DNA of 41,891 nucleotides from Oscillospiraceae bacterium (GTDB taxonomy: Bacteria > Bacillota > Clostridia > Oscillospirales > CAG-272). The stretch covers positions 1-41,891 of the forward strand of contig SVST01000020.1 in NCBI GenBank assembly GCA_015064155.1, written 5' to 3'. The notes under the pieces were generated by a model. The model was given only the letters and a program-made list of their open reading frames with translations, was not told where the DNA came from and searched no databases. Each line of letters opens with the position of its first letter. Position 1 is the stretch's first letter. This document shows positions 1-41,891 of the stretch, in pieces. Position numbers and translations under genes: made by a program.

Positions 1-88
<88 letters not shown>

Positions 89-286
89 ATTGTATTAAAA
101 CATCCCTTGGGATGGTTCAATCTGCTTTCGAGTCTTGCTCTTAGCTTCTTTACTTTTGTTTGAGTAGTATTCTCATTCAAAGAATTGTTCGAGATCCGTT
201 TGCACATACTTTATATGCTTTGTACTTCTCTCTTGTTGTTCAATTTTCAAGGACCATTTCGCCACAGCTCTTGCCGCGACCTTGTT
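89..286 (-). other. rRNA operon leader region
   Basis: This is the transcribed leader between rRNA promoter P2 and the 16S 5' end. It is AT-rich and holds no convincing protein gene on either strand. It would be removed during 16S maturation. I could not identify a clean boxA antitermination motif by eye. Confidence 0.6.
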
Positions 287-315
287 ATTATACCACATCC
301 ATTCGGCTTTGTCAA
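287..315 (-). promoter_or_regulatory. rRNA promoter P2
   Basis: On the minus strand, TTGACA (315-310) and TATAAT (292-287) are separated by exactly 17 bp. This is a perfect sigma-A consensus about 200 bp upstream of the 16S 5' end, as expected for the downstream promoter of an rRNA operon. Confidence 0.9.
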
Positions 316-423
316 TACCTTTTGCAAAAGTTTTTTTCAACTTTTTTCAAGGTTTTTCGGAAATCACTTCCCGTTATCCTCTGCCGTGGTGCGGTATGCC
401 GCCTTTTTGCGGACAGCTTGCAT

Positions 424-452
424 ATTATAGCACTTTTCCTTTGGTTTGTCAA
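424..452 (-). promoter_or_regulatory. rRNA promoter P1
   Basis: On the minus strand, TTGACA (452-447), 17 bp and TATAAT (429-424) form a second perfect consensus promoter 137 bp upstream of P2. Tandem strong promoters are typical of rRNA operons. The stretch from 89 to 553 is otherwise gene-free. Confidence 0.9.
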
Positions 453-510
453 GCATTTTTCCATTATTTTTTAAAATTGTAAACAATGACAACTTTATCG
501 AATAAAAAAC

Positions 511-540
511 CGTTTTGATTGGGACAATAGTATCAAAACG
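511..540. promoter_or_regulatory. 9-bp inverted repeat before the DUF421 gene
   Basis: CGTTTTGAT (511-519) and ATCAAAACG (532-540) are perfect inverted copies around a 12-nt centre that contains ACAATAGT. The element lies directly before the ribosome binding site (GGGGGAG) of the gene at 554. It could be an operator over a weak promoter or a hairpin in the leader. It has no T-tract, so it is not an obvious terminator. Confidence 0.45.
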
Positions 541-553
541 ACGGGGGAGCACC

Positions 554-1228
554 ATGATAACCATCCTTTTTCGCACGCTGATTATCTACGTTACATTGAT
601 TCTGATCATGCGTTTAATGGGAAAACGGCAGATTGGAGAATTGGAGGTCACCGATCTTGTCACCACGTTGCTTCTCTCGGAAATCGCCTCGCTTCCCATC
701 ACCAATCACGAGCTGCCCCTTTCTCACGCGCTGGTACCGATGACCGTTCTTTTTGTGATGGAGGTGGTTTCCTCCTGGGTCCTGATTCGGCACCCACGGC
801 TGCGGACGCTGGTATCGGCAAAGCCAACCGTTATCATCCATCACGGTCGGCTCCGGCAAGATGCCCTGAAGAATCTTCGCATCTCGATCGACGAATTGAT
901 GAGCGAGATCCGTCAACAAGGCTTAACCGATCTTTCGCAAGTAAAAACCGCCATTTTGGAAAAGAACGGAAAGCTGACCATCCTCCCCAAGTCCGCCCAC
1001 CAGCCGCCCACCGCAGAGGATCTCGGGCTGACCGTACAAGAAGAAAGCCTGATGCACATCGTTTGGCAAAGCGGTATGTTCAGCAAGGAGGGGCTTTCGA
1101 TCATCGGCAAGGACCGAGCCTGGGTAGACCAAGCCCTCAAAAAACGCAAGCTGACCTACGACGGCTTATTTTGCGTGATGGCAAACGGAGACGGCAAGCT
1201 GTTTTGGATCAAAAAGGAGAAGTCATGA
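554..1228 (+). CDS. DUF421 (YetF-family) membrane protein
   Basis: This 224-residue protein has a short hydrophobic N-terminus with two to three membrane segments. These are followed by the family signature RLMGKRQIGELEVTDLV and a soluble C-terminal domain with the characteristic ...TVIIHHGRL...L..LR...DEL...R..G. It belongs to the DUF421/YetF family, whose molecular role is not settled; some members are linked to spores or stress. An upstream in-frame start at 515 exists, but the GGGGGAG ribosome binding site at 543-549 points to the ATG at 554. Length matches the family (about 230 residues). The stop overlaps the start of the next gene (ATGA), implying translational coupling with the DUF4363 protein, a pairing I recall from other Clostridia. 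Confidence 0.88.
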   Translation: MITILFRTLIIYVTLILIMRLMGKRQIGELEVTDLVTTLLLSEIASLPITNHELPLSHALVPMTVLFVMEVVSSWVLIRHPRLRTLVSAKPTVIIHHGRLRQDALKNLRISIDELMSEIRQQGLTDLSQVKTAILEKNGKLTILPKSAHQPPTAEDLGLTVQEESLMHIVWQSGMFSKEGLSIIGKDRAWVDQALKKRKLTYDGLFCVMANGDGKLFWIKKEKS

Positions 1229-1593
1229 GGGTCTTTATTTTCGCACTTTGTCTGTGTCTTCTCGTCACGGCGGGGATCGCGTGGAACTATATATATATAA
1301 ATGAAGCTTGTGACCGTCTTTTGGAGTCGTTGGATGCTTTGCCTTCCGTGGACGACGAAGCCTGCCCCGCGGCAATCGAGCGTTTTTCGAAGGCTTGGCA
1401 AGCGGAAATCAAGCTGTTTTCTCTGTCGGTCAGCTACGCCCTCACCGATCGGGTCAGCGAGCAAGCCGACGTGCTGCTTGCTTGCGCGAGGTGCGGCGAC
1501 CGCTTCGGTTTTCAGGCAACGCTTGCTCTGTTGCGCGATGCGATAGACGATCTGCGCCGTTTTGAACAGATTTCGATCCTCAATCTACTTTGA
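1225..1593 (+). CDS. DUF4363 family small membrane-anchored protein
   Basis: This 122-residue protein has one N-terminal membrane segment (about residues 3-22, ending WNYIYIN) and an outward-facing helical domain. Its pattern of acidic and small residues, with CPAAIERFSKAWQ and RRFEQISILNLL near the end, resembles the DUF4363 family. No enzyme motif is visible. The ATG at 1225 overlaps the TGA of the DUF421 gene and is preceded by AAGGAGAAG, so this start is preferred over the longer open frame beginning at 1063. Function is unknown; coupling suggests that it works with the DUF421 protein at the membrane. Confidence 0.75.
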   Translation: MRVFIFALCLCLLVTAGIAWNYIYINEACDRLLESLDALPSVDDEACPAAIERFSKAWQAEIKLFSLSVSYALTDRVSEQADVLLACARCGDRFGFQATLALLRDAIDDLRRFEQISILNLL

Positions 1594-1608
1594 TCCGTAG
1601 GAGGCGGC

Positions 1609-3795
1609 ATGAAAATTTTACTGCTGACCGACCGCATGGAATCGGGCGGTGTCGAAACGCACGTAGCACAGCTGGCGCGCGAATTCAGAGCAATCGGACA
1701 CGAGGTCACGCTTTGGACGTCGGGCGGCAGAATCGCCGATCAACTGCGCGGCGAGGGCTTTCGCTGCTTGCTTCAACCGCCGCCGTCAAAAAATCCTTTT
1801 CGTCTGCTGCTTCAACTCATCAAGCTGATGCGTTTTATCAAGCGTGAGAAACCCGAGGTCTTACACGCGCACACCCGACTGACAGCCCAGCTCATTCGCT
1901 ACGCAAAAAAGCGGGGATGCGCCGAGATCGTAACCGTCCACGCGCGTTTTTTGACCAACCCGTTTCTTTCGCGCGCGGCATACTGGGGTGAGAGGACGAT
2001 TGCCGTCAGCGAGGATCTTCGCGGGTACGTAACCGCCGCCTACCGTCTGCCGCCCGAGCGTGTCCGAGTCATTCCCAACGGAATCGATCTGCGCAGGTTT
2101 TCGCCCGTTGGACGCGCAAGTCCCGATGCATCCATCCTATTTGCCAGCCGATTGGACGACGATTGCGCAAGGGGTGCCGAGCTTTTGTGCCTGCTGGCAC
2201 CCGCGCTTTGCAAGGCTTTTCCGACGCTTCAAATCGGAATTGCAGGAGGCGGCAATGCATACCAACGAATTTCGCGTCTTGCCGAAAAGGCAAATCAAGC
2301 CGTTGGACACCGCGCACTCGTCATGCACGGGCAGGTTAACGATATGCCGAGCCTTTTTCGAAGCTACCGCATCCTCGTGGGCGTTTCGCGCGTTGCAATC
2401 GAAGCCGCCGCCTGTGGTTGTGCGGTGGTGCTTTGCGGAAACGAGGGCTATCTTGGAATTTGGAACGCATCCAATGCCCAAGAAGCGTCGATCTCCAATT
2501 TCTGCGCAAGGGGCTCACGCTTGCCCTCCGGGGAATTGCTCCTCCGCGATCTTTCACGGCTTCTTTCAAGCCCCGTCCTTTGTGAACGCGCGGCAGCCGA
2601 AAGCCGTGATTTCGCGGTCAGGCATCTCGATTCCGAAAGCATGGCAAGAGAAACGCTCGGTGTATATCGGCAAGCACTGCCACAAAAGCAGCGGTACCGC
2701 ATCATGGTCGGCGGCTATTTCGGTTGCAAAAACCTTGGTGACGATGCCATTCTGCAGGGCTTTTTACACGGCTTGCAGCAAATACACCCGAACCTTGCCG
2801 TCACGGCACTGTCGGGAAATCCGCATTACGACCGCAAACGGACGGGAATTCGGACGATTCACCGCAAGAATCCCTTTTCGGTTGCTTGGAATCTGCGAAG
2901 AACCGATCTTTTCATTCTCGGCGGCGGTTCTCTCCTGCAAAACCGAACCGGTAAGGCTTCCCTTTCCTACTATCTGTGGCTTTTGCGCACCGCGCGGATT
3001 TTGGGCTGTCGAACCGCGCTCTTTGCATCGGGCATCGGTCCGATTTTCGGAAGCCGGGCAAAACGCGCGGTCGTCCGCGCGCTGTGCCGCTGTGACCGCA
3101 TCGGGTTGCGCGACGGAGATTCGGTTCGGCTTCTGCAGTCGCTTGGCATCCCGAAAGAGCTTCTATTCCAAGGGGCAGACGCGGCTTTTCTGCTGCCGCC
3201 TCCTCCGTCCTCTCGCACGGCGTTTCTTCTGCGAGAATTGGGAATTGCACCGTCCGTCGGCTTTTTGGGCGTCGTTCTGCATGGCAACGGGAATGCCCGA
3301 GAGCTTCGGTGTCACGTGCTTGATGCCGTGCGAATGCTTTGCTTGCGGCATCACCTCGCGCCGCTGTTTTTGGTGTTTGACGAGCTCCACGATACGCATT
3401 GCTCCCAAAAAGCCGCCCACGATTGCCGAGAACCGTCTGCAAGCTGTACCGTTCTCCGCACGCCGTCGGATGCGGTTGCTCTGCTTTCCGCTTGCCGTGC
3501 CGTAATTTCCATGCGCTTGCACGGCATGATTCTTTCGTGCCTTGCAGGGACTCCCGCGCTCGGAATCGGCTCCGATCCCGAGGACCGAAAGCTCTCCGCG
3601 TTTGCCAAGGAAGCCGCTGTGCGATACCTGCCCCCAAACGGGCTGTACGCCCCCTTGATCGTTGCCGCCGCCGAGCCGCTTTTGAACGAATCCGCCGCAG
3701 ATCGTCAACGACGAACGGACGCCCGTTCCGAAATGCAAAAAAAAGCGCAAAAAGACCTTGCAAATACGTTGGAAATCGTTTATAATAAAAGGTAA
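1609..3795 (+). CDS. csaB: GT4 glycosyltransferase fused to CsaB-type polysaccharide pyruvyl transferase
   Basis: This 728-residue protein has two enzyme modules. Residues 1-356 form a GT-B glycosyltransferase: the N-terminus ILLLTDRMESGGVETHV is typical of family GT4, VIPNGID lies at 154-160, and a degenerate acidic donor site VAIEAAACG lies at 262-270. Residues 364-715 form a polysaccharide pyruvyl transferase with GGYFGCKNLGDDA (368-380), FILGGGSLLQ (435-444) and SMRLHGMILS (634-643), as in CsaB. CsaB adds ketal pyruvate to a secondary cell-wall polysaccharide, which then binds SLH-domain surface proteins. The fusion suggests that one polypeptide adds a sugar and pyruvylates the glycan at the cytoplasmic face. 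The ribosome binding site is AGGAGG, 15 nt after the previous gene. Neither domain looks broken, although the GT donor motif lacks the usual EX7E second glutamate. Confidence 0.88.
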   Translation: MKILLLTDRMESGGVETHVAQLAREFRAIGHEVTLWTSGGRIADQLRGEGFRCLLQPPPSKNPFRLLLQLIKLMRFIKREKPEVLHAHTRLTAQLIRYAKKRGCAEIVTVHARFLTNPFLSRAAYWGERTIAVSEDLRGYVTAAYRLPPERVRVIPNGIDLRRFSPVGRASPDASILFASRLDDDCARGAELLCLLAPALCKAFPTLQIGIAGGGNAYQRISRLAEKANQAVGHRALVMHGQVNDMPSLFRSYRILVGVSRVAIEAAACGCAVVLCGNEGYLGIWNASNAQEASISNFCARGSRLPSGELLLRDLSRLLSSPVLCERAAAESRDFAVRHLDSESMARETLGVYRQALPQKQRYRIMVGGYFGCKNLGDDAILQGFLHGLQQIHPNLAVTALSGNPHYDRKRTGIRTIHRKNPFSVAWNLRRTDLFILGGGSLLQNRTGKASLSYYLWLLRTARILGCRTALFASGIGPIFGSRAKRAVVRALCRCDRIGLRDGDSVRLLQSLGIPKELLFQGADAAFLLPPPPSSRTAFLLRELGIAPSVGFLGVVLHGNGNARELRCHVLDAVRMLCLRHHLAPLFLVFDELHDTHCSQKAAHDCREPSASCTVLRTPSDAVALLSACRAVISMRLHGMILSCLAGTPALGIGSDPEDRKLSAFAKEAAVRYLPPNGLYAPLIVAAAEPLLNESAADRQRRTDARSEMQKKAQKDLANTLEIVYNKR
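3758..3786 (+). promoter_or_regulatory. Promoter for rarA
   Basis: TTGCAA (3758-3763), 17 bp and TATAAT (3781-3786) lie at the very end of the csaB fusion gene, overlapping its last codons. The start codon of rarA is 58 bp downstream of the -10 box. Confidence 0.75.
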
Positions 3796-3843
3796 GAAAA
3801 TCCGTTGGTGCGGTTTTGCCGCAAAACGGGAAAGGACTTACCC

Positions 3844-5067
3844 ATGATAAAAAACGCACAGCTTGCCGATCTGCTCCGCCCCTCTGATTTTGACGGAATC
3901 GTAGGACAGGATCATCTGTTCGGAGAAAAAGGCGTGGTTCGGCGCATGCTCGCGGGCGGCAGAATCACCAATATGATCTTTTACGGCCCGCCCGGCACGG
4001 GAAAAACCACCGCGGCATCGGTGATTGCAAAGCAATCGGGGATGCATTTTTGCAAGCTCAACGCAACCTCCGCGTCACTCTCCGACGTCAAAGCCGTCAT
4101 CAGCGAAACCGACAACGTCTTCGGTGCGGGCGGTGTTCTTCTGTACCTGGACGAGATCCAGTATTTCAACCGCAAGCAACAGCAATCGCTTTTGGAATAT
4201 ATGGAGGACGGACGCATCACCCTGATCGCATCAACCACCGAAAATCCGCATTTTTACGTCTACAACGCCATTCTTTCACGCTCGTCGCTCTTTGAATTCA
4301 AGCCCGTACAGCCGCAGGCACTGTGCGCGGTGCTTTCCCGTGCGCTCGACTACCTCAACCGCGAAAACGGTCTTTCCAAAACTGCCGACAGCGCACTGCT
4401 GGAATACGTCGGACGCTGTGCAAGAGGCGACGTGCGACACGCGATCGTGCTGTTTGAAAACGCATACCATGCCGCCGACGAAACGATTCTGCGCGAGCAC
4501 GTGGACAGCTTCGACACCTCGGTGGCGAGCTTTAACGACGACACGCACTACGATCTGCTCTCGTGCCTGCAAAAATCGATTCGCGGCTCCGATCCCGACG
4601 CATCGGTGTTCTATCTGGCAAAGCTGCTCTCGCTGGGAGAGCTGATCTCGGTATGCCGCCGCTTGCAGGTCATCGCGTCCGAGGATATCGGTCCCGCCTA
4701 TCCGCTTGCCGCCGCCGTAACCCGCGCCTGCTGTGAATCGGCAAAGGAGCTGGGGATGCCCGAGGCACAGATTCCGCTTGCAAACGCCGTCCTGCTTTTG
4801 GCAACGGCACCCAAGTCCAATTCCGCGGAGGCTTCCGTCCAAGCCGCGATGGCGGACGTGAAAGCCGGAAAGGGAGTCGAGGTCCCCACGCATCTGCAGT
4901 CCCCTCTGTTCAAGGGCTACCGCTACCCCCACGATTTCCCGAACCATTACGTCAAACAGCAATATCTCCCCTCCGATCTTTTGGGAACGGTCTACTACAC
5001 CCCCGGTCCCAACAAGACCGAGCAAGCCGCCGCCGAGTATTGGAAGGCGGTCAAGGGCGAAAAATAA
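3844..5067 (+). CDS. rarA: Replication-associated recombination protein A (AAA+ ATPase)
   Basis: This 407-residue AAA+ ATPase belongs to the RarA/MgsA (WRNIP1) family, which acts at stalled replication forks. Walker A is GPPGTGKT (48-55), Walker B is YLDEI (101-105), and a sensor-like ASTTENP follows (129-135). The C-terminal half carries the family helical and tetramerisation region with ...SEDIGPAYP and a final YLPSDLLG. The longer open frame begins at 3805, but AAAGGAC before the ATG at 3844 and the usual N-terminus (LADLLRP, GIVGQDHL) favour the shorter start. It heads a run of genes (rarA, RNHCP, DJ-1, folate fusion) with short gaps. Confidence 0.93.
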   Translation: MIKNAQLADLLRPSDFDGIVGQDHLFGEKGVVRRMLAGGRITNMIFYGPPGTGKTTAASVIAKQSGMHFCKLNATSASLSDVKAVISETDNVFGAGGVLLYLDEIQYFNRKQQQSLLEYMEDGRITLIASTTENPHFYVYNAILSRSSLFEFKPVQPQALCAVLSRALDYLNRENGLSKTADSALLEYVGRCARGDVRHAIVLFENAYHAADETILREHVDSFDTSVASFNDDTHYDLLSCLQKSIRGSDPDASVFYLAKLLSLGELISVCRRLQVIASEDIGPAYPLAAAVTRACCESAKELGMPEAQIPLANAVLLLATAPKSNSAEASVQAAMADVKAGKGVEVPTHLQSPLFKGYRYPHDFPNHYVKQQYLPSDLLGTVYYTPGPNKTEQAAAEYWKAVKGEK

Positions 5068-5085
5068 CCCCGAAAAGGAGCATTC

Positions 5086-5418
5086 ATGGAACAAAAACGC
5101 TTTACCAAAAACGACAACGGCTTCGTCTGCGCCCATTGCGGAAAGGAGGTTCTGCCGCTTGGCTATACCTCGCGCAACCACTGCCCGTTTTGCTTGTGGT
5201 CCCTGCACGTGGATATCAACCCCGGTGACCGCGCCAACGAATGCCGCGCCCCAATGGAGCCGATCCGCACCGAGCCCGATCCGCGCAAGGGCTACGTCAT
5301 CATCCATCGCTGTACCAAATGCGGTGAGATCCACAGAAACCGTGCCGCCCACGAAGCAAAGGTGCAACCCGATTCCATGAAGCTTATCATCAAATTGACG
5401 GCGGGAAAGCAAGCCTGA
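5086..5418 (+). CDS. RNHCP domain zinc-ribbon-like protein
   Basis: This 110-residue protein contains FVCAHCGKEV (residues 12-21), then the family-defining RNHCPFCLWS, and a late CTKCGEIHRNR. The paired CxxC motifs predict a small zinc-binding fold. RNHCP proteins are widespread in Firmicutes and have no assigned biochemical role. The start has a good AAGGAG site and the gene lies 18 nt after rarA. No membrane segment or signal peptide is visible, so it is likely cytoplasmic. Confidence 0.88.
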   Translation: MEQKRFTKNDNGFVCAHCGKEVLPLGYTSRNHCPFCLWSLHVDINPGDRANECRAPMEPIRTEPDPRKGYVIIHRCTKCGEIHRNRAAHEAKVQPDSMKLIIKLTAGKQA

Positions 5419-5468
5419 TCCGTCGCGCTTACGTTACACATCTTTCTTGCCGCAAAAGGAGAATACTT

Positions 5469-6008
5469 ATGATTTATATGTTTTTGGCAAACGGCTTTGA
5501 AGAGGTAGAGGCCCTCTTCCCACTTGATCTGCTCCGCCGCGCAGGACTCAAGGTTACCACCGTCGGCATCGGCGGAGATCGCGTCGTCGGCTCGCACGGG
5601 ATTGCCGTAGAAGCCGACATCCCCGATACCATGTACCGCGATTCCAAGCCCGAGATGGTTATTCTTCCGGGCGGAATGCCGGGAACCTTGCACTTAGATC
5701 AGTCCCCCACCGTGGAGCGTGCCTTGCGTGCGGCAGAGGCAAACGGTGCCTATCTTGCCGCCATTTGCGCCGCCCCCATGGTGCTTGGCAAGCGCGGCTA
5801 TCTGCAAGGAAAGCGCGCCACCTGCTTCCCCGGCTTTGAAGAGCATCTGTTGGGTGCTACGGCAACCGCCGAGGGCGTTGTGACCGACGGACACGTCATT
5901 ACGGCAAAGGGAATGGGCGTTGCCATGGACTTCGGTCTTACCCTTGTTGCCCTGCTGTGCGGCCAGGAAAAAGCCGACGAATTGCGCGCCGCAATTCAGG
6001 CAGGCTGA
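5469..6008 (+). CDS. DJ-1/PfpI family protein
   Basis: This 179-residue protein has the full-length DJ-1 fold. The conserved acidic residue lies in GFEEVEA (9-15), and the nucleophile is Cys100 in the elbow AAICAAP (97-103). PEMVILPGGMPGT matches the DJ-1/YajL subgroup. Members are variously described as glyoxalase III or deglycase-like enzymes, chaperones or redox sensors, so the substrate cannot be given. The ribosome binding site is AAAAGGAGAA. Only one base separates its stop from the next gene, so the two are probably co-translated. Confidence 0.93.
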   Translation: MIYMFLANGFEEVEALFPLDLLRRAGLKVTTVGIGGDRVVGSHGIAVEADIPDTMYRDSKPEMVILPGGMPGTLHLDQSPTVERALRAAEANGAYLAAICAAPMVLGKRGYLQGKRATCFPGFEEHLLGATATAEGVVTDGHVITAKGMGVAMDFGLTLVALLCGQEKADELRAAIQAG

Positions 6009-6009
6009 T

Positions 6010-7650
6010 ATGACAAAGCAAGAATTACGCAAAGCATCCAAGGAAAAGCGTGCGGCAATCTCCCCCGAACGCAAAAAAGAGCTGGACCTTGCCATTTTGA
6101 AGCAAATCGCCTCGTCGGGCGTGTTTCAAAAGGCATCCTCCCTGCTCCTTTATGCCCCCACCGCGGGCGAGATCAATCTGCTCCCCTTGGTAAAGCTCGC
6201 ACATAAACGCGGAATCCCCGTGGGCTTTCCGAAATGCAACACCGAAAATACGACGCTTGATTTTTACATCCTGGAGCCGGGTCAACGCTTGGTACGCGGT
6301 GCATACGGCATCCCCGAGCCCTCCCCCGACGCAAAGCCTTGCCCCATCGATCGGCGCACGCTTTGTATTCTGCCGGGGCTCTCCTTTGACCCAACCGGCG
6401 GTCGCTTGGGCTACGGAAAGGGCTACTACGACCGTTTTCTTGCAGGCTTCCCCGGTGTCCGTGCCGCGGCGGTTTATCAAGGGTTGATGGTAAAAGAGGT
6501 TCCAACCGAGCCGCGCGACGTGCCGGTTGAACTGCTGTTTACCGAGCATGAATGCTGGGATTGCCGAAAGGATCCCCGTCGCGCATCAAGCAATCACAAG
6601 GTGCTTGAACGGATCGGTACCGGCTTCCGTACCGCGCGCAAATGGACGGCGGAAAAGCTTCGCGAGGCAAGCAAGCCCGTGCGCGCACTGAGTGCCGCCC
6701 CCAACGAAGAGGACGAGCAACAAGTGATCGCTCCCACACCGCCAACACCCCAACACGCACCGTTGCTTCTGGTTTTGGTAACCTACGTGCTGCTCTTGGT
6801 TTCCCGTTTGATCGATTCCTGGATCACAAATCCCGCGCTGGAGCCCTTTATCGTGATCCTTTTGCAGCTGTTGATCTTTCCCGTTCCCGCTTTGCTCTTT
6901 CTTTGGAAATTCCGTCCAAAGGGCTATTGGAAAACACTGCAGCTCAATCCCATCGGAACCTCCAAGCTGCTCTTTTTGCTCTTTATGCTGGCGGTTATGA
7001 TTACGGGCGGTCTTCTGACCGAGATCATGACGGGCGGCATCTCGGCTCTCGCGGGCAATTTCACCTTGTACGATACCTTTGTGGCACGTGCCAGCGGCGG
7101 CTTGCAGCTCTTCTTTTTGGTGATTGCCTACTGCCTCTTGCCCGCCGTGTGCGAGGAGCTTCTCTTCCGAGGCATCCTTTGCTCCGAGTACCGTCACTGC
7201 GGTGCAACGCTCTCGATTTTCATCAGCTCGCTGTTCTTTGCAATGCTGCATTTTTCGTTCCCCCTCTTCCCAACCTATCTCTTCCTCGGCATTCTGCTGG
7301 CTTGCGTGCGCTATGCGACCAATTCGCTCATCGCCACAGCTCTTTTGCATTTTGCCTATAACCTCTTTTGCCTGTTCGGGCAACCCTATCTTTCCTCCTT
7401 TTACGTCCATGCGGGAAGCAACGAAACCTTTGTGTTTTGCCTGACCGTTCTGTTTTTGCTGTTTTCGGCATTCGCCGCGGGTGAGGCGCGTAAAATCTAT
7501 CACCGCCTTGCCAAAAAACAGCACCGTCCCGTAACGGTCGTCCCACTGCGCGCCCTCCCCCGACACCTCTTCTCTGCGTTGCGCTCCCCCGTCACCGCCG
7601 TGTGCATCGCGCTTTGGCTGATCGTTGCCGCCCTCAATTTGGCGAAATGA
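6010..7650 (+). CDS. 5-formyltetrahydrofolate cyclo-ligase fused to CPBP intramembrane metalloprotease
   Basis: This is one uninterrupted 546-residue frame with two unrelated domains. Residues 1-185 are a complete 5-formyltetrahydrofolate cyclo-ligase (MTHFS), which converts folinate to 5,10-methenyl-THF using ATP; the signature GGRLGYGKGYYDRFL lies at 130-144. A basic, then Pro/Glu-rich linker (about 185-250) leads to a polytopic domain with at least six membrane segments. This domain has the CPBP/CAAX-protease motifs EELLFRG (382-388), a His in LHFSF (414) and HFAYN (447-451). CPBP proteins cleave or process membrane substrates. The chosen ATG directly follows the DJ-1 stop; a start at 5920 would overlap DJ-1 heavily. 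No ATG with a ribosome binding site lies between the domains; a GTG at 6601 has none. The combination appears genuine and is unusual. Confidence 0.88.
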   Translation: MTKQELRKASKEKRAAISPERKKELDLAILKQIASSGVFQKASSLLLYAPTAGEINLLPLVKLAHKRGIPVGFPKCNTENTTLDFYILEPGQRLVRGAYGIPEPSPDAKPCPIDRRTLCILPGLSFDPTGGRLGYGKGYYDRFLAGFPGVRAAAVYQGLMVKEVPTEPRDVPVELLFTEHECWDCRKDPRRASSNHKVLERIGTGFRTARKWTAEKLREASKPVRALSAAPNEEDEQQVIAPTPPTPQHAPLLLVLVTYVLLLVSRLIDSWITNPALEPFIVILLQLLIFPVPALLFLWKFRPKGYWKTLQLNPIGTSKLLFLLFMLAVMITGGLLTEIMTGGISALAGNFTLYDTFVARASGGLQLFFLVIAYCLLPAVCEELLFRGILCSEYRHCGATLSIFISSLFFAMLHFSFPLFPTYLFLGILLACVRYATNSLIATALLHFAYNLFCLFGQPYLSSFYVHAGSNETFVFCLTVLFLLFSAFAAGEARKIYHRLAKKQHRPVTVVPLRALPRHLFSALRSPVTAVCIALWLIVAALNLAK

Positions 7651-7703
7651 TCGGTAAAAACAAAAGTTTTTCGAATAAAAACACAATTTTTTCCGAGAAG
7701 TTG

Positions 7704-7732
7704 TTGACAAATACGGCTATAAATGATAAAAT
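7704..7732 (+). promoter_or_regulatory. Promoter for the LRR lipoprotein gene
   Basis: TTGACA (7704-7709), 17 bp and TAAAAT (7727-7732) lie in the 175-bp gap between the folate fusion gene and the lipoprotein gene. The resulting leader is about 85 nt. Confidence 0.85.
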
Positions 7733-7825
7733 AAGAAGAGAGTAAGATCCGTTCCATGTCCTTTTCATAACTGCGCTCTGCCGTGGCAAAGGCAAGGATC
7801 AAAAAGACAGAAAAAGGAGAAAACC

Positions 7826-8959
7826 ATGAAAAAGAAGATTTTGAGCATATTGATGTGCGTTTTGGCGCTTTCCTGCGTTCTCACCGGTTGCTCTAAGAAA
7901 AAGAAAACCACCGAACCCGCACCCATCACCCCGACCAGCGAGGGCTTGGTTTTCCAGCTTTGGGGTACTCCGGAAGCAACCGCACCCGAAACCGATGAAA
8001 ACGGCATCGTGATCCCGTCCGAAACTGCGGCTCCCGAGGCGGATGGCGGATATTACATCGTTGTGGGATATAAGGGTACCTCTACCGAGGTGCTGATCCC
8101 CGCAACCTATAACGGAAAGCCCGTAGCCGCCGTTTATCCCTCCGCATTTGCAGAGAATACGTCGATCACCGGCATTACGATTGAAGACGGTGTTTCGGCA
8201 ATCGGCAGCTATGCGTTCTACGGCTGTATCAGCCTGAATCGGGTTGACCTCGGCAGCACGATGCAAACCATTGAGTGGTCGGCATTCGAAAAATGCACCG
8301 CACTTGAAAAGATCGCATTCCCCTCTTATATTTCCGCCATCGGTAACAGCGCGTTCAACGGCTGCACCGCACTGACCGAGGTTTCCTTTGCGGCAACCAA
8401 GGTAGACGAGGCAGACGAAACGGCTGAGGGCGGCATTAAAACCACTACGCACGAGCTTGCCATCGGCAAGGAAGCCTTCAAGAACTGCACCAAGCTTTCC
8501 ACCGTTACCTTTGCCGACGAGTGTCAGGCTAACGTTGGGGAAGCGGCGTTCGAGGGCTGCACGGCACTGACTGCGCTGTCGTTCGGAGAGGGCGTAAAGA
8601 CGCTTGCCAATGGTGCATTCCGCAGCTGCTATGCACTCACCACCGTTTCGATTCCCCAAAGCATCACCTCCATCGGAGAGGAAGCCTTCAAGAGCTGCTC
8701 CGCGCTGAACACCTTGACCATCAACTCCGAGAGCAAGCTTGCCATTGAGAAGTCGGTCTTCTCGGGATGCAAGAAGCTGGCTGTGCTGAACGTCGGCAAG
8801 AACATCAAGAGCATTACCTCTTCGTCGTTCTCGGGCTGCTCCGAGCTGGCAACCGTAAACTTTGACGGCACCACCGCCGAGTGGAACAAGCTGACCTGGA
8901 AGAACAGATTCTCTTCCGCAACCATCGTTTGCACCGACGAAACGATCACCAGAGAGTAA
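7826..8959 (+). CDS. Leucine-rich-repeat (BspA-type) surface lipoprotein
   Basis: The protein is 377 residues long. The N-terminus has a lysine-rich start, a hydrophobic stretch and the lipobox LTGC, so Cys22 should be lipidated. After a short Lys- and Pro/Glu-rich linker come about seven LRR_5-type repeats with the recurring pattern AFxxCxxLxxVxF (for example SYAFYGCISLNRVDLGS, AFNGCTALTEVSF, AFKSCSALNTLTI). This is the BspA-like class of surface LRR proteins, which in some host-associated bacteria bind host or other bacterial proteins; the ligand here is unknown. The ribosome binding site is AAAAAGGAG. It stands alone, with its own promoter and a strong terminator. Confidence 0.93.
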   Translation: MKKKILSILMCVLALSCVLTGCSKKKKTTEPAPITPTSEGLVFQLWGTPEATAPETDENGIVIPSETAAPEADGGYYIVVGYKGTSTEVLIPATYNGKPVAAVYPSAFAENTSITGITIEDGVSAIGSYAFYGCISLNRVDLGSTMQTIEWSAFEKCTALEKIAFPSYISAIGNSAFNGCTALTEVSFAATKVDEADETAEGGIKTTTHELAIGKEAFKNCTKLSTVTFADECQANVGEAAFEGCTALTALSFGEGVKTLANGAFRSCYALTTVSIPQSITSIGEEAFKSCSALNTLTINSESKLAIEKSVFSGCKKLAVLNVGKNIKSITSSSFSGCSELATVNFDGTTAEWNKLTWKNRFSSATIVCTDETITRE

Positions 8960-8979
8960 TCAAAAAACCGATAAAACCA

Positions 8980-9014
8980 ACGAGGGACGTTCGGAAAATC
9001 CGAACGTCCCTCGT
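8980..9014. terminator. Bidirectional terminator
   Basis: A perfect 16-bp stem (8980-8995 with 8999-9014) around a 3-nt AAA loop lies between the convergent lipoprotein gene and the Gfo/Idh/MocA gene. T-rich sequence follows on the plus strand (TCATTTTT), and the minus side is also T-rich, so it can serve both genes. Confidence 0.9.
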
Positions 9015-9028
9015 CATTTTTGATTGTC

Positions 9029-10057
9029 TTAAAGCTTTCCACCGCCGTTTGTGTAAATAGCAGCGATGATTTCATGCACGCGCATGGTGTTTTTCCCGTT
9101 CACGGGAGGCTCGGTGTCGTTGATGACGGAATTGGTAAATGCCTCGATCTCCTTGGTGTACATATTGCCAAAGGTGACCTCAAGCTTCATCGGCTCTACA
9201 AGACTGCGGTTCTGCTGTGCGTCGTAGCCCGCCGCATCGCCCGAAACCAGCACCTCAACCGATCCGCCCTCGTCCTGCGAAAGCGTTCCAACCGCGATCA
9301 TACTGCCCTTGGTTCCGTAAAACTCAAGCGGACATTTCGCCGCCGCGTCGGGAATGTTGAAGTTGTTGTCAACCAATGCCAAAGCACCGTTGTTCATCTT
9401 CATCACGATGGCAGAGGAATCGTCGGCAGTGTAACCGAAGGTCTGCGTGTGCGCATATCCGGTGCATTCCACCGCCTCAAGACCCGAAATGTACTGCAAC
9501 AGATCGATGCAGTGGATACCCATGTCCATCAAAGCACCGCCGCCGCTGCGTGTCTTGTCCTGACGCCAGTTGTTCGGAATGTCGGGATACCAGCAGGTAA
9601 ACTGCGCGCGCATGGACACAACGTCACCGATGAGTCCGTCGGCAATCACCTTTTTCATCGCCTGATGGTACGCATGATAGCGCATCATAAAGCCGATTCC
9701 CAGCTTCACACCCGCCTTTTCGCAAGCGTCCACAATCTCACGGGTTTCCTCGATGGAAAGACCCATCGGCTTCTCCAAAAAGATATGCTTCTTTGCCTTT
9801 GCGGCCGCCAAAGCCTGCTCCTTGTGGCAGAATACGGGCGACGCAATATAGACAACGTCAACCTCCGAAAGAGCCAGCACGTCCTCGTAGTTGGTAAACG
9901 CATACTTGGCACCGTACTTCTCCTTGCAACGCTCAGCCGCCTCGGGATTTGCATCCATCACGGCATAGGGCTCGGCATTGGATGCCAGCATCATTCCGGG
10001 CAAGGTTCTGCGGTCGGCAATACCGCCGCATCCGATAATACCCCACTTCAGCTTCAT
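9029..10057 (-). CDS. Gfo/Idh/MocA family dehydrogenase
   Basis: This 342-residue protein is a typical NAD(P)-dependent sugar or cyclitol dehydrogenase. The Rossmann motif GIIGCGGIA lies at 6-14, the cofactor and catalytic EKP at 95-97, and the substrate-site DMGIHCIDLL at 178-187. It is the last gene of the five-gene minus-strand operon, 15 nt after the DegT aminotransferase gene. In known systems (for example NtdC with NtdA) this pairing interconverts a sugar hydroxyl, a keto group and an amine. By analogy it may oxidise or reduce the carbon that DegT transaminates; direction and substrate are inferred. Its ribosome binding site lies inside a 14-bp palindrome. Confidence 0.92.
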   Translation of the reverse strand: MKLKWGIIGCGGIADRRTLPGMMLASNAEPYAVMDANPEAAERCKEKYGAKYAFTNYEDVLALSEVDVVYIASPVFCHKEQALAAAKAKKHIFLEKPMGLSIEETREIVDACEKAGVKLGIGFMMRYHAYHQAMKKVIADGLIGDVVSMRAQFTCWYPDIPNNWRQDKTRSGGGALMDMGIHCIDLLQYISGLEAVECTGYAHTQTFGYTADDSSAIVMKMNNGALALVDNNFNIPDAAAKCPLEFYGTKGSMIAVGTLSQDEGGSVEVLVSGDAAGYDAQQNRSLVEPMKLEVTFGNMYTKEIEAFTNSVINDTEPPVNGKNTMRVHEIIAAIYTNGGGKL

Positions 10058-10071
10058 ACGAGGTACCTCGT
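10058..10071. promoter_or_regulatory. Perfect 14-bp palindrome over the start region of the Gfo/Idh/MocA gene
   Basis: ACGAGGTACCTCGT is its own reverse complement and fills the gap between the DegT stop and the ATG at 10057. It includes the GAGG that serves as ribosome binding site. In RNA it would form a short hairpin that could hold the site until the upstream gene is translated. It may also be chance. Confidence 0.4.
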
Positions 10072-10072
10072 C

Positions 10073-11380
10073 TTACTCGCCGCGCTGCATCTCTGCAACT
10101 GCCTCAAGAACTGCGTCTGCCATGTACTCCAGCTGCTCGTCGGACAGACCGTACAGAGGCAGGTGCGTAAAGCGCTTGTAGAATACCTCCTCACATACGG
10201 GGCAAGTCTTTGCGATCTCGTCTGCGTTGTAGCCCATATCCTGAACGATCTGGAAACGGTAGAGAGGACCGAAGTGAGGAATGTTGGTAACACTCTTCTC
10301 TTCAAGCTTCTTCTTCAGAATCTGTACGTCACCGCCTGCCTTTGCGGGGTCGATCTGCAACAAATACAGATGGAAAGTAGGCTTAATATTCTCATTGCCG
10401 AGGTCCTGGGGAATGATCGCGTCGTTGCCTGCAAAGCGGCTGTTGAGGTATGCAGCGGCACGGCGACGCTCCGCGATGATCTCCTCGTTACGGGCGATCT
10501 GCAGCTTCAGCCCCAAGCCCTGAATCTCGGTGGTGGAGTAGTTGCCTGCAACAAAGGGCTTCTCCTTGCCGGGAATGGGCGTGATGTTGTACAGCCAGTT
10601 CTTGATCGGCTTGGTGAAATCCAATCCCAGGAAGCGTGCGCGCTTCATCTCGGGAGCAAAGCCGGGTACGTTGGTGGTTGCAATACCGCCCTCACCGAAC
10701 GAGGTAATGTTCTTTACTTCATGGAAGCTGAACGCTGCGAAGTCACCGATGGTACCGATCTTCTTGCCGTTGTACATTGCACCGAATGCGTGTGCGGCAT
10801 CCTCCAGAACGATGATGTCGTGCTCCTTTGCCAGCTTCATAATGGGATCGAGGTCAACGGGATAACCGCCAATGTGTACGGGAACGATCATCTTGGTTTT
10901 GGAAGTGATCTTTCTTGCAACGTCTGCGGGGTCCATGTTGATGGTTCTGGGGTCAACGTCTGCGAATACCAGCTTTGCGCCGACAGCCAAGGGGTATGCC
11001 ATGGTTGCCACAAAGGTGATGGCAGGAACGATAACCTCATCACCGGGCTGCAGGTTTGCATACTTGTATGCAATCTCAAAGCCCGAGGTAGCGTTGGTTA
11101 CGAAGGTGCTGGAATCGGTGCCGAGATACGCGTTGCTTGCTTCCTCGGCAGCCTCAACCTGAGAGCCCAGGGAAAGCTTGCCGGGAGGGGTTGCAACACC
11201 GCCGAGCTTCTTAACCTGCTCGTAAACGGCAGCAATCGCCTGCTCGTACTCGGGACCCTCGCCCTGCATCAAGAAACGGATGATCTCCATCAAGTCAGCC
11301 ACGTTGTAGTTTTCACCAACGGCAGCCCACGGCACCTTGGTCGCACCGGTATTATAACGGAAGTCGGTAGATTTTCCCAT
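10073..11380 (-). CDS. DegT/DnrJ/EryC1/StrS family aminotransferase
   Basis: This 435-residue PLP enzyme has the sugar aminotransferase hallmarks. Asp194 in LEDAAHAFG contacts the pyridine nitrogen, and Lys223 in FSFHEVKNITSFGEGG forms the internal aldimine. The family transfers an amino group between glutamate or glutamine and a keto-sugar or keto-cyclitol. Length is slightly above average, with an N-terminal extension that resembles the scyllo-inosose/AHBA-type subgroup more than the short nucleotide-sugar enzymes (judged by eye). The ribosome binding site is AGGAGG. It sits between the NagB-like gene and the Gfo/Idh/MocA gene, which suggests a second way of moving the amino group in the same pathway. 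Confidence 0.92.
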   Translation of the reverse strand: MGKSTDFRYNTGATKVPWAAVGENYNVADLMEIIRFLMQGEGPEYEQAIAAVYEQVKKLGGVATPPGKLSLGSQVEAAEEASNAYLGTDSSTFVTNATSGFEIAYKYANLQPGDEVIVPAITFVATMAYPLAVGAKLVFADVDPRTINMDPADVARKITSKTKMIVPVHIGGYPVDLDPIMKLAKEHDIIVLEDAAHAFGAMYNGKKIGTIGDFAAFSFHEVKNITSFGEGGIATTNVPGFAPEMKRARFLGLDFTKPIKNWLYNITPIPGKEKPFVAGNYSTTEIQGLGLKLQIARNEEIIAERRRAAAYLNSRFAGNDAIIPQDLGNENIKPTFHLYLLQIDPAKAGGDVQILKKKLEEKSVTNIPHFGPLYRFQIVQDMGYNADEIAKTCPVCEEVFYKRFTHLPLYGLSDEQLEYMADAVLEAVAEMQRGE

Positions 11381-11445
11381 GTTTATATCCTCCTGAAATA
11401 TAGATCTTAGTATTTTTTGAGTTTAGAGAACGAATTCGTCCCGTA

Positions 11446-12381
11446 TCAGTTGCACTCTGCAACCAACGGACCTGCCAGCTCCTTGAGGTAGAACAGCTTA
11501 CCGGGAAGCGTGGGCATAAAGGTCGAGGTGACGTTCATGTCGGGACCGTAGTGGAGCGTGGTCAAGAAGCTCATGCCCTGCCAGCCCATGCCGCGTCCGA
11601 GAACGCCGTCGCATCCGCCGATGATGTAGTCAGCCTGCAGGAAAAGACCGGGGCCGATGGTGTTTGCCGAGCAAGGAACCAAGGTCGTGCGGCTCTTGAA
11701 GCTGGTCAGTGCGTTCTGCTCAATGGTCAGGGGATGCAGCTTTGCACCGATGCGGTAGCACTGTGCCTTCCACTCGTCAACCGTTGCGTAATCGTCTGCA
11801 AACTGGGGCTCCCAGAATGCGATGTGGCACATTCTTCCGATACCGAATACCAGAATCAGCTTTGCGCCCTCTTTCTTCAGTGCCGCAATCTTCTCGGGGT
11901 AGGTGGGAAGATTGGTCTTGGTTGCGAAGTTGCGCTGTGCTTCGGGAACCGTCTTGTTCAGCTTGCCGAAGAACGCCTGCTTCATGCTGTACTCAAACGA
12001 CGCGGGGTTGGTGTTGGGGAGGGTGTTGCCCTCTGCATCTGCCCACTCGTCCATGTTAAAGGTGTAAACGTGAGAGCAGTCAACGTCCCAGTTGTTCAGG
12101 AAGTAAGCCGCCCACTTGTACATACCCATAGGACCTACGGGCAGGATCATTGCCAGCTTTTCGCCGCGATCGGCTGCCGCCTTGATCTGCAGTGCGATCT
12201 CGTGACCCATCAGCGTATCAAACTCGTAAATGTTGTCACATTCCACGGGATTGAAATCCTTGTGCCAGAAATCCTCGCGTGCAACGCCCTTGTCACAGCA
12301 CTCATCCATTTTCTTCAGATCCCATCCGCGGGGGTAGAAGCCCTCCAAAAGGCTTCCCTTAACGGTACTCATAAAATCCAT
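11446..12381 (-). CDS. NagB-like amino-sugar-phosphate deaminase/isomerase family protein
   Basis: This 311-residue protein has the NagB/RpiA/SgaI-type fold signature. FNMDEW (108-113) places Asp111 at the position of E. coli NagB Asp72, the catalytic base. [14 protein letters not shown] (179-192) aligns with NagB GxGxDGHIAFNEP: His186 and Glu191 match His143 and Glu148, but the usual Asp141 is Met184. The protein therefore keeps most of the deaminase machinery yet differs at a catalytic position, suggesting a different amino-sugar phosphate or a modified mechanism. It is longer than NagB (about 266 residues) because of an N-terminal extension. It sits between the kinase and aminotransferase genes; its ribosome binding site is GTGAGGA. 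Confidence 0.82.
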
Positions 12382-12442
12382 CGTATGATCCTCACTTTCT
12401 AAAATTAAAATCCAAAATCAAGCAACGAATCGGTGCGGCGGG

Positions 12443-13390
12443 TTACATTCCGCCAAACTCGCGCATTTTCTCCAGCGTTTCCTCGTAGCTTCGGGTGCCC
12501 GCGGTCGCGCCCTTGGCGGTCACGCACAAGGCTCCCACCGTGTTGGCAAAGTTGACGCAGAAGGACTCGTCCATTCCGCGTGCGTACGCTGCAAGGAAGC
12601 CCGAGCAGAAGCTGTCGCCGGCTCCCGTGGTATCCACGCGCTTGACGTTGCCGAGGGCGGGGAAAAACCTTCCCTTTTCCTCACCGGCAAGACGCAGGTA
12701 TGCGCCCTTTTTGCCAAGCTTGATCACCACGTTCTTCACGCCCTTCCTCATAAAGACGTCGGCAATTTCATCGGGATCCTCACATCCCGCAATGCGAACC
12801 GCCTCGTCGATACTGGGCATGAAATAATCAATGTAGGGCAGATTGCAATCGATCAATTCGCCCCAACGGCCCTTTGCATCCCAGCAAACGTCAAGGAAAG
12901 TGGTCTTCCCCATCTCCTTGCACTTTTTCAGAAACGCAGCCGTTTCTTCCCCGTCAAAGCGATCCATCAAAAACGAGCCGGTGACGAACACCATCTCGGT
13001 TTCCTCCAGAACGCTCCAATCCATATCGTCGATCGAAAGCACCGCGTTGGTTCCGACGCAATGCAGGAACGAACGCTCTCCGCCCGGCTCCAGCATCACG
13101 AGCGACACCGAGGTCTGCGTGCCCTCGTCCACCCTCAAGCCGCGCGTATCAACGCCCTCTCGATCCAGACATTGCTTCAGGTAGGTGCCGAACATATCGT
13201 TTCCGACCTTGCCGAGCATTTTTGCGTCAACACCCATCTTGCACAGGTTGATCGATGCCGTCATTGCGTTTCCGCCGTTATGCAGCGTCACCGAATTGAC
13301 ACGCTTCAATTCTCCGGGTGCGGGATAGCTTGCCACGGGGTCCGCCATCACGTCCGCCACCAAAATTCCGACACAAGCTACTCGTTTCAC
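12443..13390 (-). CDS. PfkB (ribokinase) family sugar kinase
   Basis: This 315-residue carbohydrate kinase has the N-terminal glycine pair HNGGNAMTASINL (38-50) and the C-terminal signature DTTGAGDSFCSGFLA (253-267), with Asp259 as the catalytic base. The family phosphorylates a sugar or nucleoside hydroxyl with ATP. The start is GTG, preceded by AAGGAGAT, and overlaps the stop of the PIG-L gene by 4 nt (GTGA), so the two are translationally coupled. In context it should phosphorylate the sugar released by the deacetylase before the NagB-like step. The precise substrate is unknown. Confidence 0.92.
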   Translation of the reverse strand: MKRVACVGILVADVMADPVASYPAPGELKRVNSVTLHNGGNAMTASINLCKMGVDAKMLGKVGNDMFGTYLKQCLDREGVDTRGLRVDEGTQTSVSLVMLEPGGERSFLHCVGTNAVLSIDDMDWSVLEETEMVFVTGSFLMDRFDGEETAAFLKKCKEMGKTTFLDVCWDAKGRWGELIDCNLPYIDYFMPSIDEAVRIAGCEDPDEIADVFMRKGVKNVVIKLGKKGAYLRLAGEEKGRFFPALGNVKRVDTTGAGDSFCSGFLAAYARGMDESFCVNFANTVGALCVTAKGATAGTRSYEETLEKMREFGGM

Positions 13391-14085
13391 GGCAACAATC
13401 TCCTTGTCGTAACCTTAGGCCATACCAGCTCCTGGCAGAACGCCTCGGCATACTGCACGCCGCACTGAATGCCGCGGAAGCGCGAGCAGGTGCGAACGAA
13501 CTCGGCGAAGTCGATGTTGTCGTGGTCGCGCATCCACTTGAGCTGGCTCTCGTGACACTCCAGCATCTCAATCTTGAGGTCGATCTTATCCGAAATATCC
13601 ACGAACTCGGTGGGAACGAAATTGAGTCCCGCCAGGTTGTCCATGTAGAAGATCGGAACCACCGCCGCCTTGCCGCCGTTGCCGTACTGCGGGCAGCTTG
13701 CCACGAAGGACGCGTCAAACACCAGCTTGGAAACCTCTCTGTGGTCGGGCATATAGTCGTTGGGACCGTGCGTAATGATAAAATCGGGCTGTACCTGACG
13801 AATCAGGTCCGCAATCTTATCTCTCTGCTCCACCGAGCAGCCGTTGGGAAGCAGGTCGCCCACGTCAGTGGTGACCACCTCAATGCCTGCAAGCGCGCCT
13901 GCGCGTCTTGCCTCCTCGCGGCGGATCAAGCGCAATTCGTCGGGCTTGATGATCTCGTGTCCCATGTTGCCGTTTGCCACGTGACAAACCACTACGCGGT
14001 CACCGCGATCCACACATTTAGCAAGAGTTCCGCAACAGGAAATTTCAATGTCATCGGGATGACATCCGATTGCAAGTACGTTCAT
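13387..14085 (-). CDS. PIG-L (LmbE) family N-deacetylase
   Basis: This 232-residue protein begins MNVLAIGCHPDDIE, where HPDD (9-12) supplies metal ligands. A later PNDYMPDHREVSK supplies His115, the third zinc ligand. PIG-L enzymes remove acetyl groups from GlcNAc-like amino sugars, free or on larger carriers. No signal peptide is present, so it acts in the cytoplasm. It is the first gene of the five-gene operon, with a strong AGGAGGT site. Its position before a kinase and a NagB-like deaminase suggests removal of an N-acetyl group from an imported amino sugar. No transporter gene is included in the operon. Confidence 0.92.
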   Translation of the reverse strand: MNVLAIGCHPDDIEISCCGTLAKCVDRGDRVVVCHVANGNMGHEIIKPDELRLIRREEARRAGALAGIEVVTTDVGDLLPNGCSVEQRDKIADLIRQVQPDFIITHGPNDYMPDHREVSKLVFDASFVASCPQYGNGGKAAVVPIFYMDNLAGLNFVPTEFVDISDKIDLKIEMLECHESQLKWMRDHDNIDFAEFVRTCSRFRGIQCGVQYAEAFCQELVWPKVTTRRLLP

Positions 14086-14107
14086 AAAAATACCTCCTAA
14101 TTACCTA

Positions 14108-14153
14108 TTGACTTTACTACAGATATATGATACAATATTTTTCGGAAATTGTA
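14108..14153 (+). promoter_or_regulatory. araC promoter with overlapping dyad, in the divergent gap
   Basis: TTGACT (14108-14113), 17 bp and TACAAT (14131-14136) form a good promoter reading right into the AraC regulator gene. The -10 box is one arm of a dyad, TACAAT (14131-14136) and ATTGTA (14148-14153). Read on the minus strand, the right arm is also a -10-like TACAAT for the leftward operon, but it has only a weak -35, as is common for promoters that need an activator. Confidence 0.65.
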
Positions 14154-14202
14154 TTTATCATAGATTACTCATTATTTGTCATTTCTTCCGCGGAGGATTC
14201 TT

Positions 14203-15087
14203 ATGGACTTCACATTACACCCCATCAAGCGCGAAATCGAGCTGAAAGGGTTCCACAGCATTTACTATTTCGAATTTGGAAAAGAGTTCTCACACCCCCC
14301 CGAAAAGCACGGCTTTTGGGAAATGGTGTACGTAGACAGCGGCGAAATCAATGCCGTTACCGACGGGCTTGGTCGGAAGCTCCGTCAAGGGCAGGTCATT
14401 TTTCACCGCCCCTGGGAGGTACACGCGCACGTTTCCAACCTGATCGACCCCAATAACATGCTTGTCGTTTCGTTCACCGCAAACAGCCCCGCCATGGAAT
14501 TCTTCGACAAGAGGATCTTCACGCTCGGCAAGACCGAAAAAACCCTGCTTTCGCTGTTTGTCAAGGAGGCTCGCGTGGCTCTCGGTGCCATCCCCGACGA
14601 TTATCACGACAAAAGAGCTCTTGACTTTTCTTCCGCACCGCGCGGCTCCTTTCAGCTGCTGGAATGCTACCTGACCGAGTTTTTACTGGTGCTTTTGCGA
14701 GGCGGCGACGAAGCCTCCAGCACCGTCCTGCGAAGCGAAAAAACTCGCGCACTCGGACAAAGCTCGATCACCGAGCTGATTATTGCCTATCTGGAGGAAA
14801 ACGTCGCGTCTGACCTCACCCTGTCTGACATCTGCTCACGCTTTTTTATCGGGAAAACCCAGCTTTGTAAGCTCTTTGACGACCACGTCGGAACCAGCCC
14901 CATGGAATACTTCTCCAACCTCAAAATCACCGAGGCAAAAAAGCTGCTGCGCCGCGAAGACCTCTCGGTCAGCCGCATCGCCGATATGCTCTCCTATTCC
15001 TCCATCCATAACTTCTCTCGCGCTTTCAAAAAAAACGTCGGCATCTCCCCCTCCGACTACCGCAAAAAAATCTGGGAGAAATTTTGA
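14203..15087 (+). CDS. AraC family transcriptional regulator
   Basis: This 294-residue protein has an N-terminal cupin-type sensing domain (about 1-100, with GFWEMVYVDSGEIN and RQGQVIFHRPWEVH). Its C-terminal double helix-turn-helix (about 188-290) ends in the classical AraC signature SVSRIADMLSYSSIHNFSRAFKK..GISPSDYRK. The start at 14203 follows a GGAGGA site; an upstream in-frame ATG at 14176 has none. It is divergent from the PIG-L/kinase/deaminase operon and is its likely sugar-responsive regulator. The gene ends just before a long repeat region. Confidence 0.93.
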   Translation: MDFTLHPIKREIELKGFHSIYYFEFGKEFSHPPEKHGFWEMVYVDSGEINAVTDGLGRKLRQGQVIFHRPWEVHAHVSNLIDPNNMLVVSFTANSPAMEFFDKRIFTLGKTEKTLLSLFVKEARVALGAIPDDYHDKRALDFSSAPRGSFQLLECYLTEFLLVLLRGGDEASSTVLRSEKTRALGQSSITELIIAYLEENVASDLTLSDICSRFFIGKTQLCKLFDDHVGTSPMEYFSNLKITEAKKLLRREDLSVSRIADMLSYSSIHNFSRAFKKNVGISPSDYRKKIWEKF

Positions 15088-15109
15088 TTTTTTGAACTTT
15101 TGAACTTTT

Positions 15110-15358
15110 GGGGGAGAAACTTTTGAAAAAGTTTCTCCCCCACACCCCCTCTTCAAAACTTTCACAGCATTTTTTAAGTGCGTGAGAGTTTTTCTTTTTT
15201 CTGTCGAACCATAGGTACTGCCGATAGAATTAAACGAAAACACTTACACAAGAGAGCAAATTCTGTGAAAGTTTTGAGGGGTGTGGGGAACTTTTTCAAA
15301 AGTTCCCCACGAAAATCCCTTTTTCAAAAGCTCCCCCCACAAAAACCGCGTCCTCCGC
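15110..15358. repeat. Composite intergenic repeat, copy A (two inverted half-copies)
   Basis: This region fills the convergent gap between the AraC and DeoR genes and has no gene. The left half begins with a 15-bp hairpin (15110-15124 with 15127-15141) and continues with the core CTTTCACAGCATTTTT and GTGAGAGTTTTTC. It then has the paired segments CTGTCG and CGATAG. The right half, from about 15258, is the same family in the opposite direction (CTGTGAAAGTTTTG, then GGGGAACTTTTTC and AAAAGTTCCCC hairpin arms, then GCGTCCTCCGCGC). The covarying AGG/CCT stem module of copies B, C and D is missing here. It may also terminate both convergent genes. Confidence 0.85.
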
Positions 15359-15362
15359 GCTC

Positions 15363-16118
15363 TTATTCTCCCTTTTCCACGGTCACGAAGTCGGTTTCGG
15401 GGAAAGCGGTTTTGACGTCTGTGCCAAACGGATAGTCACTGATTACGCGGTCAACCGCGGAAAAATCGCAATAGATATCGGAGAACGGCTGGTCGATTTT
15501 TTTATGATCCACAAGGTAAAAAACCTCTTTTGCGTTTTTGGCGACGGCGCGCAGCATCAGGTCGTAGATGCCCGAGGCAATCTTCCCGTCCGCCGACACG
15601 GCACCCGTGGAGAAAAACATTTTATCCACGCGATACTGCTCGGCATTTTCCACGGTCTGTCTGCCGCAAAGCATACAGGGCTGCTCCACGATCTCACCGC
15701 CCAGGGAAATCACGCGAATCTCCTTATATTTGCTTAAATTAACGGCAAGCAGAATGTTATTGGTCACCACGGTCAGCTTTTTGCGGTTGACGAGATATTC
15801 CTCCATGCACTGTGCCGTGGTGGAGCCGTCGATAAAAATGGTATCCCCGTCCTTGACAAAGGACGCGGCAATGCGCCCGATGCTGCGCTTTTCCCAGCGC
15901 ATTTTTTGCGTTCGAAAAAGGATCGGCACGTACGCGGAACGCACCGCTTCAACACCGCCGTGCGTACGCGATACCAACTGTCTTTTTTGCAAGGAATTCA
16001 AATCACGGTTGATGGTTGCCGTGCTGTAATGCAGCGTGTCGCTCAGATATTTCACCGTGACAAAGCCCTGCTTTTCAAGAATTTCCAAAATTTGATCCTG
16101 TCTGATTTTCGTGCTCAT
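15363..16118 (-). CDS. DeoR family transcriptional regulator
   Basis: This 251-residue regulator has the DeoR N-terminal winged helix (residues 6-55, with VKYLSDTLHYSTATINRDLNSLQKRQLVSRTHGG). The C-terminal sugar-phosphate-sensing domain follows, including DGSTTAQCMEEYL and VVTNNILLAVNL. The family usually represses sugar-phosphate catabolism and is released by a phosphorylated intermediate. The ATG at 16118 has a strong GGGAGGTGA site; the open frame extends upstream to 16340 but only through the promoter region. It is divergent from the glycyl radical enzyme gene and probably controls it and itself. Confidence 0.92.
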   Translation of the reverse strand: MSTKIRQDQILEILEKQGFVTVKYLSDTLHYSTATINRDLNSLQKRQLVSRTHGGVEAVRSAYVPILFRTQKMRWEKRSIGRIAASFVKDGDTIFIDGSTTAQCMEEYLVNRKKLTVVTNNILLAVNLSKYKEIRVISLGGEIVEQPCMLCGRQTVENAEQYRVDKMFFSTGAVSADGKIASGIYDLMLRAVAKNAKEVFYLVDHKKIDQPFSDIYCDFSAVDRVISDYPFGTDVKTAFPETDFVTVEKGE

Positions 16119-16141
16119 ACCGTCACCTCCCACTTTTCTCC

Positions 16142-16170
16142 AGTATACCATATTTCTCAAAAAAATGCAA
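16142..16170 (-). promoter_or_regulatory. deoR promoter
   Basis: On the minus strand, TTGCAT (16170-16165), 17 bp and TATACT (16147-16142) lie 24 bp upstream of the regulator start. The spacer contains a TGAGAAAT copy (minus strand, 16159-16152), related to the motif repeated at 16188-16206, consistent with autoregulation. Confidence 0.75.
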
Positions 16171-16187
16171 GTTTTTTGGCAAAAATA

Positions 16188-16206
16188 TGAGAAAATTTGA
16201 GAAAAT
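16188..16206. promoter_or_regulatory. Phased TGAGAAAAT direct repeats, candidate DeoR operator
   Basis: TGAGAAAAT occurs at 16188-16196 and again at 16198-16206, exactly one helical turn apart, with an inverted TGAGAAAT at 16159-16152. The copies sit between the deoR and glycyl-radical-enzyme promoters, where a regulator of both would bind. AT-rich sequence makes chance a possibility. Confidence 0.5.
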
Positions 16207-16226
16207 GGAAATATTTTGAAAAAGAC

Positions 16227-16255
16227 TTGAAAAAACGAAGAAACTGTAGTATATT
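16227..16255 (+). promoter_or_regulatory. Promoter for the glycyl radical enzyme operon
   Basis: TTGAAA (16227-16232), 17 bp and TATATT (16250-16255) lie 30 bp before the start codon of the glycyl radical enzyme gene. Confidence 0.7.
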
Positions 16256-16284
16256 TAATGTAGATTTTTCGGGAGGTAATGCCA

Positions 16285-18282
16285 ATGACCGATCTTGAAA
16301 GGCTGGAACAGCTGAAAAACAAAATATTTGACCAGAGCAACGAGCATTGCTTTGTGGAACGCGAGCGTTTTCTTGCAACCTATCCCACCGATCGCATAAA
16401 CGATTCGGATTATTACGCGCGCCTTTTTGCCGACATGCTGGACAGCGTTTCGACGCCCATCAACGAGTGTGACGTCATACTCGGCAGAGTCATCGAGGGG
16501 GAGCCCGAATCGCGTGAGAACTGCCCGAACCGCCTGATCTTTGCAAAAGGACATCTTTGCCCCGACTATGCAAAGCTCTTGCGCCTGGGATACCGCGGAA
16601 TTTTGGAGGAGATCCGCGCGAATGCCGCGCGTCTTGGCACCGAAAAAGCCAAGAGCTACGAAAAAAATGCCGAAATTGTCATTCATGCCATCAACCGATA
16701 TGCCAAGCGGTATGCCGAGGCGGCAAAGCAATGCGGAAGACAAAAGGAATACGAGGCACTCTCCCGCGTCCCCTTTGAGCCGGCATACGACCTCTACTCG
16801 GCACTGCAATCGATCTGGCTGGTTCACATGGTCGCAAGCTGCTACATGGGCTCGCGCGACTATGCGTTCGGCTATATGGACGAATACCTCTATCCCTTTT
16901 ACGAGCAGGAAAAGCAAAACGGCACCACCGATGAAACAATCCGCAATCTGTTGGCGGGCTTCTTGATCAAGCCCAACGAGATCTGCGGAAGACACCCGCA
17001 CAATTATCGGCAAAAGCCGGTGCTTTCGCAAGCCTCCAAGCAGTACGTGCTGCTCGACGGCGGACGCGCAAACGAGCTGTCGGTGCTGATTCTGGAAGCG
17101 GGAAAGATCAATCTCACGGCACAACCCATCTACACGGTGATGCTGGACGAGAACGCGTCGTCCGCCTTTACCGCCACCGTGTTCGAAGCCATGACGGTGC
17201 TGACCGATAAGATGCAGGTCTTCAACGCGTCGCAGATGAAGCGTTTTCTGAAAGACAAGGGACTCCCCCGCGACCTTTGCGAGCATCCCACCGTTTCGGC
17301 TTGCTGTACCTTTGACATCGAACGGCACGCGATCCGCGAGGAATTTTATCTGCCCACGGTTGCGGTCTTCTGCAAAACGCTGTTTGAAAACAAATTCGAC
17401 ACGCTTGACGGCTTTCTTGCGGCGTTCGCCAAGGGAATCACCGCCGAGTGTCAGCAATACATCGACGAAACCCATGCCCCCGATTACGACTTTGCAAGAA
17501 AAGCGTTCCTTTTGGATTCCTTGCTGCTGGAGGGCTGTAACGAGGCTTGCGAGTATGCGCCCTACGCGCTCAAGCTCCGCGCCAAAAACATTTTCTTGCC
17601 CGGCATCGCAACGCTCGGTGATTCGCTCTGTGCGCTGGACACGCTGGTATTCCGTGGCGAGGTGCCCTACGACACCTTCGTAACCGCCCTGAAGCAGGAT
17701 TTCGCAGGGTATGACGATCTGTACGAAAGAGCCTGCGCCTGCCAAAAGTTCGGAAACGACACCGAAGAGGACCGCTACACCGTCCAAATGGCAACCCTTT
17801 TGATCGATGCGGTCGAAGCGGCAACGCATGAGAGAAATGAGATCGTCGCTCCCTCCTTCTATTCCCTGGAGCGTGAAAACGTTTGGGGACCCGAGCTGCC
17901 CGCAACTCCCGACGGACGCCGTGCAGGCTGTCCGTTCTCGGAAAACCAATCCGCGTCCTACGGTGCCGATCAAAACGGCATCACCGCCCTTTTGCGCAGC
18001 CTTTCCAAGCTTCCCTTTGCGCGCACGGCGGCAGGCGGCTTGAACCTGACCTTCTCCTGCGACCAGCGTCCCGAAATTCTGCAAGCGTTGGTAAAGACCT
18101 ATTTTGAGGGCGGCGGCAAGCACGTCGGCATTTCGGTCATCAACCGCGACACGCTGTTGGATGCCATGAAGCATCCCGAAAAATACCGTTCGCTCACGGT
18201 TCGTCTGTACGGATTTAGCGAATACTTCATTTCACTTCCCGATTGGCAGCAGCAGGCGGTACTCAACCGCACGGCATATTAA
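16285..18282 (+). CDS. Short, uncharacterised glycyl radical enzyme (PFL family)
   Basis: This 665-residue protein is clearly a pyruvate formate-lyase-family enzyme. The C-terminal glycyl radical loop reads VRLYGFSEYF (639-648), with Gly643 as the radical site. The conserved region before it includes TPDGRRAGCPFSENQSAS (541-558) and GGKHVGISVIN (610-620). The active-site loop is VSACCTFDIE (337-346): two adjacent cysteines (340-341), as in PFL itself, without the CxE motif of glycerol, diol, choline and hydroxyproline enzymes. It is about 100 residues shorter than typical members. Two ATGs are in frame (16279 and 16285); GGGAGGT at 16271-16277 is correctly spaced only for 16285. An activase follows 10 nt downstream. 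Substrate unknown; strictly anaerobic. Confidence 0.9.
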   Translation: MTDLERLEQLKNKIFDQSNEHCFVERERFLATYPTDRINDSDYYARLFADMLDSVSTPINECDVILGRVIEGEPESRENCPNRLIFAKGHLCPDYAKLLRLGYRGILEEIRANAARLGTEKAKSYEKNAEIVIHAINRYAKRYAEAAKQCGRQKEYEALSRVPFEPAYDLYSALQSIWLVHMVASCYMGSRDYAFGYMDEYLYPFYEQEKQNGTTDETIRNLLAGFLIKPNEICGRHPHNYRQKPVLSQASKQYVLLDGGRANELSVLILEAGKINLTAQPIYTVMLDENASSAFTATVFEAMTVLTDKMQVFNASQMKRFLKDKGLPRDLCEHPTVSACCTFDIERHAIREEFYLPTVAVFCKTLFENKFDTLDGFLAAFAKGITAECQQYIDETHAPDYDFARKAFLLDSLLLEGCNEACEYAPYALKLRAKNIFLPGIATLGDSLCALDTLVFRGEVPYDTFVTALKQDFAGYDDLYERACACQKFGNDTEEDRYTVQMATLLIDAVEAATHERNEIVAPSFYSLERENVWGPELPATPDGRRAGCPFSENQSASYGADQNGITALLRSLSKLPFARTAAGGLNLTFSCDQRPEILQALVKTYFEGGGKHVGISVINRDTLLDAMKHPEKYRSLTVRLYGFSEYFISLPDWQQQAVLNRTAY

Positions 18283-18292
18283 GGGAGCAGCC

Positions 18293-19192
18293 ATGCAAGG
18301 CACGGTACTCAACATCCAACGCTTTTGCACGTCGGACGGTCCCGGAATCCGCACCACAGTGTTTTTGAAGGGCTGTCCCCTGACCTGCCTTTGGTGTCAC
18401 AATCCCGAGTCGCAGCGAAGAAAGCCCGAGCTGTTGTACAGCCCGACCGAATGCGTGTCCTGCGGCAGATGCACCTCCGCTTGTCCGCGCGGCTGTCATC
18501 AACAAAAAAACGGGCAACACACGTTCGACCGATCGGTCTGCGTTGCCTGCGGAGCCTGCCGATTTCCCCTGTGCAAAGCAATCGAGCTTTCGGGAAAGAC
18601 GATGTCCGCCAAAGAAGTTTTTGACGAGGTCGTCAAGGATGCGGCGTTCTACCGCAATTCGGGCGGCGGCATGACGCTTTCGGGCGGAGAACCTCTCTTG
18701 CAAGCCGATTTTGCCATCGAGCTTTTGGGGCTTGCACGGGAAGCCGGCATCCACAAAGCAATCGAAACCTGCGGATACGCACCGCGAAAAGTGGTTGCAA
18801 GCATCGCGGAACTTGTCGATCTGTTTTTGTTTGACTACAAGGAATCCGATCCCGAGCGTCACCGCCGCTTCACGGGTGTCGATAACGCTCAAATCCTTGA
18901 AAATCTCACTTTGCTCGACGACATGAAAAAAAGCATCGTTCTCCGATGCCCGATTATTCCCGATTATAACGACCGCGACGATCATTTTGCGTCGATTGCC
19001 GCGCTTGCAAACCGCCTTTCCCACGTGACCGAAATTCAAATCGAACCCTATCACGATTTCGGTAAGACAAAATACGCAAAGCTTGAAAGAGCCTACGCGC
19101 TCTCCGATGTCCTCCCCGCAGACCGCGAGGTGGCAAGGCGGTACGTATCCGCCATTCAAGCGCGCACCGATACGCCCGTCCGCATTCCTTAA
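18293..19192 (+). CDS. Glycyl radical enzyme activating enzyme (radical SAM)
   Basis: This 299-residue radical SAM activase installs the glycyl radical on the preceding enzyme. The SAM-cluster motif is CPLTCLWC (28-35), followed by HNPES. An inserted ferredoxin-like domain has CVSCGRCTSACP and CVACGACRFPLC, predicting two further [4Fe-4S] clusters, as in activases of non-PFL glycyl radical enzymes. GGGMTLSGGEPLLQ is the family GGE motif. The ribosome binding site is GGGAG, and the gene is 10 nt after its partner. PFL itself usually has a short activase without the ferredoxin insert, so this architecture also argues against a simple pyruvate formate-lyase. Confidence 0.95.
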   Translation: MQGTVLNIQRFCTSDGPGIRTTVFLKGCPLTCLWCHNPESQRRKPELLYSPTECVSCGRCTSACPRGCHQQKNGQHTFDRSVCVACGACRFPLCKAIELSGKTMSAKEVFDEVVKDAAFYRNSGGGMTLSGGEPLLQADFAIELLGLAREAGIHKAIETCGYAPRKVVASIAELVDLFLFDYKESDPERHRRFTGVDNAQILENLTLLDDMKKSIVLRCPIIPDYNDRDDHFASIAALANRLSHVTEIQIEPYHDFGKTKYAKLERAYALSDVLPADREVARRYVSAIQARTDTPVRIP

Positions 19193-19238
19193 AAAAACAA
19201 AAAAATAAAAATAAAGATTTACAAAAAGGAGAATTGTC

Positions 19239-20282
19239 ATGAAATTTCTTGCACTCACCGACCATTTCGCCAGAAAAGAGCATTACGAGGAGCTTTTCGC
19301 AAACTTCCCCGAGCATACGCTTTCCACCGTGTTCTACGGTGAAGAGGACCGCATCATCATGCGCGATATGTTCCGCGAGGTTGAGGTCAACGGACCCGAC
19401 GCCGTAGAAATTCCCGCAGCCGTATACGAGGAAGCGGTTGACGCTGACGTAATCATCACGCACCTCTGCCCCATCCCCGCAAAGCTGATCGAAAAGGCCC
19501 CCAAGCTCCGCGCCATTCTCTCCAACCGCGGCGGTCTGGAAAACATCGCAGTCAAGGCTGCAACCGAGCGCAACATCCCGATTCTGAACAACCCCGCGCA
19601 CAACGCGAATGCCGTTGCCGAATTCACCGTTGCCTTGATGATCTCCGAGGCGCGCAACCTGGCACGCTCCTACTTCAGTGTCAAGCACGGTGAGTGGCGC
19701 GAAAACTACAGCAACTTCGGCAACATCTGGGAGATCCGCGGCAAGACCGTCGGTCTGATCGGCTTTAGCACCATCGGTCGTCTGGTTGCCGAAAAGCTCA
19801 GCTCCTTCGGTGTGAAGATGCTGGTCAGCGACCCCAAGTGCGATCCCGACGACGAGCTGGTTCAGCGTCTTGGCATCAAGGTCGTTGATCTGACCACCCT
19901 GATGAAGGAAAGTGACTACGTATCGCTCCACGCAAGAGCCAGCGGCTGCTTCCTGACCCGCGACGTGCTTTCCCTGATGAAGCCCAACGCGATCTTCATC
20001 AACACCGCACGCGCCTACATGGTTGACTACGACGCACTCTACGAGCTGCTGCGCGACAAGAAGATCATGGGTGCCGCAATCGACGTATTCCCCGTTGAAC
20101 CGCTGCCCATCGACTATCCTCTCCTGACGCTGGATAACTGCACCGTTACCACCCACCGCGCAGGCGATACCGTAAACGCTTACAGCGAAAGCCCCGCAAT
20201 GGTCATGGAGGACTACGGTCTGTACCTGGCAGGTAAGAAGCCTCGCTTCTTCGTAAACCCCGAGGTCGGCATGGGCAGATAA
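19239..20282 (+). CDS. D-isomer-specific 2-hydroxyacid dehydrogenase
   Basis: This 347-residue NAD-dependent dehydrogenase is related to phosphoglycerate and hydroxypyruvate/glycerate dehydrogenases. The Rossmann motif is VGLIGFSTIGRLVAEKL (171-187). The catalytic triad is complete: Arg258 in NTARAYMVD, Glu287 in PVEPLP and His306 in TTHRAGD. The final catalytic His is followed by RAG rather than the common IGG/IAG. The ribosome binding site is AAAAAGGAG. It lies 46 nt after the activase, across an A-rich gap, and probably belongs to the same transcript. It could reduce a 2-oxoacid made by the glycyl radical enzyme or supply its substrate; this is inference. Confidence 0.92.
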   Translation: MKFLALTDHFARKEHYEELFANFPEHTLSTVFYGEEDRIIMRDMFREVEVNGPDAVEIPAAVYEEAVDADVIITHLCPIPAKLIEKAPKLRAILSNRGGLENIAVKAATERNIPILNNPAHNANAVAEFTVALMISEARNLARSYFSVKHGEWRENYSNFGNIWEIRGKTVGLIGFSTIGRLVAEKLSSFGVKMLVSDPKCDPDDELVQRLGIKVVDLTTLMKESDYVSLHARASGCFLTRDVLSLMKPNAIFINTARAYMVDYDALYELLRDKKIMGAAIDVFPVEPLPIDYPLLTLDNCTVTTHRAGDTVNAYSESPAMVMEDYGLYLAGKKPRFFVNPEVGMGR

Positions 20283-20287
20283 TTACC

Positions 20288-21091
20288 ATGAGAACCTATC
20301 ACAAGCTGTTAAACGGCGAAAAAATCCTGCTCGGCGGTCACCGAGGCGACCGTAAAAACTTCCCCGAAAACACCATGCCCGCTTTCCGTGCCATGCAAGA
20401 AATGGGTGCAGACGCGATCGAAACCGACGTGCGCATGACCAAGGACGGGCACCTCGTGCTGATCCACGACCGCGACGTCCAAAGAACCACCAACGGGCAG
20501 GGCTTCGTGGATGAAATGACGCTGGAAGAGATCCGCGCGCTTGACGCAGGCTTTTGGAAAGACCCCGCGTTTGCAGGCGAAAAAATCCCCACTCTGGAGG
20601 AATTTCTGGAATTCGTCAGCACCACCAATCTTTTTATCAACTGGGAGCTGAAGCAGTACCCCATGGAGCTTGGCGAGGAAAAAGCCTACGGCTGTATCGA
20701 TAAGCTGGTGGAAATGATCGACCGCTACGGTCTTGCGGAGCGCAGCATCATGAATTCCTTTTCCGACTGTAACCTCGAATACGTCGACACCAAATGGCCG
20801 CATAAATTCGCCATCCACGGCTATATCCATTACAAAAAGCCCAAGGATACCCCCTCCAAGCCCTTGGAGAGCTTCCTTGATTGGGCGGCAATCTGGCGAA
20901 AGGACGAAGACCATACCGCAGGCTTTGAGGAGGACTACGCATTCGCAAAGGAGCGCGATATCCTCACCTGTATCCTCGTCCCCGACACCGAGGAGGACTA
21001 CCGCAAAGCCCTCGACATGGGCTGCCGTATGTTCACCAGCGACGACCCCTCCACCGCGATCGAAGTCCTAAAGGCACTCGGGGAACGGTAA
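20288..21091 (+). CDS. Glycerophosphodiester phosphodiesterase
   Basis: This 267-residue TIM-barrel phosphodiesterase has the GDPD motifs HRGDRKNFPENT (18-29), AIETDVRMTKDGHLVLIHD (43-61) and a later LFINWELK. Residues His18, Glu45, Asp47 and His60 match the catalytic and metal sites. It hydrolyses glycerophosphodiesters to glycerol-3-phosphate and an alcohol. There is no signal peptide, so it is cytoplasmic. It starts 5 nt after the dehydrogenase stop with no clear ribosome binding site, so translation is probably coupled. Its position suggests a link between phosphodiester breakdown and the glycyl radical pathway. Confidence 0.92.
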   Translation: MRTYHKLLNGEKILLGGHRGDRKNFPENTMPAFRAMQEMGADAIETDVRMTKDGHLVLIHDRDVQRTTNGQGFVDEMTLEEIRALDAGFWKDPAFAGEKIPTLEEFLEFVSTTNLFINWELKQYPMELGEEKAYGCIDKLVEMIDRYGLAERSIMNSFSDCNLEYVDTKWPHKFAIHGYIHYKKPKDTPSKPLESFLDWAAIWRKDEDHTAGFEEDYAFAKERDILTCILVPDTEEDYRKALDMGCRMFTSDDPSTAIEVLKALGER

Positions 21092-21106
21092 GTATCGTTT
21101 TTGTGG

Positions 21107-21440
21107 AAACACAGGACGCGGTTTTTTTGGGGGAGCTTTTGAAAAAGGGATTTTCGTGGGGAACTTTTGGAAAAGTTCCCCACACCCCTCAAAACTTTCA
21201 CAGCATTTTTATGTATGTGAGAGTTTTTCTTTTTTGTGTCGGACTCCGATATACTGCCGATAGCCGTCAGGTGCCACCACCCTGCCGGCTCTGCCGGGGG
21301 ACGCGGGGACGCGATTTTTTGGGGGAGCTTTTGAAAAAGCTCCCCCACACCCCCGCAAAACTTTCACAGCATTTTTATGTATGTGAGAGTTCTTGAAAGG
21401 GGTGTGGGGAAACCTTCTTGAAAGAAGGTTTCCCCACAAT
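21107..21440. repeat. Composite intergenic repeat, copy B (tandem, second unit chimeric)
   Basis: This region fills the convergent gap between the GDPD gene and the GH109-like gene and has no gene. The first unit carries GGACGCGG, hairpin arms GGGGAACTTTT and AAAAGTTCCCC, the core CTTTCACAGCATTTTT and GTGAGAGTTTTTC. It then has a TGTCGG/CCGATA pair and the stem AGCCGTCAGG (21262-21271) with CCTGCCGGCT (21281-21290) around loop TGCCACCAC. A second unit starts at about 21298 with GGACGCGGGGACGCG, a GGGGGAGCTTTT hairpin and the same core at 21359-21376. It then breaks into an unrelated hairpin (GGGGAAACCTTCTTG arms) just before the next gene. Confidence 0.88.
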
Positions 21441-21453
21441 CTATTACAATAAA

Positions 21454-22683
21454 TCAAATACTCAAATCGACAACATCGAGAGGTTGACGGCGCGTCCACA
21501 TACCGCCGGTGAAGTCTGGAATTGCCTGGGGCATACCGCCTGCGGCAACCGAAGCTTCGGAAAGGGCAGTGACCACCATCCATGCAGCGGCATCATAGAC
21601 GTCAATCGGCATAGGCTTTCCTTCCTTAAGCAGATCGACGAATGCGCGGAACATCACGCCGTCCATGCCTCCGTGACCCACCTTTTTCTGCTCGTCGGAC
21701 AAATCTTTCCAAATCGAGGGCAGGTATTTTGCTTCGTACTCGGCGGCATTGTTAAAGGATGCCTTGTAGTACTCCACGGGCTGGTAGGTTTCCATACCGC
21801 CCTCCAAAAAGACCATATTGGTATTCATTTCGTAGCAGCCGCGCGTACCGTGCAGATTGAACTCGCGCGAATAATGACGCGGAAGCGTCGTATCCAGGCG
21901 CATGGAAATGGTGGATCCGTCGGCGCAGGTAATGATGGTGTTTACGATATCGCCCTGACGGAACTGCTTGCCCTCCAGGTGCGGGAACTTTCCGGGATTC
22001 CGCGCGATGTAGTCCTGCACGCCAACGGCGCGGGAGGCAACCGAAACCAAGGAAACCATCTGATTTCCGCGGTTGATGTTCAGCACCTTTGCGATGGGAC
22101 CCAGCTCGTGCGTGGGATAGTTTTCACAGTTGCGGTTGAGGTAGTTGCGCAGGCGGTAATGACGGCGAGCCACTCCGTTTGCAATACCGGGGGCAAGATA
22201 GTGACCGTATGCGCCGTGCGCGTGTACGATATCTCCAAGCACGCCGTTTCGAACCAAGGAGGTTGCCAAAAGCTCTTGCTTACCGTAGCAGCAGTTTTCC
22301 ATGAACATAATGGGGGTCTTGGTTGTTTCGTAGGTGCGAACCATGTCCCACATACGTTCTACGCAGTATGCACCGCCGACCTCCATTGCAACGGGAATGC
22401 CCAGCTTCATGGCGTCGATTGCCACCTCAACGTGGGTTTCCCAAGAGGTTGCCACAAACACGGCATCCATGCCGCCGTGCTGCAGACAAGTATAATGATC
22501 GGTAAAGGTTTCGGGACGCTTACCGGTTTTTTCAAATACGATATTTGCCATGTCAATCGCGCGATCCTCGTAGTTATCGCAAACCGAAGCGATCTCCACG
22601 TCTTCCATGTTCAAAAGGATCTTTTTGAGAATGCTGGACCCGCGTACACCAAGACCGATAACCCCTAATTTTACAGTATTCAT
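21454..22683 (-). CDS. Gfo/Idh/MocA-fold protein, GH109-like
   Basis: This 409-residue protein has an N-terminal NAD-binding motif GVIGLGVRG (7-15). The middle contains FMENCCYGK (128-135), where the usual EKP motif region of sugar dehydrogenases is altered (MEVGG at 100-104). It then has ENYPTHELGPIAKVLNINRG (187-206). From memory, these features match glycosidase family GH109, which cleaves alpha-N-acetylgalactosamine using bound NAD in a non-hydrolytic redox mechanism; His192 would sit in the active site. There is no signal peptide, so it would act on imported glycans. A plain sugar dehydrogenase is the alternative. The ribosome binding site is AAAGGAG and it has its own promoter. Confidence 0.78.
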   Translation of the reverse strand: MNTVKLGVIGLGVRGSSILKKILLNMEDVEIASVCDNYEDRAIDMANIVFEKTGKRPETFTDHYTCLQHGGMDAVFVATSWETHVEVAIDAMKLGIPVAMEVGGAYCVERMWDMVRTYETTKTPIMFMENCCYGKQELLATSLVRNGVLGDIVHAHGAYGHYLAPGIANGVARRHYRLRNYLNRNCENYPTHELGPIAKVLNINRGNQMVSLVSVASRAVGVQDYIARNPGKFPHLEGKQFRQGDIVNTIITCADGSTISMRLDTTLPRHYSREFNLHGTRGCYEMNTNMVFLEGGMETYQPVEYYKASFNNAAEYEAKYLPSIWKDLSDEQKKVGHGGMDGVMFRAFVDLLKEGKPMPIDVYDAAAWMVVTALSEASVAAGGMPQAIPDFTGGMWTRRQPLDVVDLSI

Positions 22684-22724
22684 CCTTGTTCTCCTTTGTT
22701 CAGAAAAATCTGTCTTTCAAATAG

Positions 22725-22753
22725 ATTTTATCATATCCTTTTTTGTTTTACAA
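22725..22753 (-). promoter_or_regulatory. Promoter for the GH109-like gene
   Basis: On the minus strand, TTGTAA (22753-22748), 17 bp and TAAAAT (22730-22725) lie 42 bp before the start codon, in the 145-bp AT-rich gap after the unknown gene. Confidence 0.7.
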
Positions 22754-22828
22754 GTCGTTTTGGAATTTATTTTTGAAAAAAAGAATTTTTTCCCAAGCAG
22801 CAATGTGAATTTGAAATTTATTTTCATT

Positions 22829-23758
22829 TTAGGAAACAAAATGAAAGCGCAAACAAAGCACGTTGCATGGCGCACCCGAAGAATGTAACAGCTGAAGCTG
22901 ACCGCTGTGCGCAAAGCGTGCAAGCAGCCGATAGCCGTCCGGCAAAGCCTCCAGCTCAAACTCCCGAAAGGCACGAAGCGAGGAAAATGCGCGAAGCTCC
23001 GCCTCGGAAAGCTCGTAATGCTTCCGTGAAAGCTCACTTTCGGTATGCAGCTCTATCGAAAAGGAGAGCGTCTTCTCTTCGTTTACTCGAATCGCATCAC
23101 CGTGATTCGATTTCCGCCGAAGCGACAGAAACAGACACAGCAAAAAGACGGTCAGGCGCACCTCTTCTGCGCGCGTAAGCGACACGGACAGTGCGGGAAG
23201 TCGCGTGTCCCGCAAACGGATTCCCGTAAAATTGCAAAGCCATTGCACGCGCGTTCGAAGATCGACCGAGGCGGACGGCTTCCCGATGCGGTCCAGATAA
23301 TAAAAAAGCTCTGCCATGTGTCTGCATAGCGCATCATCCCCCGCGTGGGGAGTCACCGATTCTTCGGCATGCTCGGGTGCCGAACGAAAATCGTCCCGCC
23401 CCAGAAAATGAAGTACCCGTCGGATTGCCCGCGCATCCCCCTGCGGCAAAATTGCAAGACACAGTCCCGTAAAAGACAAGAAATCCGAAAAAAGCAAAAC
23501 AGCAAGCTTGCCGTTTTGTAAAAAAATATGCTCACGTTGTCCCAAGGAAGCATCCAAAAAGCGTTGCTCGGCAGGCGGCAACGAACGAATCGGCAAAAAG
23601 CGTTCGCCAACCGAAAGCCCTTGCCCGCGACAGGCAATCACGCGGTAGCCGTCGAAAGGATCCAGCACCGCGCAGGCTTCAGAGGAAAGGCGGATATGGT
23701 CTTGATCTTTGTCCCGCATCAAAAGCGACTCGGGCAGATAGCTGTTTAAATCAAACAA
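22829..23758 (-). CDS. Hypothetical protein, partner of NERD protein
   Basis: I do not recognise this 309-residue protein. There is no signal peptide. The N-terminal half (about 1-130) alternates short strands and helices (CAVLDPFDGYRVIACRGQGLS, LAVLLFSDFLSFTGLCLAIL) and looks like a PAS/GAF-type sensing fold by eye. The middle is helical (DDALCRHMAELFYYLDRIG). A leucine-rich helix (EEVRLTVFLLCLFLSLRR, about 200-217) precedes a beta-rich end. The order resembles a sensor-kinase layout without conserved kinase boxes, but this is weak. It follows the NERD gene by 12 nt and shares its transcript. High use of rare-looking Arg and Leu codons is not obvious. Confidence 0.6.
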   Translation of the reverse strand: MFDLNSYLPESLLMRDKDQDHIRLSSEACAVLDPFDGYRVIACRGQGLSVGERFLPIRSLPPAEQRFLDASLGQREHIFLQNGKLAVLLFSDFLSFTGLCLAILPQGDARAIRRVLHFLGRDDFRSAPEHAEESVTPHAGDDALCRHMAELFYYLDRIGKPSASVDLRTRVQWLCNFTGIRLRDTRLPALSVSLTRAEEVRLTVFLLCLFLSLRRKSNHGDAIRVNEEKTLSFSIELHTESELSRKHYELSEAELRAFSSLRAFREFELEALPDGYRLLARFAHSGQLQLLHSSGAPCNVLCLRFHFVS

Positions 23759-23770
23759 AAAAAGAATCTC

Positions 23771-24598
23771 CTAAAAAACAATGTATCGAATACGGCTTGC
23801 GGAAAAGCTCTTCCACGAGCCGTCCAGACAATGCAAGGTGAATTTCAGATCCCGTGCATAGAAAACACCGCTGGAGCCGTCGTCAAAGGTGACGTACAGC
23901 TTGTCCCGCAGGCGCAGATTCTGATGCTCACAGGTGATAAAGGAAATGCGTGTGGTGTCCAATCGAACCAAAGCCCCGTCCTCGGAGGTACATTCAATCG
24001 AATCGTCGGCAAGAATCCCCTTGCAAAACTCGCTGTCGTTGTCATAAAGACGGGTGCAGCGAAGCAGCCGCGCCGTGTCGATGGGCTCAAAAGCTTTTGA
24101 TTCCTCGCGACATTTTTTCTTGATATAGGGCAGCACCCGCGACGCACCAAGCAACGCAATGCCGTCCATCTCCTCGGGGAGATCGAGCGTGCAATCCTCT
24201 CCCGCAAAAACCACGATCCCCCATACGGGACACTCCAATCGGTAAAATTTTTTCATGCAGTGAATAAACTGATTGGTGGTTCCCACGGGACTTTTCAGCT
24301 CCTTGTGAGTGCCGTTTTCCTTATCCTGATAGAAAACACCGTCCGAGCAGCCGATCTTCCCTTTCCAATGCTTGACCTCCAGAACGAAAGGAACACCGAG
24401 ATGCTGTACGAAAAAGTCCTTTTCAAGATACAGATTTTTATGGGGAACCGCAAGGTTTCGAATCACCGTGTCAAGGTTTTCGGAAAGCAGGCGGTAAATA
24501 GACTCCTCGCCGTCCGCGCCAAAACGCTCGATGTCTTCAAGCGGCGGCAGCCCGGACGCACGGGAACGGTGCAATGCGGTTTTGAAAAGATTTCCCAT
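23771..24598 (-). CDS. NERD domain protein
   Basis: This 275-residue protein has an N-terminal nuclease-related domain (NERD). GADGEESIYRLLSE (28-40) leads into NLYLEKDFFVQHLGVPFVLEVKHWKGKI (55-82), where Asp61, Glu74 and Lys76 match the D...ExK endonuclease-like core. NERD proteins are thought to process DNA or RNA, and some are plasmid- or defence-associated; activity here is unproven. The second half (about 170-275) has no recognised domain and is beta-rich. The start codon follows AAAGGATT. It has a consensus promoter and a dyad operator candidate, and it heads a two-gene operon with the unknown protein. Confidence 0.8.
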   Translation of the reverse strand: MGNLFKTALHRSRASGLPPLEDIERFGADGEESIYRLLSENLDTVIRNLAVPHKNLYLEKDFFVQHLGVPFVLEVKHWKGKIGCSDGVFYQDKENGTHKELKSPVGTTNQFIHCMKKFYRLECPVWGIVVFAGEDCTLDLPEEMDGIALLGASRVLPYIKKKCREESKAFEPIDTARLLRCTRLYDNDSEFCKGILADDSIECTSEDGALVRLDTTRISFITCEHQNLRLRDKLYVTFDDGSSGVFYARDLKFTLHCLDGSWKSFSASRIRYIVF

Positions 24599-24627
24599 AG
24601 CGCAATCCTTTTAGCAATCAAAATCGG

Positions 24628-24648
24628 GTGACATGGCAAGCTTGTCAC
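24628..24648. promoter_or_regulatory. GTGACA/TGTCAC dyad downstream of NERD promoter
   Basis: GTGACA (24628-24633) and TGTCAC (24643-24648) are inverted copies around 9 nt, placed at the expected transcription start of the NERD operon. The position suits a repressor that blocks initiation. Confidence 0.5.
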
Positions 24649-24655
24649 GTCCGAC

Positions 24656-24684
24656 ATTATAGCACAAATGCCGTGCGAAGTCAA
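24656..24684 (-). promoter_or_regulatory. Promoter for the NERD operon
   Basis: On the minus strand, TTGACT (24684-24679), 17 bp and TATAAT (24661-24656) lie 58 bp upstream of the NERD start codon. Confidence 0.85.
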
Positions 24685-24765
24685 CAACCGTAGCCCAAAA
24701 TCTCACAAGAGAGCAATAAAAACGGCAAAAATTACGAAAAAACAGATATTTTTTTCAAAAAGGTA

Positions 24766-24794
24766 TTGCATTTTTGAAAAAGTTGTGATATAAT
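24766..24794 (+). promoter_or_regulatory. tRNA-Trp promoter
   Basis: TTGCAT (24766-24771), 17 bp and TATAAT (24789-24794) lie 28 bp before the tRNA 5' end. Confidence 0.88.
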
Positions 24795-24822
24795 AACCGA
24801 CGTTGTAAAGAGATTTACACAT

Positions 24823-24898
24823 AGGGGTATAGCTCAGCTGGTAGAGTACCGGTCTCCAAAACCGTGGGTCGCGGGTTCGAATCCTCCTGCCCCTGCCA
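24823..24898 (+). tRNA. tRNA-Trp (anticodon CCA)
   Basis: This is a 76-nt tRNA with encoded CCA. The acceptor stem AGGGGTA pairs with TGCCCCT, the D arm is GCTC/GAGT, the anticodon loop CTCCAAA has CCA at 24856-24858, and the T loop is TTCGAAT. Overall sequence is close to the Bacillus tRNA-Trp I remember. Two pairs are imperfect: C27 against T43 in the anticodon stem and C50 against C64 in the T stem. The gene has its own promoter and terminator. Confidence 0.95.
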
Positions 24899-24900
24899 AG

Positions 24901-24934
24901 AAAAAAGCCATTCGCAAAAGCGAATGGCTTTTTT
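24901..24934 (+). terminator. tRNA-Trp terminator
   Basis: AAAAAAGCCATTCGC (24901-24915) and its inverse (24920-24934) form a perfect 15-bp stem with an AAAA loop, ending in TTTTTT, 2 nt after the tRNA CCA end. Confidence 0.92.
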
Positions 24935-24935
24935 C

Positions 24936-25131
24936 AGTGAAATTTGCCCTCCAGGCAAGTGAAATAGCTACGCTGTGAAATATTTGCTCCGCAAATGTGA
25001 ATTATTCGCTAACGCGAATGTGGGCAAATTTCATTTCACATCGAACAGAACCAAAGGCGGCGTGAGATATTTCACAATTTCCGCAAGGAAATTATTTCAC
25101 ATTCGGCACAAGCCGAATATTTCACTTGAAA
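24936..25131. repeat. Array of nested small hairpins separated by GTGAAAT / ATTTCAC
   Basis: This stretch is non-coding and highly structured. Small hairpins follow one another: TTTGCC/GGCAA, AGC/GCT, ATTTGC/GCAAAT, ATTCGC/GCGAAT, then AATTTCC/GGAAATT and ATTCGGC/GCCGAAT. In the left part they are separated by GTGAAAT-like words, and in the right part by the inverse ATTTCAC. As a result the halves can also pair with each other, for example TGAAATTTGCC (24938-24948) with GGCAAATTTCA (25023-25033). From memory, arrays of this kind occur upstream of four-helix-bundle (TIGR02436-type) genes in Clostridia, and a remnant of such a gene follows. An open frame across it is an artefact. Confidence 0.8.
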
Positions 25132-25154
25132 TACTAACGGTTTTATGGTACAAT
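25126..25154 (+). promoter_or_regulatory. Promoter for the four-helix-bundle remnant
   Basis: TTGAAA (25126-25131), 17 bp and TACAAT (25149-25154). The -35 box is the last word of the hairpin array (TTTCACTTGAAA). Confidence 0.65.
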
Positions 25155-25177
25155 AACGGCAGAAAGGCGGTTTGATT

Positions 25178-25348
25178 ATGGCGGAATCAAAACTTCGGGA
25201 TTTATCAACAGACTTCGCGGTTAAAGTGATCAAGATGTGTGACAGCATAAAAGGTCATAATACATCAATTTTGACAGTTCGGATAATTTTGGAAAAAAGA
25301 AAGGGTTATCTATTGATAAGTCTGTTTTCGAACAAATGTCGACCTTAA
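25178..25348 (+). pseudogene. Remnant of a four-helix-bundle (S23/IVP-like) protein gene
   Basis: An ATG with AAGGCGG upstream opens a 56-codon frame. The first 27 residues, MAESKLRDLSTDFAVKVIKM then CDSIKGH, match the conserved N-terminus of the four-helix-bundle family found as intervening-sequence proteins in 23S rRNA and distantly related to Avd of diversity-generating elements. After KGHNTS the sequence departs from the family (ILTVRIILEKRKGYLLISLF then SNKCRP) and stops; normal members have about 115-125 residues. It is best read as a 5' fragment joined to unrelated DNA by a deletion. Promoter and hairpin array are intact. Confidence 0.72.
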
Positions 25349-25433
25349 AGTATTTGTTTTTATAATCGCATCAAAGAAAGGATTGAGATCCACACCGACC
25401 CCCATACGTCCCCGAACCATCCTTTCGTCCGTC

Positions 25434-25473
25434 AAAAAGGAAAGTCGCTTGCAAGCAAGCGACTTTCCTTTTT
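25434..25473 (+). terminator. Strong terminator
   Basis: A perfect 19-bp stem (25434-25452 with 25455-25473), including GGAAAGTCGCTTGC and its inverse, has an AA loop and A/T-tracts at both ends, so it can work in either direction. It may be left from the gene that once followed the hairpin array. Confidence 0.88.
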
Positions 25474-25480
25474 GTATTAT

Positions 25481-25580
25481 TCATGATTCATTTTTCATCA
25501 TTCATTATTCATTTATCTCGCGCGACTTTTCTAATGAAGAATGAATAATGAATTCGCCGCAAGCGGCTAATGAATCATGA
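25481..25580. repeat. Nested palindromic element rich in ATTCATTATTCATT
   Basis: Outer arms TCATGATTCATT (25481-25492) and AATGAATCATGA (25569-25580) and inner arms TTCATTATTCATT (25501-25513) and AATGAATAATGAA (25540-25552) are perfect inverses. A GCCGC-AA-GCGGC hairpin (25556-25567) lies inside. The element could fold as a cruciform. No gene is present between 25349 and 25734; the rest of that stretch is AT-rich sequence up to the yicC promoter. Confidence 0.75.
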
Positions 25581-25670
25581 TAGTTGAGGTAGCTTTTCTC
25601 CCTTACGCAATTGGCTTTTCTTTTTGTATTTGTACGTTGAAAAAAGTTTTGAAAAAAGACGGCAAAGCGG

Positions 25671-25699
25671 TTGACTTTTTCAAAGAAATGGGTTAAAAT
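25671..25699 (+). promoter_or_regulatory. Promoter for the yicC-remA-gmk operon
   Basis: TTGACT (25671-25676), 17 bp and TAAAAT (25694-25699) lie 35 bp before the yicC start codon and head the long housekeeping operon. Confidence 0.82.
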
Positions 25700-25734
25700 A
25701 ATAATGAATAATTGTTTTTAGAGGAGGAACGTCC

Positions 25735-26622
25735 ATGATTCGCAGTATGACCGGCTTCGGAAGATGCCGCGAAACCGTAAACGGCTTGGATATCACCGTG
25801 GAAATCCGCGCGGTCAACAGCCGTTTTTTGGACTGTAACGTCAAGCTGCCCCGCGCCTTCGGGTACCTTGAGGAGCGCGTCAAGCCCTACCTGCAAGGTC
25901 TTGGCGTGGCACGCGGAAAGGTGGACGTCTGGATCGGAATCGACGTCTTGGATTCGGGCGACGTGGAAATCTCGCTCGACGACGGCTACCTGAAAGGGTA
26001 TCTCGGCGCACTGGCGCGCTTGCGTGACGAATACGGTCTTGCCGACGATATTTCGGTCATGAGCGTGGCGCGCAACAGCGAGATCTTTCTCGTCAACAAG
26101 CCCGCAGAGGACGTGGAGCGCGACTGGGCTTGCGTATCGGTCGTGCTGGAAAAAGCCGCCGCGGCGTTTCTTGCCGTACGCGAGCGCGAGGGTGCAAGCC
26201 TTGCCGCCGATATGCGCGCGAAGATCGCAGACATTCAAACGCTGGTTGCCGAAATCAAGGAACTCTCCGAGGTAGACGTTGCAACCTACCGCGACCGTCT
26301 TGCCGCACGCATCCGCGAGGCTCTTGCCGACAATCAGATCACACCCGACGAGTCGCGCCTCCTAACCGAATGCGCCATCCATGCCGACAAGGTCGCCGTG
26401 GACGAGGAGCTGGTTCGCCTTGGCAGTCACTTCGAGGCATTCGAGCAGATCCTTGCGGGAACCGAGCCGGTTGGCAGAAAGCTTGACTTCCTCTTGCAGG
26501 AAATGAACCGCGAGATCAACACGACCGGCTCTAAGTGCAACGATGCCAAGATCGCACGGCTTGTGGTTGAGGTCAAATGCACGCTGGAAAAGATCCGTGA
26601 GCAGATTCAAAATCTGGAGTAA
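25735..26622 (+). CDS. yicC: YicC/YloC family endoribonuclease
   Basis: This 295-residue protein begins with the family signature [10 protein letters not shown] and ends with the conserved [40 protein letters not shown]. YicC proteins are endoribonucleases; in E. coli YicC promotes degradation of the small RNA RyhB. Length is normal (about 290). The ribosome binding site is AGAGGAGG. It is the first gene of the block and is followed by remA, gmk and rpoZ, exactly as yloC in Bacillus subtilis. Confidence 0.95.
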
Positions 26623-26657
26623 TCCGCACAGCGAGAATAAAGAGAGGTCAATCGATT

Positions 26658-26939
26658 ATGAAATTTATCAACGTCGGCTTTGGAAACATGGTGGCGGCTG
26701 ACCGCGTGGTCGCGCTCGCCAACCCCGATTCCGCCCCCATCAAACGCTTGATTCAGGATTCCAAGGATGACGGCAGAGCCATCGACGTCACCTGCGGAAG
26801 ACGCACCCGTGCCGTCATCATCACCGATTCCGAACACGTCATTCTTTCGGCAATCCAAACCGAAACCATTGCAAACCGCTTGGACAGCAGTGCGCAGGCT
26901 GAGGACGAGGACGAAATCGAGGTCACCGAGGAAGTATAA
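26658..26939 (+). CDS. remA: RemA/DUF370 family regulatory protein
   Basis: This 93-residue protein has the DUF370 core [30 protein letters not shown] and [26 protein letters not shown]. In Bacillus, RemA is a DNA-binding activator of matrix and osmoprotection genes. In non-biofilm Clostridia the gene is kept next to gmk and its targets are unknown. An acidic tail ([13 protein letters not shown]) extends past the family core. The ribosome binding site is AGAGAGG. Confidence 0.93.
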
Positions 26940-26979
26940 TATCCGGCGGCATCCGCCGAGTCAAAATGGAGAAATCATC

Positions 26980-27588
26980 GTGAAAAAAGGTCTATTGGTC
27001 GTGGTGTCGGGTCCCGCGGGAAGCGGAAAAGGCACCGTAAACGGAATGCTGCTGGAGTCCGAGGACTACGTATACTCGGTATCGGCAACCACGCGCGCAC
27101 CGCGCCCCGGAGAGGTGGACGGTGTCAACTACCACTTCATCAGCAAGGAGGAATTCCTCCGCCGCATCGATGCGGGAGAAATGCTGGAATATACCCAATA
27201 TTGCGGCAATTACTACGGAACCCCCCTCAAGGAAGCACTTGAAGTGCTTGAAAGCGGCAGAAACCTCTTGCTTGAAATTGAGGTCGAAGGCGCGCTCAAC
27301 GTCAAAAAGCTCTACCCCGAGGCGGTCCTGATCATGCTTCTGCCGCCGTCGTTTGCCATTCAGGAGGAGCGTTTGCGCGGTCGCGCAACCGAAACCGAAG
27401 AAAAAATTCTGGAGCGTCTGGAGCGCACCAAGGAGGAGCTGCTGACGCTTCCCAGCTACGATTACGTGGTGTATAACCACGATGGGGCCGCCGACCGTTG
27501 CGCAGATCAAATCCGCGCCATCGTGCTTGCCGAAAAAAGTGCCGTTTCCCGCCATCCCGCGGCAGCGGTGCAGTATTTTGAAAACTGA
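26980..27588 (+). CDS. gmk: Guanylate kinase
   Basis: This 202-residue guanylate kinase phosphorylates GMP to GDP with ATP. The P-loop GPAGSGKGT lies at 11-19. The GMP-binding region follows (SVSATTRAPRPGEVDGVNYHFIS), with the conserved EYTQYCGNYYGTP. The start is a GTG at 26980 after TGGAGA; the open frame extends upstream through remA in another frame, which is not real coding. A small GC-rich hairpin (CGGCGG/CCGCCG near 26944-26958) lies in the gap before it. It is co-transcribed with remA and rpoZ. Confidence 0.95.
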   Translation: MKKGLLVVVSGPAGSGKGTVNGMLLESEDYVYSVSATTRAPRPGEVDGVNYHFISKEEFLRRIDAGEMLEYTQYCGNYYGTPLKEALEVLESGRNLLLEIEVEGALNVKKLYPEAVLIMLLPPSFAIQEERLRGRATETEEKILERLERTKEELLTLPSYDYVVYNHDGAADRCADQIRAIVLAEKSAVSRHPAAAVQYFEN

Positions 27589-27630
27589 TCAAAATTTATA
27601 TTACATATTTTCTGAACAAGGAGAAACCCT

Positions 27631-27963
27631 ATGCTTTACCCTACCATTGAAGAGCTTACCCAAGGCAACAAGTACAATCGCTACGAGCTGGCACTCGCAA
27701 CCGCAAAGTGCGCCCGTTTGATTACCGACGAATACGTGCGTCAGCACGATGCCGCCGAGAAATCTCAAACCGGCAACAAGGAAACCGACCGTCCCATCAA
27801 CACCCTGATCGACCGCGAGCTGCGCGACGAAAAGGCGGTCAAGGTTGCCATCGGTCGCCTCCATCGCGGAAGCTACAGCATCGATTTGAACGCAGGTGAC
27901 GCAGCCCGGGAAGAGCCCGACGAAAAGTCCGAGCCCGAAACGGCTGAAGCCGACGCAGAATAA
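27631..27963 (+). CDS. rpoZ: RNA polymerase omega subunit
   Basis: This 110-residue protein has the omega core MLYPTIEELTQGNKYNRYELALATAKCARLI (helices near the N-terminus) and the later KAVKVAIGRL. Omega helps assemble beta-prime into RNA polymerase. A short acidic tail (about 90-110, EEPDEKSEPETAEADAE) follows the core. The insert around residues 38-55 is hydrophilic. It has a good AAGGAG site and follows gmk, the classical location. Confidence 0.87.
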   Translation: MLYPTIEELTQGNKYNRYELALATAKCARLITDEYVRQHDAAEKSQTGNKETDRPINTLIDRELRDEKAVKVAIGRLHRGSYSIDLNAGDAAREEPDEKSEPETAEADAE

Positions 27964-27968
27964 AAAAC

Positions 27969-30461
27969 GTGTCGGACCGAGTCGCGGGCGTTTGCCTGTT
28001 GGATAATCCCTTTCCGATCGACGGAATATACGATTACCGGATCCCCTCCGAGCTTGTCGAGGACGTGCGAGAGGGTATTTTCGTAACCGTCCCATTCGGC
28101 ACCGCCAATCACCGCCGCCTGGCACTGGTAAGAGAGGTGCGCGATCACTCAAAATATGCCGAGCTGAAAGCCATCCCCTCGGTATGTCCCGAACGACTCT
28201 CGCTTGATCGGGAAATGCTGGGGCTTTGCGATTTCATGAAGCTCCGCACGCTCTGCTCCACGGGAGATGCCGTACGGGCAATGATCCCCGCGGCGGCACT
28301 GTCGCGCCTGATTACCGTTTACAAGCCCGACCCGACGTTCACCCAAGCTCTGTCGGGGGAGCGCGAATCGTTGGAGCGTTCAATCCTTGAGTATATCCGT
28401 TCAAAAGGCGAAGTTTCCCACGAAGCGGTACGCACGCGCTTTGGAGCCATCGTTGAAACGCGGCTGCGCAGGCTTTGCGCACGCGGTGCGATTCAAAAGT
28501 CGGTGATCCTGAAGGAGGCTCCCGAGGAGCCCACCGAAAAGCTGTGGTCGTCTACGTACTCCTCCGAGGAGCTTTTGCGGCTGGCAAGCGGCGGCACGGT
28601 GAACGGAATCCGCGTTTCCTCGGTCAAGGGACGTGCGGTATTGGAGCTTTTGGCAAACAGCGAGGTTCCCTTGCGCAGCTCCGAGGTCTGCGAGCTGCTT
28701 TCGATCACGGAGGCACCCTTACAGACGCTTTGCGACAAGGGACTTCTGCAGCTTCACCGCCGCCGCGTTGACCGAAACCCCTACAAAACCGAAGAATTCG
28801 TCGGACAAACACCGCTGAATCTGAACGACGAGCAAGCAAGTGCCGTACAGACCCTCAAGGGTCTTTCCGACGCGCCCGAAGCCAAGGCGGCTCTGTTACA
28901 CGGTGTCACGGGAAGCGGAAAAACCGTGGTCATGACGGCTTTGATGGATCATCTCTTGGCACAAGGAAAGGGAGTGATCCTCCTGTTACCCGAAATCGCA
29001 CTGACACCGCAATCGGTTGCCATCTTCTGCCGACGCTACGGAAACCGCGTAGCCGTGATCCATTCGGGTCTTTCCGCGGGCGAGCGTTACGACGCTTACT
29101 GCCGCATCAAGGAGGGGCTTGCCGACGTGGTGATCGGTACCCGTTCGGCAGTCTTTTCTCCCGTTCAAAATCTCGGTGCCATTATCATCGACGAGGAGCA
29201 GGAGCATACCTATAAATCCGACCAAAATCCCAAATATCACGCGCGCGATATTGCGCGCTACCGTTGCGCCGCAAACAACGCGCTGATGCTGCTGGCATCG
29301 GCTACCCCCTCCCTGGAAAGCTATACGAAAGCACGGCAGGGCATCTACACGCTCGTCAAGCTGACGAAACGCTACGGAGGTGCGGTCCTTCCCCGCGTGG
29401 AAATTGCCGACCTGCGGCGCGAAGCCCGTATGGGCAACCTTTCCCCCATCGGTACCGAGCTTGCCGAGGAGCTGGTGGGAACGCTGCAGAAAAACGAACA
29501 AGCAGTACTCTTTCTGAACCGACGCGGCTACAACCATTTCGTGAGCTGCCGCAGCTGCGGTGAAGCCATCACGTGTCCGTCCTGCTCGGTTTCCATGACC
29601 TATCATACACGGCGCGGAACCTATTCCGAGGGCGATCTGGTTTGCCATTGGTGCGGCAAACGCTTGCCGCTGCCGCGCGTTTGTCCAGCTTGCGGCTCGG
29701 AGCATCTTTCGCGCATGGGCTTTGGCACGCAACGGGTGGAGGAGGAGCTTTCCGCGCTCTTGCCCGATGCAAAAATCATGCGCATGGACACCGACACCAC
29801 CGCCTCGAAGTTCGCTTACGATACCATGCTCTCCGACTTCCGCGCACACAAGGCAGACGTTCTCCTGGGCACGCAAATGGTAACCAAGGGGCACGATTTC
29901 CCCGACGTCACCTTAGTGGGAGTGTTGCTTGCCGACGCGTCGCTGTATCTCGACGACTACCGCGCGGCGGAGCGCACCTTCTCCATGCTCACGCAGGTGA
30001 TCGGTCGCGCAGGAAGACGCGGAGAAAAGCCGGGACTTGCGGTCATTCAAACCAACAACCCCGACAGCGAGATCATCCGACTTGCCTCCCGGCAGGACTA
30101 CGAGGGCTTTTACGAGCGCGAGATCGAATTGCGCCGCCTGTTGGTCTTCCCGCCCTTTTGCGACATCGCACTGATCACGCTCAGCTCGCACTTGGAGCAG
30201 GAGCTTTTGCGCGCGGTGCCTCTCTTTGCAAGGGAGCTCAAGGAGCTTTCCGAGGGCGAATACCGCGACGTGCCGCTGATTACGTTCGGTCCCTTTGAAG
30301 CCCCCGTTTACCGCGTGGACAACAAATACCGCATGCGCATGGTGCTCAAATGCAAGCTGGGTCAACGCACGCTTTCCATGCTTGCCGAGCTGCTTTGTAA
30401 ATTCCCTATGCTCATGAAAAAAATAACGGTGAGCATCGATCTCAATCCCTCAACGCTCTGA
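27969..30461 (+). CDS. priA: Primosomal protein N' (replication restart helicase PriA)
   Basis: This 830-residue helicase restarts replication at collapsed forks. It has the N-terminal 3'-end-binding domain (about 1-110), a winged-helix region, Walker A GVTGSGKT (312-319) and Walker B DEEQ (408-411; DEEH in many relatives). The zinc-binding cysteine-rich region contains CRSCGEAITCPSC and CHWCGKRLPLPRVCPACG, and RAGRRGEKPG forms motif VI. The start is GTG 5 nt after rpoZ, with no evident ribosome binding site of its own, so it is probably coupled. In B. subtilis coaBC lies between rpoZ and priA; here it does not. Confidence 0.96.
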   Translation: MSDRVAGVCLLDNPFPIDGIYDYRIPSELVEDVREGIFVTVPFGTANHRRLALVREVRDHSKYAELKAIPSVCPERLSLDREMLGLCDFMKLRTLCSTGDAVRAMIPAAALSRLITVYKPDPTFTQALSGERESLERSILEYIRSKGEVSHEAVRTRFGAIVETRLRRLCARGAIQKSVILKEAPEEPTEKLWSSTYSSEELLRLASGGTVNGIRVSSVKGRAVLELLANSEVPLRSSEVCELLSITEAPLQTLCDKGLLQLHRRRVDRNPYKTEEFVGQTPLNLNDEQASAVQTLKGLSDAPEAKAALLHGVTGSGKTVVMTALMDHLLAQGKGVILLLPEIALTPQSVAIFCRRYGNRVAVIHSGLSAGERYDAYCRIKEGLADVVIGTRSAVFSPVQNLGAIIIDEEQEHTYKSDQNPKYHARDIARYRCAANNALMLLASATPSLESYTKARQGIYTLVKLTKRYGGAVLPRVEIADLRREARMGNLSPIGTELAEELVGTLQKNEQAVLFLNRRGYNHFVSCRSCGEAITCPSCSVSMTYHTRRGTYSEGDLVCHWCGKRLPLPRVCPACGSEHLSRMGFGTQRVEEELSALLPDAKIMRMDTDTTASKFAYDTMLSDFRAHKADVLLGTQMVTKGHDFPDVTLVGVLLADASLYLDDYRAAERTFSMLTQVIGRAGRRGEKPGLAVIQTNNPDSEIIRLASRQDYEGFYEREIELRRLLVFPPFCDIALITLSSHLEQELLRAVPLFARELKELSEGEYRDVPLITFGPFEAPVYRVDNKYRMRMVLKCKLGQRTLSMLAELLCKFPMLMKKITVSIDLNPSTL

Positions 30462-30554
30462 ACCGTTCGTTTATATTCAATTTACATATCCGTGGTATGA
30501 TAGAGATCAATCGGTCATACCGCAACGCTGCCGCTTTGGCAATCGGAGGTTTTT

Positions 30555-31007
30555 ATGGCAAAACTGAAAATTGTAAAAATTGGGGACGACACGCTCCGAA
30601 AGGTCTCTCGTCCCGTAGACGCGATCACGCCGCGTATCCTGACGTTGCTTGACGACATGATTGAAACCATGCACGATGCCGACGGTTGCGGTCTTGCCGC
30701 ACCGCAGGTAGGCGTTCTGCGCCGCATCGTGGTGGTGGAGGTCGAGCCGGGACAGACCATTGAGCTGATCAACCCCAAAATCGTTGCCTACGCAGGCGAA
30801 CAGCAGGCGGAAGAGGGATGCCTTTCGATCCCCGGCAGATGGGGTATTACCAAGCGTCCCAAGCACGTGACGGTACGCGCCACCAACCGCAAGGGAGAAG
30901 TCTTTGAGGTTAGCGGAAGCGACCTGTTGGCACGCGCTCTCTGTCACGAAATCGACCATCTGGACGGAAAAATGTTTATCGACTGCATGATAGAGGAGCT
31001 GAAATGA
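30555..31007 (+). CDS. def: Peptide deformylase
   Basis: This 150-residue metalloenzyme removes the formyl group from nascent proteins. All three motifs are present: GCGLAAPQVG (44-53), EEGCLSIPG (87-95, Cys89 as metal ligand) and HEIDHLDG (131-138, His131 and His135 as ligands, Glu132 as base). It is a type I-like short form without extension. The ribosome binding site is ATCGGAGG. The 93-bp gap before it has no clear promoter, so it is probably read through from priA. Its stop overlaps the start of fmt. Confidence 0.96.
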   Translation: MAKLKIVKIGDDTLRKVSRPVDAITPRILTLLDDMIETMHDADGCGLAAPQVGVLRRIVVVEVEPGQTIELINPKIVAYAGEQQAEEGCLSIPGRWGITKRPKHVTVRATNRKGEVFEVSGSDLLARALCHEIDHLDGKMFIDCMIEELK

Positions 31008-31942
31008 TGCGCATACTGTTTATGGGAACCCCCGATTTCGCGCTGTTTTCGTTGCGCGCGATGGTCGAAGCGGGCGAAAACATCATCGGTGTCATCACCC
31101 AGCCCGACAAGCCCAAGGGACGCGGCTACGCACTCCTGCCGCCGCCCGTCAAGGTGTATGCAGAACAGCAAGGCATTCCCGTTTACCAGCCCAACACCCT
31201 GCGCGGTGACGAGTTCCAAGCCTTCCTTGAGGAGCAAGCCCCCGACCTCATCGTTGTGGTGGCTTACGGAAAGATCCTGCCGCAAAACGTGCTGGATTTC
31301 CCGCGCTTCGGCTGTATCAACATACACGGCTCTCTCTTGCCCGAATACCGCGGTGCGGCACCGATGCAGCGTGCCGTGATGGACGGAAAAACCAAAAGCG
31401 GTATCACGACCATTCTCATGGATGCGGGCATCGACACGGGCGATATGCTGCTCACGGGCGAAATCGATATTTCGGAAGCCGACAATTTTGAAACGGTACA
31501 CGACAAGCTGGGGGCTTGTGGTGCCGAGGTGATGCTCCGCACGCTGGACGCACTGAAAGCCGGGACGCTGACTCGTGTCAAGCAAGATCATTCCCGCGCC
31601 ACCTATGCCGCGAAAATCGAAAAAGCCGACTGCCTGATCGATTTTTCAAGATCCGCCGCCGAGGTGCATAACCAAATCCGCGGACTTTCGCCCATTCCCC
31701 TCGCCTTTACGCACACCGCCGACGGAAAAATGCTCAAAGTCATCGCCTCCGAGGTCGCTGACCGTACCGCACCGCACACCGCCGTCGGTGAAGTCCTCTC
31801 CCTGCAAAACGGAAAAATTACGGTTGCCTGCGCCATCGGTGCCGTCAACCTCCTCACCGTCCTCCCCGAAGGCAAAAAACGAATGCCCGCCGCCGACTTC
31901 ATCAACGGCAGAAAAGTTCAGCTCGGTGACGTGTTGAATTAA
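31004..31942 (+). CDS. fmt: Methionyl-tRNA formyltransferase
   Basis: This 312-residue enzyme formylates initiator Met-tRNA using 10-formyl-THF. It has the N-terminal RILFMGTPDFA, the catalytic Asn106 and His108 in NIHGSLLPEYRGAAP, and the C-terminal tRNA-binding domain (about 205-312, RGLSPIPLAFT onward). The ATG at 31004 overlaps the def stop (ATGATG), with GAGGAG upstream; the second ATG at 31007 is possible. Def and fmt act on the same formyl group and are usually adjacent. Confidence 0.96.
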   Translation: MMRILFMGTPDFALFSLRAMVEAGENIIGVITQPDKPKGRGYALLPPPVKVYAEQQGIPVYQPNTLRGDEFQAFLEEQAPDLIVVVAYGKILPQNVLDFPRFGCINIHGSLLPEYRGAAPMQRAVMDGKTKSGITTILMDAGIDTGDMLLTGEIDISEADNFETVHDKLGACGAEVMLRTLDALKAGTLTRVKQDHSRATYAAKIEKADCLIDFSRSAAEVHNQIRGLSPIPLAFTHTADGKMLKVIASEVADRTAPHTAVGEVLSLQNGKITVACAIGAVNLLTVLPEGKKRMPAADFINGRKVQLGDVLN

Positions 31943-31957
31943 AGGGATAGATTTTTT

Positions 31958-32112
31958 GGGGGAGAAACTTTTTGAAAAAAGTTTCTCCCCCATACCCCCT
32001 CTTCAAAAACTTTCACAGCATTTTTATTACGTGAGAGTGTTCGTTTCTCGTGTCGGACGTTCGGTGCTGCCGACAGTTTTCAGGTACCACCACCCTGAAA
32101 ACTCTGCCGAGG
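31958..32112. repeat. Composite intergenic repeat, copy C
   Basis: This repeat lies in the tandem gap between fmt and the zinc protease gene. It has a 16-bp hairpin (31958-31973 with 31976-31991), then the core CTTTCACAGCATTTTT at 32010-32025 and GTGAGAGTG. TGTCGG (32051-32056) and CCGACA (32070-32075) pair. A stem GTTTTCAGG (32076-32084) and CCTGAAAAC (32094-32102) surrounds loop TACCACCAC. Compared with copies B and D the arms differ, but pairing is kept. The hairpin may end the fmt transcript. From 32113 to 32222 I see no gene and no clear promoter. Confidence 0.88.
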
Positions 32113-32222
32113 AAAGCAACATTTCCACAAAAATGTGTGGGTATCATCATGCGCCCGGGGCGCAATTCATGCACCGTCCCCTATTAAGCAAATAAACACA
32201 AACCAAACAAGGAGTACCTATC

Positions 32223-32927
32223 ATGTTATTCGGATTTTTTTATTTCGACTGGACCATCCTGATCGTTCTGCCTGCGATGCTGTTTGCATTCTGGGCGCAG
32301 ATGAAGGTCAAGGGCACCTTTGAAGAATTTTCCAAGGTGAACACGCGCTCGGGTCTGACCGCCGCGCAAGCCGCCAGAAAAATGCTGGACGCAAACGGTC
32401 TTTACGACGTTGCCATCTCACGCACGCAGGGTCATCTCTCCGACCACTACAACCCCAAGGACAGAACCCTCTATCTTTCCGAGAGTGTCCACGACGCGCG
32501 CAGCTCTGCGGCAATCGGTGTTGCCTGCCACGAGGCGGGACACGCGATCCAGCACGCAAAGAACTACGCGCCCTTGAATCTGCGCATGGGCATGGTTCCG
32601 GTCTGCAACATCGGCTCCGGTCTTGCAATGCCTTTGTTTATCATCGGTCTTTTGTTCGCAGGGGACTTCGGATATATTTTCATGCTGATCGGAATCGGAC
32701 TCTTCTCCTTGGCAACGCTGTTCCAGCTCGTCACACTGCCCGTGGAATTCGATGCATCACGTCGTGCGCTCGTTGGCATGGAGGATTGCGGTCTTCTGGA
32801 ATCAAGCGAGATCGACGGTGCGCGCAAGGTGCTGTCCGCCGCGGCAATGACCTACGTTGCGGCACTGGCAACCTCCCTGATGTCGTTGCTTCGTCTGATC
32901 ATCATCGCAAACAGCCGTCGCGACTGA
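32223..32927 (+). CDS. yugP: YugP-type membrane zinc metallopeptidase
   Basis: This 234-residue membrane protein belongs to the neutral zinc metallopeptidase type 2 family. An N-terminal hydrophobic segment (about 4-24) is followed by the active-site motif ACHEAGHAIQHA (101-112) and two to three C-terminal membrane segments (GLAMPLFIIGLLFAG, MLIGIGLFSLATLFQL, and near the end TYVAALATSLMSLLRLIII). The function of YugP is not settled. The ribosome binding site is CAAGGAG. Its position between fmt and rsmB is common in Clostridia. Confidence 0.93.
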   Translation: MLFGFFYFDWTILIVLPAMLFAFWAQMKVKGTFEEFSKVNTRSGLTAAQAARKMLDANGLYDVAISRTQGHLSDHYNPKDRTLYLSESVHDARSSAAIGVACHEAGHAIQHAKNYAPLNLRMGMVPVCNIGSGLAMPLFIIGLLFAGDFGYIFMLIGIGLFSLATLFQLVTLPVEFDASRRALVGMEDCGLLESSEIDGARKVLSAAAMTYVAALATSLMSLLRLIIIANSRRD

Positions 32928-32947
32928 GCGAACCCCGTAATTCTGTT

Positions 32948-34219
32948 ATGACGGCTCGAAGTCTTGCACTCGACGTTTTGAATAAATGTACGCTGTCGGA
33001 GCAGTATTCCAACATTGCGCTGGATACTGCCCTGCGGCGATGTGACCTGAATGCCGCAGACCGTGCGTTGGTAACCGCGTTGGTCTACGGCGTTTTGGAG
33101 CGCGGTATCACGCTCGACTATCAAATCGATTCGTTGTATACGCGCAAGGACCGTGAGCTGCAGCCCGATACGCGCAATCTGTTGCGCTTGGGGCTTTTTC
33201 AGCTTGCCTACCTCGACCGCATCCCCGATCATGCGGCGGTAAACGAAACCGTGGCGTTGGCACCCCGACGTACAAAGGGGCTTGTCAACGCCGTTTTGCG
33301 TTCTTTTTTGCGCAGAAACAAGGAGCTGCTTTATCCGGATGCTTCGCGCGAGCCGATCGAATACCTTTCGATTCGGTATTCCTTTTTGCCCGCGATCTGC
33401 CGGAGATTCTTGAAGGACTACGGCTTTGCACGCACCGAGTCACTTCTTTCCGCCTTTTGCGTACAGCCGCCTCTGACCCTGCGCGTCAATACGCTCCGAA
33501 TCACGAAGGAGGAGCTTCTCCGACAACTGACCGCCGCGGGATATACGCCCAAGAACACCGCAGAGAGCAGCGTGGGACTTACGCTGTCCGGTGCGTCGGT
33601 CACAACGCTTCCCGGTTTTGAGGAGGGTTGGTTTTTCGTCCAGGACGAAGCCTCCCAGCTCTGTGTAGCCGCCTTGGACGCAAGGGCGGGAATGCGCGTT
33701 TTGGACGCTTGCGCGTGTCCCGGCTCGAAATCCTTTGGTGCGGCGATCGATATGAACAATCATGGCAAGCTGATTGCCTGCGACCTGCACGCAAACAAGC
33801 TCTCCCTGATCCAAAGCGGTGCGGGACGGCTGGGGATCTCGATCATCGAAACCGAGGCACGCGACGCACGCCTTGCAAAAGAAGAATGGAACGGCACGTT
33901 TGACCGCGTGCTGTGCGACGTCCCCTGCTCCGGCTTCGGTGTCTTTGCCAAAAAGCCCGAGCTTCGCTACAAGGATCCCGAAAAAAGTGCCGCGCTTCCG
34001 AAAATCCAGCTGGATATTCTCAACAACGCCGCGGCATTCGTCAAGCAAGGAGGTCGGCTCGTTTATTCGACCTGCACGCTGCTCCCCGCTGAAAACGGCG
34101 CAAACGTGCGTACCTTTTTGGAAACGCATCGCGACTTCACCCTGCTGTGCGAGCGCACGCTCTACCCCGATACCGACGCAACCGACGGCTTTTATTTCGC
34201 CGTTTTACAAAAAAATTGA
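32948..34219 (+). CDS. rsmB: 16S rRNA m5C967 methyltransferase RsmB
   Basis: This 423-residue protein has the N-terminal NusB-like RNA-binding domain (about 1-130). The C-terminal SAM methyltransferase contains DACACPGSKSF (253-263), with CDVPCSGFG (323-331, Cys327) and STCTLLPAENG (374-384, Cys376) as the two catalytic cysteines. Most relatives have AAPGGKT in the first motif; here it reads ACPGSKS, and the glycine change may weaken SAM binding. The start is the ATG at 32948, where the NusB domain begins; a longer frame from 32786 overlaps yugP. The ribosome binding site is weak. Confidence 0.94.
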   Translation: MTARSLALDVLNKCTLSEQYSNIALDTALRRCDLNAADRALVTALVYGVLERGITLDYQIDSLYTRKDRELQPDTRNLLRLGLFQLAYLDRIPDHAAVNETVALAPRRTKGLVNAVLRSFLRRNKELLYPDASREPIEYLSIRYSFLPAICRRFLKDYGFARTESLLSAFCVQPPLTLRVNTLRITKEELLRQLTAAGYTPKNTAESSVGLTLSGASVTTLPGFEEGWFFVQDEASQLCVAALDARAGMRVLDACACPGSKSFGAAIDMNNHGKLIACDLHANKLSLIQSGAGRLGISIIETEARDARLAKEEWNGTFDRVLCDVPCSGFGVFAKKPELRYKDPEKSAALPKIQLDILNNAAAFVKQGGRLVYSTCTLLPAENGANVRTFLETHRDFTLLCERTLYPDTDATDGFYFAVLQKN

Positions 34220-34285
34220 CGATAACAAAACTTTCCACGCAACGGGAAAGCATGAACGATACATACTGAGAAAGGAGACCGCACA

Positions 34286-35353
34286 ATGGAAACGGATCTG
34301 AAGCAAGAGCTGTTATCATTGGATCTACAGGAGCTGGAGAGCTGGATGCTGTCGGCGGGAGAAGCAAAATACCGCGCCAAGCAGATGTTCTCGCAGCTGC
34401 ACAAGGGGATTTCGCCCGACGAGATGACGAATCTCGGGAAGCGTTTGCAGGCAAAGCTTTCGGAGCATTTTCACTGGCATCTGCCCTTGATAGAACAAAA
34501 GCTGGTTTCCAAATTGGACGGAACGGTGAAATACCTGTTTTCGCTTTGCGACGGCAACTGTGTGGAAAGCGTGGTCATGCGATATGAGCACGGCAACACC
34601 ATTTGCATTTCGTCGCAGGTGGGCTGTCGGATGGGGTGCAAGTTCTGCGCTTCTACGATTGGAGGACGGGTACGCGATCTGACGCCTGCCGAGCTTCTCG
34701 GTCAGGTCATTGCCGCCCAAAAGGACCTCGGGGAGCGCATTTCCAACATTGTGATGATGGGCATCGGTGAGCCGCTTGACAATTATGACAACGTCCTCAA
34801 ATTTTTGCGTCTTGTCAACTGTGACGAGGGCATCAACATTGGATACCGTCATATTTCGCTGTCCACGTGCGGATTGGTAGACGGAATCTATCGGCTGATG
34901 GAGGAGAATCTTCCCATCACGCTGTCGATTTCTCTGCACGCGCCCGACGACGAAACGCGGTCTGCGATCATGCCGATCAACAAACGCTTTGGCGTGGACG
35001 CGCTCCTTGAGGCGTGCCGCGCGTACTTCGCCCACACGGGCAGACGAATTTCATTTGAATACACCCTCATTGCGGGAAAGAACGACTCGTCGGAGAACGC
35101 ACAGAAGCTTGCACGCCTGCTGAATTCGAAGCTGCGCTCGCGCACCGAAACCATGCCGATCCACGTCAATCTCATTCCCGTCAACGAGGTAGAGGAAACC
35201 GACTTCAAGCACTCCTCACGCGGTGCCGTGCAGGCCTTTGCCAAGGTCCTTGAATCCAAGGGCATCCGCGCAACGGTACGCAGACGGCTGGGCGCCGATA
35301 TCAACGCGTCCTGCGGTCAGCTCCGCCGCGCCGCAATGAAGGAATCTACGTAA
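34286..35353 (+). CDS. rlmN: Dual-specificity 23S rRNA/tRNA adenine C2-methyltransferase RlmN
   Basis: This 355-residue radical SAM enzyme methylates A2503 of 23S rRNA and A37 of some tRNAs. The cluster motif is CRMGCKFC (114-121). The C-terminal NASCGQLR holds the mechanistic cysteine that forms a methyl-enzyme or cross-link intermediate. VVMRYEHGNTICISSQVGC precedes the cluster, as in the family. The ribosome binding site is AGAAAGGAG. Downstream one would expect a PrpC phosphatase and a PrkC kinase; a PASTA-only protein is found instead. Confidence 0.96.
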   Translation: METDLKQELLSLDLQELESWMLSAGEAKYRAKQMFSQLHKGISPDEMTNLGKRLQAKLSEHFHWHLPLIEQKLVSKLDGTVKYLFSLCDGNCVESVVMRYEHGNTICISSQVGCRMGCKFCASTIGGRVRDLTPAELLGQVIAAQKDLGERISNIVMMGIGEPLDNYDNVLKFLRLVNCDEGINIGYRHISLSTCGLVDGIYRLMEENLPITLSISLHAPDDETRSAIMPINKRFGVDALLEACRAYFAHTGRRISFEYTLIAGKNDSSENAQKLARLLNSKLRSRTETMPIHVNLIPVNEVEETDFKHSSRGAVQAFAKVLESKGIRATVRRRLGADINASCGQLRRAAMKEST

Positions 35354-35420
35354 AGCTGCCGATCCGTGCCTTCCGACGTCGGCGGCAATCGGGTCTTCCA
35401 AACGTCGGAAATCGCACGTT

Positions 35421-36131
35421 ATGAAAAAAGTACTGTTTTCCTTTCTTTGCCTGCTCTTTGGCATCTGGCTTGTGGCAGACGATCTTTTCGCGCCCTTTTC
35501 GCCAAAAGCCGAAATTGTGGAAATTCCCGAGCTTTTGGGTCTTTCGGAGCAAGCAATCGTCCTTGACGACCGCTTTGAATTGCAACGGGAATACCGCTAT
35601 GATGAAGCAACCCCCGAGGGGACCGTGATTTTGCAGGAGCCCGCGGCGGGAAGCCGACGAAAGCGCACCTCCCCCGCCGAGCCGATCTCGGTACGGATTG
35701 TGATCAGTCTTGGAAAAGAAAGCATTCCGTTGCCCACGGCGGTTGGAAAGGATGCGCGCGTTGTGGCGGCAGAGCTTCGCGCACTCGGTCTTTCGGTCGA
35801 AACCGAATCCCGAATCGGCGCACGTCCCGAGGGAGAGGTGCTGTCCATGTCCCCCTTGGCGGGAACGCGCGTTCCCAAGGGAACCAAAATTCTGCTGACG
35901 GTCAGCGCAGGACCCTCCCGGGAAAGCGTGACCGTCCCCAATCTCGTGGGGCTTTCGCGCGCGCAGGCACTCGTCCGTCTTTGGACGGCACAGCTCTCGC
36001 TTGCCGCGGCAGAGGAGGTCGAATCCCCTACCGAGGGAGGGATCGTCGTCGCACAAGACCATCAACCGGGAACCGTGGTTCCCGCGGGAACCGCCATTAC
36101 GCTGTACGTCAGCCGAGAGGTCCCGGAATAA
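35421..36131 (+). CDS. Membrane-anchored protein with three PASTA domains and no kinase
   Basis: This 236-residue protein has an N-terminal hydrophobic segment (about 4-19), probably a signal anchor, followed by three PASTA domains (about 33-98, 101-164 and 168-232). The repeats carry the usual pattern of IPELLGLSEQ.. / VPNLVGLSRAQA.. starts and P.EG.V..Q.P..GT.VP.GT..... ends. There is no kinase domain, although the gene sits exactly where prkC lies in related genomes. PASTA domains bind peptidoglycan fragments, so it may sense or bind the cell wall without phosphorylating. A 9-bp inverted repeat (35371-35379 with 35402-35410) precedes the start, and the ribosome binding site is weak. It could be a decayed prkC or a dedicated wall-binding protein. 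Confidence 0.87.
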   Translation: MKKVLFSFLCLLFGIWLVADDLFAPFSPKAEIVEIPELLGLSEQAIVLDDRFELQREYRYDEATPEGTVILQEPAAGSRRKRTSPAEPISVRIVISLGKESIPLPTAVGKDARVVAAELRALGLSVETESRIGARPEGEVLSMSPLAGTRVPKGTKILLTVSAGPSRESVTVPNLVGLSRAQALVRLWTAQLSLAAAEEVESPTEGGIVVAQDHQPGTVVPAGTAITLYVSREVPE

Positions 36132-36166
36132 ACCCTGCTTAAAACGCTTAGAAAAGGAGATATGCG

Positions 36167-37204
36167 GTGTCCCTTACGCGGGGAATCCGCAAAAGCAATA
36201 TGACCTATACTGGATACGGACGAGTTATCAAGGGAGTTGGCGGACTGTTCACGGTGCGCGTTTTTGACGGACGGTCAAGACTGCGCCGCGAGCCGTACGA
36301 GCCCATGCCCCTGGACGGAAAAACCGTCCACGCACGGGGACGCGGAGTGCTGCATCGCAAGGGTGCGCTGCTCGTGGGCGATCTGGTGGAGATCTCTTAC
36401 GACTCCACCTCCTTTACCGAGAGCAACGGCGAAATTGTCCCCGACGAGGGCGGCACGGGCATTGCCATTGACCGCGTTTGCGACCGCCGCTGTGCCTTGA
36501 TCCGTCCGCCCATGGCAAACCTGGAGCTTTTGTTCGTCACCTTTGCGGCGGCATCTCCCGCCCCCCTCTTCGACACCATCGACAAGCTGATTTGCATTGC
36601 CGAATTCAACCGCATTGAGCCGGTGATCGTCATCACCAAGTGCGATCTTGCCCCCGACGTCGCAAGCTCCATGCGTGCAATCTATGAAAGAGCCGGCTTT
36701 TCGGTGTTTTGCGTGGGTCTTGACCCCGAAACCGACCAAACCGCGATTCTCAAGCAATACATCGACGAAAATCTCCCCCAACGGGTTGCCGCCTTTTCGG
36801 GGGCTTCGGGGGTTGGCAAATCGACGCTGCTCAACCGCCTTTTTCCCTCGCTCGGACTTGAAACGGGCGAAATCAGCCGCCGCATCGAGCGCGGCAAAAA
36901 CACCACGCGCTACGTGGAGCTGTATCCTCTTTCCGAGCTTCCCGACTGCGGCTTTCTGGCGGATACCCCCGGCTTTACCATGCTGGATTTCGAACGCTTT
37001 GATTTTTTCGAAAAAGAGGATCTTCCCTTGACGTTCCGCGAATTTCTCCCACACATCGGAACCTGCCGCTTTACCAAGTGCAGCCACACCAAGGAACAGG
37101 GATGTTCGATCGTTGAGGCGGTCAAGCGCGGAGAGATCGCACGCTCGCGTCACGAAAGCTTTCTCACACTTTACGATATCCTAAAGAAAAAAACAAAATG
37201 GTAA
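36167..37204 (+). CDS. rsgA: Ribosome small-subunit-dependent GTPase RsgA
   Basis: This 345-residue circularly permuted GTPase acts in late 30S assembly. An N-terminal OB-fold-like region (about 12-80) precedes the G4 motif TKCD (157-160), G1 GASGVGKST (212-220) and G3 DTPGF. The C-terminal zinc module follows with CRFTKCSHTKEQGC. The start is GTG at 36167 with AAGGAG 7 nt upstream; an ATG at 36162 is in another frame, and the ATG at 36200 has no ribosome binding site. Rpe normally follows but is not here. Confidence 0.95.
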   Translation: MSLTRGIRKSNMTYTGYGRVIKGVGGLFTVRVFDGRSRLRREPYEPMPLDGKTVHARGRGVLHRKGALLVGDLVEISYDSTSFTESNGEIVPDEGGTGIAIDRVCDRRCALIRPPMANLELLFVTFAAASPAPLFDTIDKLICIAEFNRIEPVIVITKCDLAPDVASSMRAIYERAGFSVFCVGLDPETDQTAILKQYIDENLPQRVAAFSGASGVGKSTLLNRLFPSLGLETGEISRRIERGKNTTRYVELYPLSELPDCGFLADTPGFTMLDFERFDFFEKEDLPLTFREFLPHIGTCRFTKCSHTKEQGCSIVEAVKRGEIARSRHESFLTLYDILKKKTKW

Positions 37205-37213
37205 GGAGGCAAC

Positions 37214-39157
37214 ATGTATACCTATTCGATCATGCCGCTGTCAGACACGCATTTTGACGAGATCTGCGCTGATGTACGCGATCAGTACGAGCGCGGGATC
37301 AGTACCTGCCCGCTTTTCAAAATGACTTTAGTCCCCGAGGGCAACCCCGTTTGGGATAAGGCGGGACCTTTATGCGCCCTCTATCGCCGGTATCGAGAGG
37401 TACTGAAGCCTTACGGAATCAAAACAGGCATCCTGATCCAAGCATCCTTGGGTCATGGCTATACGATCACCCCCAACCCCTTTGATCGGTACGTCAACCT
37501 GAGCGACGGTGCAGAACGGTTTGTATGCTGCCCCGAGGACGAACGCTTTTTAGACCATTTTTCGGGGGTTTTGGAGCAGCTTGCCGCTGAGCATCCCGAT
37601 GCCATTATGCTGGATGATGACTTTCGATTGGTCGTCCGTCCCGGTCGCGGATGCGCATGTCCGAGACATATGGCGGAATTCAACCGACGCGCGGGCACCG
37701 ATCTGACACGCGAGCAGTTATATGCTCACATCCGCAGTCATGACGGCAAGGACCGTCTGACCCGTATTTTTCTGGAAACCCAGCGCGATTCGCTGATCCA
37801 TGCGGCAACCCGATTCCGCGCAGCGATCGACCGCGTTGACCCCTCGATCCAAGGCATCAACTGCACCAGCGGTGATAGCTGTGAATCGGTGATATATACA
37901 TCCAAAATCTTTGCCGGTAAGGGCAATCCCACCATTGTGCGCGCGGCAAACGGGATCTATGCACCGCTGACCAGCAAAGGCTTTAGCGCAAAGATTCGAA
38001 ATGCAGCTGTCCGAGGGGGGAAGCTCCGTAAGCACGGCATCGATATCGTGCTTTCCGAAACCGATACCATTCCCTTCAACCGTTACGGAAAAAATGCACG
38101 CTATCTGCACGCACATTATACCGCCTCGATTTTGGAACGCATGAAGGGTGCCAAGCACTGGATCACTCGCTTTTCGGCATACGAGCCAAATTCGGGAAAA
38201 GCATTCCGAGACATTCTTGCCATGCACCGCGGCTTTTACGAGCGTCTTGCAGATCTTTCCGATGAAATTGAATGGGCAGGCTTCGGTTCGCTCTTTCTGG
38301 AGCAGGAATACTCGGCAATCGAAGCGGAGAATGTTCGCTTCTACCACGAAAACGAATGGATCTCATCGGTCCTGGAGCGCATGGGACTTCCCTTTTACTT
38401 CACCGATACGCAAAAGGGTGCGGTCCTTTTGGAAGGCTCGATCGTGTGCGACATGACCGATACAGAGATCTGCGAGCTGTTTGACAAGGGCTCGGTGTTC
38501 GCTGACGGAGAGTCGGCATCCGATCTTGTCGCACGCGGCTTTGGTGACCGTCTCGGTGTTTCGCTCGCCCCGTGGGATCTTGACCCCGTAAGGGGAGAAA
38601 CCTTCAACCAAAGGGACGACTGCTTCTGCACCAAGCAGAAAAATCACCGAAGGATCACCATTGAAAACAAACGTGTCGAAGCGCTTTCGCACAATTTCAA
38701 AACCGATTGCAACGAGTGCGTGCTGCTTTCTCCTGCGGTGACCTCGCTTTCACGCGGGGACGGAAAGCTTTCCGTGGTGTATTGCGGCACTCCCAAAGCC
38801 AATTTCGATTACACCGAGGGCTTTGCTTTTCTCAATGAAACGCGCAAAAAGCAATTTGTACAGCTGATGAAGCGCGCCAACGTACTGCCCGTGTACTATG
38901 AAGGAGACAACGAGGTCTGTCTCCGTGCAGGTCACTTGCAGGACGGCACACTGCTGTGCACCCTGTTGACACTGGGATTTGACCCGATGGACAGCTTTGA
39001 TCTGTACTTGGAGACTCCGCCAAAAGCAATGGAGATGCTGCTTCCCGACGGCTCACAAGCCCCCGTTTCGTTCACACCTGCGAAAGACGGACTTTATACC
39101 GTCCATGCGCGCGTAGAGCCAATGTATCCTGTCGTTTTGCTGATTCAATCCCGGTGA
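37214..39157 (+). CDS. Uncharacterised glycoside-hydrolase-like protein
   Basis: I recognise the general shape but not the family of this 647-residue protein. Residues about 1-400 look like a TIM barrel: HPDAIMLDDDFRLVV (127-141) and HGIDIVLSETDTIPFNR (274-290) carry acidic groups (Asp134-136, Glu282) where retaining beta-glycosidases place catalytic residues. GHGYTITPNPFDRYVN and a cysteine pair (CAC, 147-149) are distinctive. Residues about 400-640 end in beta-rich domains resembling GH42-type C-terminal parts (LLPDGSQAPVSFTPAKDGLYTVHARVEPMYPVVLLI). No signal peptide is present, so it would act on imported substrate. The ribosome binding site is AAGGAGG, 9 nt after rsgA. A non-catalytic relative cannot be excluded. 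Confidence 0.7.
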   Translation: MYTYSIMPLSDTHFDEICADVRDQYERGISTCPLFKMTLVPEGNPVWDKAGPLCALYRRYREVLKPYGIKTGILIQASLGHGYTITPNPFDRYVNLSDGAERFVCCPEDERFLDHFSGVLEQLAAEHPDAIMLDDDFRLVVRPGRGCACPRHMAEFNRRAGTDLTREQLYAHIRSHDGKDRLTRIFLETQRDSLIHAATRFRAAIDRVDPSIQGINCTSGDSCESVIYTSKIFAGKGNPTIVRAANGIYAPLTSKGFSAKIRNAAVRGGKLRKHGIDIVLSETDTIPFNRYGKNARYLHAHYTASILERMKGAKHWITRFSAYEPNSGKAFRDILAMHRGFYERLADLSDEIEWAGFGSLFLEQEYSAIEAENVRFYHENEWISSVLERMGLPFYFTDTQKGAVLLEGSIVCDMTDTEICELFDKGSVFADGESASDLVARGFGDRLGVSLAPWDLDPVRGETFNQRDDCFCTKQKNHRRITIENKRVEALSHNFKTDCNECVLLSPAVTSLSRGDGKLSVVYCGTPKANFDYTEGFAFLNETRKKQFVQLMKRANVLPVYYEGDNEVCLRAGHLQDGTLLCTLLTLGFDPMDSFDLYLETPPKAMEMLLPDGSQAPVSFTPAKDGLYTVHARVEPMYPVVLLIQSR

Positions 39158-39180
39158 AAATGAAAATAGAGGAGAAAAGA

Positions 39181-40143
39181 ATGATGAATAATTCCGATCG
39201 TATCTGGGCGTTTTTGATTCATCTTGGCTCTAATATGTGGAGCAAAAAGGAACGCGTACAGCCCTTTGTGCGCCACGAAGAAGATTTTACATACAAGGAC
39301 AAAATGTTTTGTCAAAAGGAAATCTTCCGAAAAGTGACCGAATTTCTGCCCTCTTGCGGGATCAACACGTTGGTGATCGATATCGGAGAGGGAGTTCGGT
39401 TGAACTCGCACCCCGAAATTGCCACCGAGGGGGCATGGAGTCGGGAAGAGCTGCGCGAAGAGCTTGCAAGACTTCGTTCGATCGGGTTGACCCCTATTCC
39501 GAAATTCAATTTTTCCTGTGCGCACAGTGCGTGGATGCAGGATTATGCCTATATGGTCGGCACCAAGACGTACGACAACTTTTGCCGTGACGTCATTGAG
39601 GAAACGATTGAGCTGTTCGACGTCCCCCCTTATTTCCATCTCGGGCTTGAGGAGGAGGACTACGAGTCACAAAAAACCAACCATATTGCCATCGTCCGCA
39701 CACCGCACAAAAAGATGCAGGATGCACTTCGTCTGTTTGACATTTGTCTTTCACATGGGGTTCGCCCGTGGATCTGGGCAGATTTTGAAAGCTTTGGCGG
39801 CCCCGAAGCTTTTGCCGAACGCGTACCGCGAGAGGTAATGCTTTCCACGTGGTACTACGGTATGCTCCGCGACGGAACACCGTCCGAAAAGCTACCGCGT
39901 GCCGTGCAAATGATCGACATTGGTACGTCGCTCGGCTATGACGTGATCCCCACCTCTTCTACTTGGTCGTGGCACCTCAATTCCAAGGATACCATGATGT
40001 ACTGCCGTGACCGTATTCCCCCCGAGCACATCAAGGGCTTTATGACCGCTTCTTGGATGCTGACCATTGAGAAAAAGTACTATGCACTTCTCAACGATGC
40101 GTATACCTTTTATCACGCAAGGCGCGATATTTTCGGAGATTGA
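39181..40143 (+). CDS. GH20-like TIM-barrel protein
   Basis: This 320-residue protein resembles hexosaminidase-type barrels: INTLVIDIGEGV (61-72) and YFHLGLEEEDY (151-161), the latter similar to the HxGxDE site of GH20. Later segments STWYYGM and TSSTWSWHL fit barrel strands with aromatic substrate contacts. There is no signal peptide and no other domain. The ATG at 39181 has GAGGAG 7 nt upstream; an in-frame GTG at 39154 overlaps the previous stop and has no such site. It follows the larger glycosidase-like gene by 23 nt and probably acts on the same substrate. Activity is unproven. Confidence 0.68.
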   Translation: MMNNSDRIWAFLIHLGSNMWSKKERVQPFVRHEEDFTYKDKMFCQKEIFRKVTEFLPSCGINTLVIDIGEGVRLNSHPEIATEGAWSREELREELARLRSIGLTPIPKFNFSCAHSAWMQDYAYMVGTKTYDNFCRDVIEETIELFDVPPYFHLGLEEEDYESQKTNHIAIVRTPHKKMQDALRLFDICLSHGVRPWIWADFESFGGPEAFAERVPREVMLSTWYYGMLRDGTPSEKLPRAVQMIDIGTSLGYDVIPTSSTWSWHLNSKDTMMYCRDRIPPEHIKGFMTASWMLTIEKKYYALLNDAYTFYHARRDIFGD

Positions 40144-40184
40144 CCGAGACACCTCGCGCTTTCTCAAAAAAGCGTCATAACCGA

Positions 40185-40213
40185 TTAACTTTTTCACGGC
40201 ACCGTGTTATAAT
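40185..40213 (+). promoter_or_regulatory. Promoter for the MATE transporter gene
   Basis: TTAACT (40185-40190), 17 bp and TATAAT (40208-40213). The -10 box overlaps the left arm of a dyad, CGTGTT (40203-40208) and AACACG (40215-40220), a possible operator. Confidence 0.75.
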
Positions 40214-40257
40214 AAACACGTTTATGTAGCCGATTTCCCTGTCGAAAAGGAGACTCT

Positions 40258-41634
40258 ATGGCAACCCTGACCAAGAAACAGAAAGACTTTACATCGGGAC
40301 CGATGTTCTCTAAAATGATTTTGTTTACACTCCCCGTCATCGCAACGAGTGTTTTGCAGCTGTTGTTCAACACTGCCGATACCTTCGTCGTCGGAAACTG
40401 GGGCGGTGCAACCCCCGAGGCGCGCGAGGCGGCTCTTGCGGCGGTTGGCTCCTGCGGCTCACTGACCAGCCTGCTCACGGGTCTGTTTTTGGGGCTTTCG
40501 GTGGGTGCCGGCGTTACGGTTGCCCATGCCATCGGTGCCAAAAACGAACGCGAGATCGGCAAAACCGTACATACGTCGGTGGTAATCTCGCTGATCTGCG
40601 GCATCGTGGTAAGCGTCTTCGGTATTATATTCGCAAGACCGTTGCTGTCGCTTATGGGAACGCCCCCAACCGTGTTGGATGAAGCCGCACCCTATATGCG
40701 CGCTTGCTTTTGCGGCATGACCGCCAATATGCTCTATAACTACTGTGCCGCGATTCTGCGTAGCACGGGAAACACCATGGGACCGCTTTTCTTCCTCTCG
40801 GTTGCAGGCGTTGTGAACGTGGGGCTGAATTTGGTAATGGTGCTTGTCTTCCACATGGGTGCGCTCGGTGTCGGTATTGCAACCGCCGCGTCGCACTGGG
40901 TGTCGTGTATTCTGGTCGTGACCTACATGATGCGCATGGACGGTCCTTGCAAAATTGAACCGCGGAAGCTATGCATCTCCAAGCCACAGCTCAGAAAAAT
41001 GATTTTGATCGGATTGCCCGCAGGCATCCAAAGCACGCTCTTTGCCATTTCGAACGTGACCATCCAAGCCTCGATCAATTCCTTTCACTCCAACGCGGTC
41101 ATTGCCGGAAATACCGCCGCTTCGAATCTGGACAGCTACGTTTACTTTGCGCAGAACGGACTTTACCACACCGCGTTGACCTTTGTCGGACAAAATCTCG
41201 GTGCAAACAAGTACGAACGCGTCAAAAAAGCCATTATATACGCGCTTTTGTGCGTCTGCGTCGTGGGCATTCTCTTGGGTACGACCGTGTTCTTGTTCGG
41301 TCGCCCCCTGCTGAGCATCTTTAACGACTCTCCCGCAGTGGTCGACGCGGGCATGGTGCGCCTGACCTACCTTTGCCTGCCTTACTTCCTTTGCGGTGCA
41401 ATGGAGGTGGGAAGCGGAACGTTGCGCGGTCTCGGAAAATCCATGACCTCCATGATCATTTCGCTGATCGGCGCGTGCTTTTTGCGCCTGCTCTACCTTG
41501 CCACCGTCTTCAAAATGCTCCATACCACAAGAGTCCTGTACCTCTCCTATCCCCTCTCTTGGATCTTGACCACCATCGCCCTCTTCCTCTTTGTCTTCAT
41601 TGAGCTGCGAAGATGGAAGCGAACAATGACATAA
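40258..41634 (+). CDS. MATE family efflux transporter
   Basis: This 458-residue protein has about 12 membrane segments in two six-helix bundles, typical of multidrug and toxin extrusion (MATE) antiporters that export cationic drugs or metabolites using Na+ or H+ gradients. Family features include LPVIATSVLQLLFNTADTFVVGNW near the N-terminus, GAGVTVAHAIGAKNE, and VGQNLGANKYERVKKAI in the second half. The substrate cannot be read from sequence. The ribosome binding site is AAAAGGAG. It has its own promoter and lies downstream of the glycosidase-like genes, in the same direction but separated by 114 bp. Confidence 0.95.
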   Translation: MATLTKKQKDFTSGPMFSKMILFTLPVIATSVLQLLFNTADTFVVGNWGGATPEAREAALAAVGSCGSLTSLLTGLFLGLSVGAGVTVAHAIGAKNEREIGKTVHTSVVISLICGIVVSVFGIIFARPLLSLMGTPPTVLDEAAPYMRACFCGMTANMLYNYCAAILRSTGNTMGPLFFLSVAGVVNVGLNLVMVLVFHMGALGVGIATAASHWVSCILVVTYMMRMDGPCKIEPRKLCISKPQLRKMILIGLPAGIQSTLFAISNVTIQASINSFHSNAVIAGNTAASNLDSYVYFAQNGLYHTALTFVGQNLGANKYERVKKAIIYALLCVCVVGILLGTTVFLFGRPLLSIFNDSPAVVDAGMVRLTYLCLPYFLCGAMEVGSGTLRGLGKSMTSMIISLIGACFLRLLYLATVFKMLHTTRVLYLSYPLSWILTTIALFLFVFIELRRWKRTMT

Positions 41635-41647
41635 CCTTACAAGGGCG

Positions 41648-41891
41648 CGAGGACGCGCCCCACGCCAGAGCCGGCAGGGTGGTGGCACCTGACGGCTGTC
41701 GGCAGTACCTATGGTTCGATAGAAAAAAGAAAAACTCTCACGCATAGAAAAATGCTGTGAAAGTTTTGCGGGGGTATGGGGGAGCTTTTTCAAAAGCTCC
41801 CCCATAAAAATCGCGTCCCCGCGTCCCCACGGCAGAGCCGGCAGGGTGGTGGCACCTGACGGCTATCGTCAGTACCTATGGTTCGATAGAA
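41648..41891. repeat. Composite intergenic repeat, copy D (tandem, cut by window end)
   Basis: Two units in the orientation opposite to copies B and C follow the MATE gene. Unit 1 has stem AGCCGGCAGG (41669-41678) and CCTGACGGCT (41688-41697) around loop GTGGTGGCA. It then has TGTCGG and TCGATAG words, the core AAAAATGCTGTGAAAG (41749-41764) and a GGGGGAGCTTTT hairpin. Unit 2 repeats GGACGCGG-type sequence in inverse, then stem 41836-41845 with 41855-41864, and runs off the edge in CTATGGTTCGATAG. No gene is present. Confidence 0.87.

Follow-up and report, generated by a model that had tools for sequence, protein, structure and literature searches.

The intergenic sequences at 15110-15358, 21107-21440, 31958-32112 and 41648-41891 of the window (the whole 41,891-nucleotide stretch analysed, contig SVST01000020.1 of an Oscillospiraceae bacterium) all carry modules of one repeat, as an earlier note on this DNA had proposed. 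The repeat is genuine, structured and dispersed and, within our sample, it is nearly restricted to a single genus. The reading that we favour, with a probability of roughly 0.6, is that of a modular intergenic element, dispersed and non-autonomous, which behaves like a MITE or a BOX repeat and belongs to one genus of gut-type Clostridia; this reading includes a putative triplex at those H1 hairpins that have a purine arm, a stem-loop, S4, that would serve as a recognition hairpin, and presumed survival of copies behind stop codons.

Copy number, range and architecture

A BLAST search with a 116-base piece of copy B (the copy at 21107-21440) gave 74 or more matches across the genome to which the window belongs (hereafter the own genome; 2,136,851 bases in 29 contigs), a lower bound with 40 of 54 first-look candidates scored. 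The copies are hence genome-wide; confinement to the window, which the earlier note would have counted against its proposal, is not what was seen. Fifty-seven of these matches fall on three contigs, C8 (the window), C9 and C20, with a combined length of 182 kb or 8.5% of the genome. The fmt gene on C8 has a single match within the genome, which argues against simple contamination of this contig. C8 and C9 both terminate inside the repeat (window 41834-41891; C9 end, L016) and C10 terminates near one (L020), indicating that the assembly breaks at the repeat. On C20, six units with S4 form an array at 26.4-27.4 kb, whose copy number is uncertain because a short N run lies within it (L010, ~6745-6760).

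In a whole-genome model search S4 was found, among the matches listed, in 18 of the 35 genomes of the genus, own genome included, with at least 33 copies in the own genome and at least 72 in the genome with the most. Outside the genus, one of 97 genomes from an even sample of the order, searched with stricter filters, gave one weak S4 match (E 4.8e-4), and none was found in five genomes from other genera of the same family under the stricter filters, which lose weak matches. Rfam 15 gave three matches above gathering threshold within the window, none on any repeat copy, while at copy C there were 18 sub-threshold matches, 12 of them to miRNA models, with a best E of 0.015 and all under their own gathering scores. 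The window also holds a Gut-1 RNA (RF01706, 53.5 bits) at 24935-25008 (+), directly after the tRNA-Trp gene at 24823-24898, and the 5' end of a 16S rRNA gene at 1-88 (-), cut by the contig end.

Read in the direction of the upstream gene, the modules are the hairpin H1, a pyrimidine tract that we call the third strand, an A/T-rich hairpin, a weak pairing termed M3, and the stem-loop S4. The spacer between H1 and the third strand is usually three bases, mostly A-C/A/T-A; the A/T-rich hairpin is AAAACTTTCACAGCATTTTT..GTGAGAGTTTTT, followed by a T tract, and the 3' part of the unit consists of the weak TGTCGG..CCGATA pair (M3), S4 and then CTCTGCCG. Half-units would read outward from a gene end in this same order. 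Units occur singly, in tandem arrays and in inverted pairs, and partial units are also found. BOX repeats show boxA-B-C modularity, with defined modules recombined in variable number; the tandem and partial units show such variable module number here.

The four copies in the window illustrate this variety. The H1 hairpin of copy A, GGGGGAGAAACTTTT-GA-AAAAGTTTCTCCCCC (15110-15141, +), lies ~20 nt past the stop codon of the gene at 14203-15087, and its third strand, CCCCCTCTTC (15145-15154, +), complements the purine arm of H1 in parallel orientation if one A is passed over. The A/T-rich hairpin (AAAACTTTCAC / GTGAGAGTTTT), the T tract and a CTGTCG..CGATAG pair follow (15155-15227, +). The fixed module order described in the earlier note holds in part, as copy A has no last stem-loop after this and runs on into an inverted H1 unit (15258-15308, -; H1' at 15285-15308) that faces the convergent gene 15363-16133. 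The first unit of copy B (21158-21300, +) comprises H1 (21158-21181), the third strand (21185-21190), the A/T hairpin from 21191, M3 and S4 (21262-21290); the second (21321-21435, +) has H1 (21321-21346), the third strand (21350-21356), a core hairpin, and an inverted third strand and H1' (21406-21435), beside the stop codon with which the minus-strand gene 21454-22683 ends. In copy C, H1 (31958-31991, +) lies ~15 nt past the fmt stop codon (31942) and is followed by the third strand CCCCCTCTTC (31995-32004, +), arm and tract being identical to a type in the third-strand test described below, by the A/T-rich hairpin and a weak TGTCGG/CCGACA pair (M3; 32005-32073, +), and by S4, AGTTTTCAGG-TACCACCAC-CCTGAAAACT (32075-32103, +). 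Copy D lies on the minus strand: it has an S4 stem-loop (41669-41697) with the sequence of copy B's on the other strand, a stretch at 41757-41803 with H1 (41778-41803), the third strand CCCCCGC (41768-41774) and the left arm of the A/T hairpin, and the S4 stem-loop of a second unit (41836-41864), inside which the contig end falls.

Relatives have inverted H1/S4 pairs, as do copies A and B, and many copies of the own genome (G000) are one-sided. In the genome G001 the repeat occurs in inverted-pair elements of roughly 1 kb with a variable core (L093:780-1870, L192:1290-2370, L035:650-1740). Some copies have a second repeat (GGCTGGCACGGAGCGTATGCTCCGTTGCCGC...) inside or replacing H1 (L013 ~11500-11810 and 9300, L011 11290, L009 7780), which is a case of nested repeats, and other dispersed families, such as CTTCCCCCTCGGGGGAAGG and TGTAGGGACCGGCGTCCTCGACGGTCCG, lie after or within elements (L014, L020, L093, L192).

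Placement behind genes and at orthologous gene ends

Placement was examined relative to gene ends from a codon-usage gene caller made for this analysis rather than a standard caller. Fifty clusters were called, with an overlap rule blind to matches of 12-15 nt; 12 were single matches, six of those inside genes, and placement therefore refers to the 38 multi-module clusters, six at contig or stretch edges and 32 internal. None of the 32 internal clusters overlaps a called gene. Fifteen lie between convergent genes, 16 between codirectional genes and one between divergent genes, compared to 37, 192 and 35, respectively, of the 264 adjacent gene pairs in the same stretches (Fisher p for the convergent excess, 4e-5).

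H1 orientation was analysed for 107 hairpins, the remainder of 133 after filtering third strands for CCC and 60% pyrimidine content. In the own genome H1 has the sense of the upstream gene in 66 of 75 cases, tandem units counted singly. The bias is weaker in the relatives, with the same sense in 17 of 28 and the 5'-side gene opposite in 11 of 28; two of the 30 relatives' rows (L171) were not elements, one of which is counted in the 13 that have the same sense and lie within 40 nt. S4 in the relatives has the same sense in 39 of 53 cases, the 5'-side gene being opposite in 14. None of the 57 S4 matches analysed overlaps a called gene; these are 57 of 70, those of the window, L017, L174, L180, L193 and L204 and a weak L184 match being set aside. 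Copies may survive just behind stop codons because insertion would be least harmful there.

At two gene ends the repeat could be compared among orthologues. In the own genome fmt is followed by copy C; the search for S4 (E up to 0.1) gave no match behind fmt at any of 28 congener loci. Of these loci 29 were collected, of which L265 ends within the gene and three have short flanks (206, 163 and 55 nt). One congener alone (G017) has an H1-type unit there, of a different type, and in several the next gene begins within about 50 bases of fmt. Of 12 congeners compared behind the GH109-like gene (window 21454-22683), G011 is the one with a similar unit, and its flank also gives an S4 match. The 12 come from 13 loci, of which one (L229) ends within the gene, and one flank is 83 nt long; an automatic H1 flag was also raised for L222 and L261, but by eye these are not such units. 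The own genome has two GH109-like paralogues, 70% identical (window 21454-22683; G000 C9:40318-41541), with the repeat at both 3' ends. These data show that the presence of the repeat is lineage-specific at the two gene ends compared. Its absence from most of these loci makes stable cis-regulation of particular genes unlikely and fits repeated gain and loss. The earlier note had left the choice between a structured RNA, a protein-binding hairpin and a mobile palindrome; the three are not fully separated by our results, but the absence at orthologous ends favours a dispersed repeat of mobile type.

The placement data bear directly on another explanation, that the repeat is a functional 3'-untranslated RNA element, transcribed together with the gene before it, spread by copying and kept for its role. 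On this view transcription would be ended, or the 3' end of the mRNA shielded, by H1 (perhaps folded as an RNA triplex of the pyrimidine motif), by the A/T hairpin and its U tract, and by S4. This would account for the own-genome copies within 40 nt of a gene end, where H1 is in sense orientation in 30 of 30 and starts 5-37 nt past the stop codon. Likewise, the sense strand has the tract order R-Y-Y (purine, pyrimidine, third pyrimidine), a motif said to form in RNA (PMC4666352), and in the A/T hairpin G.T pairs outnumber A.C pairs 40 to 1 on the sense strand, mostly at one pair. However, that asymmetry is absent in M3 (31:24) and S4 (5:3), the RNA folding z-scores are similar for the two strands (-4.94 and -5.18), a scan for consensus terminators found none at copy C, relatives have copies in the opposite orientation, and the presence of the repeat is not conserved at the two orthologous gene ends. 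We consider this explanation unlikely.

Covariation in S4 and H1

The compensatory changes that drew attention to the repeat are found most clearly in S4. The window has two versions of this last stem, GTTTTCAGG/CCTGAAAAC in copy C and AGCCGTCAGG/CCTGCCGGCT in copy B, with an almost identical loop. The earlier note had counted three stems. Copy C does differ from copy B around a nearly constant loop, but copy D, on the minus strand, has B's stem; thus the window contains two independent stems. Pairing is kept in both apart from one T.C mismatch in the B/D stem, at a pair that is unpaired in 34 of the 56 distinct sequences of the genus-wide S4 set. Within the own genome 88.3% of cells are paired and 52 are changed on both sides (0/500 shuffles as high). 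About three haplotypes underlie this signal (shuffles as high: 0/500 for the score and for double-change cells, 500/500 for pair types), and it is the cross-species test that makes the covariation solid. Across the genus, in an alignment of 24 chosen sequences (A3), 90.5% of cells are paired, 8 of 11 pairs are double-changed (0/500 shuffles) and the covariation score is 0.51 versus 0.149 in shuffles (0/500 as high), while further pair types do not exceed shuffles (92/500 as high). As A3 was picked by a pattern demanding the loop CC[AG]C[CT], GG/CC and outer pairs, its pairing and loop conservation are partly circular. A larger set (A4) came from a model built on A3, which gave 70 matches in 64 sources; its 56 distinct sequences are 89.6% paired, with 112 double-change cells versus 22.6 in shuffles and a score of 0.506 versus 0.140 (both 0/500). 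Eight pairs show double changes, a count equalled in 11 of 500 shuffles, and pair types are not above shuffles (178/500 as high). Compensatory change is therefore found in S4 across species of one genus, and a lack of covariation, the other outcome that would have spoken against the earlier note, is not what was seen.

The S4 loop is mostly CCAC[CT], the stems of relatives being quite different around a similar loop core, and units found from H1 alone also show this loop by eye. Stem mismatches are mostly T.C and C.T. S4, in which the loop hardly varies and a pyrimidine-pyrimidine mismatch is common, may be the hairpin by which a protein recognises the element in order to move or process it. 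The TGTCGG/CCGATA pair, which the earlier note had also put forward as compensatory, proved weak, with 77.7% paired cells versus 77.0% in shuffles (45/500 as high).

Hairpins also precede the anchor far more often than by chance: of 57 anchored elements, 50 have a perfectly paired one of 9 bp or more, with 22 arm strings (end differences included), compared to a mean of 0.15 in shuffled elements (20 rounds). The third-strand test used 133 of 1,859 hairpins, those with at least four consecutive purines, three or more of them G, in the left arm and an A-run/CTT anchor downstream. These show that, where H1 has a purine arm, that arm, its partner arm and the third strand covary in parallel. Together with the S4 covariation, this match supports the selection for structure that the earlier note proposed more strongly than its author, a model, could have seen. 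In the hairpins with a 5' purine arm that were tested, a purine tract, its complement and a Hoogsteen-matching third tract lie on one strand, the composition of an intrastrand triplex. H1 and its third strand may fold into such a triplex when single-stranded, of class III on the sense strand and class I on the other. Consecutive C+.G-C triplets are disfavoured at neutral pH.

The mirror relation at H1 could instead be a by-product of something other than a triplex, for example of a protein that binds a symmetric purine tract or of G-then-A gradients common to both tracts. The triplex is itself a prediction. Agreement with the third-strand rule is partial for short arms and for the AGC type (GGGGGAGC with CCCCCGC), several short-arm types have p >0.1 and are weakly informative taken alone, and some H1 hairpins exist without the mirror relation. 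Indeed, H1 has no purine tract in the two G001 elements inspected and in the GTCAGACCC type of L033, L041 and L246, so the family as a whole cannot depend on a triplex. Yet the long, irregular arms match their third strands in parallel and not antiparallel, and a mirror relation cannot arise from ordinary copying between strands. A by-product thus appears improbable.

Mobilisation and comparison with known repeats

Our transposase search, for Y1_Tnp in the own genome and the genus, found no cognate transposase. The own genome (86% complete) has no Y1_Tnp match. Among the 35 genomes of the genus, which are incomplete, six have a match, five of them above cut-off; these are 4 of the 18 genomes with S4 versus 2 of the 17 without, S4 being scored among the matches listed. 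Five genomes with at least 42-72 repeat copies (G040, G024, G003, G041 and G001) have no Y1_Tnp match, and one with a strong match (G014) has no repeat copies among the matches listed. The suggestion in the earlier note of a REP element with an associated transposase is thus unsupported. Mobilisation as REP/BIME elements by a REP-associated tyrosine (Y1) transposase is highly improbable. In its favour are the short palindromes, the position 3' of genes, the inverted pairs (all as in PMC3733652) and the Y1_Tnp matches in 4 of 18 S4-bearing genomes; against it, no match was found in the own genome or in 14 of the 18 S4-bearing genomes, which are incomplete, and the flanks of S4 in A3, which start YCG and end two bases past the stem, show on inspection neither a GTAG nor a CGTC tag.

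The general kind of repeat is already known. The TM_ECO elements of E. coli (BoxC or PIT elements; Holder et al. 2015, PMC4666352), the most fully described bacterial repeat of the intrastrand triplex kind, are likewise dispersed and intergenic, some as inverted pairs, with three tracts that could form a triplex on one strand. They are of class II, with the order Y, R and a third R at the 3' side, whereas the repeat described here is R-Y-Y, of class III, and class I on the other strand. TM_ECO elements have no strand bias or fixed distance to genes, in contrast to the uniform sense orientation near gene ends in the own genome here. Their copies are nearly identical, so that selection for the third strand cannot be distinguished from selection for sequence; here, by contrast, the three tracts vary together across species and are one module of a larger repeat.

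The REP/BIME elements of the GTAG and CGTC super-families, as PMC3733652 describes them, are palindromic, extragenic, mostly 3' of genes and oppositely oriented when close together, all of which the present repeat shares, although it is longer, modular and without a visible Y1 transposase link. The BOX, RUP and SPRITE repeats of Streptococcus pneumoniae, as described in PMC3049150, are found in few related species, have extensive secondary structure and are judged parasitic. The first two traits are shared here at the level of description; the abstract of that paper mentions no third-strand tract, and the present repeat has one. With MITEs it has in common that it is short, non-coding, present in many copies, lineage-specific and in part of inverted-repeat architecture. 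A literature search judged by titles and abstract openings found no published description of the repeat, and as far as our searches go the three-strand covariation and the loop-conserved S4 are new.

It is conceivable, and we suggest it tentatively, that these elements hold an intrastrand triple helix under natural selection in living bacteria, detected by comparative genomics alone, which on the sense strand may act as a triple-helical mRNA end. Because many sequence versions retain the same three-way match, the role of such a triplex in cells becomes testable, and S4, with its near-constant loop, offers a specific bait for the putative factor that moves or reads the repeat.
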